Below, piece after piece: positions 1 through 64,000 of a DNA stretch of 64,000 nucleotides. The DNA lies in assembly GCA_021805825.1 (NCBI GenBank), contig JAJZEC010000008.1:1-64000 (forward strand), given 5' to 3'. The stretch is from Pseudomonadota bacterium. GTDB taxonomy: Bacteria > Pseudomonadota > Gammaproteobacteria > Burkholderiales > Burkholderiaceae_C. Both the position numbers and the translations under genes were made by a program. The notes under the pieces are model-generated. The model was not told where the DNA came from. It did no database searches and worked only from the letters and a program-made list of their open reading frames with translations. Numbering within the stretch: position 1 is the stretch's first letter; every line of letters begins with the position of its first letter.

Positions 1-3000
1 CACCTTGCTGGCCGGCAGCGCGTCGGGGCTCGATGCGCTGACCGTGGCGACCGGGACGACCCAGGTCGACGCGGGCGCGACACTGGATCTGGGCGGGTAT
101 TCGACGACGATCGCCAACCTGGCCGGAGGCGGCACGGTGCGCAACAGCGCGGGGGCGACGACAACCATCGACAACGGCACCTTCGCCGGGGTCATCGACG
201 GAGCCGGCGCGCTGGCGGTGCAGGGCGGCCTGCTGACGCTGGGCGGGGCGAACACCTACACCGGGGCGACTTCGGTGGACACCGGCACGCTGGCGCTGAG
301 CGGTGGCGGATCGATCGCGAGTTCTTCGGGCGTGCTGCTGTCCACGGGGTCGACGCTGGACATTTCGCAGACCATCGGCGGGGCGACGGTGAGCACGCTG
401 GGTGATACGGCCCCGGGGCAGGCCGGCACGGTGGCGCTGGGCAGCAAGACGCTGAGCGTGGCCAACGCGTCGACGAGCTTCGGCGGGGTTCTGGCCGACG
501 GCGGCATCGGCGGCGGCGCCGGTGGCGCGCTGACGCTGCAGGGCGGCACGCTGACGCTGAGCGGCGCGAGCACCTACACGGGCGGAACGACGGTGGCTGG
601 CGGCACGCTTGCGCTGGGCAGCAGCGGCACCCTCGGTGCGCTCGGTGGGCAGTCGACGGTGCAGGCCGGCGGCACCCTCGACCTCGGCGGCACCGTACAG
701 ACGCAGGACGGCGGCGTGCTGCTGAACGGGGGCACCATCGCCAATGGCAGCCTGCGCAGCGCGGACGGAATCCGTTCGCAGGGCGGCACGCTGTCGTCGG
801 TGACTGGCGGCGCGAACCTGACGACCACGGCCGGCACGACCACGTTGAGCGGCAGCGACGCGTTCGGCAACGTGGTCAACGGCGCGACGCTGGACAATGT
901 CGGCACCGTGGTCGACAGCCTGAGCAACAGTGGCACGGTGCTCAACAGCGGCAGTTACACCGCCGACGTGCTGAGCAACACCGGCAGCATCACCAACGCC
1001 GTCGGTGCGCAGTGGAACGGCAACGTGGATCCGGGCGCGAACCAGGCCGGCGGCAGGATCACCAACCAGGGAATCTGGGTGGGCAATGGGATCAATTCCG
1101 GAGGCTTTCTGGACAACCGGAAGACCTGGACCGGGACGCTGAGCAACGAATCCGGAACCCTGAGCAACGAGGGCAGCGCGGGTGCGTTCCTCAACGCGGG
1201 CAGCGCGAGCAACAGCGGCAGCGTGGCGTCGCTGAGCAACACCGGAGGTACCTTCCAGAACACCGGGACGATCCTTGGGGACGTGCGCATCAGCGGCGGT
1301 ACCGTCGACCTGGGCGGTACGACCCAGACTCTCAACGGCGGGGTGACGCTGGATGGTGGCGTGCTGCGCAACGGCACGCTGTTCACCGCGGCCGGCATCG
1401 ATTCCAGCGGAGGCACGCTGTCGAACCTCGCGGGCGGTGCGGCGTTGACGGCCAGCGCCGGAACCACCACGCTCAGCGGCAACAACACCCTCGGGACGGT
1501 CGACGTCGCCAGCGGATCCACGCTGAGCAATGCAGGCACCACGACCAGCGGTGACCTGAGCAACGCGGGTTCGGTGACCAACTCCGGCAGTTACGACGCG
1601 AACCTGGCGTCGAACTCCGGAACCCTGCTCAACACCGCCGGCGCAAGCTGGATCGGAAACGTGGATGCCGGGGCGAACGTGGCGGGCGCAACCCTCACCA
1701 ACAGCGGCTCCTGGATCGGCAACGGCAGCAACGCCGGCGGCCTGCTGGACAATCAAAAGGACTGGATCGGCACGCTGGACAACGTCTCGGGAGCCATGCG
1801 CAACGAGGGCACGGTCAGCGCCACGACCACGGCGGCCGGCGGTACGCTGGCCAACAGCGGCACGCTGGCGGCTCTCGATGTGCTGGGCGGCACGGTGACG
1901 AGCAGCGGCACCGTCGGCGGCAGCCTGACGACGGTCGATGCGGGCACCCTGGACGTCACCGCGGGCACGGTGGCCGCGCCGTCTGGCGCCTTGCAGATCG
2001 GCGGCGGCACCGTCGACCTGGGCGGCACGACGCAGACCCTTGGCGGCGGCGTGGTGCTGGCCGCGGGCACGCTGCAGAATGGTTCGCTGGCTGCGGCCAT
2101 CTCGGCCAGCGGCGGGGTGGTCAGCAACCTGGGTGGATCCGCGATCCTGAACGTGGGTACCGGAACCACCGTGCTCGCCGGAAGCAACAGCTACAGCGGC
2201 GCGACGACCGTCGCCGCCGGTGCCACGCTGCGCGCGGCTGACAACGGCGCGCTGTCCGCCGCCAGCGCGCTGCGCGACGACGGCACGCTGGATCTGGCCG
2301 GCACCACGGACACCGTCGGCGCACTGTCGGGTGGCGGCGCGGTGGGCAATTCCGCGGCCACGGGCGCGGTGCTGAACGTCGACGAGACGCAATCGACCAC
2401 CTTCTCGGGGGTCATCGCCGACGGCGCCCATGCGGCCACGGCGCTCGGCGTGGCCGACAGCAGCGGCGGCGGTCACGTGCTGACCCTGAGCGGCGCGAAC
2501 ACCTACAGCGGCGCCACGCAGGTCGGCGCCGGCGCGGTGCTGGGCACGGCCGGCGACCAGGTGCTGCCGGCAGCGACCTCGGTCACCGTGTCCAGCGGCG
2601 GCGCGCTGCGCACCGGCGGGGCCCAGACATTGGCATCGGTCGACGCCGCGGGCGCGGTCACCCTCGGCGGCAACCTGAGCACCACGGGCGCACAGACCTA
2701 CGACGGAAGCCTGGACATCGTCGCCGGGGCGCCGGTGCTGCTCACCGCGACCACGTTGCAGGCGCCCGGCGCGGCCAACGCGCTGGGCGCGCAGCCGCTG
2801 TCGATCCACGCCGGCAGCGCGACGCTGAACGACACCCAGGCGCTGCGCCTGGGCGACGTCACTCTGGCCACCGGCGGCAGCATCGTGGCGCCGAGCCTGA
2901 GCCTGGAGGGGGCGCTGAACGTCGACGGCGGGACGCTGGACCTGAGCGCCACCGCGGTGTCGGCAGCGACCGCGGGCGGCGTGCTCGCCGGCGCCTTGGC

Positions 3001-3892
3001 ACCGGTCGTCAACCTGCCGGTGGCGGTGCTGCCGGCGACCGTGACACAGTCCTCCGGCAGTACCATCGACGTGTCCGCGGGCGCCGCGCTCGACGTGCAG
3101 GCCACCGGCGGCGGCTCGATCACCCTGGCGCAGTCGGCCAACAACTTCGACGGCACGGTGGCCGTGCTCAGCGGCGCCGCCTACGGGACGCCGTGGTCGG
3201 CGAATGTGCAGACGAGTCCGGCAGGCGCTTCGGTGGCTGCGCAGTCGCAGGTGACCCTGGCTGGAACGCACATCAACGTCGGCGGTGCCGGCATCGAGGC
3301 CGACCTGGTCTCGGTGACGGCGGACAGCCTGGCCACCGTCGGCAACGCGGTGATTGCCGCACGCATGCCCTACGCCTCCGTGCTGGGCCCTGCACAGTCG
3401 GTGCCGGGCCTGGTGCTGGATCTGGCCAGCGGCGCGTTCACGACGCAGGGCAGCTTCGGCAAGCTCGGTTCGCATTCCGGCATCCAGGTGTCGGTGGGTT
3501 CGACCACGCTGGGCGGGCGCAGCTCCGGGCCGAACGCCGGCCTGGTGAGCGTGTTGCCGCATGGCGGGGAAGTGGTGCCAACCACGGTGTACCTGCTGGG
3601 CCCGGCGGTGGGCAGCGCCAGCAGCGGCTACCAGTTCAACGTCCTCGGGGGCGTGCTCTACCCGAACATCCCGGTCGTGTACAACGATCTGCAGGTGGCT
3701 CAGCCGCTGCCGTCGGCGGTGTTGTCGTCGACGGCAGCGCTGGCCGAAGCTGCGCGGCGGCATCTGGTCGGGCAGGCGATGCGCACGGCGTACGCGGCGG
3801 ATCTCGGCCCGGGATTGCCCGGAGCGTCCGGCGGCGCCGCAGCCGCGAAGCCACCGATCTGCCGGATGCGGGATGGGCACTGCGCGCCCTGA
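1..3892 (+). CDS. Autotransporter/FHA-like repetitive exoprotein, 3' part
   Basis: Open from the left edge of the window, so the N-terminus is missing; the TTG at base 5 has no ribosome binding site and is not a credible start. About 1295 residues are visible, almost entirely Gly/Ala/Thr/Ser/Asn-rich, with motifs such as LTLSGANTYTGAT and GGTLDLGG that are typical of passenger-associated beta-strand repeats forming a beta-helix. Three long imperfect repeats begin near bases 668, 1295 and 2003. The C-terminus (PPICRMRDGHCAP) has two cysteines and no beta-barrel ending in an aromatic residue, so this looks more like a two-partner-secretion exoprotein or a surface protein than a classical type Va autotransporter. 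The likely role is surface adhesion, which is inference. No translocator gene is visible downstream. Confidence 0.75.
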   Translation, partial: TLLAGSASGLDALTVATGTTQVDAGATLDLGGYSTTIANLAGGGTVRNSAGATTTIDNGTFAGVIDGAGALAVQGGLLTLGGANTYTGATSVDTGTLALSGGGSIASSSGVLLSTGSTLDISQTIGGATVSTLGDTAPGQAGTVALGSKTLSVANASTSFGGVLADGGIGGGAGGALTLQGGTLTLSGASTYTGGTTVAGGTLALGSSGTLGALGGQSTVQAGGTLDLGGTVQTQDGGVLLNGGTIANGSLRSADGIRSQGGTLSSVTGGANLTTTAGTTTLSGSDAFGNVVNGATLDNVGTVVDSLSNSGTVLNSGSYTADVLSNTGSITNAVGAQWNGNVDPGANQAGGRITNQGIWVGNGINSGGFLDNRKTWTGTLSNESGTLSNEGSAGAFLNAGSASNSGSVASLSNTGGTFQNTGTILGDVRISGGTVDLGGTTQTLNGGVTLDGGVLRNGTLFTAAGIDSSGGTLSNLAGGAALTASAGTTTLSGNNTLGTVDVASGSTLSNAGTTTSGDLSNAGSVTNSGSYDANLASNSGTLLNTAGASWIGNVDAGANVAGATLTNSGSWIGNGSNAGGLLDNQKDWIGTLDNVSGAMRNEGTVSATTTAAGGTLANSGTLAALDVLGGTVTSSGTVGGSLTTVDAGTLDVTAGTVAAPSGALQIGGGTVDLGGTTQTLGGGVVLAAGTLQNGSLAAAISASGGVVSNLGGSAILNVGTGTTVLAGSNSYSGATTVAAGATLRAADNGALSAASALRDDGTLDLAGTTDTVGALSGGGAVGNSAATGAVLNVDETQSTTFSGVIADGAHAATALGVADSSGGGHVLTLSGANTYSGATQVGAGAVLGTAGDQVLPAATSVTVSSGGALRTGGAQTLASVDAAGAVTLGGNLSTTGAQTYDGSLDIVAGAPVLLTATTLQAPGAANALGAQPLSIHAGSATLNDTQALRLGDVTLATGGSIVAPSLSLEGALNVDGGTLDLSATAVSAATAGGVLAGALAPVVNLPVAVLPATVTQSSGSTIDVSAGAALDVQATGGGSITLAQSANNFDGTVAVLSGAAYGTPWSANVQTSPAGASVAAQSQVTLAGTHINVGGAGIEADLVSVTADSLATVGNAVIAARMPYASVLGPAQSVPGLVLDLASGAFTTQGSFGKLGSHSGIQVSVGSTTLGGRSSGPNAGLVSVLPHGGEVVPTTVYLLGPAVGSASSGYQFNVLGGVLYPNIPVVYNDLQVAQPLPSAVLSSTAALAEAARRHLVGQAMRTAYAADLGPGLPGASGGAAAAKPPICRMRDGHCAP
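668..2200 (+). repeat. Long imperfect coding repeats within the exoprotein
   Basis: Three units begin with GGT(L/V)DLGGT(V/T)QT at bases 668, 1295 and 2003. Each continues through a GG(T/V)(L/V)S.. segment to a T(T/V)LSG-like motif. Units 1 and 2 also share a distal part containing GSY.A.(V/L).SN(T/S)G and WIGNV- or WNGNV-like motifs. Spacing is 627 and 708 bp, and the third unit diverges early. They are consistent with internal duplication of beta-helix rungs. Confidence 0.7.
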
Positions 3893-4057
3893 GCAGCTGT
3901 TCAGCAACGCGCGCAGCCAGGATCTCCGGTGTCCCCTGGCGTGCGAACAGGCACGCGCTCAGACGCGGAACTCGTCGAAACGATGCTGAGCGCGGCCATC
4001 CGGCCGCTCGCCACCCGCAGTAGCCGCACCACCGTGCCTTCCGATCGGGGCGGCAGC

Positions 4058-4717
4058 TCAACGCGCGGGCGCCTGCACATGCGCGCGGAACCAGTCCCCG
4101 GCAAGGCGCGCAACTTCCTCGAGCGCGCCGGCCTCCTCGAACAGGTGCGTCGCACCGGGCACGATGCGCAGATCCCACGGCGCGCGCAATTGGCGCGCAG
4201 CCACCTCGTTCAGCGCCAGTACCTCGGGATCCAGCTCGCCGACGATCAGCAGTACCGGCGCGCGTACGCGTCCGAGCCAGTCCGATGCGAGATCGGGGCG
4301 GCCGCCGCGCGACACCACGGCACCGACGCTGCGCGGGCGCTGCGCGGCAACCTGCAGCGCGGCGGCCGCTCCGGTCGACGCTCCGAACAATCCGATGCGC
4401 TGGCCCGCAGTGCCCGCTTGCTCGCCCAGCCAGTCGACTACGTGGAGCAGGCGCAGCGCCAGCCCATCGATGTTGAAGCGCAGCGCACGCGTTCGAGCGT
4501 CGACCGCTTCCTCCTCCGGCGTGAGCAGATCGAACAGCAAGGTGCCCAGGCCCGCTGCGTGGAGCCTGCGCGCCACGTCACGGTTGCGCGGGCTCAGGCG
4601 ACTGCTGCCACTGCCATGCGCGAAGACGACGATGCCGCTGCCCCCCCGAACCAGCGCGAGATCTCCGCGCAGGCGCTGGCCATCGACGGGAATCCAGACT
4701 GCTTCTTGGTGATCCAT
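4058..4717 (-). CDS. Alpha/beta hydrolase, dienelactone-hydrolase-like
   Basis: A 219-residue cytoplasmic alpha/beta hydrolase. The nucleophile elbow GASTG places Ser114; Asp163 in VGELDPE and His191 in GATHLFEE complete the triad. HGSGSS near residue 35 would form the oxyanion hole. This protein type is found alone or fused to phosphoribosyltransferases; here it stands alone. The ATG at 4717 (MDHQEAVWIPV) is chosen because the family begins there; the reading frame runs 17 codons further upstream. The substrate cannot be inferred. It lies 112 bp downstream of the TauE-type permease gene on the same strand, so the two may be co-transcribed. Confidence 0.8.
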   Translation of the reverse strand: MDHQEAVWIPVDGQRLRGDLALVRGGSGIVVFAHGSGSSRLSPRNRDVARRLHAAGLGTLLFDLLTPEEEAVDARTRALRFNIDGLALRLLHVVDWLGEQAGTAGQRIGLFGASTGAAAALQVAAQRPRSVGAVVSRGGRPDLASDWLGRVRAPVLLIVGELDPEVLALNEVAARQLRAPWDLRIVPGATHLFEEAGALEEVARLAGDWFRAHVQAPAR

Positions 4718-4829
4718 GGAACCTCGGGAGTCGACGAGCGCGACGCTGCCTCGCCGCAGGACGCCCATCCTGCTCTTCCCGCCGGCTTCCTGCCGTGCAC
4801 CCGATCAACTGTGCAGTCGGCGCCAACAA

Positions 4830-6092
4830 CTACAGCCAGCCCAGCCCGCGTGCCAGCATGCTCAGGGCGACCAGCAGGATCATCGGCACGAACACCTTTT
4901 TCAGGTGGACGTTGGAGAGTCGCTTCAGGGTCTTCGCGCCGAGCATGGAGCCGGCGAGCACGCCCAGCGCGACCGGTGCGGCGATCATCGGGTCGATGTC
5001 GCCGCGCTGGAAGAAGATGCCCGCGGAGGCCGCCGCCGTGACGCCGATCATGAAATTGCTGGTCGTCGTCGAGACCTTCATGGGCAGGCGCATCGCGGTA
5101 TCCATCGCCAGCACCTTGAAGGTGCCGCTGCCGATGCCCAGCAGCCCGGAGATCAGCCCCGCCACGTACATCATGCCGAACCCGGCCGGGACATGCGCGA
5201 CCTGGTATGCGATGTCCTGGCCCGTGCGCTGATCCGAGTAGGTTCCCGGAAGCTTCAGCCGCACCGCCCATGGGTCATTGCGCACGTTCCTCGGGAGTTC
5301 CTCGCCGAGGCGCAGCACGAGGGGGATGGCCGAGACCAGCAGGATGATGCCGAACACGACGAACAGCACGGTGCTGTCGAGCATGGAGGACAGCAGGGCG
5401 CCGCACACGGCGCCCGTCGTCGTGGCGATCTCCAGGAACATGCCCACCCGGAGGTTGGTCATGCGGTCGCGCACATAGGCCGCGGCGGCGCCCGACGAGG
5501 TGGCGATCACCGACACGATGGATGCGCCGATGGCGGAGGCGAAGGGAACATGGAAGAGCAGGGTCAGGATCGGGACGATGAACACCCCACCGCCGAGCCC
5601 GGCCAGCGCGCCGACGAAGCCGGCGAACAGGCTGCTGGCGGCGATGACCAGCAGCACGGCCAGCGAATCCCCGGGCATGATGGTCTGCGCGGGTCGCGCC
5701 ATGCCCGCGCCGACGCCGAAGATGCTGAGCAGCAGGATCGCCAGCACGATGATCGTGATCAGGACGTAATGGCGATCCTTCTCGACGCCGAAGGCCACGA
5801 TGGACACGGCCACGCGGATCACCGGAGTCGCCAGCAGGATGAGCAGACCCGCGGTGACGATCGCCATGGGCTGCGCCGCCTTCAGGCCGGAGAGGGTTCC
5901 CGACAGGCTGTCAGGGAAGGAAAGCGTCTGCGTGTGTCCGAGCAGGCCCAGCGCGTAGTAGTACAGGACGCCCGCGAGGATCACGCCGACACTGAGCAGC
6001 ACACCCCCGCGCAGGACGCCGCTGATGAGGAGTTCGGTCTTGCGGACGATGGCGTCGTCGGCTTCACTGCGGGCGGGCATGTCGTGGATCAT
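4830..6092 (-). CDS. DUF1634-TauE/SafE fusion membrane permease
   Basis: A 420-residue inner-membrane protein. Residues about 12-130 match DUF1634: three hydrophobic helices with ATPVIRVAVSI and FGVEKDRHYV. From about residue 145 a complete TauE/SafE (sulfite/organosulfonate exporter-like) permease follows, with the two internal repeats marked by GALAGLGGGVFIVPIL and GLISGLLGIGSGTFKV. In other bacteria I know DUF1634 and TauE as neighbouring separate genes; here they are one frame. Start 6092 (MIHDMPARSE) is preferred; an in-frame ATG also lies at 6080. The substrate is probably a sulfur-containing or small organic anion, which is inference from the family. Confidence 0.8.
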   Translation of the reverse strand: MIHDMPARSEADDAIVRKTELLISGVLRGGVLLSVGVILAGVLYYYALGLLGHTQTLSFPDSLSGTLSGLKAAQPMAIVTAGLLILLATPVIRVAVSIVAFGVEKDRHYVLITIIVLAILLLSIFGVGAGMARPAQTIMPGDSLAVLLVIAASSLFAGFVGALAGLGGGVFIVPILTLLFHVPFASAIGASIVSVIATSSGAAAAYVRDRMTNLRVGMFLEIATTTGAVCGALLSSMLDSTVLFVVFGIILLVSAIPLVLRLGEELPRNVRNDPWAVRLKLPGTYSDQRTGQDIAYQVAHVPAGFGMMYVAGLISGLLGIGSGTFKVLAMDTAMRLPMKVSTTTSNFMIGVTAAASAGIFFQRGDIDPMIAAPVALGVLAGSMLGAKTLKRLSNVHLKKVFVPMILLVALSMLARGLGWL

Positions 6093-6585
6093 GGATTCGG
6101 GGGCTCTGCGGGCGGCCGGACGGGAGCCTGGTCGGGGGCCGCCGCAGGATGTCGTGATGCAGCGCACGATACGCTGTCTCTTCTATAAACACAAACGGTG
6201 AATATTGCTAGTACTTATCGCTTTTCTCTGTCGATTGCCTGGCCGCGGCGTCGCTGTTTCGCGCGCCGTGGATGTGGCGAGGGTACGGCAGGCGACACCG
6301 ATGGCGCCGTCGCTGCGCATCCGAGCAACGCTGCCTGGGGTTTTTGCGGTGGCGGCGCCGCCTTATGTCGGAACGGAACCGAGAAATGTGGAATTTTTGT
6401 GCAATTCACCACAAAGATCACGCATACTGTCCGCTATGGTCGGAATCCAGTTCTGGATCCCTTCTGCACGACCCGTACTGCATGATCATCCTGCTCCATG
6501 AATGCGCCGTGCCCGCCGCGCGGGGTGGAGACTGCGGCACGCGCCCAGGCTTGCGCCCGGCAGCGGGCGCTTGGGAGGCCGGGAG
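6093..6585. other. Divergent intergenic region
   Basis: 493 bp between the TauE-type permease (minus) and the c-di-GMP gene (plus). Bases about 6190-6480 are visibly more A/T-rich than the surroundings and contain a loose inverted repeat around GTGGAATT...AATTCACCAC (about 6389-6414). Promoters for both genes must lie here, but I cannot fix convincing -35/-10 pairs. The short open frames in it lack ribosome binding sites and family resemblance. Confidence 0.5.
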
Positions 6586-9500
6586 ATGACGCCCTCGGTG
6601 CGGCCCTTGCAGTGGAGCCCCTTGCTGGCCACCGGCATCGCCTCGGTCGACGAGCAGCATCAGCGCCTGCTGGGCATTTTCAACCAGGCCGCGGCGGCGC
6701 AGGCCGCCGGCCAGAGCCGCGAGCAGGCGATGAGCCTGGTCGAGTCGCTGTTCGATTACACCCGCTACCACTTCCTCGAAGAGGCGCAGCTGATGCGCAA
6801 GTGGGCGGTGGATGCGGCGCATCGAGCGACCCATCTGCAGGCGCATGAGCGCTTCATCGCCTTCCTCGAGCAGGTGCGGGGACTGGCGGACAGCCATCCG
6901 GCGGAGTTCACCGTCGATCTGCTGGCCTTCCTTGCGCAGTGGCTGCTGCACCACATCATGGGTCTGGACGCGAGCATGGCCCGCGAGATCCGCGCCCGGC
7001 AGGGTGCGTCGGCATCGCCGCCGCCGCACGACGCGGACGACGTTGCCGCGCAGCAGTACCTGGTCGACGTCATGGGCCAGCTCACCGATGCCCTGGGGCA
7101 GCGCACCTTCGACCTGCTCGACCAGCGGCAGAGGCTGCTCGAGCAGCGCCAGAAGCTGCTCGACCTGCAGGATCTCTACCGGGCGCTGCTGCGGTCGGCC
7201 GACGTGCTCATCCATAGCCGCAGCGAAGCGGAAATGCTGGACAGCCTGTGCGGCACACTGACCCGCGACACGCCGTTCCACACCGCGTGGATCGGTCGGC
7301 CTGAGGCCTCGCAGGTGTTCGACATCCTGGCGCTTGCCGGCACCGGCGGGCAGCAGGTGCGAGAGGCGCCACCACGCCTGGACGGAGCCGACGCGAGCTT
7401 GATGGTCGTGCGCGCATGGAACACCCGGCAGGTCGTGGTCTGCAACGATACCCAGGCCGACCCTGCTTTGCGACCCTGGCACGAGGGCCTCGGCGCGCAT
7501 GGCTGGGCGAGCCTGCTGGCTGCGCCTGTGGAGCGCGCGCAGCGCACCTGGGCCATCCTGACCTTCGTGTCAGCGCGCCCCGGCGCCTTCGATGAAAGCA
7601 CGGTGGCCCTGTGCACGCGCATCGCCAATCTGCTGGGCCACGGCCTGGATGAACTCGACCGCAAGTCCGCGCTGCAGGATCTGCGCGACGCGGAGAGCCG
7701 CCGCGCGCGCAGCGATGCCCTCACCGGATTGCCCAACCGGCTGGCGCTCGACGAATACCTGCCGGGGGCGCTGGCGCGTGCCGGGCGGCGCGGCGAGGTG
7801 GTCGCGGTGGGCGTGCTCGACCTCGACGATTTCAAACCGGTCAACGATCGCTTCGGGCATGCCGTGGGCGACGTGCTGCTGCAGCAACTCGCCGACGCGC
7901 TGCGCCCGCGGCTGCGCCGCAGCGACTTCCTGGCCCGCGTGGGAGGCGACGAACTGGTCGTGGTGTTCGAGGATCTCGACCCCGAACACCACGCCGAGCA
8001 ACTCGGCGCCGCGCTGGAGCGCCTGCACGGGGCGGTGCAGGCGGAGTTCGACCTCGGGGATGGCCGAAGCGCGCAGGTGGGAATGACCATGGGCCTGGCG
8101 CTGTACCCGCGCGATGCCACCGAGCCCGACATTCTGCTGCGGCTGGCCGATGCCGCGATGTACGCCAACAAGATCCACAAGCTCGACCGCGCGCGCTGGT
8201 GGCGCATCGGCAACGCCGGCGACGCCGGCGACGAGCGCGCGCGCGAGGAGTCCTTCGAGCCCTTCGGTGAGCACGCCTCGTCCCTGCTGGAGTCCCTCGA
8301 TGCGCAGATCCTGGACGACGTCGCCCGCGCCTTCGCTCCCGCGTTCTACGAGGAGTTGTGCAAGCGCGCCGAGCAGGCGCGCATCCTGCGCTGCCTCGGC
8401 GATTCCGAATTCGAGCACCTGAAGCAACTGCAGTCCGCGCATCTGCGTTTCCTGCTGCAACCCGGGACGACCCGCGAGCAGATCGTCGACAAGGCGCAGC
8501 GTCTGGGCTTCGTGCACGCCCTCATCGGCCTGTCGGGCACCGCCATGGCCGAGAGCTTCGGCTTGTACGAGGACCTGCTGCGCGCAAACCTCGAGAGGGC
8601 GCTGATCTCGTCGCGCCAGCGCTATCGCATCCTGCGCCTGGCCTCGGCCAGGCTGCGGCTGGACGTGCAGACGCAACTGGCTGCGATCGACCAGACACGC
8701 GCCGCCTATTTCGCGCTCCTCGAGTCGCATGCGCCGGCCGCCACATGCTGGGCCGATGCGCTGCCCGCCATGCTGCGGTCGCTCAGCGAGTTGCCGGGCA
8801 TCCGCCATGCCATCCTCTTCCGGCCCGACGAACATGGGCTGCTGCACGACGAAGCCGGGGCCGGCGCGGGTTACGAGCAGATCGCGCGCGAACTGGCGCA
8901 GCAGGGGCTGTACCCCAGCCTTGTCGCCACCCCCGGCACGCAGCGCACGCCGATTCCCGTGGCCTGGTTCAGCCGCCAGACACAGGTCGTCGATGCCTAT
9001 CTGCTGGATGAGCGCCTGGAGCGCTGGCACGCCATGGCGCGCGCGGCCGGCTGGCGCAGCGCGGCGGCCATTCCCATCGCCAGCAGCGACAGTACGGACA
9101 GCGTGCTGATGCTGTTCGGAGCCTATCCGCACCAGTTCTCGGCCAAGTGGGCGCGTTCCTGGCTCGAGTTGCTGCGCAACCGGCTGGACGCGCAGTTCGC
9201 CGCCAGCCTGCGGGGGCGCGATCTGGTGGATGCCTCCAAGGTGCGGGGCTTCCGCGAATTGCTCTATGCCCACCGTTTGCAGATGTGGGTGCAGCCGATC
9301 GTGGATCTGCACAGCGGAGCCACCGTCAAGGTGGAGGCGCTGGCTCGCCTGATCGATGCCGATGGCACGGTGGTCATGCCGGCGCAATTCATGCCTGCCT
9401 TCGGCGAGCAGGAATTCAACGCGCTGTTCCTGCAGGGGCTGGAGCAGGCGCTGGAGCATCTGCACCGCTGGCGCGAGGCGGGGCTTGATCTCGGCGTCAC

Positions 9501-10278
9501 CGTGAACCTGTCGCCGTCGACGCTGGCGCATCCGGACTGCGCGGGCTGGATCGAACAGGCGCTGCGCCGGGCGCAGGTGGCGCCGGGCCACCTGACACTG
9601 GAGATCCTGGAGAGCGAGGATCTGGATCGTTCGAGCAGCGACCAGGCCCTCTACGCCATCGAGGCACTGGGCGTGCGGCTGGCGCTCGATGACCTGGGGG
9701 CCGGCTACGGCAGTCTGCGCAGGCTGGCGGCGTTGCCGATCGACACCGTGAAGATCGACCAGAGCCTGATTCGCGAACTGCCGAACGATCCGGTGAAGAT
9801 CATCCGTCTGCTCGCCGCGCTGGTTCGCATCAGCCAGCAGTTCGCGCATGCCACCGTGGTCGAGGGCCTGGAGCATCCCGGCTACTGCGAGGCCGCGCGG
9901 CTGCTGGGTGCCCGGCTCGGGCAGGGCTTCGCCCTCGCGCGCCCGATGCCTGCCGCGGATCTGGCGCAATGGATACGCGACACCCCGCAGGCACCCCCGA
10001 GCAGCGCCGAACTGCAGACCTGGACGGGTGCGCTGGCCTACCACTGGGTGGCCATGCATGACGTGCTCCATCCGCGGCATCCGGGGCCGCTGCATGCTTG
10101 CCCGCTGACCCGGTTCCTGCAGGCGCAGGCCGTGCAGGATCCGCGGGCCCTGCGTTGGCACGACCAGGTGCACCACAGCCCCTACACGGCACAGATCGAG
10201 GTGGCCTCCGATTCCCTGCTGCAGTGGATCTCCGAGCGCGTCGCGCGAGGCGCAGGCTCGTCGGTGCCAGGCGGCTGA
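6586..10278 (+). CDS. Multi-sensor c-di-GMP enzyme: hemerythrin-GAF-GGDEF-globin-EAL-CZB-like
   Basis: A 1230-residue soluble protein without membrane segments. Order: bacteriohemerythrin (1-140; VDEQHQRLL, LLHHIMGLD), a coiled coil, GAF-like (about 190-330), GGDEF (about 375-545) with an intact GGDEL at 453-457 and an RxxD inhibitory site at 444-447, a globin-coupled-sensor-like region (about 560-710; FYEEL, candidate heme His644 in GFVHALIGL), a second GAF-like part (about 720-880), and EAL (about 885-1125). The EAL domain keeps E917-A-L, VNLSP, DDLGAG, KIDQSL and VVEGLE, so phosphodiesterase activity is likely. The tail (His1153, Cys1172, His1192-x3-His1196) resembles a zinc-binding CZB domain. 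ATG 6586 follows GGGAG. It probably makes and degrades c-di-GMP under oxygen and perhaps zinc control. The globin and CZB calls come from motif pattern only. Confidence 0.85.
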   Translation: MTPSVRPLQWSPLLATGIASVDEQHQRLLGIFNQAAAAQAAGQSREQAMSLVESLFDYTRYHFLEEAQLMRKWAVDAAHRATHLQAHERFIAFLEQVRGLADSHPAEFTVDLLAFLAQWLLHHIMGLDASMAREIRARQGASASPPPHDADDVAAQQYLVDVMGQLTDALGQRTFDLLDQRQRLLEQRQKLLDLQDLYRALLRSADVLIHSRSEAEMLDSLCGTLTRDTPFHTAWIGRPEASQVFDILALAGTGGQQVREAPPRLDGADASLMVVRAWNTRQVVVCNDTQADPALRPWHEGLGAHGWASLLAAPVERAQRTWAILTFVSARPGAFDESTVALCTRIANLLGHGLDELDRKSALQDLRDAESRRARSDALTGLPNRLALDEYLPGALARAGRRGEVVAVGVLDLDDFKPVNDRFGHAVGDVLLQQLADALRPRLRRSDFLARVGGDELVVVFEDLDPEHHAEQLGAALERLHGAVQAEFDLGDGRSAQVGMTMGLALYPRDATEPDILLRLADAAMYANKIHKLDRARWWRIGNAGDAGDERAREESFEPFGEHASSLLESLDAQILDDVARAFAPAFYEELCKRAEQARILRCLGDSEFEHLKQLQSAHLRFLLQPGTTREQIVDKAQRLGFVHALIGLSGTAMAESFGLYEDLLRANLERALISSRQRYRILRLASARLRLDVQTQLAAIDQTRAAYFALLESHAPAATCWADALPAMLRSLSELPGIRHAILFRPDEHGLLHDEAGAGAGYEQIARELAQQGLYPSLVATPGTQRTPIPVAWFSRQTQVVDAYLLDERLERWHAMARAAGWRSAAAIPIASSDSTDSVLMLFGAYPHQFSAKWARSWLELLRNRLDAQFAASLRGRDLVDASKVRGFRELLYAHRLQMWVQPIVDLHSGATVKVEALARLIDADGTVVMPAQFMPAFGEQEFNALFLQGLEQALEHLHRWREAGLDLGVTVNLSPSTLAHPDCAGWIEQALRRAQVAPGHLTLEILESEDLDRSSSDQALYAIEALGVRLALDDLGAGYGSLRRLAALPIDTVKIDQSLIRELPNDPVKIIRLLAALVRISQQFAHATVVEGLEHPGYCEAARLLGARLGQGFALARPMPAADLAQWIRDTPQAPPSSAELQTWTGALAYHWVAMHDVLHPRHPGPLHACPLTRFLQAQAVQDPRALRWHDQVHHSPYTAQIEVASDSLLQWISERVARGAGSSVPGG

Positions 10279-10448
10279 GTTTGCGCAGCGGCCGCGCGGT
10301 CGCTGCGGGATCGACCCGGGGCCAGGCGGTCGCAGGCCCGCAACCCCGGGAAATCCCGGATGGGCCGGGGCTGTCGATTGCCTACCATCGTGTGGACTTG
10401 TTCGCCGCGCAGGGACAACATGCGTCCCTGCGGCGAAGCCGGCAAAAG

Positions 10449-10486
10449 AGCCACACGCGCAGGAATGCGGCGTGTGGCTTTTTTTC
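10449..10486 (+). terminator. Intrinsic terminator 1 after the c-di-GMP gene
   Basis: Perfect 10-bp stem AGCCACACGC (10449-10458) with GCGTGTGGCT (10470-10479), then a T run. It is preceded by AAAAG, so it could also work on the other strand. Confidence 0.75.
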
Positions 10487-10595
10487 TGGGAAAGGATCGA
10501 ACGGAACCGCCTGCGTCGTGCCTTGGCCTGCGACCTGGCCGGATGCAGAGGACGGGCCTTGCACGTCGCCGGGGAACGTGCCGGGGCCAAGGCAA

Positions 10596-10634
10596 AAAAG
10601 CCGCGACCACCTTCGATGGTGGTGCGGCTTTTTG
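10596..10634 (+). terminator. Intrinsic terminator 2 before the amidase gene
   Basis: Stem AAAAGCCGC(g)ACCACC paired with GGTGGTGCGGCTTTT with one bulged base, flanked by A and T runs. It lies about 60 bp upstream of the amidase start, so it may act as a leader attenuator as well as a second terminator. Confidence 0.65.
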
Positions 10635-10693
10635 TTTGCGGGCGACGCCCTGTCGCCAGATCCTGGCTTTCAACACGAGGAGGAAGAACCATC

Positions 10694-12130
10694 ATGAGCA
10701 TCAGCTGGAAAGACGACGCTACCGCAATGGCCGAGGCCGTGCGCAGCAAGCAGGTATCGGCCACCGAGCTGGCCAAGGCCGCGATCGGCCGCGTCGAGGC
10801 GCTCGACTCCAGGCTGCACGCCTTCTGCACGCCGACACCGGAAGTGGCGATGGCCGAGGCCGCCGCGGTGGATCGCGCGATCGCCGCGGGCCAGTCGGTC
10901 GGCCCGCTGGCCGGGGTTCCCTATGGCATCAAGGATCTGATCTGCACCAAGGATGTGCGCACCATGTCGGGCGCAGTGGCCTTTGCCGACTTCGTTCCCG
11001 ACGAGGATGACGTGGTGGTCGAGCGCATGCGCGATGCCGGCGCCGTCGCGATCGGCAAGACCAATGTGCCGGAGTTCGGCTACAGCGGCGTCGGCCACAA
11101 CCCCATCGGCGAGACGACCCGCAACCCCTGGAATCCCGAGCGCACTCCCGGTGGCTCCAGCGCCGGCTCGGGTGCCGCGGTGGCCGCGGGCATGTGCCCG
11201 CTCGCGCTGGGCAGCGACGGAGGTGGCTCGGTGCGCATTCCGGCGTCCTTCTGCGGCCTGGTCGGCGTGAAGGCCTCGATGGGACGCGTGCCGCTGTACC
11301 CGGGCACCAAGGATGAACGCTACCCGGGCGTGTCGAGCTGGGAGTCGCTCGAGCACATCGGCCCGATGACCCGCACCGTGCGCGATGCGGCGCTGATGCT
11401 CTCGGTGATTGCCGGGCCGGATGATCGCGATCGCCGTACGATCCCCTGCAACGACATCGACTGGCTCGATGCCGCGAAGCCCCGTTCGTTGAAGGGACTG
11501 CGTGTTGCCTACAGCGCGGACTGGGGCTACGCCGCGGTCGACCCCGAGGTGCGAAGGGTCGTCGGCGAGGCCGTGCGCGTGTTCGAGCGCGACCTCGGCT
11601 GCATCGTCGAGGAGGCGCATCCGGGCTGGGAGGATCCCTATGGCGCGTTCTGGGGCGTGGTGGCCGCCGAGAGCGATCTGAAGGGGTTGCGCGAAATCAC
11701 GGCCAGGCACGGCGGCAGGATGACGCCGCACATCGTCGATTTCATCAACCGCCCCTGGACCGCGGAGGAACTGACCACCGCCAACGTCGTGCGCAAGGCG
11801 GTGGCGAACAAGATGTGGCGCTTCATGCGCAACTACGACATCCTGCTGACGCCGACTCTGGCCGTTCCGCCGTTCGCCCTGCATATCCAGGGCCTGGAGA
11901 AGATCGAGGGACGCATGGTCGCCCCCTTCCAGTGGCTGGCCTTCACCTTCCCGCTGAACCTGACGGGCAACCCGGCGGCGAGCGTGCCGGCCGGTTTCAC
12001 CGCTGAAGGCCTGCCGGTCGGCCTGCAGATCGTCGGCCGGCACCTGGACGACGCCGCCGTGCTGCGCGCCGCCGCTGCCTTCGAGGCGGCGAAGCCGTGG
12101 GCCAAGGCCTGGCCGTCCATGGCCGCCTGA
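10694..12130 (+). CDS. Amidase-signature family hydrolase
   Basis: 478 residues, normal length for the amidase signature family. The catalytic Ser-cisSer-Lys triad is complete: Lys80 in YGIKDLI, Ser155 in PGGSSAGSG and Ser179 in [15 protein letters not shown]. It hydrolyses an amide bond; the substrate is unknown, and GatA is unlikely because no gatB or gatC is nearby. ATG 10694 follows a strong GAGGAGGAAG. No signal peptide, so it is cytoplasmic. The next gene on the same strand is 140 bp away and probably independent. Confidence 0.88.
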
Positions 12131-12270
12131 GGCTTCTGTGCCAGGCGGCATCGCCGGGTGGGCGAAGCCGCCGAACCGCCCTTGCTTCCCGATGCGGGGC
12201 GGGCCCGCGCCGACCGGCGCGGGCCCGTGCATGGTTCAATGTCCGGGACACCGGATGGAAGAGCCCGAAC

Positions 12271-13614
12271 ATGCACGAAATCATCTGCCCGCATTGCGGC
12301 AAGGCGTTCAAGATCGACGAGGCCGGCTACGCCGACATCGTCAAGCAGGTGCGCGACCACGAGTTCGAACGACTGCTGCACGAGCGCCTCGAACTGGCCG
12401 AGAGGGACAAGCGCAGCGCGCTCGAACTGGCCGAGGCCCGGCTGGCCGGCGAGCTGCGCCAGGCCACGGCGGCCAAGGACATCGAGATCCAGGATCTGAA
12501 GTCCCGCCTCGATGCCGGCGACATGGCGCGCAGGCTGGCCGTGGCCGAGGCGCTGGCTCTGGTCGAGAAGGAGCGCGACGCGCTGGCCGGCGAGCTGCAC
12601 CAGGCCCGCCAGGAGCAGGCCGCGGCCTCCAGGCTGGCCGAGGCCCGGCTGGACGCCGTGCAGGTGGAACACAGGCTGGCGCTCGCCGAGGCGCTCGGCG
12701 CGCTGCAGCAGGAGCGCGATGCCCTGGGCGGCCGCCTGCAGCACGCCCAGCTGGAGAAGCAGCTTGCCGAGGCCGCGCTGAAGGACAAGTACGAGACCCA
12801 GCTGAAGGATCGCGACGAGGCCATCGAGCGCCTGCGCGACATGAAGGCGCGGCTGTCGACCAAGATGGTCGGCGAGACCCTGGAGCAGCACTGCGAGACC
12901 GAGTTCAACCGCATCCGCGCCACCGCCTTCCCGCGCGCCTACTTCGAGAAGGACAACGATGCGCGATCGGGCAGCAAGGGAGACTACATCTTCCGCGACA
13001 CCGACGACGGCGGCACCGAGATCGTTTCCATCATGTTCGAGATGAAGAACGAGAGCGACGGCACCGCGAGCAAGGGCCGCAACGAGGATTTCCTCAGGGA
13101 GCTCGACCGCGATCGCAAGGAGAAGGGCTGCGAGTATGCCGTGCTGGTTTCCCTGCTGGAACCCGAAAGCGAGCTCTACAACACCGGGATCGTCGATGTG
13201 TTCCACCGTTACCCGAAGATGTACGTGGTGCGTCCGCAGTTCTTCATCCCCATCATCACCCTGTTGCGCAACGCGGCGATGAACGCGCTGCGCTACAAGG
13301 CCGAACTGGCGCTCGTCAAGGCGCAGAACGTCGACATCAGCAACTTCGAGTCGCAGCTCGAGGCCTTCAAGTCCGCGTTCGGCAGGAACTACGAACTGGC
13401 TTCCCGGCGCTTCCAGACGGCGATCGACGAGATCGACAAGTCGATCGACCACCTGCAGAAGACCAAGGAGGCGCTGCTGGGCACTGACCGCAACCTGCGC
13501 CTGGCCAACGACAAGGCGCAGGACGTGACGATCAAGCGGCTGACGCGGGGCAACCCGACGATGGCGGCCAGGTTCGCCGCGCTCGGGGAGCAGGGTTCGT
13601 CGCAGCCGGAATGA
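12271..13614 (+). CDS. DUF2130 protein: zinc-ribbon-like N-terminus, coiled coil, nuclease-like C-terminus
   Basis: 447 residues. The N-terminus [20 protein letters not shown] carries one CxxC pair. Residues about 25-210 are a long coiled coil rich in Glu, Arg, Ala and Leu. The conserved DUF2130 region begins at about residue 210 ([18 protein letters not shown]) and includes [10 protein letters not shown] followed by [12 protein letters not shown]. Its D...E-x-K layout resembles a PD-(D/E)XK nuclease core. ATG 12271 is chosen because the CPHCG motif must be included. The role is unknown; DNA processing is an inference from the fold pattern. It is convergent with the MFS gene. Confidence 0.8.
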
Positions 13615-13617
13615 TCG

Positions 13618-13650
13618 TGCGCCGGCCGCGCTCGGGGCGCGGCCGGCGCA
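13618..13650. terminator. GC-rich hairpin between convergent genes
   Basis: Perfect 14-bp stem TGCGCCGGCCGCGC with GCGCGGCCGGCGCA and loop TCGGG. There is no T run on either side. It probably limits read-through between the convergent DUF2130 and MFS genes. Confidence 0.5.
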
Positions 13651-13654
13651 TGGC

Positions 13655-14950
13655 TCAGCCGGGCAGGGCCTGGCCGCGGGTCTCCACCGCGAAGGGGATG
13701 ACCAGCAGGCCGGCGACGAAGGCCAGCGCCGTCCAGGCCACCGGCGTGCCCAGCGTGCCCATGGTGCTGACCGCGGCGGCGAGCACGAAGTTCACCACGG
13801 CGCCGAGGAAGCGCCCGATCGACGTGTTGAAGGCGAAGGCCGTCGCGCGCACACGGGTCTCGTACTGCTCGGGCAGCCACAGGCTGAACATCGCGAAATT
13901 GCCTCCGAAGAAGCCCAGGAAGAACAGCGTGGCGATGAACACATCGAGTCCGTTGGGCACGTAGAAAGCCCAGCCGAAGCTGACCACGATGCACACCGCC
14001 ATGCCGAGGAAATACAGCGACAGCGTGCTCCTGCGCCCGAAGCGCTCGGCCAGCACGGGAAGCGCCAGGCAGCCCAGGATGGTGCCGATGGACAGGATGC
14101 CGGTGCCGATCGAGGCCATGTGCACGGCCTGGATATGGGTCATGCCCTGGTGCAGCGCGCGCTGGATGATGGCCGCCGGCTCGTACACCGCGCCGGCCCA
14201 CAGGCCGATGATGGCCACCGTCAGCAGCACCGAGTTGACCAGCGTGCGGCGGCGGTATTCGGCGCTGAAGATCTCCGACAGCGGGCTGCGCTGCACCGGC
14301 CGGCTGGCGTGCTCCCACTTCTCCGGTTCGCGCACCTTGAGCATGGCATAGATCGAGACCACGACCGGGAACAGGCCGCACAGGAACATGGCGCGCCAGC
14401 CGTAGTGCGCGCCGACCGTGAAGTTCAGTGCCGCGGCGATGAAAAAGCCCGCGTAGTAGCCCGTCTGCAGGTATCCGGCGCCCATCTTGCGCCGATCCTC
14501 GGGCCAGGCCTCGGCGACGTAGGTGCCGGCGAGCGCCCACTCGCCGCCGATGCCGATGCCGGCCAGCAGCCGAAAGATTCCCAGCTCCCAGACGTTCTGC
14601 GACATGGCCGCCAGCCCGGTGAACAGCGCGTAGCCGAAGATGGTCGCGGCCAGCACCCGCGTGCGTCCGTAGCGGTCGGCGATCGGCCCCCAGATGAACG
14701 ACAGTCCCCAGCCGACGAGGAACAGCGCGAACAGGATCGAGCCGGCCAGGCCGATGTGCCCCGGGGTGACCGTGATCCCGGACTTGGGCAGCAGTTCGGT
14801 CAGCGCCGGCACCATCACCAGGGCGTAGATGATGGAGTCCATGCCGTCCAGCGTCCAGCCGAACCACGCGGCCCAGAAGCCGCGTATCTGATCGCTGTTG
14901 AGTGGCGTGCGCCGCGGCAGGGCCTGCGCGTCGTAGGTGCTTTGATTCAT
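13655..14950 (-). CDS. MFS transporter, candidate malonate carrier
   Basis: 431 residues with about 12 membrane segments. The MFS signature is visible in FIWGPIADRYGRTRVLAAT, and the N-terminus is of the metabolite:H+ symporter type (WFGWTLDGMDSIIYALVM). It is the last gene on the mdc strand, 99 bp after mdcH. In the malonate decarboxylase operons I know, uptake is by MdcLM/MadLM or MdcF, and none of these is present here. An MFS carrier in this position is therefore the likely malonate importer. This is inferred from position only; related carriers move other carboxylates. Confidence 0.75.
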   Translation of the reverse strand: MNQSTYDAQALPRRTPLNSDQIRGFWAAWFGWTLDGMDSIIYALVMVPALTELLPKSGITVTPGHIGLAGSILFALFLVGWGLSFIWGPIADRYGRTRVLAATIFGYALFTGLAAMSQNVWELGIFRLLAGIGIGGEWALAGTYVAEAWPEDRRKMGAGYLQTGYYAGFFIAAALNFTVGAHYGWRAMFLCGLFPVVVSIYAMLKVREPEKWEHASRPVQRSPLSEIFSAEYRRRTLVNSVLLTVAIIGLWAGAVYEPAAIIQRALHQGMTHIQAVHMASIGTGILSIGTILGCLALPVLAERFGRRSTLSLYFLGMAVCIVVSFGWAFYVPNGLDVFIATLFFLGFFGGNFAMFSLWLPEQYETRVRATAFAFNTSIGRFLGAVVNFVLAAAVSTMGTLGTPVAWTALAFVAGLLVIPFAVETRGQALPG

Positions 14951-15049
14951 GGTCTGTCTCCTCGATCCGGGTGATCCCGGTTGTGTACGTGCGCACCGGG
15001 ATCCGGATGCGCCTTGGCTGGCGGCTCGCGCCGCCGATGCAACGTCGGC

Positions 15050-16009
15050 TCAGCCGCCGACGCTCGACTCTCCCTGCGACCGCAGTCGCTCGATGCGCAG
15101 CACGAGTGCACGCAGGCTGCTGGTGCCGCTGGCCAGCGCCTGAACCTGGCAGTTCAGGTTGCGCAGGAAGGTGCTCAAGGCCTGCCCCGGGGGCATCTCG
15201 ATCGCGCAGCGCGTGCCGCGTTCGAGCAACTGTCGGTTGGTGTCGTGCCACAGCACCGGGCGCATCACGCCCTCGGCCAGGTCGCGGGCGATGTCCCCCG
15301 CGGCGCGCAGCGCGCGCGCCGTGGTGTTGGCGATGTAGGGCATCGCGGCGTCGCGCAGGCGCAGCGCGGCCAGCGCGTCGGCCAGCTGCGCGGCGACCCC
15401 GGCGAGGGGCGGGCCATGCGAGGGCACGGCCACCGCCAGGCGCTCGACCTGGCGGGCGCCTGCACTGCGTGCCGCGTCGCGTACCGCATCGAGCACATCC
15501 TCGCGGCCGGCGACGACGAACTGCGAGGCGCTGTTGAGGTTGGCCAGCCATGCCTGCTCGCTCGCCCCGCCGCCTGATGCCTGGATGTCGCGCAGCACCT
15601 GCTCCAGCGCGCGCTGGCGCAATCCGGACACCGCCAGCATGCCGTAGCCTCCGGCGAAGGCGCCTTGCATGGCCTGTGCGCGCAGGCGCACCAGGGCCAG
15701 CGCGTCGCCGAAGTCCAGGCTGCCGCAGGCCACCGCGGCGCCGAAGGCGCCGACCGACAGGCCGGCCACCGCGTCGGGGCGAACGCCCTCGGCCTCCAGC
15801 GCGCGCGCCTGCGCGACGCCGGCCACCAGCAGGCCGAGCTGCACCGCCAGCGTCGACTGCAGCGCGGGCTCGCGGTCGAGATCCAGCGGATCCTGTCCGA
15901 GCACGGCGGCCGCCTCGTCCAGGGTCTGGCGCACGCGGGGGTGCGCGGGCAGGCGGTGGAGGTAGCCGGCTTCCTGGGCGCCCTGCCCGGGGAACAGGAA
16001 GGCCAGCAT
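15050..16009 (-). CDS. mdcH: Malonate decarboxylase, malonyl-CoA:ACP transacylase (epsilon) subunit
   Basis: 319 residues of the FabD-like transacylase family. It starts LAFLFPGQGAQ; the nucleophile is Ser85 in GLSVGAFG (Leu where FabD has His), and a His lies in VPSHGPPL. It loads malonate onto the acyl-carrier subunit MdcC, converting inactive acetyl-ACP to malonyl-ACP and starting the decarboxylation cycle. Its ATG overlaps the mdcG stop by one base (TGATG), so translation is probably coupled. Confidence 0.9.
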   Translation of the reverse strand: MLAFLFPGQGAQEAGYLHRLPAHPRVRQTLDEAAAVLGQDPLDLDREPALQSTLAVQLGLLVAGVAQARALEAEGVRPDAVAGLSVGAFGAAVACGSLDFGDALALVRLRAQAMQGAFAGGYGMLAVSGLRQRALEQVLRDIQASGGGASEQAWLANLNSASQFVVAGREDVLDAVRDAARSAGARQVERLAVAVPSHGPPLAGVAAQLADALAALRLRDAAMPYIANTTARALRAAGDIARDLAEGVMRPVLWHDTNRQLLERGTRCAIEMPPGQALSTFLRNLNCQVQALASGTSSLRALVLRIERLRSQGESSVGG

Positions 16010-16689
16010 CAGGCAGCCTCCGGCTCGCGGCAGCGCTGCCGCAGCAGCACACCACCTTGCGCCTGGCGCAGCAGGTAGTCCCCACCAGCCGCATACTCGG
16101 CCAGCGCGGCCCCGCCCTCGGGCCATTCGAGCCGCACGTCGATGCGTGCCGGGGCGGACTGCGGCAAGGCCTGCAGCCAGCGGCCGGCGCGCGCTGGAGG
16201 CGGCGCGCAGGCGCAGCGCACGACAATGTCCAGGTCGCTGTGCGCGGTGGCCGTCGGCCGCCGGCTGGCCAGTTCGAAGCCCACGCTGCCGGCCGGGCCC
16301 CAATCGTGCGGCCCGTCGCCGATGCGCCAGGACAGGGTGAGCAGACGCAAGGCGTCGAAGGCGGGCAGCGTGGCGCGGCCGGCCGGGAGTTGCGCGTCCA
16401 GCCGCAGCAGATCCGCCGGGCGCAGCACGCGGCGCACCGCGGCGGTGTCGACCCATGCGGCGGCGCGCTGCGCGCGCAGCGCGCCGCGCACGCCCACCGC
16501 CAGGCAGTCCCGCCGCGGCGCGGCGCGACGCACGACGACCCACGGCGTCTGGCGCAGGGCCGGCAGCGCCCAGGCGGCGCAGGCGGCATCCTCCCACTGC
16601 GGTCGGGCGTCGTCGCGCAGCAGCAGCAGGTCATGCACCTGCGCCGGGAAGGCCGCCGGCGCGGGCGCTTGCCGCGGCGCAGGATTCAT
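16009..16689 (-). CDS. mdcG: Phosphoribosyl-dephospho-CoA transferase
   Basis: 226 residues. It attaches the 2'-(5''-triphosphoribosyl)-3'-dephospho-CoA prosthetic group to MdcC. The nucleotidyltransferase-like motif is SDLDIVVRC with upstream Gly/Ser residues. Start 16689 (MNPAPRQ) overlaps the mdcE stop as ATGA; an in-frame ATG five codons upstream is less likely. The position between mdcE and mdcH matches the Pseudomonas operon order. Confidence 0.88.
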   Translation of the reverse strand: MNPAPRQAPAPAAFPAQVHDLLLLRDDARPQWEDAACAAWALPALRQTPWVVVRRAAPRRDCLAVGVRGALRAQRAAAWVDTAAVRRVLRPADLLRLDAQLPAGRATLPAFDALRLLTLSWRIGDGPHDWGPAGSVGFELASRRPTATAHSDLDIVVRCACAPPPARAGRWLQALPQSAPARIDVRLEWPEGGAALAEYAAGGDYLLRQAQGGVLLRQRCREPEAA

Positions 16690-17501
16690 CGCGCGGTCGC
16701 CCATTGCGCGGCCAGCCGCGCGCGTACCTCGGCCGACGCGGCACGCGCCTGGCGCGCCGCCGGCGTGCTCCAGCGCACGCGCAGGTCGCGCTCGTCGTCG
16801 CCGATGTCCTGCAGGGCCTCGAGCAGCGCCTGGCGCACCTGCTGCACCTGGGGCGGCGTCGGCGCTTCGGCATCGATGCCGCCGATCAGCCGGTGCAGCA
16901 GCCCCAGCTGCGCGTAGTCGGCGATGCGGTAGGACATCGGCGCCTGCGCGGCCCCGAGTTCGTCGAGTTCGGCCACGCTGCGCCGGGTCACGCGGGCCGC
17001 CGCCTCACGGCCCATCGCATGCACGACCACTCCGGGGTCGTCCAGCGCCAGCAGGCGGTGCGCCTGGTAGCCATGGGCCAGGAAGGCTCCCGACATGGCG
17101 CCGCCGACGAGCAGCGCCAGCACCCGATGGCCGGCCTGGCGCGCGCTGGCGTAGGCGTCCACCGCGGCAGCGCAGGCCAGGTGGATGCCCAGCATTTCCT
17201 CGCGGCGCCCATAGGCCTGGCCGGGCACGTCGACCACCGCCAGCAAGGCGCGGCGCGGCCCGTCGGCGTCGATCCGGCAGGCCTCGCGCACCACGTCGGC
17301 CAGCGCCCAGGCCTCGCGCAGGCCGACTTCCCCGCCGCGCGCACGCGCAAAGGGGCTGGCCGCATCGGGCACGACCGCCAGCACGCGAGCCGGCTGCTCC
17401 CCGATGAGGGCGTCGGCCGCCAGTACCGAGGGAGGCAGTCCCGGTACGCGGGTGCCGCCGGCTGCCAGCTGCTCGAACCAGATTCGTCCGCGGTTGCTCA
17501 T
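16686..17501 (-). CDS. mdcE: Malonate decarboxylase gamma subunit
   Basis: 271 residues of the carboxyltransferase (crotonase-like) fold. It pairs with MdcD to decarboxylate malonyl-S-ACP. VGGAMSGAFLAHGYQAHRL and PGQAYGRREEMLGIHLACAAAVDAY are family-typical. Its ATG overlaps the mdcD stop (ATGA). Confidence 0.9.
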   Translation of the reverse strand: MSNRGRIWFEQLAAGGTRVPGLPPSVLAADALIGEQPARVLAVVPDAASPFARARGGEVGLREAWALADVVREACRIDADGPRRALLAVVDVPGQAYGRREEMLGIHLACAAAVDAYASARQAGHRVLALLVGGAMSGAFLAHGYQAHRLLALDDPGVVVHAMGREAAARVTRRSVAELDELGAAQAPMSYRIADYAQLGLLHRLIGGIDAEAPTPPQVQQVRQALLEALQDIGDDERDLRVRWSTPAARQARAASAEVRARLAAQWATAR

Positions 17502-18406
17502 CGCCCGTCTCCTGCCGGCTGCCCGGCGTTGCCGTTCCACAAGCCACGCAAGGCGCGCGCGTCGAGCACGGCATCGGCGGCAGCGGCCTCGATGCGCGCC
17601 CGCCAGAGCTGCACCTGGCTGCTGCGCGCCGCCGCCGGCGGGGCGCGCGTGCAGTCGAGCACGCGGGCGCGCACCTGCGCGGCATCGTCCTCGACCAGGA
17701 CATCGGCCAGGCCGCAGGCCACGCGCTGCTCGCCGCCGATCAGGCCCCACACCAGGCGGCGGTCGCCGGCGTCGAGTTCCTCGAGGCCGGCTTCCTGCTC
17801 GATGACCTCGGGGCCATTCATGCCCAGTCGAGCCTGGCGGGTGAGCACGATGTGCGAGCACAGTCCGGCGACCAGGGACATGCCTCCGAAGCAGCCGACC
17901 ATGCCGGCGACCACCGCGACGACCGGGACGTGCCGGCGCAGCGCGACCACCGCCGACTGGATCTCGGCGATCGCCGCCAGCCCCAGATTGGCCTCCTGCA
18001 GGCGCACGCCCCCGGTTTCCAGCAGCAGCACCGGCAGCACCGGGCGGCCTGCCTCGCAATCGAGCAGCGCCAGTTCCAGGCTGCCGGCGATCTTGGCGCC
18101 GCATACCTCACCGATGCTGCCGCCCTGGAAGCGACCCTCCACGGCGAGCACCACGGCCTCGCGCCCGTCGAGCTGTCCGCGCAGCACGATGACGCCGTCG
18201 TCGGCCTGCGCGACGATGCCCTGGCGGGGCAGCCAGGGCGAATACAGGGCGTCGAAGGGCCCCAGAAGTTCGCGCTGGCCCTCGGCGTCGAGCAGGCTGC
18301 GCGCACGTTCGCGCGCGTTCATCTCGATGAAGCTGTCGCGCGCCAGCACCTGCGCGCCGGGCAGGTCGGGGTTGGCGTCGGTGTTGGTGTTGGCGTGGGC
18401 GTTCAT
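17498..18406 (-). CDS. mdcD: Malonate decarboxylase beta subunit
   Basis: 302 residues of the carboxyltransferase fold. Conserved segments include EVCGAKIAGSLELAL, LETGGVRLQEANLGL and VGCFGGMSLVAGLC. With MdcE it forms the malonyl-S-ACP decarboxylase core. The N-terminus has an unusual Asn/Thr/Ala run (MNAHANTNTDANPDL) encoded by short repeats, and the conserved part begins about residue 20. ATGA overlap with the mdcC stop fixes the start at 18406. Confidence 0.9.
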   Translation of the reverse strand: MNAHANTNTDANPDLPGAQVLARDSFIEMNARERARSLLDAEGQRELLGPFDALYSPWLPRQGIVAQADDGVIVLRGQLDGREAVVLAVEGRFQGGSIGEVCGAKIAGSLELALLDCEAGRPVLPVLLLETGGVRLQEANLGLAAIAEIQSAVVALRRHVPVVAVVAGMVGCFGGMSLVAGLCSHIVLTRQARLGMNGPEVIEQEAGLEELDAGDRRLVWGLIGGEQRVACGLADVLVEDDAAQVRARVLDCTRAPPAAARSSQVQLWRARIEAAAADAVLDARALRGLWNGNAGQPAGDGR

Positions 18407-18696
18407 CGGCGGCTTGCCTCCAGGGCCTGCTCCAGGCGCAGCGCGACCACGCCCGGAGTGGCGCCGAAATCGTTGATGCGCACCGACGCGGCGGCGTCGT
18501 GACGCTCGAAGAATCGTTGCAGCACGAGTTGCCAGATGGCGCCGTAGCCCTCGACGCTGGTGCACACCTGCACCCGTGCGCGCGCCTCCGGGCCGGGTTC
18601 GACGAGGATCTCCAGGTCGCCGGATCCGACCACGCCGACATGTGCAGCGCGTGCGATCGGGATGGAGGCGGGAAAGTCGAATGCGAGGGTTTCCAT
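18403..18696 (-). CDS. mdcC: Malonate decarboxylase acyl-carrier (delta) subunit
   Basis: 97 residues. Ser25 in VVGSGDLEIL is the probable attachment site for the triphosphoribosyl-dephospho-CoA arm. The rest (VEGYGAIWQLVLQRFFER, INDFGATPGVV) is typical of MdcC. It shuttles acetyl and malonyl thioesters between MdcA and MdcDE. It lies 20 bp after mdcB. Confidence 0.92.
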   Translation of the reverse strand: METLAFDFPASIPIARAAHVGVVGSGDLEILVEPGPEARARVQVCTSVEGYGAIWQLVLQRFFERHDAAASVRINDFGATPGVVALRLEQALEASRR

Positions 18697-18716
18697 GGTG
18701 CTCTTGTGGACAGGAA

Positions 18717-19610
18717 TCAGGCGGCGGTGACGGCGTCCAGGAACAGGCTGGCCGCCAGCAGGTCGGCGCTGCCGCCGGGAGAAGCGCGGCGTGCCAGCAG
18801 GTCGCGGTCGAGGTCGAGCAGCGCCGCATGTCCGGCCGCGGTGGCCGCGCCGCCCAGTTCCAGCACGCGGCGTGCGCCCAGCTGGGCGGCGCGCAGCGCG
18901 GGCTCGCCGCCGCGGTGCAGCAGGCAGGTGTCGTCGAGTTCGGCCATGATGCTCATCAAGGCGTCCAGGCGCGCGTGCTCGGCGCGCGCGCCGTCCGCGC
19001 GTCGCCCCCGCAGCATCGGCAGCCCGCAGCGCAGCACATGCGGGAATCCGGCGCAGGCCTGGCCGCGCGCCCCGCGCGCGCCGAAGCGTCGCGCCACGTG
19101 CGCGCCGTGGCTGGTGCCGCTGTCGCGGTGGGCGCGATCCGGGTGGCGGGCGATGCGCGCCGCGGTGGCGCAGGTCGCCGCGGCGCTGGCCGCCTCGCCG
19201 AGCAGCGCGCGCGCGCCCAGCAGCAGCCCCAGCGCCCAGATCGCGCCGCGGTGCGCGTTGCTGCCCTCGGTGGCCAGCAGCATGCGCTGCTCGGCGACGC
19301 GTCCGATGCGCGCCAGTTCCTCGCGCAGGCCCGCGTCGGGCCGCGCGCGCGCGGCCGCCTGCGCCATGTCCGCGAAGGGCCGGCGCAAGGCCTGCGCCGA
19401 GCGCAGCATGCGCGCCAGGTCGAGGTCGGCATGGGCGCCGCTGCCGCGCGCATCGACCAGCGCCGGCTTCGGGCTCAGCCGGGCTTCGTCGCGCAGTGCG
19501 CGCACGGCGGCGTCGGCCAGCGCCTGCGCGCGCGCGCGGGCTGCCGGGGCATCGGCGCCACGCCGCTCCGGCAGCGCCGGAGCCCTCGCGAAGGGCAGCC
19601 GGGCGTCCAT
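18717..19610 (-). CDS. mdcB: Triphosphoribosyl-dephospho-CoA synthase
   Basis: 297 residues. It makes the prosthetic-group precursor from ATP and dephospho-CoA. Signatures are LSPKPALVDARGSGAH and LLATEGSNAHRGAIWALGLL. ATG 19610 is used; a GTG at 19619 overlaps the mdcA stop (GTGA) and adds only three codons, so it is also plausible. The gene is unusually rich in Ala and Arg. Confidence 0.88.
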   Translation of the reverse strand: MDARLPFARAPALPERRGADAPAARARAQALADAAVRALRDEARLSPKPALVDARGSGAHADLDLARMLRSAQALRRPFADMAQAAARARPDAGLREELARIGRVAEQRMLLATEGSNAHRGAIWALGLLLGARALLGEAASAAATCATAARIARHPDRAHRDSGTSHGAHVARRFGARGARGQACAGFPHVLRCGLPMLRGRRADGARAEHARLDALMSIMAELDDTCLLHRGGEPALRAAQLGARRVLELGGAATAAGHAALLDLDRDLLARRASPGGSADLLAASLFLDAVTAA

Positions 19611-19615
19611 GCCGA

Positions 19616-21283
19616 TCACCAGCTCAGGAAGCGTGCCGGGGGCCGGTACAGCCCTCCGGACCAGGCCACCAGATCCTCGATGCTGCGTGCCGCCAGCATC
19701 GAGCGCTTGGCCTGCAGCGGGCTGACTCCGAGATCGGAGGCGAAGGCCACCAGGCCGCGCGCGCGCAGTTGCTGCACCCGCGGCGCGTCGATCCGGCGGC
19801 CGATCGGGGTCACGCCGGCCACCGCGGCCAGCGCGTCGCGCCGCTCCTGCTCGCCTTGGGCCTTGTACAGGTAGGCGATGCCCTCCTCGGTGACGACATG
19901 GGTGACATCGTCGCCGTAGATCATCACCGGCGCGATGGGCATGCCGCTCCTTTCGCCGACGGTGACCGCGTCCAGCGATTCGACCAGCGCCGGCACGCCG
20001 CCCTGCTGGAAGGTTTCCACCAGCTGCACGACCAGCTTGCGCCCGCGCACCACCGGGCTGTCGGCGGTGATCAGCGACAGCCAGGCCGGGCTGGCGTGCC
20101 TGCGTCCGCGCGGATCGTGCCCCATGTTGGGAGCGCCCCCGAAGCCGGTCAGTCGCCCGAGGGTGACCGTCGAGGAATTGGCATCGCCGTCCATCTGCAG
20201 CGTAGAGCCGATGAACATGTCGACCCCGTATTGCCCGGCCAGCTGGCACAGCACGCGGTTCGAGCGCAGGCTGCCGTCGCGCCCGACGAAGAAGATGTCC
20301 GGCCGCGCGGCGATGTAGTCCTCCATGCCGACTTCGCTGCCGAAGCAGTGCACGCTCTCCACCCAGCCGCTCTCGATCGCCGGAATCAGCGTGGGGTGGG
20401 GGTTGAGCGCCCAGTTGCGGCAGATCCTGCCCTTGAGCCCGAGGGACGCGCCGTAGGTCGGCAGCAGCAGCTCGATGGCCGCGGTGTCGTAGCCGATGCC
20501 ATGGTTCAGCGAGCGCACGCCGTAGCGCTCGTAGATGCCCCGGATGGCCATCATGCCCATCAGCACCTGCAGGTCGGTGATGTGGCGCGGGTCGCGGGTG
20601 AACAGCGGCTCGATGGCGAAGGGCCGGTCGGCGACGACCACGAAGTCCACCCACGAGCCGGGGATGTCCACGCGCGGCAGTTCCTCGCACAGTTCGTTGA
20701 CCTGGGCGATCACGATGCCCTGGCGGAAGGCCGTGGCCTCGACGATGGTCGGCGTGTCCTCGGTATTCGCCCCGGTGTACAGGTTGCCGAGGGAATCGGC
20801 CTTCTGCGCGCACACCAGCGCCACGTTGGGCTGCAGATCGATGAGCATGCGCGCGTACAGCTCCACGTAGGTGTGGATGGCGCCGACCTCGAGCTTGCCG
20901 TCCTCGATCAGCTGCGCCACGCGCAGGCTCTGCGGCCCGGCGAAGGCGAAATCCAGCCGCCGTGCGATGCCCAGTTCGAACAGGTCGAGGTGCTCGGGCC
21001 GGCTGATGCTGGAGATCAGCAGATGGAGGTCGTGGATGCGCGCCGGGTCGAGGCGCGCCAGGCTGCGCGACAGGAAATCCGCCTGCTTCTGGTTGTTGCC
21101 TTCCAGCGCGACGCGATCCCCGGGGCGCAGCAGCAGCGCCAGCGCCTCGTCGATGCGCCGCGTCGGCAGCACGCAACCCTGCGCCAGCGCCGCCACCGAG
21201 GCCAGGCGCGACGCCTTCTCGGCGCCGCGTCGCGACCACTGCGCGGCATGCGGGTCGGATGTCGCTGCGGGGGGGCTGGGCAT
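19616..21283 (-). CDS. mdcA: Malonate decarboxylase alpha subunit (acetyl-ACP:malonate ACP transferase)
   Basis: 555 residues, the usual MdcA length, of the CoA-transferase-like family. It exchanges acetyl for malonyl on the ACP subunit. Typical segments are HDLHLLISSISRPEHLDLF, YTGANTEDTPTIVEA and FGGAPNMGHDPRGRRHAS. ATG 21283 is preceded by GGAG. It is the first gene of mdcABCDEGH, and the promoter upstream faces the GntR-type regulator. Confidence 0.93.
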   Translation of the reverse strand: MPSPPAATSDPHAAQWSRRGAEKASRLASVAALAQGCVLPTRRIDEALALLLRPGDRVALEGNNQKQADFLSRSLARLDPARIHDLHLLISSISRPEHLDLFELGIARRLDFAFAGPQSLRVAQLIEDGKLEVGAIHTYVELYARMLIDLQPNVALVCAQKADSLGNLYTGANTEDTPTIVEATAFRQGIVIAQVNELCEELPRVDIPGSWVDFVVVADRPFAIEPLFTRDPRHITDLQVLMGMMAIRGIYERYGVRSLNHGIGYDTAAIELLLPTYGASLGLKGRICRNWALNPHPTLIPAIESGWVESVHCFGSEVGMEDYIAARPDIFFVGRDGSLRSNRVLCQLAGQYGVDMFIGSTLQMDGDANSSTVTLGRLTGFGGAPNMGHDPRGRRHASPAWLSLITADSPVVRGRKLVVQLVETFQQGGVPALVESLDAVTVGERSGMPIAPVMIYGDDVTHVVTEEGIAYLYKAQGEQERRDALAAVAGVTPIGRRIDAPRVQQLRARGLVAFASDLGVSPLQAKRSMLAARSIEDLVAWSGGLYRPPARFLSW

Positions 21284-21299
21284 CGGCAGGATCTCCAAA

Positions 21300-21349
21300 A
21301 ATACACAGACGGCGTTTTTGTATTGTGAGCGATGATAGACGTATGTCAA
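21300..21349 (-). promoter_or_regulatory. mdcA promoter and possible operator
   Basis: On the minus strand TTGACA (21344-21349) lies 17 bp from ACAATA (21321-21326), a good sigma-70 pair. An inverted repeat AATACA (21300-21305) / TGTATT (21319-21324) covers the -10 and start region and is a candidate site for the divergent GntR-type regulator. The promoter is fairly sure; the operator is a guess. Confidence 0.55.
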
Positions 21350-21410
21350 AAATAGGGTTTTCCTGTACACGAAGCTCGCGTGGATGCCAACAGTCGGCCC
21401 AGGCCCTACG

Positions 21411-22109
21411 ATGCAGCCGATGAGCAGGAACATGTCCCTGGCCGACCAGTTGCGGGAAAGCATCGAGGAGTCGATCGCCACCGGAACGCTGGGCCCCGGC
21501 GCGCCGCTGGACGAGGCAGATCTGGCGCGTCAATACCAGGTGTCGCGCACTCCGGTGCGTGAAGCGCTGCTGCAGCTGGCGGCCACCGGCATGGTCGAGC
21601 TGCGCCATCGCCGCGGCGCGGCGGTGGCCGAAGTCGGCGCGACGCGCCTGGTCGAGATGTTCGAGGTCATGGCCGAGCTGGAGGCCATGTGCGGGCGCCA
21701 TGCGGCCCGCCGCATGGCGGACGCCGAGCGCGCCGAGTTGATGGCCGCGCACCGCGCCTGCGAAGCCGCGCGCGCCGACGGCGACGCCGACCGCTACTAC
21801 CACCTCAACGAACGCCTGCACCACCTGATCTACGCTGGCAGCCACAGCGAATTCCTGCGTGAGCAGGCCTTGGCGCTGCACCGCCGGCTGCGCCCCTACC
21901 GCCGTCTGCAGTTGCGCGTCAAGGGGCGCATGACGGCTTCTTTCGCGGAGCACCAGAGCGTGGTCGACGCCATCGTCGGCGGCGACGGCGAGGCCGCGGC
22001 GCAGGCGCTGCGCGCGCATGTGCTGGTGCAGGGCGAGCGCTTCGCCGATCTGGTGGCGGCGCTGGCCCAATGGCAGGCTCCCGGCCTGCCCGGACGAGCT
22101 CCGGCATAA
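21411..22109 (+). CDS. GntR/FadR (FCD) family regulator of the malonate operon
   Basis: About 232 residues. The winged-helix part is LADQLRESIEESIATGTLGPG followed by LARQYQVSRTPVREALLQLA. The C-terminal all-alpha FCD domain has metal or ligand His residues (NERLHHLIYAGSHSEFL, EHQSVVDAI). Its divergent position from mdcA matches MdcY/MatR-type regulators, which sense malonate or malonyl-CoA. The start is uncertain: ATGs lie at 21384, 21411, 21420 and 21432, and 21411 has AGG at suitable spacing. Confidence 0.85.
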   Translation: MQPMSRNMSLADQLRESIEESIATGTLGPGAPLDEADLARQYQVSRTPVREALLQLAATGMVELRHRRGAAVAEVGATRLVEMFEVMAELEAMCGRHAARRMADAERAELMAAHRACEAARADGDADRYYHLNERLHHLIYAGSHSEFLREQALALHRRLRPYRRLQLRVKGRMTASFAEHQSVVDAIVGGDGEAAAQALRAHVLVQGERFADLVAALAQWQAPGLPGRAPA

Positions 22110-22297
22110 ACGGGCGGGAGTATCGGGCCGCAGTGGCCATTGAACGGCCGTTATCCACCTGCCGAAGGGCTGGCGCGGCGTGCTCCGAAGAACGAGCATG
22201 GTGACGGGCGACGCACGCGCACGGTGAGCCACCGGCGCGATCCGGCGAGCCTGCGGCGCGCCGCATGGCGCGCTGCCGCCTGGCGCGGGAGAGGATC

Positions 22298-25204
22298 ATG
22301 GCGGATGGCACGGGGCGGATGCGCGCGGCGGTGCTGGCGTGCTGGATGCTGGTCGGCTGCGCGGTGCTGAGCGCATGTGGGGCGGGGCCCGGGGCCGGCG
22401 GCGGCGGCGTCTTGACCGGCACCGCGTCGACCGGGGCTGCGCTGGCCGATGCGAAGGTTCTGCTCATCGACCGCGCGGGTGCGGTGGCGGCCAGCGCCAC
22501 CGCCGACGCGCACGGCAACTTCTCCCTGTCCGCCCCGAGCGGCAGTCCGCCCTACCTGCTGGTGGCGAGCTCCTCCGGCGGCTCCGCCGACTACCTGGCA
22601 ATCGACTACGGCGCGCCGCAGGTGGCGACCATCAGCAATGTCAACCCGATTTCCAACCTGGTGGCGCGCATCGAGCTGCTCGGCGCCGGCATGCCGCAGC
22701 AGACCATCGACAGCATCACCGCGGGCGCGCCGCAGGCCGCGGCTTTCGCGGCGGTGGCCGGCCAGCTGCATGCAGCGGCCGATGCGCAGGCGCGGGCCTC
22801 GCTGGACAGCGTGCTGGCGCCCATCGTGTCGGCGATCGCCGGCAGCGACAAGGCGCTGTCCAGCCAGCTGTCGGGCGCTCATGGCGACATCGTCGGGCTG
22901 TTGCTCGACGGCTCGATCCAGGGCATGAGCCACACCGGGCTGGACAATGTGCTGGATCAGATCGCGGTGCACTACACCACGGGCTCCAGCGGCTCCGCCG
23001 AGGCCCAGCTGTCGCTGCCGGCGGCGCCGGACGTCGCCCCGGTGCAGCTATCCGTGGCTTCGGTGGCCGCGCTGGCCCGGGGCGCAAGCAGCAGCGCGGC
23101 CAACGCGGCCAGCGCCGCCCAGTCGGCAGCCGGCGCGCTGCAGCTGCCGCCGCCGACGGTCGTGCTGTCGGCCTCGTCGCAGTGGGGCAGCGCGAGCACT
23201 TCCTGGGCCGGCTACACGGGCTCGCTGGTGCTGTGGGTTCCGCAGGCGGTTTCCGGCGGATGGACTCTGTCGTTCCGTTCGCAGACGCTGGGTGCGCAGG
23301 CGCGCAGCGCCTCGTTCTGGGGTGCGAAGGCATCCTATGACCCGGCGACCCACACCTTCACCCTCAGCAACGCGCCGTACAACGCGACCCTGGCCGCCGG
23401 CTCCACGGTGGGCATCGGCTTCAGCGCCAGCGGCGTGCTGAGCTCCGCGGTCGACCTGCAGGATTGCCGTTTCAACGGCCAGTCCTGCGCGCTGGAGTTC
23501 GCGCGCCCGGCTGCCGGGCAGGCGACCATCGCGCAGCTGCTGGGCGATTTCGCGTCGGTTCCGGGCAGCCGGCTGGGCAGCATCTCGGGCAACGTGTCCA
23601 GCGCGCTGCAGGCCACGCAAGGCAGCGCCAACCAGAGCGCGGCCGCCGACGCCGGCGCCGGCCTGACCCGCATCGTGGCCGGCAGCCAGCCGGCCGGCAG
23701 CGGCGCGTCGGCCTCCGGCCTGCAGGTGGAATGGCAGGTGCCCAGCGCATGGTCGGGCGGCTACAGCGGCATGCTGGTCGTGCGCAATACCGGAACGGCC
23801 ACGCTGGTCGCGCCCTGGCGGCTGCAGCTGAACTTCCCCTCGGCGGCGGATGCGCAGCAGGTCTTCAGCGGCGGCCCGTGGAACCTGCGGACATCGATCA
23901 GCGGCAGTACGGTGACCCTGGCTTCCGAGCCCTGGCAGGCTCCGATCCCTCCCCAGGGCCGGATGAGCAGCGGCTTCAATGGGGGGCAGGCGTCGACCCT
24001 GCTGCTGGCATCGAGCACCGATGCCAGCCTCGTGTTCGACCCCACGGTGCAGCTTGCCGCCGCCGGGCAGACGGGGGCCTTGCAGACTGCCTACGCCAGC
24101 GCGGTGTCTCCGGCATCGAGCACCGCTGCGTCGCCGGGCAGTCCGGCGGCCGCCATCATCCCCCCGGTGGTCACGGCGGGCGCCTCCGCGTCGCCCACTC
24201 CGTCCTCCACCACGCCCGCGGCCACCGGTAGCGCCGGATCCTTCCTGTTCAGCCCCTACAAGGATGCGACCATCGCGATGAACTGGAACAGCAATGTGCT
24301 GTCGACCCGGGTGACGGGCTCGCTGCAGCCGCTGCTCGCCGTGCTGCCTGCCGGACAGTCCGCGCTGACCCTGGCCTTCGCGACCGGCAGCTGCGGCTCC
24401 GAGAACTGGGGCGGGATCGGTGCCGAGGCCTTCGCGCAGGCCAATGTGCCCAGGCTGGCGGCGGCCAACGTCGACTACATCGTGTCCACCGGGGGCGCGG
24501 CCGGAGCCTTCACCTGCGGCAGCGACTCCGGCATGATCCAGTTCATCAACCGCTACGCCTCGAAGAACCTGGTGGGCATCGACTTCGACATCGAGGCGGG
24601 GCAGTCGGCTTCGGTCATCGAGTCGCTGGTGCAGCGTGTGAAGGACATGCAGCCGCTGTACCCGAAGCTGCGCTGGAGCTTCACGGTGGCCACGCTGGCG
24701 CCCTCGCAGGGCGGCAGCGTGGCGGCGAGCTGGGGGAGTTCGGCTCCCGACGGACTCAACATCTACGGCGACGAAGTGATGCAGGCCATCCGCAGCGTCG
24801 GGTTGACGAACTACAGCATCAACCTGATGGTGATGGACTACGGCGCCGCCCAGCTCGGCAATTGCGTGCTCAGCGGGTCGACCTGCGCGATGGGCCAGTC
24901 GGCGATCCAGGCCGCGATGAACCTGCACGACCATTGGGGGATTCCGTACGCCCAGATCGAGTTGACCCCGATGATCGGCGGCAACGACGTGGCCGGGGAG
25001 GTGTTCACCCTGGCCGACGTGGCGACGATGTCCTCGTGGGCGAAGGCCCAAGGGCTGGCCGGGGTGCATTTCTGGTCCTTCGACCGCGATGCCGACTGCG
25101 CGGTCGGCTCTTCGTCGCCGATCTGCAACAGCTACGTCGCGCCAGGCGGCAGCGGCGCCGGGGCCCTGGGCTTCGACAAGGCCTTCCTCAGCGCGCTGGG
25201 CTGA
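22298..25204 (+). CDS. GH18-type glycoside hydrolase lipoprotein with two CBM2-like domains
   Basis: 968 residues. The signal peptide ends in the lipobox LSAC (Cys27). A carboxypeptidase-regulatory-like beta domain (about 35-95) is followed by helical sequence. Two beta-sandwiches resembling cellulose/chitin-binding CBM2 lie at about 288-385 and 475-575 (QWGSASTSWAGYTGSL; WQVPSAWSGGYSGMLVV), then a Pro/Ser/Thr linker and a C-terminal GH18-like barrel from about 647. Its active-site strand is NLVGIDFDIE, with the catalytic acid Glu766; the first Asp of DxxDxDxE is absent (Asn). It may degrade chitin or a related polymer at the cell surface. ATG 22298 follows GGAGAGG. Confidence 0.78.
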   Translation: MADGTGRMRAAVLACWMLVGCAVLSACGAGPGAGGGGVLTGTASTGAALADAKVLLIDRAGAVAASATADAHGNFSLSAPSGSPPYLLVASSSGGSADYLAIDYGAPQVATISNVNPISNLVARIELLGAGMPQQTIDSITAGAPQAAAFAAVAGQLHAAADAQARASLDSVLAPIVSAIAGSDKALSSQLSGAHGDIVGLLLDGSIQGMSHTGLDNVLDQIAVHYTTGSSGSAEAQLSLPAAPDVAPVQLSVASVAALARGASSSAANAASAAQSAAGALQLPPPTVVLSASSQWGSASTSWAGYTGSLVLWVPQAVSGGWTLSFRSQTLGAQARSASFWGAKASYDPATHTFTLSNAPYNATLAAGSTVGIGFSASGVLSSAVDLQDCRFNGQSCALEFARPAAGQATIAQLLGDFASVPGSRLGSISGNVSSALQATQGSANQSAAADAGAGLTRIVAGSQPAGSGASASGLQVEWQVPSAWSGGYSGMLVVRNTGTATLVAPWRLQLNFPSAADAQQVFSGGPWNLRTSISGSTVTLASEPWQAPIPPQGRMSSGFNGGQASTLLLASSTDASLVFDPTVQLAAAGQTGALQTAYASAVSPASSTAASPGSPAAAIIPPVVTAGASASPTPSSTTPAATGSAGSFLFSPYKDATIAMNWNSNVLSTRVTGSLQPLLAVLPAGQSALTLAFATGSCGSENWGGIGAEAFAQANVPRLAAANVDYIVSTGGAAGAFTCGSDSGMIQFINRYASKNLVGIDFDIEAGQSASVIESLVQRVKDMQPLYPKLRWSFTVATLAPSQGGSVAASWGSSAPDGLNIYGDEVMQAIRSVGLTNYSINLMVMDYGAAQLGNCVLSGSTCAMGQSAIQAAMNLHDHWGIPYAQIELTPMIGGNDVAGEVFTLADVATMSSWAKAQGLAGVHFWSFDRDADCAVGSSSPICNSYVAPGGSGAGALGFDKAFLSALG

Positions 25205-25205
25205 G

Positions 25206-25243
25206 GGCCGCCGCGCAGGCCCCGGCAGGCTGTGCGCGCGGTC
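25206..25243. terminator. Hairpin between convergent genes
   Basis: GGCCGCCGCGCA pairs with TGCGCGCGGTCC with a bulge, between the GH18-type gene and the convergent MazG-like gene. There is no T run. Confidence 0.4.
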
Positions 25244-25245
25244 CG

Positions 25246-25626
25246 CTACAGGGTGGATTTGCGGTTGCTTCCGCGCACCTGGTCGGCCGGGTACCTGCGG
25301 GCGTTGGCGCGCAACTTGTCGCGCACCGCGGCGTCGAGGTCGACACCGAGCACGTCGGCCAGTCGCACCAGGTAGATCAGCACGTCGGCGAGCTCGTCCC
25401 GTACCGCCTGCGCGGTCTCGGGATCGCGTGCCGCGGCCTGCGACTGCTCCGGGCTCATCCACTGGAAGATCTCGACCAGTTCGCCGACCTCGCCGGTCAG
25501 CGCCATGCTCAGGTTCTTCGGGCTGTGGAATTGCACCCAGTCGCGCTCGGTCGCGAAGGCGTCGACGGCCCGCGCCAGCGCATCGACGTCGAGCAGGCGC
25601 GGCGGGTCGGCAGGCGAGGGCTTCAT
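25246..25626 (-). CDS. MazG-like nucleotide pyrophosphohydrolase
   Basis: 126 residues of the all-alpha NTP pyrophosphohydrolase family (RS21-C6/dCTPase type). The metal-binding pattern is GEVGELVEIFQW followed by ELADVLIYLVRLADVLGVD, and NLSMALTGE precedes it. It probably removes non-canonical or excess (d)NTPs. Its ATG overlaps the stop of the small membrane gene upstream (ATGA). Confidence 0.87.
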   Translation of the reverse strand: MKPSPADPPRLLDVDALARAVDAFATERDWVQFHSPKNLSMALTGEVGELVEIFQWMSPEQSQAAARDPETAQAVRDELADVLIYLVRLADVLGVDLDAAVRDKLRANARRYPADQVRGSNRKSTL

Positions 25627-25820
25627 CGCAGCCGCGGGTCGGTGAGCACCGCGACGAACACCCCGGCAAAACCCAGCGACAGCGCCATGCCCAGGCCGAG
25701 CAGCAGGCGCCAGCCGGCAGGCACGAACAGCCGGTCGGCCAGCAGCGCGGCGGCCACGCCGATCGCGGCAGCGCCGACATAGCGCCAGCCGCGGTGGGCC
25801 GTGCGGGCAGGGGAGTGCAT
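25623..25820 (-). CDS. Small two-helix membrane protein
   Basis: 65 residues with two hydrophobic helices (YVGAAAIGVAAALLADRLFV and LLLGLGMALSLGFAGVFVAVL). No family recognised. The ATGA overlap with the MazG-like gene shows coupled translation. The start at 25820 is the only ATG that gives a sensible membrane protein. Confidence 0.6.
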   Translation of the reverse strand: MHSPARTAHRGWRYVGAAAIGVAAALLADRLFVPAGWRLLLGLGMALSLGFAGVFVAVLTDPRLR

Positions 25821-25968
25821 GGTGGTGGGCGGTGCGCGGGCCGGGAACTTCCCGCAGTCTATAGCAGGCGCCCGACGCAGCGGATCGTCCGCCGTGGGAA
25901 CGCGTGGCCGCGCCATGTCGCGAACACGGGGAAACCCGGATGGCGCCACGATGACACTCGCACAAGAA

Positions 25969-26000
25969 TCTGCAACAAGAAAGCGCTTTCAAAGTGCAGA
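25969..26000. promoter_or_regulatory. LacI-type operator 1
   Basis: Perfect 12-bp palindrome GAAAGCGCTTTC (25979-25990) inside a wider symmetric dyad whose outer arms are TCTGCA (25969-25974) and TGCAGA (25995-26000). It lies 118 bp upstream of the first lipoprotein start. The same palindrome recurs at 26995, 30377 and 45211. Confidence 0.8.
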
Positions 26001-26107
26001 TTGTCCGCAGGTCGGTGTGCGACGCGTCGGATCGCGGCAGCGACCAACGCGCCGCGCCGCCCTCTGGGATGGCATCGAACGCAACAGTATTCACGGGAGC
26101 CCAGAAG

Positions 26108-26950
26108 ATGGCAGCAGATCGCAAGGCCTGGCGTCGCGGTGTGGTGGCGGCAGGCTGTTTCGCAGCGACCCTTGGCCTGGCCGGTTGCGGCGGCGGGGGC
26201 AGCACGGTGCCGGTGACCGGAGTGCTCAGCACCCCGCCGAGCACCGGCGGTGGCGGCACCTCGCTGGCGCAGTCGCCGTACCTGCTGTTCGCCAGCGACT
26301 ACATCGCCTACCCCACGCAGACCAACGGCGCCTACCTGCATTCGATCCAGGCCGGCGATGTGTATGCGGGCGTGGGCAATGGTTTCCTCTACGGCCAGTA
26401 CTCGTCGCCCCAGGCGGCCATGAACAGCACCGGCTACTACAGCTTCCAGATCCAGGCCGGCACCGCCGCCGCTCCCTTCAATTCGACCTCGTACGCCTAC
26501 GTCGCGATGCTGGCTCCGAAGGACGCGACCTTCGACATCAGCCAGTCGAACACCCTGCTGATCACCATGGGCAACATCTACGCCCCGGCGAACAACAAGA
26601 ACCTGCCGGGCGGCAACGCGAGCGTGCTCACGGTGGCGATCAACGACGGTGTCGGCTCCGGGAGCCCTGCCGACAGTTGCACCTACGACCAGACCGTGCC
26701 CACGCAAACGGGCACGACCACCGTAGTGCCCGAGGTGCGCAACTACGCGATTCCGCTGAGTTCCTTCACCTGTTCGAGCGGAAGCATGAGCAACCTGCTG
26801 GCCAATGGCATCACCACGGTGGGGGTGAATCTGGATGCCAACAAGAACCCGGCCCTGCAGCCTGGCGAGTACGACGTGATTTCGGTCGGATCCATCGGAT
26901 TCACCAGCTGGGGCGATTCAGCGTCGGATCAGGCGGCGCTGGCCCAGTGA
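26108..26950 (+). CDS. Lipoprotein, candidate glycan-binding protein A
   Basis: 280 residues. Signal peptide with lipobox LAGC (Cys27), followed by a Gly-rich stretch. The remainder is Ser/Thr/Asn/Tyr-rich and looks like a beta-sandwich, with no catalytic motif. The segment NYAIPLSSFTCSSGSMSNLL resembles LNLSSFTMVNSCGNTSMTV in the next lipoprotein, so the two are probably related. It is transcribed from the LacI-type operator at 25979. By position it could bind glucan at the outer membrane; this is inference. ATG 26108 was chosen for its signal peptide; the upstream GGGAG is rather far away. Confidence 0.65.
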   Translation: MAADRKAWRRGVVAAGCFAATLGLAGCGGGGSTVPVTGVLSTPPSTGGGGTSLAQSPYLLFASDYIAYPTQTNGAYLHSIQAGDVYAGVGNGFLYGQYSSPQAAMNSTGYYSFQIQAGTAAAPFNSTSYAYVAMLAPKDATFDISQSNTLLITMGNIYAPANNKNLPGGNASVLTVAINDGVGSGSPADSCTYDQTVPTQTGTTTVVPEVRNYAIPLSSFTCSSGSMSNLLANGITTVGVNLDANKNPALQPGEYDVISVGSIGFTSWGDSASDQAALAQ

Positions 26951-26962
26951 TGCATCGGTCGC

Positions 26963-26989
26963 CGGTTCAGCCGGAGGCTTTTTTTGTCG
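26963..26989 (+). terminator. Weak terminator after lipoprotein A
   Basis: Short stem AGCC-GGA-GGCT followed by a T7 run. It sits directly before operator 2. Confidence 0.4.
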
Positions 26990-26994
26990 ATTTT

Positions 26995-27006
26995 GAAAGC
27001 GATTTC
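26995..27006. promoter_or_regulatory. LacI-type operator 2
   Basis: GAAAGCGATTTC, one mismatch from the palindrome at 25979. It lies 124 bp before lipoprotein B and heads the lipoprotein B-hydrolase-LacI unit, so the regulator may control itself. Confidence 0.7.
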
Positions 27007-27129
27007 ATGGATTGGCGGCACGATTCCCGAGCGGGCGAGTGCACATCCAGATCCGTCCGGACGCGACACAGGCACGCGGCCGGCGCGGCGAGCCCAGGCC
27101 TGTAGTACTGATAACGAGGAGATGGATCC

Positions 27130-28338
27130 ATGTTGAAAACACAATCTGCGATGGGGCTGTTCAAGCTCAGTGTCCTGGCCGCCGCGGTGACCGTCGGCCT
27201 TTCCGCCTGTGGCGGCGGCACGGCGCCGCCGGCGACGGGCACGACCACCGGCACCAGCGCCGGTAGCACCTCGACCACCGGCGGCACGACCACCGGCGGC
27301 ACGACCACCGGCGGCACGACGACGTCCAGCAGCTACACCATCGGCGGCACGGTCTCGGGGCTGGGAGCCACTCCGGTCGTGCTGGCGAACGGAACAGATA
27401 CTCTGACTGTGAGCAATAATGGATCGTTCACCTTCGGCAACTCGGTGGCTAGTGGCGGAACTTACAACGTTACGGTACAGACCCAGCCGAGCGGGGAATA
27501 TTGCAGCGTGAGCGCCGGCAGCGGGGCGGCAAGCGCCAATGTGAGCAATATTGTGGTGAGTTGCGCAGTTCCCAGTCCGGTGGCATTTTCCTCCGGCTTC
27601 ACCGGCCCGGGTGGGAATGCGGCGCCGAGTTTCACGGGCCTGACTGCTGATGGAGGCGCTACGGGCGGCTTCAGCGGAAGCAATTTCGACACGAATTTCC
27701 AGTGCGCTGATACCTCGGGCGCTACCTGCGGTGGTGGCGTGGCTGCTAATGGCTCGAAGGCCACGAGCGGTGAATACCAGTACTACCAGACGGGCACACC
27801 GGCAACCGGAGAATTTGTCGGCCTGTACGTGTTTGCGCCCGGCGTTACGGCTTTCAGCACCTCCGGGAATACCGCTGGCATCACTTTGGCGGGCCAGACG
27901 CAGGTGAGCTTCGAGTTCAACGATAACCCCGAGTGGGCCACGCAGGGCGCGGCTGTCAACGGTGGCTCGGACGTGCTTGTGGAACTGGAAACGGGCAACC
28001 TGTACACCGTGTCGGGCCAGCCCTGCCACATCACGCTGGGAGACGTGTTCAATCCCACCGCAGGCGCCGCGGCGACGGTCTACACGCTCAACCTGTCGTC
28101 CTTCACCATGGTGAATTCCTGCGGCAACACTTCGATGACGGTGGCCCAGGCGCTGACGCAACCGATTTCCGAGTTCATCGTCGAGGGCGCTGGGGGTACC
28201 AATGGAGGCAAACCGGTGGCCGTGACCGCGGGTAATCCGTCTGCCACGAGCTCGTTCAACTCCACCGTGCCCAACACGGCGGCCCCTCCGGTCTATCCGA
28301 CGACGGTGGCATTGACCGGCCCGATCACCTTCCAGTAA
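27130..28338 (+). CDS. Lipoprotein, candidate glycan-binding protein B
   Basis: 402 residues. Lipobox LSAC (Cys27), then a Thr/Gly linker built of 15-bp repeats. A small Ig-like domain (about 68-145; YTIGGTVSGL.....NNGSFTFG) follows, then a larger beta-rich domain with several Cys residues and the LNLSSFT...C..TSMTV motif shared with lipoprotein A. No catalytic signature. RBS GAGGAGATGG precedes ATG 27130. Bases about 27380-27800 use more A/T-ending codons than neighbouring genes, which could mean a different origin. Binding of glucan at the cell surface is inferred from the regulon. Confidence 0.65.
   Translation: MLKTQSAMGLFKLSVLAAAVTVGLSACGGGTAPPATGTTTGTSAGSTSTTGGTTTGGTTTGGTTTSSSYTIGGTVSGLGATPVVLANGTDTLTVSNNGSFTFGNSVASGGTYNVTVQTQPSGEYCSVSAGSGAASANVSNIVVSCAVPSPVAFSSGFTGPGGNAAPSFTGLTADGGATGGFSGSNFDTNFQCADTSGATCGGGVAANGSKATSGEYQYYQTGTPATGEFVGLYVFAPGVTAFSTSGNTAGITLAGQTQVSFEFNDNPEWATQGAAVNGGSDVLVELETGNLYTVSGQPCHITLGDVFNPTAGAAATVYTLNLSSFTMVNSCGNTSMTVAQALTQPISEFIVEGAGGTNGGKPVAVTAGNPSATSSFNSTVPNTAAPPVYPTTVALTGPITFQ
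27273..27317 (+). repeat. 15-bp tandem repeat, three copies
   Basis: GACCACCGGCGGCAC repeated three times without interruption, encoding the TTGGT linker after the lipidated cysteine of lipoprotein B. Copy number may vary between strains. Confidence 0.8.
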
Positions 28339-28358
28339 ATCCTGGTGTAGTGCAGGAC

Positions 28359-29255
28359 ATGCGCGCGCGGCTGCTGCAACGGGTCGCGCGCGCATGCTGG
28401 TTGCTCTGTCTGAGCCTGGTCGCGTCGCGATGCTTCGGCGCCGCGCCTATGGTGGATCGGATGGTGCAGCGGCGGCTGGTGCTGCCGCTGCGGTTGCGGG
28501 GAACCCATGGCCGGGTCATTCGCAGCGAGATGCTGGTGGTGCTCGATGCGCCCGAACATGCGGGCCACGCTCCCTTCCTGCTGCTGCTGCACGGCCGCCC
28601 GATCGGCGCCGCGGCGCGCAGGCGCATGGGGCTGGTGCAGTTTCCGGCCGAGGCGGCGTATTTCGCCCAACTGGGCTATGTCGTGGTCGTTCCGACGCGG
28701 GTGGGCTACGGCATGAGCGGCGGCCCCGATGTCGAGGACACCGGGCCCTGCGGCGACAAGAACTATGCCCGCGGAATGCGCCCGGTAGTATCGGAAACGC
28801 GCCAACTGCTACAGTGGCTGCGCGTGCACCGGCCCGGTTTCGACTGGAATCGCGGGCTGGTGCTCGGCGATTCCTTCGGTGGCATCGCGGCGCTGGCGGT
28901 GGCTGCCGCGCGACTGCCGGGGGTGCTTGGGGTGGTGAACATCTCCGGAGGCGACGGAGGCGATTCGGTGCACCGCCTGGACGATCCCTGCAGCCCGTGG
29001 GCGATGGTGCGCGCCCTTGCCGGCTACGGTCGGCGGGCGCGGGTTCCGAGCCTGTGGATGTACAGCCGCAACGACTACTTCTGGGGCACGGTGTGGCCCC
29101 GGCGCTGGTTCGACGCCTACGCGCAGGCGGGCGGCCCGGCGCGTTTCGTGGAACTGCCGGCGGACAAGAACAATGGCCATTTCATCTTCACCCGCAACCC
29201 CCCGGACTGGCAGCCGGCGTTCGCCCGCTTTGCCGCCGGCCTGGGCCTGCCCTGA
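28359..29255 (+). CDS. Exported alpha/beta hydrolase (dienelactone-hydrolase-like)
   Basis: 298 residues. A cleavable signal-like N-terminus (RACWLLCLSLVASRCFGA) precedes an alpha/beta hydrolase. The oxyanion region is LLLLHGRP, the nucleophile Ser is in LGDSFGGIAAL, and the catalytic His is in NNGHFIF. It lies 20 bp after lipoprotein B and 18 bp before the LacI gene, so the three form an operon. It might remove acyl groups from polysaccharide, which is an inference from context. A GTG at 28350 is an alternative start. Confidence 0.72.
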   Translation: MRARLLQRVARACWLLCLSLVASRCFGAAPMVDRMVQRRLVLPLRLRGTHGRVIRSEMLVVLDAPEHAGHAPFLLLLHGRPIGAAARRRMGLVQFPAEAAYFAQLGYVVVVPTRVGYGMSGGPDVEDTGPCGDKNYARGMRPVVSETRQLLQWLRVHRPGFDWNRGLVLGDSFGGIAALAVAAARLPGVLGVVNISGGDGGDSVHRLDDPCSPWAMVRALAGYGRRARVPSLWMYSRNDYFWGTVWPRRWFDAYAQAGGPARFVELPADKNNGHFIFTRNPPDWQPAFARFAAGLGLP

Positions 29256-29273
29256 GCCCGCGCCGCTGCACGC

Positions 29274-30314
29274 ATGAGCCCGCTCAACTCTCTGCGCTCG
29301 CCCGGTGCCGCCGCCGAGCCGGTGACCATCGAAATGGTGGCCCGCGCCGCCGGGGTGTCGGCGAGCACGGTGTCGCGCATCCTCAACGGCACCGCCACGG
29401 TCAGCGAGGCCAAGGCGCAGGCCGTGGCGCAGGCCATCGCCAGCCTCGGCTACGTGCCCAACCCGGTGGCGCGCGGCCTGGCCGGCGGGCGCACACTGAG
29501 CGTGGGCGTGGTCACGCAATCGCTGGACAGCCCGTTCTACGGCGCCGCCTTGCGCGGCGTGGAAATCGAGCTGCAGGCCGCCGGCTACAGCCCGCTGTTC
29601 ATCAGCGGGCAATGGAACGAACGGGAAGAGCAGCGCTGCGCCTCCCTGCTGCGTTCGCGCCGCGTCGACGGCATCATCCTGCTCGACGCCCGCCTGAGCG
29701 ACCCCGCGCTGCTCGAGTTGGCGCGGCGCCTGCCGGTGGTGGTGACCGGGCGCAAGCTCGAGGCGCCCGGGCTGGCCAGCCTGAGTTTCGACAACTTTCT
29801 CGGCGGCCGCCAGGCCACCGAGTACCTGTTGCGCCTGGGCCACCGGCGCATCGTGTTCATCGCCGGCGCCGCCGACCACCAGGACTCCAGCGAGCGCCTG
29901 CTCGGCTACCGCCATGCGCTGCGGGCGCATGGCCTGAGGATCGACGAACGACTGCTGGTGTTTGGCGACTATTCGGAGCGCAGTGGCGCCGAGGCGATCG
30001 AGGGACTGCTCGATGCACGCGTGGCCTTCAGCGCGGTGTTCGCGGCCAACGATCAGATGGCCCTGGGGGCCATGCTGGGCTTGCACCGGCGCGGCATGGC
30101 CGTGCCGCGGCAGGTGTCGGTGGTCGGCTTCGACGACCTGCAGGCCGGGCATTTCTGCATTCCGCCCCTGACCTCGATCCACCAGCCCAGCCATGAAATG
30201 GGGCAGCTCGCCGCGCAGGCGATGATCACCCTGCTCGCGGGCCGGCACCCCGACCTGCAGCTGCCGCTGCCGCGGCTGATCGAGCGCGAGTCGGCTGGCC
30301 CCTGCCGCGCCTGA
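29274..30314 (+). CDS. LacI-family regulator of the glucan locus
   Basis: 346 residues. The HTH is VTIEMVARAAGVSASTVSRILNG with the hinge helix NPVARGLAGG. The periplasmic-binding-protein-like ligand domain includes GVVTQSLDSPFYGA, AVFAANDQMALGAM and SVVGFDDLQ. Its gene sits between the lipoproteins and the ABC operon. Four palindromes of the LacI type surround it, so it most likely represses this locus until a gluco-oligosaccharide or glucose derivative binds. The ligand is unknown. Confidence 0.88.
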   Translation: MSPLNSLRSPGAAAEPVTIEMVARAAGVSASTVSRILNGTATVSEAKAQAVAQAIASLGYVPNPVARGLAGGRTLSVGVVTQSLDSPFYGAALRGVEIELQAAGYSPLFISGQWNEREEQRCASLLRSRRVDGIILLDARLSDPALLELARRLPVVVTGRKLEAPGLASLSFDNFLGGRQATEYLLRLGHRRIVFIAGAADHQDSSERLLGYRHALRAHGLRIDERLLVFGDYSERSGAEAIEGLLDARVAFSAVFAANDQMALGAMLGLHRRGMAVPRQVSVVGFDDLQAGHFCIPPLTSIHQPSHEMGQLAAQAMITLLAGRHPDLQLPLPRLIERESAGPCRA

Positions 30315-30343
30315 GGGCGCGCGCCTACCGTAGATACCCTAGG

Positions 30344-30390
30344 TTGACACGACAGGCGAGGGATTCAAGAATCCTTGAAACCGCTTTCAA
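30344..30390 (+). promoter_or_regulatory. ABC/glucanase operon promoter with LacI-type operator 3
   Basis: TTGACA (30344-30349), 17 bp, AAGAAT (30367-30372), then TTGAAACCGCTTTCAA (30375-30390), one mismatch from a perfect palindrome. The operator covers the expected transcription start, a classical repression layout. The 12-gene run to 45135 follows. Confidence 0.78.
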
Positions 30391-30492
30391 AAAACGATTC
30401 CGCCTGCCGCTTGCGCTCGTTGACGCAAGGGCGGCGTCCATGTGAGGCGTTGCGCAACGGCGCACCGCGAGCTGCTGAACCCTTCCACGTCG

Positions 30493-31764
30493 ATGCTGCG
30501 CCGCCGGCAATTCCTTCATTCCCTGGGCTCGGGCTGCGCCGGCGCGCTGCTCGCCGGCTGCGCGCGCAGGCGTCCGGGGAATCGCCTGGTGGTGGCCGCC
30601 TATCCGTCGATCGACGAGGTGGCGCGCCACGCGCGCCCGGCCTGGAGCCGCCTGCATCCGAAGGTGCCGCTGCAGGTGGTGAGCCGCCAGGTGGGCGACC
30701 ACCACACCGCGATGCTCACCGCGCTGGCCACGGGGGAAGGCCTGCCAGACGTCATGGCCATCGAGGTCGGCTACCTCGGGCGCTTCGCCCGCGGCGGCGG
30801 GCTGCAGGATCTGGCGCGCCCGCCCTTCGGCGCCGCGGCGCTGCGCCGGCGCTACACCCCCTACGCCTACGACGAGGCGCTGCAGCCGGACGGTCGCGTC
30901 GTCGCGCTGCCCTGCGACATCGGCCCGGGCACCATGCTCTACCGTGCCGACCTGCTGCAGGCGGCCGGGGTGGCGCTGCCCGACATGCAGGCTTCGTGGG
31001 CGGCGATGCTGCGCGCCGGGCAGTCCATCCGGCGCCGCACCGGGGCCTGGCTGGTGGCCGACGCCGGCGACGTGCTGGACATCGCGATGCGCGATGACCT
31101 GCCGGCCGGCAGCGGGCTGTATTTCGATGCGCAGGGTCAGCCGGCGCTGCAGCAGGAGCGCTTTCTGCGGGCCTTCGAACTGGCCGCGCAGGTGCGCCGC
31201 CTGGGCCTGGATGCGCGGGTGCGCGCGTGGTCGCCGGCATGGGCCAGCGCGATCCGCCGCGGCCGCATCGCGACCCTGATGTCGGGTGCCTGGCTGGTCG
31301 GCCACCTGGAGTCCTGGCTGGCTCCGCACAGCCGCGGCCTGTGGCGCGCGGCGCAACTGCCGGCGGCCTCCTGGGTCGCCTACGGCGGCAGCTTCCTGGC
31401 CGTGCCGGCGCGGCTGTCGCCGCAGCGCAAGGCCCTGGCCTGGGATTTCCTGCGCCTGCTCAGCCTCGACCCGCAGCGGCAGTTGTGGGCCTTCAAGCAT
31501 GTCGATGCCTTCCCGGTGCTGCCGGCGACCTACGACGATGCCTTCTTCGACGCCCCGATCGGCTACCTGGGCGGCCAGCGCGCGCGCCGGCTGTGGCGCA
31601 GCGCGGCCTTGAACATCCGTGCCGTGCGCGTCGACGCGCAGGATGCCTTCGCGCAGGAGGTCGTCGGCAGCGCGCTCTACGACGTGCTGCACGAGGGCGT
31701 GCCGGCACCGCGCGCGCTGGCGCGCGCGCAGCGGCTGCTGCAGCAGCGGGTGGGGCAGGGCTGA
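30493..31764 (+). CDS. ABC transporter substrate-binding lipoprotein (gluco-oligosaccharide)
   Basis: 423 residues of extracellular solute-binding family 1. The N-terminus MLRRRQFLHSLGSG is twin-arginine-like and ends in the lipobox LLAGC (Cys23), so it is probably Tat-exported and lipidated. GEGLPDVMAIEVGYL and MSGAWLVGHLESWL are typical of sugar-binding proteins. It would deliver imported glucan fragments to the two permeases that follow. Start 30493 is set by the signal sequence. First gene of the operon. Confidence 0.85.
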   Translation: MLRRRQFLHSLGSGCAGALLAGCARRRPGNRLVVAAYPSIDEVARHARPAWSRLHPKVPLQVVSRQVGDHHTAMLTALATGEGLPDVMAIEVGYLGRFARGGGLQDLARPPFGAAALRRRYTPYAYDEALQPDGRVVALPCDIGPGTMLYRADLLQAAGVALPDMQASWAAMLRAGQSIRRRTGAWLVADAGDVLDIAMRDDLPAGSGLYFDAQGQPALQQERFLRAFELAAQVRRLGLDARVRAWSPAWASAIRRGRIATLMSGAWLVGHLESWLAPHSRGLWRAAQLPAASWVAYGGSFLAVPARLSPQRKALAWDFLRLLSLDPQRQLWAFKHVDAFPVLPATYDDAFFDAPIGYLGGQRARRLWRSAALNIRAVRVDAQDAFAQEVVGSALYDVLHEGVPAPRALARAQRLLQQRVGQG

Positions 31765-32744
31765 TGACCGGGCTCGCGCTGACGCCCGAGCTGTCCGCGG
31801 GGCCGCGGCAGCGGATCGCCCGGCGCCTGCGCGTGACGCCGCGCCTGGCGCCGTACCTGCTGCTCAGCCCCTTCGTCGTGCTGTTCCTGGTGTTCGGCCT
31901 GTTTCCGCTGGGCTTCTCGCTGTACCTGGCGTTCCAGTCCTGGCAGCCTGCCAGCGGGCTGGCGTCGATGCATTTCGTCGGCCTGCACAACTTCGCCTTC
32001 GCGCTGCACGATCCCTGGTTCTGGAAGTCGCTGGGCAACACCCTGTGGCTGGCGCTGGTGGCCGGGGTGCCGCAGCACCTGGTGGCGATTCCGCTGGCGG
32101 TGTTCCTGCAGTCCACCTCGCGGCGCCTGCGCGACTGGCTGTCGGCAGCCTACTTCATGCCCTACGTGACCTCGACGGTGGCTATCGCGGTGCTGTTCAG
32201 CGCCCTGTTCTCGGCCCACCACGGGCTGCTCGACCAGGCCCTGGGAGCGCTGGCGCGCCTGCCGCTGCTCGGCGCCTGGCTGCCGCGGCATGCGGTCGAC
32301 TGGCTCGGCCGCCCCGACACCATCAAGCCGGCGATCGCCATTCTCGTGTTCTGGCGCTACGTGGGCTTCAACACCATGCTCTACCTGGCGGCCCTGCAGT
32401 CGATTCCGCGCGAACTCCACGAGGCCGCGGAAATGGACGGGGCCGGGCGCTGGAGCCGCTTCTGGCATGTCACCCTGCCGGGGCTGCGGCCGATGATGTA
32501 TTTCGCCGTCACCCTGAGCGTGATCGGCGGCCTGCAGCTGTTCGACGAGGCTTTCATCCTCACCGGCGGACACGGCGGGGCCGACCAGGCCGGGCTGACC
32601 GCGGCGCTGTACTTCTATCGCGAGGCCTTCAACTTCGACGATTTCGGCGGTGCCAGCGCGATGTCCTGGCTGCTGTTCCTGGTCGTCGCGCTGGCCACCT
32701 GGGCCACCGGGCGGGCCTTCCGCGAGCGGGAGGGCGCCCGATGA
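31764..32744 (+). CDS. ABC sugar permease, MalF/UgpA type
   Basis: 326 residues, six to seven membrane helices. The cytoplasmic EAA loop is ELHEAAEMDGAGRWSRFWHVTLPGL. Its ATG overlaps the binding-protein stop (TGATG). Works with the next permease and the ATPase at 44065. Confidence 0.9.
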   Translation: MTGLALTPELSAGPRQRIARRLRVTPRLAPYLLLSPFVVLFLVFGLFPLGFSLYLAFQSWQPASGLASMHFVGLHNFAFALHDPWFWKSLGNTLWLALVAGVPQHLVAIPLAVFLQSTSRRLRDWLSAAYFMPYVTSTVAIAVLFSALFSAHHGLLDQALGALARLPLLGAWLPRHAVDWLGRPDTIKPAIAILVFWRYVGFNTMLYLAALQSIPRELHEAAEMDGAGRWSRFWHVTLPGLRPMMYFAVTLSVIGGLQLFDEAFILTGGHGGADQAGLTAALYFYREAFNFDDFGGASAMSWLLFLVVALATWATGRAFREREGAR

Positions 32745-33583
32745 GACTGTCGCAAGCCCGCGCGCAGGCGCGCATGGGGCGCACCGCGGCCTGGCTGGTG
32801 GTCGTCCTGGGCGCGCTGGTCATGGCCAGCCCGCTGTATTTCATGCTGGTGTTCGCGACCCAGGGCAGGGCGGCCATCTTCAGCGCGCCGCCACCGCTGT
32901 TCTTCGGCGACCATCTGCTGCGCAACGTGCACCTGCTGGTCGCCTCGGTGGCCTTCTGGCATGACTTCGGCCTCAGCCTGTACGTGGCCGCGGCCTCCAC
33001 CGTGCTGACCCTGCTGTTCTGCTCGATGGGCGGCTACGCCTTCGCGATGTTCGAGTTCCCGGGCAAGCGCGCGCTGTTCCTGCTGCTGCTGGCGACCATG
33101 CTGGTGCCGCAGTTCATGAACATGATCCCGACCTTCATGGTGATGGACGCGCTGCGCTGGATCAACCGCCCGCGCGCGCTGTACGTCCCGGGGGCGGCCA
33201 GCGCCTTCGGCATCCTGCTCATGCGCCAGTACATCGGCTCGGCGGTGCCGCCCGAACTGATCAGCGCCGCCCGCCTGGATGGCTGCGGTGAACTGGGCAT
33301 CTACTGGCGCATCGTGCTGCCGCTGATCGGCCCGGCGCTGGGCACCCTGGGGCTGATCAGCTTCATCGCCTCCTGGAACAACTTCCTGCTGCCGCTGATC
33401 GTCATGCGCACGCCGTCGATGTACACCCTGCCGCTGGCGCTGCGCAGCCTGCAGAACCCGGTCGACACCCAATGGGGCGCGCTGATGGCCGGCGCGGCCA
33501 TCGCCACGCTGCCCCTGCTGGTGGTGTTCGCGGTGTCCTCGCGGCGGCTGGTCGACGGGCTCACGCAGGGGGCCGTGAAATGA
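32741..33583 (+). CDS. ABC sugar permease, MalG/UgpE type
   Basis: 280 residues, six membrane helices. The EAA loop is ELISAARLDGCGELGIYWRI, with FIASWNNFLLPLIV near the end as in carbohydrate permeases. ATGA overlap with the preceding permease. Confidence 0.9.
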   Translation: MRLSQARAQARMGRTAAWLVVVLGALVMASPLYFMLVFATQGRAAIFSAPPPLFFGDHLLRNVHLLVASVAFWHDFGLSLYVAAASTVLTLLFCSMGGYAFAMFEFPGKRALFLLLLATMLVPQFMNMIPTFMVMDALRWINRPRALYVPGAASAFGILLMRQYIGSAVPPELISAARLDGCGELGIYWRIVLPLIGPALGTLGLISFIASWNNFLLPLIVMRTPSMYTLPLALRSLQNPVDTQWGALMAGAAIATLPLLVVFAVSSRRLVDGLTQGAVK

Positions 33584-35049
33584 GCACGCACCCGAACCCG
33601 AACCCGAACCCGACGCCGGCCGACGAGGGCCGGCATGCCGCGGCAGCCCCGGCTGCCTCCCGCAACCCAAGCCTGGAAACCGACAACGACATGACCCAAC
33701 ACCCTTCGATCGACTCCGCCGCGCTGGCCGCCCGGTTCCCCTCCGATTTCACCTGGGGGGTCGCGACCAGCGCGTTCCAGATCGAGGGCGCGGCCCGCGA
33801 AGACGGGCGGGGCGATTCCATCTGGGATGTGTTCTGCCGCCGCCCCGGCGCGATTGCCGACGCCAGCGACGGCGTCGTGGCCTGCGACCACTACCACCTC
33901 TGGCAGGGCGACCTCGACATCGTCGCCCGCCTGGGGGTCAATGCCTACCGCTTCTCGGTGTCCTGGCCGCGGGTGCAGCCGCAGGGCCGCGGCGCGTGGA
34001 ACCCGAAGGGGCTGGACTTCTACGACCGCCTGGTCGACGGGCTGCTGCAGCGCGGCATCGCGCCGCACCTGACGCTCAACCACTGGGATCTGCCGCAGGC
34101 GCTGCAGGATGGCGGTGGCTGGGCGGCGCGTGACACCGTGCACCATTTCGTCGACTACGCGCTGGAGATGCACCGCCGGCTGGGCGACCGCGTGCGCTCG
34201 CTGACCACCCACAACGAGCCCTTCGTGCAGGCCGTGCTGGGCAACGAGACGGGAATCTTCGCGCCGGGCCTGCAGCAGCGCGGGGTGGCCACCCAGGTCG
34301 CGCACCACCTGCTGCTCAGCCACGGCATGGCGCTGCGCGCATTGCGCGCCGCCGGCGCGCAATGCGAACTGGGCATCGTGCTCAACCTGTCGCCGGTGCA
34401 GGCGGCCAGCGACAGCGAGCAGGATCGGGCACGCGCGCGCCTGGAGGACGGGCGCCTGGTGCGCTGGTACATGGATCCGCTGTTCCACGGCCGCTACCCG
34501 GACGACGTGCTGGCCGACCTCGGGCCCGACGCGCCGGTGGTCGCCGAAGGCGACCTCGGCATCATCGCCACGCCGATGGACTTCCTCGGGGTCAACTACT
34601 ACTCGCGCAACGTGTTCAGCGCCGGAGGCATGGTCGAACCCCAGGCGCTGGGTGCCGAGACCACCGACATGGGCTGGGAGATCTACCCCGCGGGGCTGAC
34701 CGAACTGCTCTGCCGCCTGCACCGCGACTACCCGGTGCCGGCGCTGTACGTGACCGAGAACGGCGCGGCCTTCCGCGACGAACTGCAGGGCGGCCGGGTG
34801 GACGACGCTCCGCGCGTGCGCTACGTCGCGGAACACATCGCGGCGGCCGGCGCCGCGCTGGCCGCGGGCGTGCCCCTCAAGGGATTCATGGTCTGGAGCC
34901 TGCTCGACAACTTCGAGTGGGCCAGCGGCTACGCCAAGCGCTTCGGCATCGTGCATGTGGACTACGCGACCCAGCAGCGCACGCCGAAGGCCAGCGCCAA
35001 CTGGTACCGCGACTTCCTGCTCACCCACCGCGCGCGCGCCGCGGCCTGA
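33580..35049 (+). CDS. GH1 beta-glucosidase
   Basis: 489 residues. The GH1 core begins at FPSDFTWGVATSAFQIEGA (about residue 48). The acid/base is Glu213 in THNEPF and the nucleophile Glu393 in YVTENGAAF; WSLLDNFEWASGY closes the barrel. No signal peptide, so it releases glucose from imported beta-gluco-oligosaccharides in the cytoplasm. The N-terminal 40 residues are an extra low-complexity tail (THPNPNPNPTPADEG). ATG 33580 overlaps the permease stop; MTQHPS at 33691 would give a family-typical start and cannot be excluded. Confidence 0.92.
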   Translation: MSTHPNPNPNPTPADEGRHAAAAPAASRNPSLETDNDMTQHPSIDSAALAARFPSDFTWGVATSAFQIEGAAREDGRGDSIWDVFCRRPGAIADASDGVVACDHYHLWQGDLDIVARLGVNAYRFSVSWPRVQPQGRGAWNPKGLDFYDRLVDGLLQRGIAPHLTLNHWDLPQALQDGGGWAARDTVHHFVDYALEMHRRLGDRVRSLTTHNEPFVQAVLGNETGIFAPGLQQRGVATQVAHHLLLSHGMALRALRAAGAQCELGIVLNLSPVQAASDSEQDRARARLEDGRLVRWYMDPLFHGRYPDDVLADLGPDAPVVAEGDLGIIATPMDFLGVNYYSRNVFSAGGMVEPQALGAETTDMGWEIYPAGLTELLCRLHRDYPVPALYVTENGAAFRDELQGGRVDDAPRVRYVAEHIAAAGAALAAGVPLKGFMVWSLLDNFEWASGYAKRFGIVHVDYATQQRTPKASANWYRDFLLTHRARAAA

Positions 35050-35092
35050 GCCCGCGACCCATTCCCAGCGCTGCCCACGAACCCGAGCACCC

Positions 35093-36445
35093 GTGATCCT
35101 GCAACCCATCCTCAGCGCGCGCGACGGCGGTCTGCGGCTCAGCCCGCAGCCGGCGCTGCATCCTTCGCCGCGGGCCGCCGGCGTGCCCGTGCTGGCGGTC
35201 GACAGCGGTCGGCGCTTCCAGGTCATCGAGGGCTTCGGCGGCGCCTTCACGGAGGCCGCCGCGGTCAACTGGCTGGCGCTGTCGCCGGCGGCGCGCGAAG
35301 CCGCGCTGCATGCCTATTTCGGCGCGCCGCAGGACGGCGGGCATGGCTATAGTCTGTGTCGCATGCATATGGGAAGCTGCGATTTCTCGCTCGGCCACTA
35401 CTCCCACGTCGAGGAGGAGGGCGATGTCGCGCTGCGCAGCTTCAGCATGCAGCGCGACGAGCAGGCGCTGCTGCCGCTGATCCACGCCGCGCGGCGCGTG
35501 GCCGCGCATCCGCTGCGGCTGCTGGTGTCGCCGTGGAGCCCGCCGGCGTGGATGAAAAGTTCGCGTCAGCGCAATGGCGGAGGCAGTCTGCTGCCCCAGT
35601 ACCGCCAGGCCTGGGCCGACTATTTCGTGCGCTTCCTGCAGGCCTGCGTCGAGCAGGGCCTGGACATCTGGGGGGTCACGCCGCAGAACGAACCTCTGGC
35701 CGCGCAGCCCTGGGATTCCTGCATCTACAGCGCGCAGGAGGAGGCCGAGTTCATCGGCCTGCATCTCGGCCCGGCGCTGCGCCGCGCCGGGCTGGCGCAG
35801 GTGCGCATCGTTGGCTGGGACCACAACCGCGACCTGCTGCCCGAGCGCGCACGGGTGCTGTACGGCGACGCACGGGCGCGCGAGTACCTGTGGGGGCTGG
35901 GCTTCCACTGGTACGGCGAGCCGATGTTCGACAACGTGCGGCGGGTGCACGAGGCCTGGCCGGACAAGAAACTGCTGCTCACCGAGGCCTGCCAGGAAGG
36001 GGGCCCGCACCGCGACTCCTGGGACGTCGGCGAGCGCTACGCCGAGTCGATGCTGGCCGACCTCAATCACGGCAGCGCGGGCTGGATCGACTGGAACCTG
36101 TTCCTCGACCTGCAGGGCGGGCCCAACCACGTGGGCAACTACTGCAGCGCGCCGGTGCTCGTCGATGCCGCGGCCGACCGCTGGCTGGCCCAGCCCTCCT
36201 ACGACTGCATCGGGCATTTCACGCGCTACATCCGGCCCGGGGCGCAGCGCGTGTTCTGCGCGCCGTCGAGCCAGCGCCTCGAGGCTACCGCCTTCGCCGG
36301 CGCCGACGGCACGCTCAGCGTCGTGGTGCGCAACCGCGCCGAGCAGCCCCTGCAATTCAGCCTGTGCCTCGATGGAGCCGACCACGCGGCGTCGCTGCCG
36401 CCGCGCTCCATCGCCACCTTTCTCGCCCAGCACGACAGCCATTGA
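35093..36445 (+). CDS. GH30 glucosidase, candidate beta-1,6-glucan debranching enzyme
   Basis: 450 residues. GH30 fold: FQVIEGFGGAFTEAAAVN at the N-terminus, LLVSPWSPPAWMKSS, acid/base Glu200 in TPQNEPLAAQ and nucleophile Glu298 in LLTEACQEGG, then a C-terminal beta-sandwich (LEATAFAGADGTLSVVVRN). The family includes glucosylceramidases and endo-beta-1,6-glucanases. In this locus, removal of the beta-1,6 branches of laminarin-like glucan is the best fit. No signal peptide. GTG 35093 is the most suitable start. Confidence 0.85.
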   Translation: MILQPILSARDGGLRLSPQPALHPSPRAAGVPVLAVDSGRRFQVIEGFGGAFTEAAAVNWLALSPAAREAALHAYFGAPQDGGHGYSLCRMHMGSCDFSLGHYSHVEEEGDVALRSFSMQRDEQALLPLIHAARRVAAHPLRLLVSPWSPPAWMKSSRQRNGGGSLLPQYRQAWADYFVRFLQACVEQGLDIWGVTPQNEPLAAQPWDSCIYSAQEEAEFIGLHLGPALRRAGLAQVRIVGWDHNRDLLPERARVLYGDARAREYLWGLGFHWYGEPMFDNVRRVHEAWPDKKLLLTEACQEGGPHRDSWDVGERYAESMLADLNHGSAGWIDWNLFLDLQGGPNHVGNYCSAPVLVDAAADRWLAQPSYDCIGHFTRYIRPGAQRVFCAPSSQRLEATAFAGADGTLSVVVRNRAEQPLQFSLCLDGADHAASLPPRSIATFLAQHDSH

Positions 36446-36464
36446 CAAGACCAAGGAGACGATC

Positions 36465-37835
36465 GTGAAACGCAAGCTGTACATCGCCCTGCTGCTCGGC
36501 AGCATGTCGGTCGCTGCCCAGGCGGCCCAGTTCGGTCCGCTGAGCCTGTCGGGCTTCTTCAAGTACGAGGAGGGTGTGGCCAACAACGTCGGCACCACCT
36601 ACAACAACCACAGCATGCCGACGCAGTGCTACGGCGACTCGCGCGAGATCCTGCCCAACAAGGGCCAGGGCAAGGACTGCTGGCCGACCGGCGTCGGCAC
36701 CGTGACCACGCCGTCGCCGATGCTGCAGGTCACCGCAGCGGTGCGCCACGAGTTCGACAACGCGGTGAAGATCGAGGGCGTGGTGACGCGGCGCATCCGC
36801 AACGGTTCGGAGGACGTGGTCGGCCAGAACTGGTACGAGAAGTACGTGGGGATTTCCTACCCCTCGCTGGGTTCGCTGAAGCTCGGCACCCAGATGGCCC
36901 GCGCCTGGTCGCGCCAGGACGGCTTCAGCTACCCCATCGGACTGTCGACCGCGTGGAGCGAGACCGGCGCTGGATTCGGCTTCTTTCCCGACGCCTTGCG
37001 CTACACCTCGCGCATGCTCTACCTGCCCTTCGGCAAGTTGACGCTGGAGGCGACCTACGCGACCGGCCATGCGAACAACATCGCCTATGACCCCGTGTCG
37101 AACGGACCGAACCAGTCGACGGTACCGCGCATGCTCGAACTGTTCGCCCAGTTCTCCAACCACAACAACCTGATCGAGTTCACCTACGAGAACAGCCATG
37201 GCGCCGGGCAGTCGTCGTGGGGCAAGAACGCCTTCGTCGGCGCCACGAACCTGCCGGCGCTGATCGTCAACGGCACTGACTACTACAGCAGCACGCCGCG
37301 GCAGAGCGTGGCGATCCTGGAAGGCGACCATTGGTTCAACCCGTTGTGGATGCTCACCTGGGGGGTGCGCCACAGCTACTGGTCCGGCTCGGCGATCCAG
37401 TGCGGCTACGACCCGGTGCATGGATACTGCACCTACCCGTCCGGGGGCTTCAACTACACCCAGATGACCTACAAGGGGCAGACGTACTGGCCCGGCTACT
37501 CGGCGTCGGAGAACGATTTCCTGCTCGGCCTCAGCCACTACCACGGCCTGTGGACCTACACCGCGGGCATGGTGTACCTGGGTCGCGCGCGCACCGACAA
37601 CCCGAGCAACTGGGGGCAGGACAACTGGGCGGTGATCACCAACCTGGGCATCTACCGCAAGGTGCCGGAGATCTACCGCACCCTCAGCGTCTACGGAGGC
37701 CTCGGCTACGTGCATTTCGGCCATCTCGGGCCGGCGCCGATGAGCATGCCCAGCAACTCCCAGTTCTCCGGGATCAATTCGATGGTCAGCCGATCCGGCG
37801 AGACCTTCACCCTGGGCGCGCTGCTCACCTTCTGA
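36465..37835 (+). CDS. Outer-membrane porin, candidate glucan-oligosaccharide channel
   Basis: 456 residues. Signal peptide KRKLYIALLLGSMSVAAQAA with cleavage near AQAA. The mature part alternates polar and hydrophobic residues as beta-strands and ends in Phe (GALLTF), the outer-membrane assembly signal. Rich in Tyr and Trp, as carbohydrate channels are. It takes the place that a SusC/TonB receptor has in Bacteroidetes laminarin loci. GTG 36465 has RBS AAGGAGA. It lies between the GH30 and GH81 genes in the operon. Confidence 0.82.
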   Translation: MKRKLYIALLLGSMSVAAQAAQFGPLSLSGFFKYEEGVANNVGTTYNNHSMPTQCYGDSREILPNKGQGKDCWPTGVGTVTTPSPMLQVTAAVRHEFDNAVKIEGVVTRRIRNGSEDVVGQNWYEKYVGISYPSLGSLKLGTQMARAWSRQDGFSYPIGLSTAWSETGAGFGFFPDALRYTSRMLYLPFGKLTLEATYATGHANNIAYDPVSNGPNQSTVPRMLELFAQFSNHNNLIEFTYENSHGAGQSSWGKNAFVGATNLPALIVNGTDYYSSTPRQSVAILEGDHWFNPLWMLTWGVRHSYWSGSAIQCGYDPVHGYCTYPSGGFNYTQMTYKGQTYWPGYSASENDFLLGLSHYHGLWTYTAGMVYLGRARTDNPSNWGQDNWAVITNLGIYRKVPEIYRTLSVYGGLGYVHFGHLGPAPMSMPSNSQFSGINSMVSRSGETFTLGALLTF

Positions 37836-37901
37836 ATTTCCTTGCCCGCAATTCCCCTGCCCGGAATCCCCGGGCGACATGAACAGAACCAGGAGACAGC
37901 C

Positions 37902-40202
37902 ATGGCGAAGATCACCAAGGCCCTGCTCGGCACGGCGGCGATGCTCGCGGCGCTGCCCGCGCTGGCAGCGACCGCCAACCCGCGCATTCCCGACGGGCTC
38001 GGCGGCTACTACGCAAGGCCCCATCGCGGGGGCTTTTTCAGTTCGGCCGGCGCCCAGCCGCCGATCGCCCTCTACCGCACGCCGCAGATGATGCGGCAGG
38101 CGGCCCCGACCAGCCAGTGGTATTCGTCGGTGATGTTCACCCGCTGGTCCTATCCTCTGTACGCGATTCCGGTGAGCTACCGCGCGGTTCCCGACGGCTG
38201 GCAGGTCGGCGTGCCCACGCAGCATGTGCAGACGGCGCGCGACGGCTACGCCCAGGTGGTGTGGCCGCACCGCGCGCAACTCACCGTGCAGCCCGATTTC
38301 AAGCCGTCGGCCGCGCTGCTCGCCGGGCACGGCGACTGGAGCGCCACGGTGGCCATGAACGGTGGCGGCCACAGCCTGCAGGCGACCGTGGTGCAGGGTT
38401 GCCCCTACAGCTACTACCGCACCGACACCACGCGCGTGGATCTGCGGCTGGCGGCGCCCGGCCAGGCGCTGGCGCAGGCCGGCGCCGACGGCAGCCAGGT
38501 GTTCCGCGTGGATGGCCAGGCCTACGCCGTGTACCCGGCGCAGGGAGCGAGCGCGCACTGGGTGTCGCCCACCGACCTGCAATTGCAGTTGCCGGCGGGC
38601 CATGGCTACTTCTCCATCGCCGCGCTGCCCGACACCAGCGCCGCGACCCTGGCGCTGTTCGCCGCCCACGCCTACGCCTTCGTCACCAACACCCGCGTGC
38701 ACTGGAAGTACGACAGGGCGAGCAGCCAGGTGATCACCGACTTCGACTTCAGCACCCAGTCGATGCAGGGCGGGCAGAGCGTGCCCATCGTCGGGCTGTT
38801 CCCCAACCTGTGGTACGGGCAGCAGATCCCGGGTCTGCTGCAGGCCGGCTTCCCCAGCGTGCGCGGCCGCGTCAAGCTGCTCGTCGCCAGCCATTTCCAG
38901 ACGCGCCTGACCTACCACGGCATCGTTCCCTTCTGGCCGCAGCTGCCCGCCGCCGCGGGGGGCAGCCGTGTCGACACCCTGCTCGGCGGCGACGTGGCCA
39001 AGATGCCCGAGGCCTTCGAACTGCAGGGCAACGGCACCTACTGGGTGGGCAAGGGACTGGGGCGCGCTGCGCAGCTGATGGACATCGCCTACGCGCAGCA
39101 CCGGCTGTCGGACGCCAGGGATCTGGCGGGCATGCTGCAGCGGCACTTCGCGCAGTTCTTCTCCGGCAACAGCTCGACCAGCTACTTCGTGGTCAACCAC
39201 TCGCTGGGAACGACGCTGGGCTATCCGTCGGAGTACGGGAGCGTCAGCCACATGAACGACCACCATTTCCACTATGGCTACTGGATCAACGCAGCCGCAC
39301 AGCTGGCGCTGCACGATCCGCAGTGGGCCAGCCCCCAGCACTGGGGCGGCATGGTGCAGCTGCTGGTCGACGACATCGCCACCAGCCGCCACGGGCTGGC
39401 CAGCTACCCCTTCCTGCGCAACTTCGATCCCTATGAGGGCCATTCGTGGGCGAGCGGCGATGCGGCGATGAACGCCGGCAACAACCAGGAATCCTCGTCC
39501 GAGGCGGTCAACGCCTGGGCCGGGCTGATCTTCTGGGGCGCGGCCACCGGCAACACCCGCCTGGAGGATCAGGGCATCTACATGTACACCACCGAGGTGC
39601 ACTCGATCGAGGACTACTGGTTCGACATCCACCACATCGTGTTCGCACCGCAGTACCACCGCGTGCTGGCGGCGCAGGTGTTCGGCGACAAGTACACCTA
39701 CAACACCTGGTGGACGCAGAACCCGCGGGAGATCCAGGGCATCAACCTGCTGCCGATGACCACGGCGTCGACCTATCTCGGGCGGGATCCGCGCTACGTC
39801 ACGAACTTCTTCCTCGCCATGGACAAGATGAGCCAGCGCTACGCCAACGCCGGCATGAGCGACGGTACCCCGGCGGACATCTGGCAGGATGTGTTCGCCG
39901 AGTACCGGGCGCTGGCGTCCCCCGCACAGGCCCGCGCCGCATGGAACTCCCAGGGTTCGACCGAAGGCGGCGACAGCCGCACGCATACCTACTACTGGAT
40001 CCGCAGCCTGCAGTACATGGGGACGCCGGACTTCGACGTCACCGCCGACACCCCGCTGTACGCCGTGTTCCGCAAGCCGGACGGCGAGGTCACCCACGTC
40101 GCCTACAACGCCGGCGCGACGCCGCTGGCGGTGCGCTTCAGCGACGGCACCACGCTGAGCGTGGCCGCGCATGCACTGGGCGTGGCGCGCAGCAAATCCT
40201 GA
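37902..40202 (+). CDS. GH81 endo-beta-1,3-glucanase
   Basis: 766 residues. Signal peptide MAKITKALLGTAAMLAALPALA. GH81 motifs are NDHHFHYGYWI, YEGHSWASG and GNNQESSSEAVNAW, the last with the catalytic glutamates near Glu530 and Glu534. It cleaves beta-1,3-glucan chains internally outside the cytoplasm, giving oligosaccharides for the porin or ABC transporter. RBS AGGAGA before ATG 37902. Confidence 0.93.
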   Translation: MAKITKALLGTAAMLAALPALAATANPRIPDGLGGYYARPHRGGFFSSAGAQPPIALYRTPQMMRQAAPTSQWYSSVMFTRWSYPLYAIPVSYRAVPDGWQVGVPTQHVQTARDGYAQVVWPHRAQLTVQPDFKPSAALLAGHGDWSATVAMNGGGHSLQATVVQGCPYSYYRTDTTRVDLRLAAPGQALAQAGADGSQVFRVDGQAYAVYPAQGASAHWVSPTDLQLQLPAGHGYFSIAALPDTSAATLALFAAHAYAFVTNTRVHWKYDRASSQVITDFDFSTQSMQGGQSVPIVGLFPNLWYGQQIPGLLQAGFPSVRGRVKLLVASHFQTRLTYHGIVPFWPQLPAAAGGSRVDTLLGGDVAKMPEAFELQGNGTYWVGKGLGRAAQLMDIAYAQHRLSDARDLAGMLQRHFAQFFSGNSSTSYFVVNHSLGTTLGYPSEYGSVSHMNDHHFHYGYWINAAAQLALHDPQWASPQHWGGMVQLLVDDIATSRHGLASYPFLRNFDPYEGHSWASGDAAMNAGNNQESSSEAVNAWAGLIFWGAATGNTRLEDQGIYMYTTEVHSIEDYWFDIHHIVFAPQYHRVLAAQVFGDKYTYNTWWTQNPREIQGINLLPMTTASTYLGRDPRYVTNFFLAMDKMSQRYANAGMSDGTPADIWQDVFAEYRALASPAQARAAWNSQGSTEGGDSRTHTYYWIRSLQYMGTPDFDVTADTPLYAVFRKPDGEVTHVAYNAGATPLAVRFSDGTTLSVAAHALGVARSKS

Positions 40203-40222
40203 ATCCCCTGAAGGAGCAGCAC

Positions 40223-41236
40223 ATGTCCAAGACTCTACTCGCAAGCGTGCTGGCAGCACTGTTGCTGGCCGGCTGTGGCTCAAGCTCGATCCCCAGCACA
40301 GCTTCGAGCTCGGGCTCGAGCTCGAACACGGGCACCAACACGGGCACGACCAGCGTGCCCGGCACCACGGCCACCGGCGGCCTGGCCGCGAACTACAAGA
40401 CCACGGTGTGGGAGGACAACTTCGCCAACGACGCGCCGGGTGCCCCCAGCAGCACCTACTGGGCGGCCGAGGTCGGCAACGGTGCCGGCGCGCCCTACAA
40501 CAACCCCGGCTGGGGCAACAACGAGGCCGAGTACTACCTGGCCAGCAACGCCCAGGTGGTGGGAGGCTACCTCGACCTGCACGGGCAGGCCGACTCCACG
40601 GTGTCGGGCAACACCTGCAGCGGCGCGCCCTGCGCCTACTCGTCGGCCAAGCTCACCTCGGTGCAGACGGTCGACCTGAGCAAGCCGGGGTTCCTGGAGG
40701 TCAAGGCGTCGCTGCCGACGGTGTCGGGAGCCTGGCCGGCCATCTGGCTGTTGCCGGGGACGACTCCGGCGGGCAATCCGAACGCCACGCAGCCGGTGTG
40801 GCCGATCGGCGGCGAGATCGACATGGCGGAGTGGCTGGGCAAGTATTTCAGCGGCCAGGACTCGCTGGTGCAGAGCACCCTGCATCTGCCGTCGCCGGCA
40901 ACCGGCGGCTACGCCGACAACTACGAGTACCAGAAGATCACCCTGTCGAGCCCGCTGTCGGGGAATTTCCACCTCTACCAGCTGGCCTGGACTCCCGGTC
41001 AGATCGAGTTCGCGGTGGACAACCAGACGGTCATGACCTGCACCGAGAGCAGCATGAGCTGCACGACCATCGCCGGCGGCAGCTATCCGGCGAACGCGAT
41101 CTGGCCCTATGGAACCACCTACACGCAGTACTACCTGATCCTGAACCTGGCCATCGGCGGCAACCTGGGTGGCACGCCGGCGGCGAATTTCAACCAGACC
41201 ATGCAGGTCGCCTACGTGCGCTACATGACGCCTTGA
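40223..41236 (+). CDS. GH16 lipoprotein, laminarinase-like
   Basis: 337 residues. Lipobox LLAGC (Cys18), a Ser/Thr/Gly linker, then a GH16 jelly-roll. The catalytic ExDxxE is intact: Glu198, Asp200 and Glu203 in GGEIDMAEWLG. AIWLLPG and YYLILNLAIGGNLGG are typical of endo-beta-1,3-glucanases. It probably acts on the cell envelope on polymeric glucan. It lies 20 bp after the GH81 gene. Confidence 0.92.
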   Translation: MSKTLLASVLAALLLAGCGSSSIPSTASSSGSSSNTGTNTGTTSVPGTTATGGLAANYKTTVWEDNFANDAPGAPSSTYWAAEVGNGAGAPYNNPGWGNNEAEYYLASNAQVVGGYLDLHGQADSTVSGNTCSGAPCAYSSAKLTSVQTVDLSKPGFLEVKASLPTVSGAWPAIWLLPGTTPAGNPNATQPVWPIGGEIDMAEWLGKYFSGQDSLVQSTLHLPSPATGGYADNYEYQKITLSSPLSGNFHLYQLAWTPGQIEFAVDNQTVMTCTESSMSCTTIAGGSYPANAIWPYGTTYTQYYLILNLAIGGNLGGTPAANFNQTMQVAYVRYMTP

Positions 41237-41254
41237 GCGAAAGGGAGACGGATC

Positions 41255-42178
41255 ATGGAGGAGCAGGCGGAGGGGCAGGGGGGCATGCAGCGTGCGGGCT
41301 GGATCCTGCGCTGGCACGACGAATTCGACGGCGACCGCGTCGACACCACCAAGTGGCATTGCGAGCAGGGCAACGGTTTCCACGACCCCTACAGCGGGCA
41401 GTGGGTTCCCGGCTGGGGCAACGAGGAGCTGCAGTACTACACCGCCGATCCCGGCAACGTGTTCGTGCGCGACAGCGTGCTGCACATCCGCGCGTTGCAG
41501 GAGCAGCGCGAAGGCTGTGCCTACACCTCCGCGCGCCTGCGCAGCCGCGCCGCCGACGGCAGCGCGCTGTTCGCCCAGCGCTACGGCCGCTTCGAATTCC
41601 GCGCCCGCGTTCCGCAGGGCAAGGGGCTGTGGCCGGCGGTGTGGATGCTGCCGCTGGAGGAACAGTACGGGCGCTGGGCGGCCTCCGGGGAGATCGATGT
41701 CGTCGAGGTCTGCGGCGACGCCGGGCACGAGGCGCTGGGCAGCATCCATTTCGGCTGCTCCTTCCCGGAGCGCGAGCTGATCACCCACCGGCTGGCGCAT
41801 GGCGGCAGCCTGGCGGACTGGCATTGCTACGCCGTCGAGTGGGATCCGGGTTGCATTTCCTGGGAGTTCGACGGCCGCAAGTGGGCGCAGGAGAATTTCT
41901 GGTGGAGTTGCAGCAAGACCCGCGACGGCGCCGGCGTGCGCCCGCAGGGCGAGCACGAGCTCAACGCCTGGCCGGCGCCCTTCGACCGCCCGTTCTACCT
42001 GGTGATGAACATTGCCGTGGGCGGCAATTTTCCCGGAACCCCCGACGCCTCGACCCCGTTCCCGGCCGAGCTGATGCTCGACTATGTGCGGGTGTACGAG
42101 CGCGCCGGGGGCTACGCAGACGCAGCGCCACGCGGCAAGGGCCGCCTGCCGTGGCAGGAGGAAGACCATGTCGCGTGA
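41255..42178 (+). CDS. GH16 beta-1,3-glucanase without signal peptide
   Basis: 307 residues. Complete GH16: WHDEFDGDRVDTTKW, PGWGNEELQYYT and the catalytic Glu146, Asp148 and Glu151 in SGEIDVVEVCG. The N-terminus (MEEQAEGQGGMQRAG) is acidic and polar, with no export signal and no better upstream start, so the enzyme looks cytoplasmic. It would then work on imported oligosaccharides. Good RBS (AAGGGAGACGG). Confidence 0.9.
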   Translation: MEEQAEGQGGMQRAGWILRWHDEFDGDRVDTTKWHCEQGNGFHDPYSGQWVPGWGNEELQYYTADPGNVFVRDSVLHIRALQEQREGCAYTSARLRSRAADGSALFAQRYGRFEFRARVPQGKGLWPAVWMLPLEEQYGRWAASGEIDVVEVCGDAGHEALGSIHFGCSFPERELITHRLAHGGSLADWHCYAVEWDPGCISWEFDGRKWAQENFWWSCSKTRDGAGVRPQGEHELNAWPAPFDRPFYLVMNIAVGGNFPGTPDASTPFPAELMLDYVRVYERAGGYADAAPRGKGRLPWQEEDHVA

Positions 42179-43127
42179 GCATGGTACCCACAACATGCTG
42201 GACGCGCAGGGCGTCCAGCGCTGGTGGCAGGCCCGAACGGTCGAGGACATCGCGGGAGCGATGTCCTGGCCGCCGCAGGCGCCCAGCCAGTTGCTGCAGT
42301 CGCGGGATCTGCCCGCGGCGTGGCGGCGCAGCCTGGAGGCCGGCTTGCACGGCCTGTGCTTCAGCCCCTATCGTCCGGGGCAGCGGCCCGGCATGCGGAT
42401 CGACGAGGAGGCGATTTCCGAGCGCCTGCGGATCATCCGGCCTTATACGCAGTGGATCCGCAGCTTTTCCTGCACGCTGGGGCACGAGGCCACGCCGCTC
42501 CTGGCGCGCGACTCCGGGTTGAAGACCCTGGTCGGTGCGTGGCTGGGTATCGACGAGGAGCGCAACCGCGAGGAAATCGAAGGCCTGGTGGAACTCGCCC
42601 GCCAGGGGCTGGTGGACATCGCCGCGGTGGGCAATGAAGTGCTGCTGCGCGGCGACCTCGGCGAGGACGCGCTGCTGGGCTACATCGAAGAGGTACGGGC
42701 GCGTGCGCCCGGGGTTCCGGTGGGCTATGTCGATGCCTACTTCCTGTTCGAGAAGCATCCGCGCGTGACGGCGGCCTGCGACGTGGTGCTGGTCAATTGC
42801 TATCCCTTCTGGGAGAGCTGTCCGCGCGAGCAGGCGCTGCATGCCATGCAGGCCATGTACCTGCGCGCGGTGGGCGTCGCGGGAGGCAGGCCGGTGGTCA
42901 TCGCCGAGACCGGCTGGCCCGACCGCGGCGCGCCGCAGGGCGCGGCCGTGCCTTCGGTCGACGATGCGCTGTGCTATTTCATCGACGCCCAGGATTGGGC
43001 GCGGCGCAACGGCGTGCCGATGTTCTATTTCTCCTCCTTCGACGAGGCCTGGAAGGTGGATGCGGAGGGCGATGTCGGCGTCGCCTGGGGCTTGTGGGAC
43101 GAACAGGGCAGACTCAAGCATGCTTGA
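42168..43127 (+). CDS. GH17-family beta-1,3-glucanase-like enzyme A, cytoplasmic
   Basis: 319 residues. GH17 pattern: GLHGLCFSPYRPGQRPG at the first strand, acid/base Glu157 in AVGNEVLLRG and nucleophile Glu247 in VIAETGWPD. No signal peptide. Clearly paralogous to the GH17 domain fused to the GPH transporter (45274): both have VNCYPFWE.CP, GAWL and an F.EAW or F.ESWK ending, and the two catalytic Glu residues are 90 apart in each. It overlaps the GH16 gene by 11 bp, with AGGAGGAAG inside that gene as RBS. Confidence 0.87.
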   Translation: MSREHGTHNMLDAQGVQRWWQARTVEDIAGAMSWPPQAPSQLLQSRDLPAAWRRSLEAGLHGLCFSPYRPGQRPGMRIDEEAISERLRIIRPYTQWIRSFSCTLGHEATPLLARDSGLKTLVGAWLGIDEERNREEIEGLVELARQGLVDIAAVGNEVLLRGDLGEDALLGYIEEVRARAPGVPVGYVDAYFLFEKHPRVTAACDVVLVNCYPFWESCPREQALHAMQAMYLRAVGVAGGRPVVIAETGWPDRGAPQGAAVPSVDDALCYFIDAQDWARRNGVPMFYFSSFDEAWKVDAEGDVGVAWGLWDEQGRLKHA

Positions 43128-44061
43128 CGACCAGGTGGTGCCGGTGCTTCCCTGCGCGCCGGCGATCTGCTATTCCGGCTACCGCGCCGGCCAGAGCCCG
43201 GCCACTGCGCAGTTTCCCTCGCGCGAGCAGATCCTCGAGGATCTGCTGCTGCTGCAGCGGCACTGGAGACTGATCCGGCTGTACGACTGCGGGCCGCACG
43301 CGCAGCGCGTGCTCGAGGTCATCCACCGCGAGGGGCTGCAGCTGCGCGTGCTGCTGGGGGCCTACCTGGAGGCCGAGATCGACAACCCGCGGTGCCCCTG
43401 GGGCGGCTGCCATGACGCGCAGACCCTGCGCGCCAACCGCCTGCGCAACGAGGCCGAAGTCGACGGCCTGATCGAGCTGGCGCGCCGCTACCCGCGGGAA
43501 GTCGTTGCCGGAGCGGTGGGCAACGAGGCCTGTGTGGACTGGACCGACCACCTGGTGGCGCCGTCGCGGGTGCGCGAACTGCTGCGCCGGGTGCGGCGCG
43601 GCGTCGAGCTCCCGTTGACGGTGTGCGACAACTACGTGCCGTGGCTGGGCGAGCTCGGCGCCGAAGTCGGCGCGGAGGTCGATTTCGTGTCGCTGCACAC
43701 CTACCCGGTGTGGGAGAACAAGAGCATCGAGCACGCCCTCGACCACACGCAGGCCAACTACCAGGAGGTGGCGCGGGCCTTCGCCGGCAAGCAGGTGGTG
43801 ATCACCGAGGCCGGCTGGCCGAGCGCGGCCAACGGGCGCGGTTTTCCCGCGGTGCATGCCTCCGAGGGTCTGCAGCGACTGTACCTGCATGCCCTGCTCG
43901 ACTGGACGCAGCGCGCCGGCATCACCTGCTTCGTGTTCGAGGCCTTCGACGAAAAGTGGAAGGGCTCGGACGACCCGCTGGAGCCGGAGAAGCACTGGGG
44001 CATCTACACCGAGGCCCGTCTGCCCAAGCGCTTCGTGGCCGGCGCACAGGCGCGGGGCTAG
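43120..44061 (+). CDS. GH17-family enzyme B, cytoplasmic, divergent
   Basis: 313 residues. GH17-like: GYRAGQSPA, acid/base Glu136 in AVGNEACVDWTDH, nucleophile Glu230 in ITEAGWPS, and VDFVSLHTYPVWE in place of the VNCYPFWE seen in the other two. It is more distant from them and may have a different linkage or chain-length preference. No signal peptide. It overlaps gene A by 8 bp. Confidence 0.83.
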   Translation: MLDDQVVPVLPCAPAICYSGYRAGQSPATAQFPSREQILEDLLLLQRHWRLIRLYDCGPHAQRVLEVIHREGLQLRVLLGAYLEAEIDNPRCPWGGCHDAQTLRANRLRNEAEVDGLIELARRYPREVVAGAVGNEACVDWTDHLVAPSRVRELLRRVRRGVELPLTVCDNYVPWLGELGAEVGAEVDFVSLHTYPVWENKSIEHALDHTQANYQEVARAFAGKQVVITEAGWPSAANGRGFPAVHASEGLQRLYLHALLDWTQRAGITCFVFEAFDEKWKGSDDPLEPEKHWGIYTEARLPKRFVAGAQARG

Positions 44062-44064
44062 GCC

Positions 44065-45135
44065 ATGAGCCAGGTGCTCCTGCGGGCATTGTGCAAGGAC
44101 TATGGCGCGCGCCAGGTCATCCGGGGCATCGATCTGGAGGTACGCAGCGGCGAGTTCATGGTGTTCGTCGGCCCCTCCGGCTGCGGCAAGACCACCACCC
44201 TGCGCATGATCGCCGGGCTGGAGTCGATCAGTTCCGGCGATCTGCTGATCGACGGCGTGCGGGCGAACGACCAGGGGCCGTTGCAGCGTGGCGCGGCGAT
44301 GGTGTTCCAGAGCTACGCCCTGTACCCGCACATGACCGTCGAGGAGAACATGGCCTTTCCGCTGCGCATGGCCGGCGTGCCGCGCGCGCAGCGCCGCCTG
44401 CGCGTGGCGGAGGTCGCGCGCACCCTGGGTCTGGAGCGTCACCTCGGGCACCTGCCGCGCCAGCTCTCCGGCGGCGAGCGCCAGCGGGTGGCGATCGGGC
44501 GCGCCATCGTGCGCCGACCGAAGGTCTTCCTGTTCGACGAACCCTTGTCGAACCTGGACGCATCGCTGCGCGTGGACATGCGCATCGAACTTGCGCGCCT
44601 GCACCGCGAGATCGGAACGACCATGATCTACGTCACCCACGACCAGGTGGAGGCGATGACCATGGGGCAGCGCATTGCCGTGTTCCGTGCGGGGCGCATC
44701 GAGCAGGTCGGCCCTCCGATGGAGTTGTTCGACACCCCGGCGACCGAATTCGTCGCCAGGTTCCTCGGCACCCCGCCGATGAACATGCTGGAGCAGCCTG
44801 CCGACGACGCGGCCGAGGCCTGCCGAGGGCTCTGGCAGGCGCTGGCCGCCGCGGCCGCGCAGGGGGCGCAGCGCATCGGCGTGCGTCCGCAGCATCTGCT
44901 GGTCGACGCGGCCGGGGAGGGGGTTGCAGCGCGCGTGGATTTTGTCGAGCATCTGGGGGATTCGTCGATCCTGCACCTGCGCCTGCAGGGTGTCGACACG
45001 GTCTGGCGGGCCCAGCTGCGCGGCGCGCAGGCGCGCAGCCACGCGGCAGGGCAGATGGTCGGACTGCGGGTGGGCGGGCCGGTGCACGCCTTCGATGCCG
45101 AGGGACGGCGCATCGATGGCGGGGCGCCTGCCTGA
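44065..45135 (+). CDS. ABC transporter ATPase, MalK/UgpC type
   Basis: 356 residues. Walker A GPSGCGKTT, Q-loop FQSYALYPHMTVEEN, signature LSGGERQR, Walker B FLFDEPLSNLD, switch His in VTHDQ. The C-terminal TOBE/regulatory domain includes GVRPQHLLV. It powers the two permeases at 31764 and 32741 although separated from them by seven other genes. Last gene of the operon, 3 bp after GH17 enzyme B. Confidence 0.92.
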   Translation: MSQVLLRALCKDYGARQVIRGIDLEVRSGEFMVFVGPSGCGKTTTLRMIAGLESISSGDLLIDGVRANDQGPLQRGAAMVFQSYALYPHMTVEENMAFPLRMAGVPRAQRRLRVAEVARTLGLERHLGHLPRQLSGGERQRVAIGRAIVRRPKVFLFDEPLSNLDASLRVDMRIELARLHREIGTTMIYVTHDQVEAMTMGQRIAVFRAGRIEQVGPPMELFDTPATEFVARFLGTPPMNMLEQPADDAAEACRGLWQALAAAAAQGAQRIGVRPQHLLVDAAGEGVAARVDFVEHLGDSSILHLRLQGVDTVWRAQLRGAQARSHAAGQMVGLRVGGPVHAFDAEGRRIDGGAPA

Positions 45136-45210
45136 ACCAGCCCGAGGCACGCTGGGGAATTCCCTAGAGGCGCGCGCCGACGTCTCCGGCTAGGCTTCGC
45201 ATGCAGATAT

Positions 45211-45222
45211 GAAAGCGCTTTC
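45211..45222. promoter_or_regulatory. LacI-type operator 4
   Basis: Perfect GAAAGCGCTTTC, 52 bp before the GPH-GH17 gene. Identical to operator 1. It puts the transporter fusion under the same regulator as the ABC operon. Confidence 0.8.
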
Positions 45223-45273
45223 AAAAACACTGCGGCCGCATGCGCAACCGGCCGTGCCCGAGGACGACAGCTG

Positions 45274-47556
45274 ATGACCACGACAAGCTCGCGCCTTTCG
45301 ATTTCGGAGAAGATCGGCTACGGATTCGGGGACTTTGCCTCGAACCTGTTCTGGCAGATGTTCTCGATCTTCATCGCCAAGTACTACACCGACGTCTTCC
45401 TGCTCAGCGCCGCCCAGATGGGGACGATGATGTTCGTCACCCGACTCGGCGACGCCTTCATCGACCCGGCGGTCGGGGCCATCGCCGACCGCACGCACAC
45501 GCGCTGGGGGCATTTCCGCCCCTACCTGCTGTGGATGGCCATCCCGATGGCGGTGGCCGCGGTGGCGGCCTTCACCGTGCCCGACCTCAGCGGCACCTCG
45601 AAGGTGGTGTATGCCTATGTCACCCTCAGCCTGATGATGATCGCCTATTCGGCGATCAACATTCCCTACTCGGGACTGCTGGGGGTGCTCACTCCGAGTT
45701 CGACCGAGCGCACCAGCGTGTGCTCCTACCGTTTCGTCATGGCGCTGCTGCCGGTGTTCATCATCGTCAACACCGCGCTGCCGCTGGCCAAGTATTTCGG
45801 TGGCTCGGAGAATTCCCCGCGCGGCTGGCAGATGACCATGATCATCTTCGCCTCCCTCGCCGTGGTTCTCTACTGGGTGACCTTCGCGATGACCAAGGAG
45901 CGCGTGCGCCCGGAGCCGCGCGGCGAAGGCTCGTTCCGGCGGGATCTGCAGGATCTCAAGCGCAACCGTCCGTGGCTGGCCCTGTGCGTGGTGGGCGTGG
46001 CGGCGCTGACCTTCTCCAACATCCGCAACACGGTGGCGATCTACTACTTCCAGAACGTCGTCCCCCACGGCGGGCACTATTTCGGCTACGTGATGACCAG
46101 CGGCGCGCTGGCCTTCATCCTCGGTGTGATGGCCACCTCGCCGCTGTCGCGTCGCTTCGGCAAGCGCAACTTCTACATGGTCTCCATGACCATGGCCGGG
46201 CTGGCCTCGCTGGCCTTCTATTTCGTGCCGCCGTCGAACATCCCGCTGGTGTGGATCGTGCAGACCCTGATCAGCCTGTTCGCGGCGCCCACGGCCCCGC
46301 TGATCTGGGCGATGTATGCCGACACGGCCGATTTCTCGGAGTGGAAGAACGGTCGCCGCGCCACCGGCCTGGTGTTCTCGGCGGCTTCCTTCGCGCAGAA
46401 GTTCGGCTGGGCGCTCGGCGGAGCGGGGACCGGCTACCTGCTGTCCTTCTTCGGCTACAAGCCGGACGTGGCGCAGAGCGCCTACACCATGCATGGGATG
46501 GTGCTGATGGCCAGCGTGATCCCCGCCTGCGGCGCGGCGCTGGCCGTGGTGGCGCTGTTCTTCTACGAAATCGACGAACCCACGGTGCGCACGATGGGCA
46601 CCGAACTCGAAGCCATGCGCCACGCCCGCGAGCAGGCGCGCGAGCAGTCCGCCAAGCCCCGGACGTCGAGTGCGACCGCGGTTGCCGGCGCCCCGGCGGG
46701 CGCGCCGCTGCAGCTCGACCCGGCGCAGCGCGAACGCTTGCGTGGCGAATTGCAGGGGCTGCTGGAGCAGGGCATCCACGGCATGTGCTTCGGCCCCTAC
46801 GTGGGCGGGCAGTCGCCGGGTCAGCGCATCGATGCCGAGCGCATCGCCCAGCGCCTGGGGCAACTGCGGCGCAATGCGCGCTGGGTGCGGCTTTTCTCCT
46901 GCACTCAGGGCAACGCACAGGTCGTGCGCGCGGCGCGTTCGATGGGTCTGCGCACGATGGCCGGGGCCTGGCTGAGCGGCGATGCCCGGCGTGACGCCGA
47001 GGAACTCGACGCCCTCGTCGAACTCGCGCGCGACGGCCAGGTCGACCTCGCGATGCTGGGCAACGAGGCCCTGCTGCGCGGCGAACTCGACGAGCAGCAA
47101 CTGCTCGAGGCGCTGCAGCAGTTCCGCAGCCGCGCGCCCGGGGTGACGGCCGGCGTGGTCGATGCCTATTCCTCCTTCCCCGGACGCCAGCGCCTGCTGC
47201 AGGCGGTCGACGTGGTCGGGGTGAACTGCTACCCCTTCTGGGAAGGATGCCCGGTCGATCAGGCGCTGGATCGCCTGCGCTCGATGATCGACCAGACGCG
47301 CGCGCATCTGGGAGACAAGCCGCTGGTGGTCACCGAAACCGGCTGGCCCACCGCGGGTTCGGCGCATGGACTGGCCCATCCGGGCAGCGACGCGGCGCTG
47401 CGCTACGCCGTCGATGCCTTGCGCTGGGCGGCCGCCGAAGGCCTGGAGCTGTTCTATTTCGAGGCCTTCGACGAATCCTGGAAGACCTCGCAGGAGGGCG
47501 ACGTCGGCGCGCACTGGGGGCTGTGGGACAGCCGCGAGCAGTTCAAGTTCGCCTGA
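45274..47556 (+). CDS. GPH-family sugar importer fused to a cytoplasmic GH17 domain
   Basis: 760 residues. Residues 1 to about 440 form a complete glycoside-pentoside-hexuronide (MelB-like) symporter: ISEKIGYGFGDFASNLFWQM, VTRLGDAFIDPAVGAIADRT, NIPYSGLLGVLTPSSTERT and MYADTADFSEWKNGRRATGL. A charged linker (AMRHAREQAREQSAKPRT) leads to a full GH17 domain from about residue 485, with acid/base Glu598 in LGNEALLRG and nucleophile Glu688 in VTETGWPT. Both ends of a GPH carrier face the cytoplasm, so the hydrolase would meet the sugar as it leaves the carrier. There is no frameshift and one continuous frame. The GH17 part is a paralogue of enzyme A. Controlled by operator 4. Confidence 0.9.
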   Translation: MTTTSSRLSISEKIGYGFGDFASNLFWQMFSIFIAKYYTDVFLLSAAQMGTMMFVTRLGDAFIDPAVGAIADRTHTRWGHFRPYLLWMAIPMAVAAVAAFTVPDLSGTSKVVYAYVTLSLMMIAYSAINIPYSGLLGVLTPSSTERTSVCSYRFVMALLPVFIIVNTALPLAKYFGGSENSPRGWQMTMIIFASLAVVLYWVTFAMTKERVRPEPRGEGSFRRDLQDLKRNRPWLALCVVGVAALTFSNIRNTVAIYYFQNVVPHGGHYFGYVMTSGALAFILGVMATSPLSRRFGKRNFYMVSMTMAGLASLAFYFVPPSNIPLVWIVQTLISLFAAPTAPLIWAMYADTADFSEWKNGRRATGLVFSAASFAQKFGWALGGAGTGYLLSFFGYKPDVAQSAYTMHGMVLMASVIPACGAALAVVALFFYEIDEPTVRTMGTELEAMRHAREQAREQSAKPRTSSATAVAGAPAGAPLQLDPAQRERLRGELQGLLEQGIHGMCFGPYVGGQSPGQRIDAERIAQRLGQLRRNARWVRLFSCTQGNAQVVRAARSMGLRTMAGAWLSGDARRDAEELDALVELARDGQVDLAMLGNEALLRGELDEQQLLEALQQFRSRAPGVTAGVVDAYSSFPGRQRLLQAVDVVGVNCYPFWEGCPVDQALDRLRSMIDQTRAHLGDKPLVVTETGWPTAGSAHGLAHPGSDAALRYAVDALRWAAAEGLELFYFEAFDESWKTSQEGDVGAHWGLWDSREQFKFA

Positions 47557-47566
47557 ACCGGAGCGA

Positions 47567-47589
47567 CCGGCCGGCGGCCCGCCGGCCGG
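47567..47589. terminator. GC palindrome between convergent genes
   Basis: CCGGCCGGCGG pairs with CCGCCGGCCGG between the GPH-GH17 and mgsA genes. There is no T run, so termination is possible but unproven. Confidence 0.4.
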
Positions 47590-47601
47590 CGCCGCCCCTG
47601 C

Positions 47602-47976
47602 TCAGGCGCGGCCCGTGCGCAGGCCGTCGAGCAGGCGCGTGGCGGTGGCGACATTGGTCGCGCAGGCCACGTCGTGCACGTCGCAGGCGCGCAGCAGCGC
47701 GCTGATGTCCGGCTCGTGCGGCTGCGCGGTCATCGGGTCGCGCAGGAACACCACGAGGTCGATGGCGCCGTCGGCCAGGCGCGCGCCGATCTGCAGGTCG
47801 CCACCCAGCGGGCCGCTGCGCAGGCACTCGACCTCCAGGCCGAGTTGCTCGCGCAGGCGGGTGCCGGTGGTTCCGGTGGCCACCAGGCGGTGCGCGGCCA
47901 GGGTCGGGCGGAAGGCCCGTGCCAGTTCGATCATGCGGTCTTTTTGCGCGTCATGGGCAATCAGGGCGATGTTCAT
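47602..47976 (-). CDS. mgsA: Methylglyoxal synthase
   Basis: 124 residues, slightly shorter than E. coli MgsA but complete in the core. The phosphate site is ATGTTGTRL and [12 protein letters not shown] (Asp60); FLRDPM (Asp80) and PHEPDI (His87, Asp90) complete the active site. It converts dihydroxyacetone phosphate to methylglyoxal and phosphate, a bypass used when sugar phosphates accumulate. A HexR-like box lies 25 bp upstream of the ATG. RBS GAGG. Confidence 0.9.
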
Positions 47977-48000
47977 CGGGAAGGCCTCGGCTCCGGGAAA

Positions 48001-48015
48001 TGTAGGAAGACAACA
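48001..48015. promoter_or_regulatory. Imperfect HexR-type box before mgsA
   Basis: TGTAGGAAGACAACA differs at two positions from the zwf/edd box at 53936. It lies just upstream of mgsA and would place that gene under the same regulator. Confidence 0.5.
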
Positions 48016-48051
48016 TAGCGTTTGTATAAGGCAGGAAAAACGCGGTGTTAG

Positions 48052-48082
48052 TTGGCTTTCGGGAATGTAGTAATGCTACAAT
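48052..48082 (+). promoter_or_regulatory. HexR-type box and promoter of a small RNA
   Basis: TGTAGTAATGCTACA (48066-48080) is a perfect-armed 15-bp palindrome. It overlaps a -10-like TACAAT (48077-48082); TTGGCT (48052-48057) is a possible -35 with 19-bp spacing. It faces the structured segment ending at 48188. Confidence 0.6.
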
Positions 48083-48188
48083 GCAAAGGTCACGGCATGT
48101 CTCGGGGCATGCCCCGGCGCGCAAGGTGCGTCGCCGTGACAGCCTTGGCTCCTTCACCGGCACGGCCCCAGCGGACGTGCCGGTTTTT
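48083..48188 (+). ncRNA. Candidate HexR-controlled small RNA
   Basis: About 100 nt on the plus strand with no credible reading frame. A long stem joins AAGG-TCACGGC (48086-48096) to GCCGTGA-CAG-CCTT (48133-48146) and encloses a CGGGG-CATG-CCCCG hairpin (48103-48116) and a small CGC/GCG hairpin. It ends in an intrinsic terminator: CCGGCAC (48157-48163) with GTGCCGG (48177-48183), then TTTTT. The T run exists only on this strand and no plus-strand gene precedes it, because mgsA and pgi are both on the minus strand. A HexR-type box overlaps its promoter. It ends 30 bp from the pgi stop. Confidence 0.6.
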
Positions 48189-48217
48189 CTTGCGCGCAGC
48201 GCAGCCACCATCTGCGC

Positions 48218-49867
48218 TCAGGCCTGCGGCTGGCGCTGTCCGCGGTACAGCGCGATCAGCCGCGCGGTCGAGGCGTCGTGCGGGGACGCAGCCACTCCGT
48301 CGCGCAGTTCGCCCAGGATGGCGTGGGCCAGTTGCTTGCCCAGTTCCACGCCCCATTGGTCGAAGGAGTTCAGTCCCCAGACCAGGCCCTGCACGAAGAT
48401 CTTGTGTTCGTACAGAGCGATCAGCGAACCCAGGCAGAAGGGATCCAGGCGATCGAGGAGCAAGGTGTTGCTCGGACGGTTGCCGTCGAAGGTCTTGAAG
48501 GGCAGCAGGCGCGCGATGTCGGCGTCGTCCACGCCCTGGGCCGCCAGTTCGGCGCGCGCCTCGAGTTCATCGCGCCCGCGCATGAAGGCCTCGGCCTGGG
48601 CGAACATGTTGGCCATCAGGATGGCATGGTGGCCGGGCAGGGAGCCGCGGTTGTCGAGGGATGCGATGAAGTCGATGGGGGAGATATGCGTTCCCTGGTG
48701 CAGCAGCTGGAAGAAGGCGTGCTGGCCGTTGATTCCGCTGTCGCCCCAGATGATCGGCGCCGTCTCGTAGTCGACGAGCTGACCGGAACGGGTCGTGCGC
48801 TTGCCGTTGGACTCCATGTCCAGCTGCTGGATGTACGCCGGCAGCCGGTGCAGGAACTGGTCGTAGGGGGCGATGACGTGGCTGCCGGCGCCGAAGAAGT
48901 TGATGTACCAGATCCCCAGCAGTGCCAGCACCACCGGCATGTTTTGCTCGAGCGGCGCATCGCGGAAATGCAGATCCATGCTGTGCGCGCCGTCGAGCAG
49001 CTGCAGGAAGTTGCGCTCACCGATCGACAGCATGATCGGCAGCCCGATGGCCGACCACAGGCTGAAGCGTCCCCCCACCCAGTCCCAGAACTCGAACATG
49101 TTGCTGGGATCGATCCCGAAGGCGCTGACCGCCTTCAGGTTCGTCGACACCGCCACGAAGTGGCGGGCCACTGCCGTCGCGTCCTGTGCGCGGTGCAGGA
49201 ACCAGTCGCGCGCGGTGTGCGCGTTGGTCAGTGTCTCCTGGGTGGTGAAGGTCTTCGACTCGACGATGAACAGCGTCGTTTCCGCATGCACCCGGCGCAG
49301 GGTCTCCTTGAGCTGGGCGCTGTCCACGTTGGACACGAAATGCATGTTCAGCCGCGGATGGGCGTGCGCGCGCAGCGCCTGGCAGACCATCAGCGAGCCG
49401 AGATCCGATCCGCCGATGCCGATGTTGACCACGTCGGTGATCGGCTGGTTGTTGTAGCCCAGCCATTCACCGTTGCGTACCTTCGAGGCGAAGGCCGCCA
49501 TGCGCTGCAGCACTCCGAGCACCTTGGGCATGACGTCCTCGCCGTCGATGCGCATGGGCTGCGCCGATCGGTTGCGCAGGGCCACGTGCAGCGCCGCGCG
49601 CTGCTCGGTGGTGTTGATGCGCTGGCCGTCGAACATCGCGGCGATGCCCTCGGGAACCCCGGCCTCGCGCGCCAGCTGCAGCAGCAGCGTGAGGGTCTGG
49701 GTGGTGATGCGGTTCTTCGAGTAGTCCAGGTGCAGACCGCCATGTTCCAGCCAGAAGGTCCGGGCCCGCTGCGGGTCGGCCTCGAAGAGCTTGCGCATGT
49801 GCCAGTCGCGCGCGCGCGTGAAGTGGCCCCAGAGCGCCTTCCACGCGGGGAGTTCGGTCAGGTGCAT
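48218..49867 (-). CDS. pgi: Glucose-6-phosphate isomerase
   Basis: 549 residues, full length. [14 protein letters not shown] and [13 protein letters not shown] are the two PGI signatures; [19 protein letters not shown] is also typical. It interconverts glucose-6-phosphate and fructose-6-phosphate. Last gene of zwf-pgl-glk-hexR-pgi, 9 bp after hexR. Confidence 0.96.
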
Positions 49868-49876
49868 GCGCGATCC

Positions 49877-50755
49877 TCAGCCAGGGTTGTGCGCCTTGTC
49901 GGCGTCGTCTACGTCGTCGGCCGCGCGGCGCCGATGCCCGCGCAGGCTCTGCTTGGTGCGTTCCAGTGGCGCGATGGCCTCGGGGCCGCGCCGCAGCGCC
50001 ACGCCCACGGCCAGGGCGTCGATCAACGCCAGGTGCACCAGGCGCGATGTCATCGGGCTGTACACGTCGCCGTCCTCGCCGGCATCGGCCAGGATGGCCA
50101 GCGTGGCCAGCCGTGCCAGAGGCGTGCCGGGCGAGGTGATGGCCAGCACGCGGCAGCCGTTGCGCAGCGCGATGCCTACGGCGTCGAGCAGTTCGTTGGT
50201 ACGTCCGGAATGCGAGATCGCCACCAGCACGTCGCGCGGACCGAGCAGCGCGGCGGCCATCGACTGGGTATGCGCGTCGGCGTAGGCCACGGTGGCGATG
50301 TCGAAACGGAAGAACTTGTGCTGGGCGTCGGCGGCGACGATGCCCGAGTTGCCCAGGCCGTAGAACTCGACCCTGCGCGCAGCGGCCAGCCATTCGACCG
50401 CTCGCTGCATGTTCGGCGCGCTGATCTCGTTGCGGCAGCGGATCAGTGCCGAGATCGCGTTGTCCAGCACCTTGGCCGAGACCTCGGCCATGCCGTCGCC
50501 CGGCGTCACCGCGGCATGCACGTAGGGCACGCCGCCGACCAGGCTGGCGGCCAGCTTGAGCTTGAGTTCCTGCAGTCCGCTGAGCCCCAGCGAGCGCGCA
50601 AAGCGGATCACCGTCGGCTGGCTGACCCCGGACTCGCGCGCGATGTCGGCCACCGCGGCGCGCGCGAATTCGTTCGGGCGGCGCAGCAGTTCGTCGGCCA
50701 CGCGGCGCTCGGCCGCCGAGAGCTGGGCGTATTCCGCCTGCACGCGGTCAAGCAT
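49877..50755 (-). CDS. hexR: RpiR-family regulator HexR
   Basis: 292 residues. N-terminal HTH (VADIARESGVSQPTVIRFARSLG) and C-terminal SIS sugar-phosphate domain (VEFYGLGNSGIVAADAQHKF, AISHSGRTNELLDAV). HexR represses ED genes and is released by 2-keto-3-deoxy-6-phosphogluconate. It lies inside the zwf operon, and matching palindromes are at 48066 and 53936. The C-terminal tail (RRRAADDVDDADKAHNPG) is not conserved. Confidence 0.92.
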   Translation of the reverse strand: MLDRVQAEYAQLSAAERRVADELLRRPNEFARAAVADIARESGVSQPTVIRFARSLGLSGLQELKLKLAASLVGGVPYVHAAVTPGDGMAEVSAKVLDNAISALIRCRNEISAPNMQRAVEWLAAARRVEFYGLGNSGIVAADAQHKFFRFDIATVAYADAHTQSMAAALLGPRDVLVAISHSGRTNELLDAVGIALRNGCRVLAITSPGTPLARLATLAILADAGEDGDVYSPMTSRLVHLALIDALAVGVALRRGPEAIAPLERTKQSLRGHRRRAADDVDDADKAHNPG

Positions 50756-51725
50756 CGCGGCTTTCCCGCGGCGGCTGCTGCAGTGCGGCGCCGGCGCCGA
50801 TCAGCCCGGGCCACGCGCTGTGGATGACGTGCACCGGGATCGCCGCCAGCGCGGAGGCGAAGCGCCCCTTGTCCTCGAAGCGGCGACGGAACGGGGACGC
50901 AGCGAACCACTCCCCCAGGCGCGGCACGATGCCGCCGCCGATGTACACCCCGCCGCGCGCGTCCAGCGTGAGGGCGACGTTGCCGGCCAGGGTGCCGAGC
51001 ATGCCGCAGAACATCTCCAGCACCTTGCGGCAGCGCGCATCCTCCCCTTGCAGGCCGCGTCGGGTGATCGCGGCGGCGTCGAGCGCGAAGTCACCGACGC
51101 CGTCGCGGCAGCACAGCCATTCGTGGATCAGTTCCAGCCCGCGCCCGCACAGCAGGCGCTCGGCCGAGACATGGCCGTGGCGCGTCCGCGCGTGGCGCCA
51201 CAGTTCGACTTCCTCCTCGTCGGAGGGGCTGAAGCTGACATGCCCGCCCTCGCCGGCCAGCGGCTGCCAGCTGCCGTCGCCCTGCGGCAGCAGGGCGCCG
51301 ACGCCCAGGCCGGTGCCGGCACCGACCACCGCGCGCGTGGCGCCGGCCACCGCGGAGCCACCGCCCACGCGCTGCAGTTCCTGCGCGGGCAGCAAGGGCA
51401 GCGCCAGCGCCTGCGCGGCGAAGTCGTTGATCACCAGCAGCCGCTGCAGGCCGAGTTCGCTGCGCACCTCGGAAATGGAGAATTCCCAGTGGTGGTTGGT
51501 CATGCGCAGGCGATCGGAGTGCACCGGGTTGGCGATGCCCAGCGCGGCTTCTCGCACCTGCACGCGCTGTTGTTCCAGGTAATGAGCCATCGCCCGCTGC
51601 AGGGTCGGGAAGTCGGCGCAGCGCAGCACCTGCACCCGGCCGATGCCCGCTTCGTCCTGCAGGGCGAAACGCGCATTGGTGCCGCCGATGTCGCCCAGCA
51701 GGCGCGGGAAGGGGGGAGCGTTCAC
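50748..51725 (-). CDS. glk: Glucokinase
   Basis: 325 residues of the proteobacterial Glk family. Phosphate loop GDIGGTNARFAL, catalytic INDFAAQALAL, GAGTGLGVGALL and EGGHVSFSP. It phosphorylates the glucose released from glucans by the GH1 enzyme. GTG 51725 overlaps the pgl stop (GTGA); the family start supports this. Confidence 0.94.
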   Translation of the reverse strand: MNAPPFPRLLGDIGGTNARFALQDEAGIGRVQVLRCADFPTLQRAMAHYLEQQRVQVREAALGIANPVHSDRLRMTNHHWEFSISEVRSELGLQRLLVINDFAAQALALPLLPAQELQRVGGGSAVAGATRAVVGAGTGLGVGALLPQGDGSWQPLAGEGGHVSFSPSDEEEVELWRHARTRHGHVSAERLLCGRGLELIHEWLCCRDGVGDFALDAAAITRRGLQGEDARCRKVLEMFCGMLGTLAGNVALTLDARGGVYIGGGIVPRLGEWFAASPFRRRFEDKGRFASALAAIPVHVIHSAWPGLIGAGAALQQPPRESRDA

Positions 51726-52429
51726 GGCGACCAGTAGCTTGGCAGTTGCGCTCGACGCGCGTGGAGGAGGCGGGCGATCGGCAGCACGCTGCCCGGCTCC
51801 GCGCAGGCGGAAGCGAACAGCATGCGCTTGTGCTCGCCCTCGATGGACAGCAGCAGATCCGGCACCTCCAGCAAGGCGCGCAGGCTCAGGCTGATGCGCG
51901 GGTGCGGGGCCTGCGGCGGCACCAGACCGACGTAGGTGCGCGGGCATTGCGGATCCATCGCCTGCTCGTAGCCGGCGGCGCCGGCGAACAGCGACGCCGT
52001 GTGGCCGTCGTCGCCCATGCCCAGGATCGCGACATCGGCGCGCAGTGCCTGCCGGTCGGCTTCCTCGGCGCAGCGCTCGAGTCCCGCGGCGGGGTCTCCG
52101 GCCAGGCCCTGCAGACGCGCCGCGGCGGCTCGGTCCTGCAGCAGGTGGCGACGCACCAGCCCCTCGTTGCTGTCCGGGTGGTCGGCGGCGACCAGTCGCT
52201 CGTCGACCAGGGTGACTCGGATGTTCGACCACGGCAGCGGCTGCATGCGCAGCGCCTCGAACAGCGGCACCGGAGAGCGGCCGCCGGAGACCGCAAGCAC
52301 CGCATGGCCCTTGCGTGCGCAGGCCGTGCGCAGGAGTTCGTCGAGCCGCGCCACCAGCGCGGCCACCCTTGTGGCCGCGTCGGGGAAGCTCAGCAGGCCG
52401 GCCGGCGCCGCGGTCTCAGAGTTCTTCAT
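51722..52429 (-). CDS. pgl: 6-phosphogluconolactonase
   Basis: 235 residues of the DevB/NagB-like family: VSGGRSPVPLFEAL, VTLVDERLVAADHPDSNEGLV and LGMGDDGHTASLF. It hydrolyses 6-phosphogluconolactone to 6-phosphogluconate. Start MKNSET at 52429 overlaps zwf by 14 bp; an ATG at 52438 is also in frame. Confidence 0.93.
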   Translation of the reverse strand: MKNSETAAPAGLLSFPDAATRVAALVARLDELLRTACARKGHAVLAVSGGRSPVPLFEALRMQPLPWSNIRVTLVDERLVAADHPDSNEGLVRRHLLQDRAAAARLQGLAGDPAAGLERCAEEADRQALRADVAILGMGDDGHTASLFAGAAGYEQAMDPQCPRTYVGLVPPQAPHPRISLSLRALLEVPDLLLSIEGEHKRMLFASACAEPGSVLPIARLLHARRAQLPSYWSP

Positions 52430-53879
52430 GCCACGCAACCCCGTCGCGCGACAGCAGCGCGCTGGAGGCGGCCGGGCCCCAGGTGCCGGCCGTGTAGCTT
52501 CTGGGCTCGCTGGTGTCGGCGGCCCAGGCCTCGAGAATCGGCTCCACCCAGCGCCAGGCCGCGGTCAGCTCGTCGCGGCGCATGAACAGGCCGAGCTGGC
52601 CGCGGATGACGTCGAGCAGCAGGCGCTCGTAGGCGTCGGCCCGACGCCCGCTGGAGGTCGACAGCAGATCCAGATCCAGCGAGGTGGGCTGCAGGCGCAT
52701 GCCGTCGCCGGCCTGCTTGGCCAGGAAGTGCAGGCTGATGCGCTCCTCGGGCTGCAAGCGGATGACCATGCGGTTGACACCCTGCAGGCTGGCGGGCATG
52801 CCGAACAGGTTCAGCGGCACCGGGCGGAAGTTGATCACGATCTCGGCCAGGCGATCGGCCAGTCGCTTGCCGGTGCGCAGGAAGAACGGCACCCCGGACC
52901 AGCGCCAGTTGGCGATTTCCGCGCGCACCGCGACGAAGGTCTCGGTGCGGCTGTTCGGCGAGACATCGGATTCCTGCCGATAGCCCACCACCGGCTTGCC
53001 TCCGGAGGCGCCGGCCCGGTACTGCCCGCGCACCGTGCAGCGCGGCACGTCGTCCTCGCGCATCGGCTTGAGCGCCTTCAGCACCTTGAGCTTCTCGTCC
53101 CGGATGGCGTCGGCGTCCAGGCTCGCCGGGGGTTCCATGGCCACCATGCACAGCAGCTGCAGCAGGTGGTTCTGCAGCATGTCGCGCAGCGCACCGGTCT
53201 TCTCGTAGAACTCGCCGCGGCTTTCCACGCCGAGATCCTCGGCGATGGTGATCTGCACATGGTCGATCCATTCACGGCGCCACAAGGGTTCGAACAGCAC
53301 GTTGCCGAACCGGATGGCCATCAGGTTCTGCACCGACTCCTTGCCGAGGTAGTGGTCGATGCGATAGATCTGCTGTTCCTGGAAATGCCTCGCCACCTCG
53401 GCGTTGATCTCCTCGGAGGATCGCAGGTCGTTGCCCAGGGGCTTCTCCAGCACCACCCGCACGTTGTCGTGGTTGAGCCCGCAGGCGGCCAGCTGGGCGC
53501 AGATGGGGGCGAACAAGCGTGGCGCGGTGGCCAGGTAGCACACCACGACCCGTTGCTGCGGGACGTCGCGCAGGCGCGCGGCCAGGCTGCGGAAATCCTC
53601 GGCCTTCTCAGCGTCGAGTTGCAGGAAATCGATGCGTCGCAGGAAATCCTGCCAATGCGGGTCGTCGGCAGCGACGCGCACGTGTGCGCGCGACTGCCGC
53701 TCCACCTGCGCGAGGTAGTCGTCGCGCGCCCCGGCGGCCCGCCCCAGGGCGAGGATGCGGCCGTCGGGATGCAGGGTGCCGTCGCGGTGTGCCTCGAACA
53801 GCGCGGGCAGGATCTTGCGCATCGCCAGATCGCCGGTGCCGCCGAACAGCACCATGTCAAAGGCCGGGGTCGTGGACAT
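52416..53879 (-). CDS. zwf: Glucose-6-phosphate dehydrogenase
   Basis: 487 residues. Nucleotide-binding VLFGGTGDLAMRKILPAL and the active-site signature RIDHYLGKESVQNL are present. It oxidises glucose-6-phosphate to the lactone with NAD(P)+. First gene of zwf-pgl-glk-hexR-pgi; its promoter carries a HexR-type box. RBS AGGA. Confidence 0.96.
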   Translation of the reverse strand: MSTTPAFDMVLFGGTGDLAMRKILPALFEAHRDGTLHPDGRILALGRAAGARDDYLAQVERQSRAHVRVAADDPHWQDFLRRIDFLQLDAEKAEDFRSLAARLRDVPQQRVVVCYLATAPRLFAPICAQLAACGLNHDNVRVVLEKPLGNDLRSSEEINAEVARHFQEQQIYRIDHYLGKESVQNLMAIRFGNVLFEPLWRREWIDHVQITIAEDLGVESRGEFYEKTGALRDMLQNHLLQLLCMVAMEPPASLDADAIRDEKLKVLKALKPMREDDVPRCTVRGQYRAGASGGKPVVGYRQESDVSPNSRTETFVAVRAEIANWRWSGVPFFLRTGKRLADRLAEIVINFRPVPLNLFGMPASLQGVNRMVIRLQPEERISLHFLAKQAGDGMRLQPTSLDLDLLSTSSGRRADAYERLLLDVIRGQLGLFMRRDELTAAWRWVEPILEAWAADTSEPRSYTAGTWGPAASSALLSRDGVAWHEEL

Positions 53880-53929
53880 GGGTTTCCTGAAGTGCCCGAG
53901 GCGGGTGAGGGTTGGGAGTGGTGTTGCGC

Positions 53930-53959
53930 AGTGTATGTAGGAAAACTACAGTCGGTCAA
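53930..53959 (-). promoter_or_regulatory. zwf promoter with HexR-type box in the spacer
   Basis: On the minus strand TTGACC (53954-53959), 18 bp, TACACT (53930-53935). The palindrome TGTAGGAAAACTACA (53936-53950) occupies most of the spacer. It also lies upstream of edd on the other strand, so one site can control both divergent units. Confidence 0.82.
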
Positions 53960-54076
53960 TCGGCAAAGCCCGACTTCTGTGCTAGGCTGGTCGCAACCAG
54001 CTCGTCGCAGGCCCGCCGCAGTCGGACGGCGCAGACCCTGCCCCGGAAAGTTGTCAAACTACAAACTGGAGACGTG

Positions 54077-55959
<1,883 letters not shown>

Positions 55960-55963
<4 letters not shown>

Positions 55964-56583
55964 ACGCCCTCGACATCCTTCGCATGGCGCCGGTGATGCC
56001 GGTGCTGGTCGTGCCCGACGCCGGGCTGGCCGAGGATCTCGCGCACACCCTGGTCGGAGCCGGCCTGCCCGTGCTGGAGATCACGCTGCGCACCCCGCAG
56101 GCGCTGCAGGTGCTGCGGCGCATACGCGACGCGGTGCCGCAGGCGGTGGTCGGCGCCGGTACCGTGCTCGACGGCGCGCAGTGGGATCAGGCGCTGGATC
56201 ACGGCGCGATGTTCGGGGTCAGCCCCGGGCTGACCCCGGATCTGGCCGCCTCGGCGCAGCGGCGCGGCGAGCCCTTTCTTCCCGGTGTGGCGACCGCCTC
56301 GGAGGCGATGTACGCGGCCGCGCAGGGTCTGCACACCCTGAAGCTGTTTCCCGCCGAGGCGGTGGGCGGCAGAACCTTGCTGCGCGCGCTGCACGGTCCG
56401 CTGCCGCATCTGATGTTCTGCCCCACCGGAGGCATCGACAGCGCGCTGGCGCCCCAGTACCTGGCGCTGCCCAACGTGGCCTGCGTCGGCGGCTCGTGGA
56501 TCACCCCGCCGGCCGCGCTGGCCGCGCGCGACTGGCCGGCGATTGCCGCGCTGGCGGCGCAGGCCGCGACCCTGCGCGCCTGA
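55960..56583 (+). CDS. eda: 2-keto-3-deoxy-6-phosphogluconate aldolase
   Basis: 207 residues of the class I KDPG aldolase family. Schiff-base Lys128 in LKLFPAEA, acid/base Glu40 in LEITLRT, phosphate site CPTGGI. It yields pyruvate and glyceraldehyde-3-phosphate and completes the ED route. ATGA overlap with edd. Confidence 0.95.
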
Positions 56584-56596
56584 GGCCCGGAACGCT

Positions 56597-57157
56597 TCAG
56601 GCCTGCGCCGGCAGGTCGGGGATGCCGCGGCGCAGGCGCATGGCGCGGCCGATGCGCCGCAACAGCTCGTCGTCGAGCAGACGCTCGGCCATCGGCAGCA
56701 CCTCGGCCTGCTCGTAGTCGATGTGGTCGCGGTAGGCGGCGATGAAGGTCTCGACCAGCAGCGGCTGCAAGGCCTGCGCATCGCCTGCCTGCACTTCCTG
56801 CAGCGCCTTGCGCAGGCTCTGCCACTGCTGCTCCAGGGCGCGGTGCTCGCGGCCCAGGCGGGCGATGATGTCGCGTATGCAGACCGCGTCGGATCCCGCC
56901 ATCGCTTCCAGCAGCGCGGGCAGCAGATCCTCCTCTTCGTCGCAGTGGTGGTCGCGCGCCGCGGTGTCGAAGTAGCGCTGGATGCGCGCGCAGGCGTCCA
57001 GCGCCTGCACGTCGGCGCCTTGCTGCTGCAGATGCTGCAGCAGGCGTTGCAGCAGATCGAACTGCAGGCGCATGCGTTCGTGGCAGGCAGCAAGCATTTC
57101 CAGCGGTGCCTCGCAGCTGGCGGCGGGGCCGGCCGCGCCCCGGGCGGAGATTTCCAT
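56597..57157 (-). CDS. Hemerythrin HHE-domain protein
   Basis: 186 residues, all-helical. Metal-ligand pattern: MLAACHERMRLQFDLL, ARDHHCDEEEDLLPAL, LGREHRALEQQW and YRDHIDYEQAEVLPMAERLL. It probably binds oxygen or nitric oxide at a di-iron site or protects iron centres. RBS GGAGGA before ATG 57157. It ends only 13 bp from the convergent eda. Confidence 0.85.
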   Translation of the reverse strand: MEISARGAAGPAASCEAPLEMLAACHERMRLQFDLLQRLLQHLQQQGADVQALDACARIQRYFDTAARDHHCDEEEDLLPALLEAMAGSDAVCIRDIIARLGREHRALEQQWQSLRKALQEVQAGDAQALQPLLVETFIAAYRDHIDYEQAEVLPMAERLLDDELLRRIGRAMRLRRGIPDLPAQA

Positions 57158-57235
57158 CGCGCGTTCCTCCGGCGGAGCCTTGCCCACCCGGCAGGCCCGC
57201 ATCCGATGTTCAGAACCGGAATTATATATGCCGAT

Positions 57236-58669
57236 TCAGGGGCGCCGGCCTGCTTCCGTCGGCGACGTTGCGCGCGACACACTGTAGGCCAGCAGCCCGT
57301 GGCCGGTCTGCATGGCCTCGATGCGAACCCGCGAGCCGTCGTGCAGTTGCGCGCTGCGCAGGCCGCCGAACACCGCATCGGAGGCCAGGGTGACCATGCA
57401 GGCGGTGGTCACCCCCGAGTCGTCCCAGCGCAGCACCAGGGTGCCGCGGGAAGGGTCGTACTGGCTCACGCGGCCGTGCAGGTCGACGAGGGCTCCTCGC
57501 GGGGCCATCGGCATGCTGCGCAGGCGCAGGGCGAGCACGGTGTCGGGGGCGGCCGGGTCGACGCGGCCCGCCAGTTGCACGAAACTGCCGTCGCGCAGCC
57601 GCTCGCCGGCGAGCAGCGCGGAGGCATCGACCGGCACCGAGCGAACCCGGAAATGCCCGTCCGCGCGGTAGTCGCTGACGGTGCCCCGCAGCTGCACGGG
57701 TGCCGCGCCACCACGGTAGGGGCGGATGCTGCGCGCCAGCACCCGGTCGGCGGCGACGGCGCGACCGCGCACCACCACGTAGGCACCATCGCGCAAGGCT
57801 CTGAGCCGCGCCGCGGCGCGGGCGTTTGTCGCGGTGATGGCGATGCCGGCCACGTGCGGCATGCCCCCGATGCCCCGACTCAGCAGGCCGCCGATGCGCA
57901 CCGCGCCGGAGGCGCCCAGCAGGCTGCGCACGCGTACCACGGTGGCGTGCAGCACATGACCCTGCAAGGGCCGCGGGCTCCAGACGTTGACCAGTTCGCC
58001 ATCGTGCAAGGCGGTACCCGCCGGATAGACCTGGGTGGTCGCATCGGTGCGCACACGAACGGCACCGAGGTGGAAGGATCCAGCGGCCTGCTCCAGCCCA
58101 GACACCACGCCGATCAGCCGCACGTGCCGCGTGGTCGTCGGCAATGGCTCGATCCGCGTGGCCAGGATGTAGGGCTGTCCCTGCGCGTCCACCGCAAAGG
58201 GGCCGTCGACGCGCAACACCATGGATCCCGGGCGCAGCGCGGCGAAACCCTTCAGCCCGCTGTAGAAGGTGACCGGTGCGCGCTCGGGGTCGGTGTTCAC
58301 GCGGATCTGCAGGCCATCGATGACAAAGCTCCTGCCGTCGGGCGCCACGGCCTGCAGGCGTCCGACGACGGCCGCCGCGACCAGCGCGGCGCCGCCGGCG
58401 GCGCCTTCGTCGATCCACTCCAGCCGCTGTCCGAGTCTGACGGCGTCGGCCGGCAGCGCGGCTCCCGGGTCGTCGTCGTTGAACGCGTGCGGGGGTGGGC
58501 CCGCGAAGGCATGGCCGTCGAGCACGGTAGCGCCGTAGCCGGTCACCGTGCCGAGCACCAGCGAGCTGCTCGGTCCCACGCTGCGGTTCGCCGGCCGCAG
58601 GCCGCTGCCGCAGGCAGCAAGCGCAGCCAGCAGCAGTGCGCCGCACAGCACGAGCAGGGGCCGCCTCAT
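57236..58669 (-). CDS. DUF5666 lipoprotein
   Basis: 477 residues. Lipobox LAAC near residue 20. Several repeated beta-barrel (OB-like) units, each about 70 residues, start with patterns such as GTVTGYGATVLDG, GVVSGLEQAAGSFHLG, GTVSDYRADGHFRV and GRVSQYDPSRGTLVL, which fit DUF5666. Function unknown. Its ATG overlaps the DUF6502 gene stop (ATGA), and in my experience the two families go together. Confidence 0.75.
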   Translation of the reverse strand: MRRPLLVLCGALLLAALAACGSGLRPANRSVGPSSSLVLGTVTGYGATVLDGHAFAGPPPHAFNDDDPGAALPADAVRLGQRLEWIDEGAAGGAALVAAAVVGRLQAVAPDGRSFVIDGLQIRVNTDPERAPVTFYSGLKGFAALRPGSMVLRVDGPFAVDAQGQPYILATRIEPLPTTTRHVRLIGVVSGLEQAAGSFHLGAVRVRTDATTQVYPAGTALHDGELVNVWSPRPLQGHVLHATVVRVRSLLGASGAVRIGGLLSRGIGGMPHVAGIAITATNARAAARLRALRDGAYVVVRGRAVAADRVLARSIRPYRGGAAPVQLRGTVSDYRADGHFRVRSVPVDASALLAGERLRDGSFVQLAGRVDPAAPDTVLALRLRSMPMAPRGALVDLHGRVSQYDPSRGTLVLRWDDSGVTTACMVTLASDAVFGGLRSAQLHDGSRVRIEAMQTGHGLLAYSVSRATSPTEAGRRP

Positions 58670-59571
58670 GCTGCGTCCTCCTCGTCGTGCCGCGCTGCAT
58701 CGGGCGTCTGCACGCGTTCCGCCTGCTCCCAGTAGTAGGCGCCGAAGCGCATGCGCCGGTTGGCATCGGCACGCCCGCGGTCGCTTTCGTACAGCCGGCT
58801 GGCTTCGCTGATCATCTGCCGCCTGGCCTGCACCCACAGGCGGCGCGCGAGTTCGGACAGTTGCGCCGTCGACTGCGCACTCAGCCCGCTGGCGAATACG
58901 CTCTGTTCCATCAGCGGGCCTTCGCCGAGCAGGTTGCCCACCGCGGTGCGCGCATGGTCGGCGACGTTGGCGCCGAACAGTTCGATCAGTTCCCGCGAGC
59001 CCGGAGCGGGAACGAAGCCCTCGGGGTTGGGTACCACCCAGTCCTGCCCGTCGCGCGGCTCGATGCCCACCAGGCCCAGCCGCAGCAGTTCTCCCAGCAG
59101 GGTGAAGGGGTGCACGTCCTGCGTCACCATGCGCGCCAGGGCTTCGAAGGAGTCGACGCTGCCCAGCCTGGGCAGCGCACGCGGCGCGCCCTGCGCGTCA
59201 CACAGCGTGGGGCTGGCAAGCCAGCGCGCGAACAACTGCGCGGCGGGGGAGACCTCCTGCGCGATGCGCTGACCCAGGCCTCCCTTGCGCCATGCCCGCA
59301 CGTCCTTGCGGTGCACACCGCTGAGCACGCTGATCGCCGAATCCGTCAGGCGCTGGCCGTGACGGTGCAACTCGAGGCAGGCCTGTTCGATGAACAGGGG
59401 CTTGAGCTCGGCACTCAGGCGGCTGTAGTCGGCCCCGCTGGCCAGCAACAGCCGCAGCAGCGGCGCCATGACCTGCGCCAGCGCCTGCAGCACATCCTGT
59501 GCGGCGGGCGCCGGGCCGCTGGCTGGCGCGGCAGGGGTGCTGCCTGGGGGGCGAAGGGGCTGACGTCCCAT
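58666..59571 (-). CDS. DUF6502 family protein
   Basis: 301 residues, mostly helical, no signal peptide. DAISVLSG-type region (LTDSAISVLSGVHRKDVRAW) looks like a helix-turn-helix, and later parts include RLWVQARRQMISEASRLYE. Probably a regulator of the coupled DUF5666 lipoprotein gene; this is inference from the pairing. Confidence 0.72.
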   Translation of the reverse strand: MGRQPLRPPGSTPAAPASGPAPAAQDVLQALAQVMAPLLRLLLASGADYSRLSAELKPLFIEQACLELHRHGQRLTDSAISVLSGVHRKDVRAWRKGGLGQRIAQEVSPAAQLFARWLASPTLCDAQGAPRALPRLGSVDSFEALARMVTQDVHPFTLLGELLRLGLVGIEPRDGQDWVVPNPEGFVPAPGSRELIELFGANVADHARTAVGNLLGEGPLMEQSVFASGLSAQSTAQLSELARRLWVQARRQMISEASRLYESDRGRADANRRMRFGAYYWEQAERVQTPDAARHDEEDAA

Positions 59572-59702
59572 GGGCGCGGTGCAAGGCCGCTAGGCGGCGC
59601 GTCGGTGTCCGGAATGCGCCATGGTACTCCAGGCCAGGTTTGCCTGGAAAAATTTCCCATTTTGTTGCCGCCCCGGGGGCCCCCGGGTGGCCTCAGGTGC
59701 CG

Positions 59703-60452
59703 TCAGCGCGGGCTCAGCGAACCGTTGGGGTGCAGCAGAACCTGCTGCCCCACGGGCGGTGGGCTGGCCAGCGTCAGGGCATGCATGCTGCCGTCCTGCA
59801 TCCGCACTTCGACCCGGTAGACGGTTTTGGCGTCCATGCGCTTCTGCACCTCGTTGCCAGCCAGGCCGCCGCCGACGGCGCCGATCAGCGTGGCCGCGGT
59901 TTGCCCGTTGCCACCGCCGACCTGATGCCCGAGCAGTCCGCCGACCAGTCCGCCGACCACCGCGCCGACACCATTGGCCTGGCCAGCTTCCTGCACCGGG
60001 GTGACCGCGACCACGGTGCCGCAGGCGCTGCACACCGGGGGCTGCGGCTGCGCTTGCGGCGCGAAGGTCTGCGGCGCGAAGGTCTGCGGCGCGCGCATCG
60101 ACTGCGCCTGCGCTGCCCGCGAGGCGCTGTCCTGCCGGGCATCGGCATCGCGTTGCAGCGGCCTGCGCTGCGGCGGTGGGAAGCGCGAAGGCGCGCCTTG
60201 CGTCGGCAGGCTGCCGGTGACGGCGACGGCCGAGCGGGCGCCCGGCGCTGCCGCGGTACCCGCCGATGCCGGCGGCGCGGCAGCCGTCGCCGGCGCCGAG
60301 GCGTCGGTCGCCAGTGCCGGCGCCGGCGCGCTGAGCTTGTACAGCACGGCGGCCAGCAACACGACGATCAGCACGCCGATGATGCCGAAAGCGATCCACA
60401 CGGCCTTGGGAACCATGGGTCCGCCGTTGGGGGAGGAGTTCGGAGCTTGCAT
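59703..60452 (-). CDS. Glycine-zipper membrane protein
   Basis: 249 residues. One N-terminal membrane helix (AVWIAFGIIGVLIVVLLAAVLY), a long Ala/Pro/Gln-rich linker, then a glycine-zipper 2TM segment (GVGAVVGGLVGGLLGHQVGGG...LIGAVGGGLAGNEVQ) and a short SlyB-like tail (YRVEVRMQDGSMHALTL). Likely an envelope protein. Start 60452 (MQAPNSSPNGG) is preferred; MAPFPSS at 60476 is also possible. Confidence 0.75.
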   Translation of the reverse strand: MQAPNSSPNGGPMVPKAVWIAFGIIGVLIVVLLAAVLYKLSAPAPALATDASAPATAAAPPASAGTAAAPGARSAVAVTGSLPTQGAPSRFPPPQRRPLQRDADARQDSASRAAQAQSMRAPQTFAPQTFAPQAQPQPPVCSACGTVVAVTPVQEAGQANGVGAVVGGLVGGLLGHQVGGGNGQTAATLIGAVGGGLAGNEVQKRMDAKTVYRVEVRMQDGSMHALTLASPPPVGQQVLLHPNGSLSPR

Positions 60453-60780
60453 GAAGGAACTCGGGAAAGGGGCCATAGCTTGTTGCGACGAGCGACCCTG
60501 GCATCGGGTCGACCGTCTCGCGCCGACATTATCCATCGGCGGCAGCTTCGCGTGGCGCAGTCGGCCGTCGCCGGGGGCACGGATCCCCGGGTGAAACCCC
60601 GACCGGTATATCGGTGATCCACCGATGGGACTTGTAGCCAAACGTTACTAGCATCGTTGTCCATGGCTTCGCGCTGGAGGCAAGGATCGGCGCCGCCGCA
60701 GCACCATTCCGGGAGATCACCATGAACCACGCTCCTCGACTCCTTCCATCGCCCCACGCCGGGGCGCGCGGGAGGCGGCC
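60453..60780. other. Divergent intergenic region before fnr
   Basis: 328 bp. It contains a perfect inverted repeat ATCGGTG-ATC-CACCGAT (60610-60626), a possible operator. No FNR box (TTGAT-N4-ATCAA) was found. Otherwise nothing recognised. Confidence 0.45.
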
Positions 60781-61602
60781 ATGAACGCCCCGCTGTCCGT
60801 GCGCGTGCTGACGCAGCCGCAAGGCGCCGCGGCGGATCCCTCCGACGCCTGCGCGATGTGCTTCCACCGTCGCAACTGCCTACCCGGGGTGCTCGGCGAG
60901 CAGTCGGCGCAGGTGCTGGGCGAACTGGTGGGCACTCCCCAGCGGGTAGCCAAGGGGGCGCGCCTGGTGCGTGCCGGACAGGCCGCGACCCGCGTGTTCG
61001 TCGTGCACAACGGCGCCTTCAAGTCCCTTGTCGGCCTGGCCGACGGACGCCAGCGCATCGTAGGTTTCCACGAGGCCGGCGAACTCCTCGGGCTGGAGGG
61101 GCTGGGTGGTGTGTACCGGGCGGACGTGGTGGCACTCGAGCCCTCGCAGGTCTGCGAAATCGAGACCCAGCGCATGGAACAGATCTGCGGCCGCTTTCTG
61201 TCCATGCAGCGCCACCTGTGCCGCGCCATGGCGCAGGCACTGGTGCAGTCGCAGGGCCAGCAGTTCGCTCTCGGCAGCATGCATGTGCGCGAGCGCCTGA
61301 TCCGCTTCCTGCTGGAATTGTCCCAGCGCTACGTGCAACGCGGACTGGCCGGCGACGAATTCACGCTGCGCATGAGCCGCGAGGACATCGGCGAATACCT
61401 CGGCTTCCGCCTGGAGACGGTCAGCCGGGTGTTCACCGAACTGCACCGCGCCGGGCTGATCGCGCTGGCGCGCAGGCGGGTGCGCATCGTCGACCGCCAG
61501 GCCTTGCTCGACCTGCTCGACAGCAGCGAGCCGCGGCTGGCCGCGCGCCCGCCCATGCCGGCGGTGCGCGCCGCGCAGGCGCATATCGCGGCCGCCGCCT
61601 GA
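60781..61602 (+). CDS. fnr: FNR-type oxygen-responsive regulator
   Basis: 273 residues of the CRP/FNR family. Cysteines 24, 27 and 33 (CxxC-x5-C) and Cys125 reproduce the E. coli FNR [4Fe-4S] ligand spacing. DNA-recognition helix DIGEYLGFRLETVSRVFTEL has the E..SR contact residues for TTGAT sites. It activates or represses genes when oxygen is absent. The C-terminal 25 residues (AARPPMPAVRAAQAHIAAAA) are an Ala-rich tail. Confidence 0.9.
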   Translation: MNAPLSVRVLTQPQGAAADPSDACAMCFHRRNCLPGVLGEQSAQVLGELVGTPQRVAKGARLVRAGQAATRVFVVHNGAFKSLVGLADGRQRIVGFHEAGELLGLEGLGGVYRADVVALEPSQVCEIETQRMEQICGRFLSMQRHLCRAMAQALVQSQGQQFALGSMHVRERLIRFLLELSQRYVQRGLAGDEFTLRMSREDIGEYLGFRLETVSRVFTELHRAGLIALARRRVRIVDRQALLDLLDSSEPRLAARPPMPAVRAAQAHIAAAA

Positions 61603-61726
61603 TGCCGGGGCGCCAGCGGCCCGCGGGCCAGCGCTTGGCAGGTGTACCCGAATGCGCTAGCCTGTGCCCGCCGGATGGTCGCCCGCGCGTCGGCGCACCG
61701 CGCGTCCGGCGAGGCCGAGGTCTGTC

Positions 61727-62425
61727 ATGAACCGACCCACGGGGTCTTGCGCGCCCGGCGAGGCCCAGGCGCGCCGCTGGCGCGTGCTGATCGTCGATGA
61801 CCACCCGCTGGTGCGCATGGGCTTGCGCGGGCTGCTCGAAGGCGAGCCGGATCTGCTGGTCTGTGGCGAGGCATCGAGCCTCGCCGAGGCCTTGCTCGGC
61901 GTGCGCGCGCTGCAGCCCGATCTGGTGGTCACCGACCTGTCGCTTGGAGACGGCAACGGACTGGAACTGATCAAGCGCCTGCTCGCGCAGCACCCGCAGG
62001 TCAAGGTGCTGGTGTGCTCGATGCACGACGAGCGATTGTTCGCCCTGCGTGCGCTGGGCGCCGGTGCCTGCGGCTACGTGAGCAAGGAAGAAGCCGGACG
62101 CCACGTCGTCGACGCCGTGCGCTCCTGCCTGCGTGGCGGCGTCTGGCTCAGCCCGGCGATGACCGAGCAGGCCGTGCACGGAATGCGCGGTGGCGTCGTC
62201 GCGCCGGCGCCGACCATTGCCTGCCTGACGGCGCGCGAACTGGCGGTGTTCGAGCTCATCGGCCGCGGCCAGAAGCCCTCGCAGATCGCCGCGCAGTTGC
62301 ACCTGAGCGTGAAGACGGTCGAATCCCACCGCGAGAAAGCCAAGCGCAAGCTGAACCTGCGCAGCGGCAGCGAGCTCACGCGCAGCGCGATGCAATGGGT
62401 CGAGGAGCAGGATCACCCGGCCTGA
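61727..62425 (+). CDS. NarL/FixJ-family response regulator
   Basis: 232 residues. Receiver domain with acidic pair in IVDDHPL, phospho-acceptor Asp70 in VVTDLSLGDG and Lys in GYVSKEEA. LuxR HTH: LTARELAVFELIGRGQKPSQIAAQLHLSVKTVESHREKAKRKL. No histidine kinase in the window, so the partner is unknown. ATG 61727 with GAGG upstream. Confidence 0.88.
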   Translation: MNRPTGSCAPGEAQARRWRVLIVDDHPLVRMGLRGLLEGEPDLLVCGEASSLAEALLGVRALQPDLVVTDLSLGDGNGLELIKRLLAQHPQVKVLVCSMHDERLFALRALGAGACGYVSKEEAGRHVVDAVRSCLRGGVWLSPAMTEQAVHGMRGGVVAPAPTIACLTARELAVFELIGRGQKPSQIAAQLHLSVKTVESHREKAKRKLNLRSGSELTRSAMQWVEEQDHPA

Positions 62426-62439
62426 CCCCGCGTGGCGGC

Positions 62440-62467
62440 AAAAAAAACGGGAGCCTGCGCTCCCGTT
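62440..62467 (-). terminator. Intrinsic terminator for the cytochrome gene
   Basis: Stem AACGGGAGC with GCTCCCGTT and a four-base loop. On the minus strand it is followed by a T8 run, so it serves the cytochrome c gene; it may also stop the convergent response-regulator transcript. Confidence 0.78.
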
Positions 62468-62538
62468 CTTCTGCTCGAGGCGATGCCGTCGATCGCGGTC
62501 GGCCAGGCCGCCGCGCGGATATCCCCTCTACGCCGGCA

Positions 62539-62856
62539 TCACTTCTTCTTCAGGCTCAGGATCCACTGCACCAGTTCCTTGGCCTGCGCCGGGGTGACCT
62601 GCGGGTTCGCGGGCATCGGCACCGGGCCCCAGACGCCCGACACGCCATGCAGCACGGCATCGACCAGCTTGGCTTCGGCTCCGGGCTTGCCCGCGTACTT
62701 GGCGGCCACGTCCTCGTAGGAGGGGCCCACCAGCTTCTTGTTGATGGCGTGGCAGGCCAGGCAGTTCTTCGACTGGGCCAGCGACATCATGTCGGCCGCG
62801 TAGACCTGCGACATCGCGGCGGCGGCGAGCGCCACACCAATGACAATCCTTTTCAT
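62539..62856 (-). CDS. Small class I cytochrome c (c551/c552 type)
   Basis: 105 residues. Signal peptide MKRIVIGVALAAAAMSQVYA; heme motif CLACH (Cys32, Cys35, His36); distal Met81 in GPVPMPANPQVT. A periplasmic electron carrier. RBS GGAG before ATG 62856. Confidence 0.93.
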   Translation of the reverse strand: MKRIVIGVALAAAAMSQVYAADMMSLAQSKNCLACHAINKKLVGPSYEDVAAKYAGKPGAEAKLVDAVLHGVSGVWGPVPMPANPQVTPAQAKELVQWILSLKKK

Positions 62857-63060
62857 TCTCGAATCTCCAAGGTTGAGCGAAGCGTCGGCACAGTGTTTCT
62901 GAGCACGATAACGCGGCTGCGCGCGGATTCGTTGACCAGGGTGCAAACAAATCCCCTTGCGGCTACGGCAACGGATATGCTACCCGACACGGCAGCGCCG
63001 CAGGCAGGCATTTCTGCAACATCTTGTGGCCGCTGCCGCGCCAACGCCAGGAGAGCTTCG

Positions 63061-63321
63061 ATGTGGATTCTGCTTGTCGCCGTGGTGCTGCTGGGACTGA
63101 AGCTGGAGGCCGTCGGGCCCTTCGCCACGCTGTCCTGGTGGTGGATTTTCATTCCCCTCGGGGTGTTGTTCCTGTGGTGGGAAATCATCGACCCGATGTT
63201 CGGGGTTTCGCAGCGGCGCGCGATGCGCAAGCTGGAGCAGCGCCAGGGCGAGCGCGCGCAGCGCGCGCGCCATCGCCTGGGCCTGCGCGCGCCGGCCGCG
63301 CAGGATCGCAGCAAACGCTGA
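63061..63321 (+). CDS. Small Trp-rich membrane protein (TIGR04438-like)
   Basis: 86 residues. Two hydrophobic stretches (MWILLVAVVLLGLKL; LSWWWIFIPLGVLFLWWEII) and a basic tail (RRAMRKLEQRQGERAQR). It resembles the small Trp-rich family I associate with Burkholderiales. Function unknown. RBS GGAGAG before ATG 63061. Confidence 0.75.
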   Translation: MWILLVAVVLLGLKLEAVGPFATLSWWWIFIPLGVLFLWWEIIDPMFGVSQRRAMRKLEQRQGERAQRARHRLGLRAPAAQDRSKR

Positions 63322-63384
63322 GCCGCCGCCGGCGCTGCCGCGCATGCGGGGATGCCTGCCCCCGCGCGATTGGGATACACTGCG

Positions 63385-63625
63385 CGCGGTCAGGAGAGTG
63401 CCTGGCGCAGGCGCAGATGCCGCGCGTCAGGCCGCCGAAGGCGTAAGCAGGCGGTGCGGCGCTGAGGCCGGATCGCCGGGCGTATCGCGCAGGCAACAGG
63501 ACTGACGGGATCCCGCATCGGGATTCACCTCACTGGAGAGCGGCGCCGCGCTGCGGCGTCCACCGAAGGGGCAAGCCCGGCGCAGGCCGGGTCAATCTCT
63601 CAGGTACCAAGGACAGCGGGGGCCG
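63385..63625 (+). ncRNA. Tandem glycine riboswitch
   Basis: Two aptamers. The first has GGAGAGTGCC, GCCGCCGAAGGCGTAAGC and CAGGCAACAGGACTGACGGG. The second has CTGGAGAGCGG, CCACCGAAGGGGCAAGCCC and CAATCTCTCAGGTACCAAGG, ending in GACAGCGGGG. A -10-like TACACT lies at 63376-63381. It controls gcvT and the glycine cleavage genes; glycine-bound RNA normally turns them on. Confidence 0.93.
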
Positions 63626-63673
63626 GGGCAGCGGACATGGGGACGCTGCGTTCTTTGGTCCAGGGAGCCTCGC

Positions 63674-64000
63674 GTGTCCGATCCAACCTCCGCCACCACG
63701 GCCGAACTGCAGCGCACGCCGCTGCACGATCTGCACCTGAGCCTCGGCGCCCGCATGGTGCCTTTCGCCGGCTACTCGATGCCCCTGCAATATGGCGCGG
63801 GGATCGTCGCCGAGCACCGGCACACCCGCGCCGCGGCCTCGCTGTTCGACGTATCCCACATGGGCCAGCTGTGGCTGCGCGGTGCGCAGGCGGCGCAGGC
63901 GCTGGAAAGCCTGCTGCCGATCGACGTGCAGGGGCTGGCCTCGGGGCGCCAGCGCTATGGCCTGCTGCTCGACGCCGGTGGGGGCATCCTCGACGATCTG
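63674..64000 (+). CDS. gcvT: Glycine cleavage T protein (aminomethyltransferase), 5' part
   Basis: 109 residues are visible before the window ends. Typical start: TPLHDLHLSLGARMVPFAGY, MPLQYGAGIVAEHRHTR and FDVSHMGQL. GTG 63674 has GGGAG upstream. Transfers the aminomethyl carbon to tetrahydrofolate. Directly downstream of the glycine riboswitch. Confidence 0.95.
   Translation, partial: MSDPTSATTAELQRTPLHDLHLSLGARMVPFAGYSMPLQYGAGIVAEHRHTRAAASLFDVSHMGQLWLRGAQAAQALESLLPIDVQGLASGRQRYGLLLDAGGGILDDL

Follow-up and report, generated by a model that had tools for sequence, protein, structure and literature searches.

A GPH symporter-GH17 fusion gene in a beta-1,3-glucan locus of Pseudomonadota and a plausible coupling of sugar uptake to cleavage

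The locus and the fusion gene

The window analysed here, i.e. the whole stretch of 64,000 nucleotides examined, carries a group of beta-1,3-glucan, ABC importer and LacI genes, all of which lie upstream of and on the same (+) strand as a gene for a GPH carrier-GH17 fusion (45274..47556). Profile matches identify in this group a LacI-family regulator (29274..30314), an ABC solute-binding protein (30442..31764), two ABC permeases in overlapping ORFs with BPD_transp_1 in each (31227..33583), GH1 (33472..35049), GH30 (34955..36445), GH81 (37842..40202), in which a signal-peptide-like stretch is seen by eye, GH16 (41255..42178) and an ABC importer ATPase of the UgpC/MalK type (44065..45135). Another ORF with GH16 (39446..41236) contains, as judged by eye, an internal lipoprotein-like N-terminus (MSKTLLASVLAALLLAGC), and its true start is probably downstream of 39446. 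Two stand-alone GH17 genes were likewise found by profile match, viz. GH17 'a' (42168..43127; start chosen by us at MSREHG), which is 49% identical to the fused GH17 and in which no signal peptide was seen by eye, and GH17 'b' (43120..44061; start chosen by us at MLDDQ), which overlaps the end of 'a' and also matches the fused GH17. Upstream of the beta-1,3-glucan genes, a 979-aa ORF (22265-25204) begins, by eye, like a lipoprotein and matches CBM_2 in two stretches, and between GH30 and GH81 there is a 753-aa ORF (35574-37835) with no Pfam match, which overlaps the GH30 ORF and may not be a gene.

The 138-base gap between the ATPase and fusion genes holds the perfect palindrome TGAAAGCGCTTTCA (45210..45223), which is likely a LacI-family operator of the fusion gene. 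The window contains 4 sites with at most two mismatches to it, compared with a mean of 0.09 and a maximum of 1 in the shuffles, and in 6 of 9 loci of the window's genus, versus 0 of the 19 other loci examined, the exact palindrome occurs no more than 350 bases upstream of the carrier. The sites with one mismatch (25978-25991, 26994-27007 and 30376-30389) are likely to form one regulon with the fusion gene. These sites precede an ORF of 318 aa without a name, a lipoprotein-like ORF of 402 aa and the gene of the ABC solute-binding protein. Neighbouring genes were also scanned for two distant fusions; GH81, GH16 and LacI are nearby in one of them (L035), and a solute-binding protein, GH1 and GH16 in the other (L030). 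Downstream of the fusion in L030, a 1053-aa ORF without a Pfam match (14384-17545), possibly a glucan phosphorylase, lies beside an ORF that appears kinase-like by eye.

The fusion gene is a single frame of 760 codons with zero internal stops, encoding 760 aa. Its carrier half (residues 15-435; 45316..46578, +), with 12 predicted membrane helices, matches all 427 of the 427 profile positions of PF13347 (MFS_2; 1.8e-101) and scores 393.6 bits with the GPH:cation symporter model TIGR00792 (model positions 1-435 of 437) against a curated cut-off of 231.35, which upholds the GPH identity given in a preliminary description of this DNA. Residues D60 and D64 of the carrier align with MelB Asp55 and Asp59, which have a role in cation binding. 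A linker (residues 436-494; 46579..46755, +), which in the window's genome is without an in-frame ATG bearing a Shine-Dalgarno core, leads to the GH17 half (about residues 495-760; 46756..47553, +). The latter scores 40.9 bits with PF00332 (cut-off 28.2), although this match covers only its C-terminal part (residues 662-759, profile positions 206-302 of 306). However, phmmer aligned residues 534-753 with RmBgt17A of Rhizomucor miehei (4WTP), and the predicted model of this half matches 4WTR over 268 columns (TM 0.88 of target); based on these two results the GH17 barrel is complete. An ORF of 774 aa on the reverse strand over the same stretch is regarded as spurious, since the gene on the + strand is the one picked by the codon-position G+C pattern.

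The earlier claim that a full GPH symporter and a full GH17 domain share one frame is thus confirmed, and the same arrangement occurs in 25 distinct genomes. Sequencing error had been named beforehand as something that could have created the fusion, and among the 31 loci of a public genome scan all except L035 are titled as metagenome-assembled genomes (MAGs). However, the 25 separate genomes include that of G021 (6 contigs, rated 100% complete) as well as the L035 record, and these independent copies rule out an artefact of sequencing or assembly, the probability of which we regard as negligible.

The preliminary description further stated that no such fusion was known from the literature. 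However, in the sections of Unfried et al. 2018 (PMC6246565) that deal with this protein, FORMB_24740/FbGH17B of Formosa sp. Hel1_33_131 is described as an N-terminal MFS transporter joined to a C-terminal GH17, and the same idea of coupling between uptake and cleavage is suggested there; the joining to an MFS transporter is restated in a passage of PMC11005184. The window's gene likewise encodes an N-terminal MFS and a C-terminal GH17 as a single frame, lies in a beta-1,3-glucan locus and, compared by description, belongs with the Formosa MFS-GH17 transporter-CAZyme fusions, a kind known since 2018. The two share a 12-helix MFS part, the C-terminal GH17, a laminarin locus and the suggested coupling. 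They differ in that the Formosa locus is of Bacteroidota and has TonB-dependent receptors and SusD-like proteins nearby, as given in the locus description of PMC6246565, and GPH family membership is established for the window's carrier, whereas the Formosa fusion is likened to it by description. The same sections state that the MFS-GH17 fusion is common in marine Flavobacteriia and, as of 2018, undescribed in other bacteria. In the literature searched, no description of a Pseudomonadota fusion was found, and the pertinent passages of PMC8371827 and PMC9676036 mention no fusion.

Predicted topology and the active site of the fused GH17

An AlphaFold2 model built on the 25 fusions has a mean pLDDT of 80.7 and a pTM of 0.56; residues 459-474 have a pLDDT below 50, and the mutual placement of the carrier and GH17 halves is not given by it. 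In Foldseek, the carrier half matches MelB (9OLI) with a TM of 0.86 of target, and the predicted fold is the 12-helix, MelB-like fold of GPH proteins with both termini inside. The predicted inner loops contain 24 K/R in 115 residues and the outer loops 2 in 74, with helices taken from the model and helix ends counted in the loops. From the 12 helices, the MelB match and this positive-inside count, the GH17 half is predicted to lie on the cytoplasmic side, in agreement with the location proposed earlier for the C-terminus. However, the hydrolase should not be described as being at a "channel exit", since a GPH protein is a carrier and has none.

In the (beta/alpha)8 barrel of the GH17 half, as judged from the predicted model against 4WTR, the two catalytic glutamates are present as had been claimed, viz. 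E598 (GNE; codon 47065..47067, +), the predicted acid/base, which aligns with the GSE glutamate of 4WTP, and E688 (TETGWP; codon 47335..47337, +), the predicted nucleophile, which aligns with the Ala of the active-site mutant 4WTR. Both are invariant in 25/25 fusions. GH17 enzymes act on beta-1,3-glucans, e.g. the laminarin of algae. The kind of reaction that the two residues serve is less certain, and the fused GH17 may not be a hydrolase in the strict sense. The closest solved structure, RmBgt17A, is a glucanosyltransferase, and according to the passages on these enzymes in PMC11005184, its Trp-Glu pair is required for transfer, its Tyr102Ala change abolishes transfer, and both it and MlGH17B have subsites -3 to +2. 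When the fusions are examined for the equivalents of Tyr102, Trp157 and Glu158, which characterise beta-1,3-glucanosyltransferases, the Trp and Glu are retained (W656 and E657, invariant in the 25 aligned sequences), but the position of Tyr102 is occupied by Leu (Leu601 in the window's protein), again in 25/25. FbGH17B differs from the window's protein in having Met at this place, and its Trp-Glu pair is kept according to one passage of PMC11005184, the wording of whose conclusion is less clear.

However, Leu601 should not be interpreted as proof against transfer. Leu is also found at this place in 14 of 16 rows of long GH17 proteins from other Pseudomonadota, a set defined by frame length, from which only L090 was scanned and found to contain GT2 domains; the remaining 2 rows (L034 and L039) are of the GH17 'b' kind by motif and tree place. 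As characterised transglycosylases exist among GT2-linked proteobacterial GH17s (passages of PMC11005184), Leu at the Tyr102 place is compatible with transfer. GT2-GH17 membrane proteins (beta-glucan synthases/transglycosylases) resemble the fusion in being membrane proteins that bear a GH17 domain, but they have a glycosyltransferase partner (e.g. L090) and form a separate branch of the GH17 tree.

These observations bear on an alternative in which the fused GH17 is a transglycosylase that would disproportionate incoming oligosaccharides, yielding a small product along with a chain too long for leaking back through the carrier, or would build up a short-term store. Besides the identity of the nearest solved structure, the retained Trp-Glu pair and the Leu shared with GT2-like GH17s, this alternative gains from MlGH17B of Muricauda lutaonensis, which in the passages of PMC13188888 and PMC11005184 is a predicted cytoplasmic GH17 without a signal peptide, has an MFS gene in the same laminarin cluster and is a transglycosylase. 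However, MlGH17B is a separate protein and has Tyr at the Tyr102 place, where Leu is invariant in the fusions and where the change to Ala kills transfer in RmBgt17A. Further, of the GH17s characterised from similar loci, described in the same two sources, it is FbGH17B that is the fused counterpart, and this is an exo-beta-1,3-glucosidase whose GH17 half sets glucose free from debranched laminarin products (enzyme description in PMC6246565). Based on these comparisons, made by description with FbGH17B and MlGH17B, we regard the transglycosylase alternative as rather unlikely.

Distribution, linker and descent of the fusion

The fused frame is present in 8 of 28 genomes of the window's genus, which includes a record titled Thiomonas sp. 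(L040, the same as G016). The public genome scan, which is a lower bound because it used two narrow peptide patterns, gave 31 loci, of which 23 have both domains in one frame; these, with the window and G021, make up the 25 distinct fusions, and 6 of the 23 are already among the 8 genus genomes. Titles of the records name Rubrivivax, Paucibacter, Gallionellaceae, Nitrosomonadales and Steroidobacteraceae, as well as beta-, gamma- or unplaced proteobacteria, and one of the 25 fusions, that of Paucibacter sp. KBW04, comes from a record without a MAG label. Among the non-fused loci there are 6 in which the carrier either stands alone or is truncated at a contig end: L040, L043 and L044 (gene cut by the contig end), for which no GH17 was found in the genome; L045 and L046, with carrier and GH17 'a' as separate genes; and L047, considered as a possible half of a split fusion, in whose genome a stand-alone 'a' is present and the carrier runs into the contig end. 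The others are L054, a distant carrier, and L053, a carrier remnant. In L053 (12133-12432) the carrier match ends after about 30 residues and is followed by a glgC-like gene by eye, with GH17 a and b remaining upstream. In the genome of L028, an extra GH17 piece was considered as a separate 'a' gene and rejected; as it is 98% identical over 583 bases to the end of the fused gene, it is put down to an adjoining contig or a strain copy.

Evenly drawn samples of the order (399 genomes), class (369) and phylum (398), which overlap and in nearly every genome of which the best two candidate places were scored, showed no fusion beyond the window's own genome at cut-offs of 1e-30, 1e-60 and 1e-60, by which a divergent fusion could be missed; hence the fusion is rare. 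Spread by mobile elements or viruses was rejected, as no viral relative was confirmed with the two narrow peptide patterns and 0 of 284 matching plasmid records span 80% of the whole query. The GH17 half alone finds 11 plasmid records. On the Vibrio fortis plasmid pLMG21557 (L139:8914-10726), a gene annotated as GH17, with 41.5% identity to the fused domain, overlaps a second glycosyl hydrolase gene by 8 bases, and the annotation of the 18.8 kb around it that were displayed includes no sugar-carrier gene. Two other loci with long open frames in the search table, L109 (2869-4371) and L105 (2856-4487), were considered as further fusions of the carrier; they are separate genes, in which related carriers are directly followed by a large gene resembling a GH94-type phosphorylase by eye, and in L109 there are 3 bases between the carrier stop and the next start.

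The carrier tree places 32 rows (25 fused and 7 alone or cut, with L010 and L040 being the same) in one group (SH-aLRT 100%). In the GH17 tree, the 25 fused domains are interleaved with 16 stand-alone 'a' domains (of which L115 duplicates that of the window) in a single group (98%), from which 'b' and the GT2-like kind are separated. Each tree was made by a quick search, and in each many of the inner forks are weak and long-branch warnings were raised. The branching of the carrier-only L040 inside the genus group indicates that GH17 loss occurs, and the interleaving of fused and stand-alone domains only leans towards an origin of the Pseudomonadota fusion separate from that in Flavobacteriia.

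The linkers are variable in sequence and also in length (in 23 loci, 55-123 residues separate the domain matches), and yet none of the 25 contains an in-frame stop, compared with 52 and 43 stops in the other two frames. A frame kept open in 25/25 despite such variability speaks for selection on the joined form. This is of importance for an alternative in which the fusion merely anchors the enzyme or sets a 1:1 ratio, the joined frame being near-neutral and uptake not kinetically coupled to cleavage. The separate carrier and 'a' genes of L046 and L045, the GH17 pair of the Vibrio fortis plasmid without a nearby carrier, and the wide variation of the linkers agree with this alternative. However, the absence of in-frame stops argues against it, and genes with an internal start also appear to retain the joined frame although its loss would cost them little, and we consider it a somewhat doubtful explanation.

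The internal start in question is an in-frame ATG in the linker, located 5-7 bases after a Shine-Dalgarno core, which is seen in 8 of the 25 fusions (L027, L028, L030, L034, L037, L041, L051 and L052) at residues 482-495 in their own numbering, as aligned; the window's gene has a shorter linker and no such site. The start reads MS at 6 of these 8 ATGs, and a fitting MS start is also seen by eye in 7 of 8 stand-alone 'a' N-termini (it is absent in L110), with one more in G816. In L049 the linker site is elsewhere and likely due to chance (shuffle rate 0.364). A Shine-Dalgarno core precedes 10 of 33 linker ATGs versus 9 of the 632 ATGs in the rest of these genes, and 9 of 25 linkers (L049 included) have a site versus 1.97 of 25 expected from codon shuffles, where, due to the post hoc setting of the rule and the relatedness of the rows, P values are descriptive only. 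The site is present in 0 of 10 genomes with a separate 'a' versus 9 of 15 without it (Fisher 0.0028, uncorrected for kinship); in this comparison MAGs may miss genes, and the carrier tree needs 2 changes for 'a' and 6 for the internal start.

We read the linker ATG with its Shine-Dalgarno core as a relic of a former GH17 start that was left after loss of the carrier stop, and genes having it may also make free GH17. Products from genes within genes are known elsewhere (PMC10327210, in the part concerned with such genes). Tentatively, the Pseudomonadota fusion could then have arisen apart from that of the Flavobacteriia by stop loss between a carrier gene and the GH17 gene following it; several lineages would still use the old ribosome-binding site and start, producing tethered as well as free GH17, while lineages with a separate 'a', the window's included, would have lost this start, so that the gene would give them the fused form alone. 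This pattern provides natural comparisons (tethered only, tethered and perhaps free, and separate genes) for a direct test of coupling.

A proposed mechanism of uptake and cleavage

The explanation that we consider probable is that an inner-membrane GPH symporter with a tethered cytoplasmic GH17 shortens incoming beta-1,3-glucan oligosaccharides. Secreted GH81 and GH16 would cut beta-1,3-glucan outside, and short linear oligosaccharides would be imported by the fusion, a sugar:cation symporter, and in parallel by the ABC importer. The GH17, held on the cytoplasmic C-terminus by a flexible linker, would shorten the arriving oligosaccharides, most likely as an exo-beta-1,3-glucosidase similar to FbGH17B, keeping the carrier's own substrate low at the inner face so that back-flux falls, and GH1, GH30 and the free GH17 would complete the degradation. 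The fusion, its active-site residues, the predicted topology, the gene neighbourhood and the distribution come from the computation; the substrate, the direction of transport, the exo action, the location of the other enzymes and the kinetic benefit are inferred, and a coupling of uptake to cleavage is plausible.

The complete domains, the intact active site, the positive-inside C-terminus and the presence of a beta-1,3-glucan locus also beside two distant fusions favour this mechanism, as does, from the passages of PMC6246565 and PMC11005184, the release of glucose from debranched laminarin products by the Formosa GH17 half, in which Met replaces Tyr102, where the fusions have Leu, with the Trp-Glu pair kept. 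Against it, the carrier occurs without GH17 in L040/G016, L043 and L044, and as the locus has two free GH17 genes as well as an ABC importer, the tether is not obviously needed. GPH carriers have mostly small sugars as cargo, and a GH17 with subsites -3 to +2 would prefer longer chains. Also, according to a passage of PMC6246565 that does not specify which two are meant, a periplasmic location is likely for two of the enzymes encoded in the Formosa cluster, and this may stand against a cytoplasmic GH17.

The 2018 report, in the sections cited above, knew no transporter-CAZyme fusion of this kind beyond the Flavobacteriia that it studied (PMC6246565), and the Pseudomonadota case extends the kind to another phylum. 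Its occurrence there in a beta-1,3-glucan locus that is composed differently indicates that more than one lineage benefits from joining the two parts and, if the origins are separate, it would be convergent evidence that an enzyme on an importer pays.

Other proteins provide precedents for parts of this arrangement. LacS similarly combines a GPH carrier with a soluble domain, which is EIIA-like, but this domain is regulatory and not an enzyme acting on the cargo (passages on LacS in PMC10710835). This precedent could suggest that the GH17 half is mainly a sensor gating the carrier in the manner of the IIA-like domain. However, the catalytic glutamates and many other active-site positions are invariant in 25/25 fusions, whereas some losses among them would be expected in a pure sensor, and a sensor role is very improbable. 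The tethered enzyme proposed here has a parallel in the fused LplT-Aas ORFs, in which a transporter is joined to an enzyme processing its cargo on the cytoplasmic side, although there the cargo is a lysophospholipid and not a sugar, and the enzyme is unrelated (PMC11416262).
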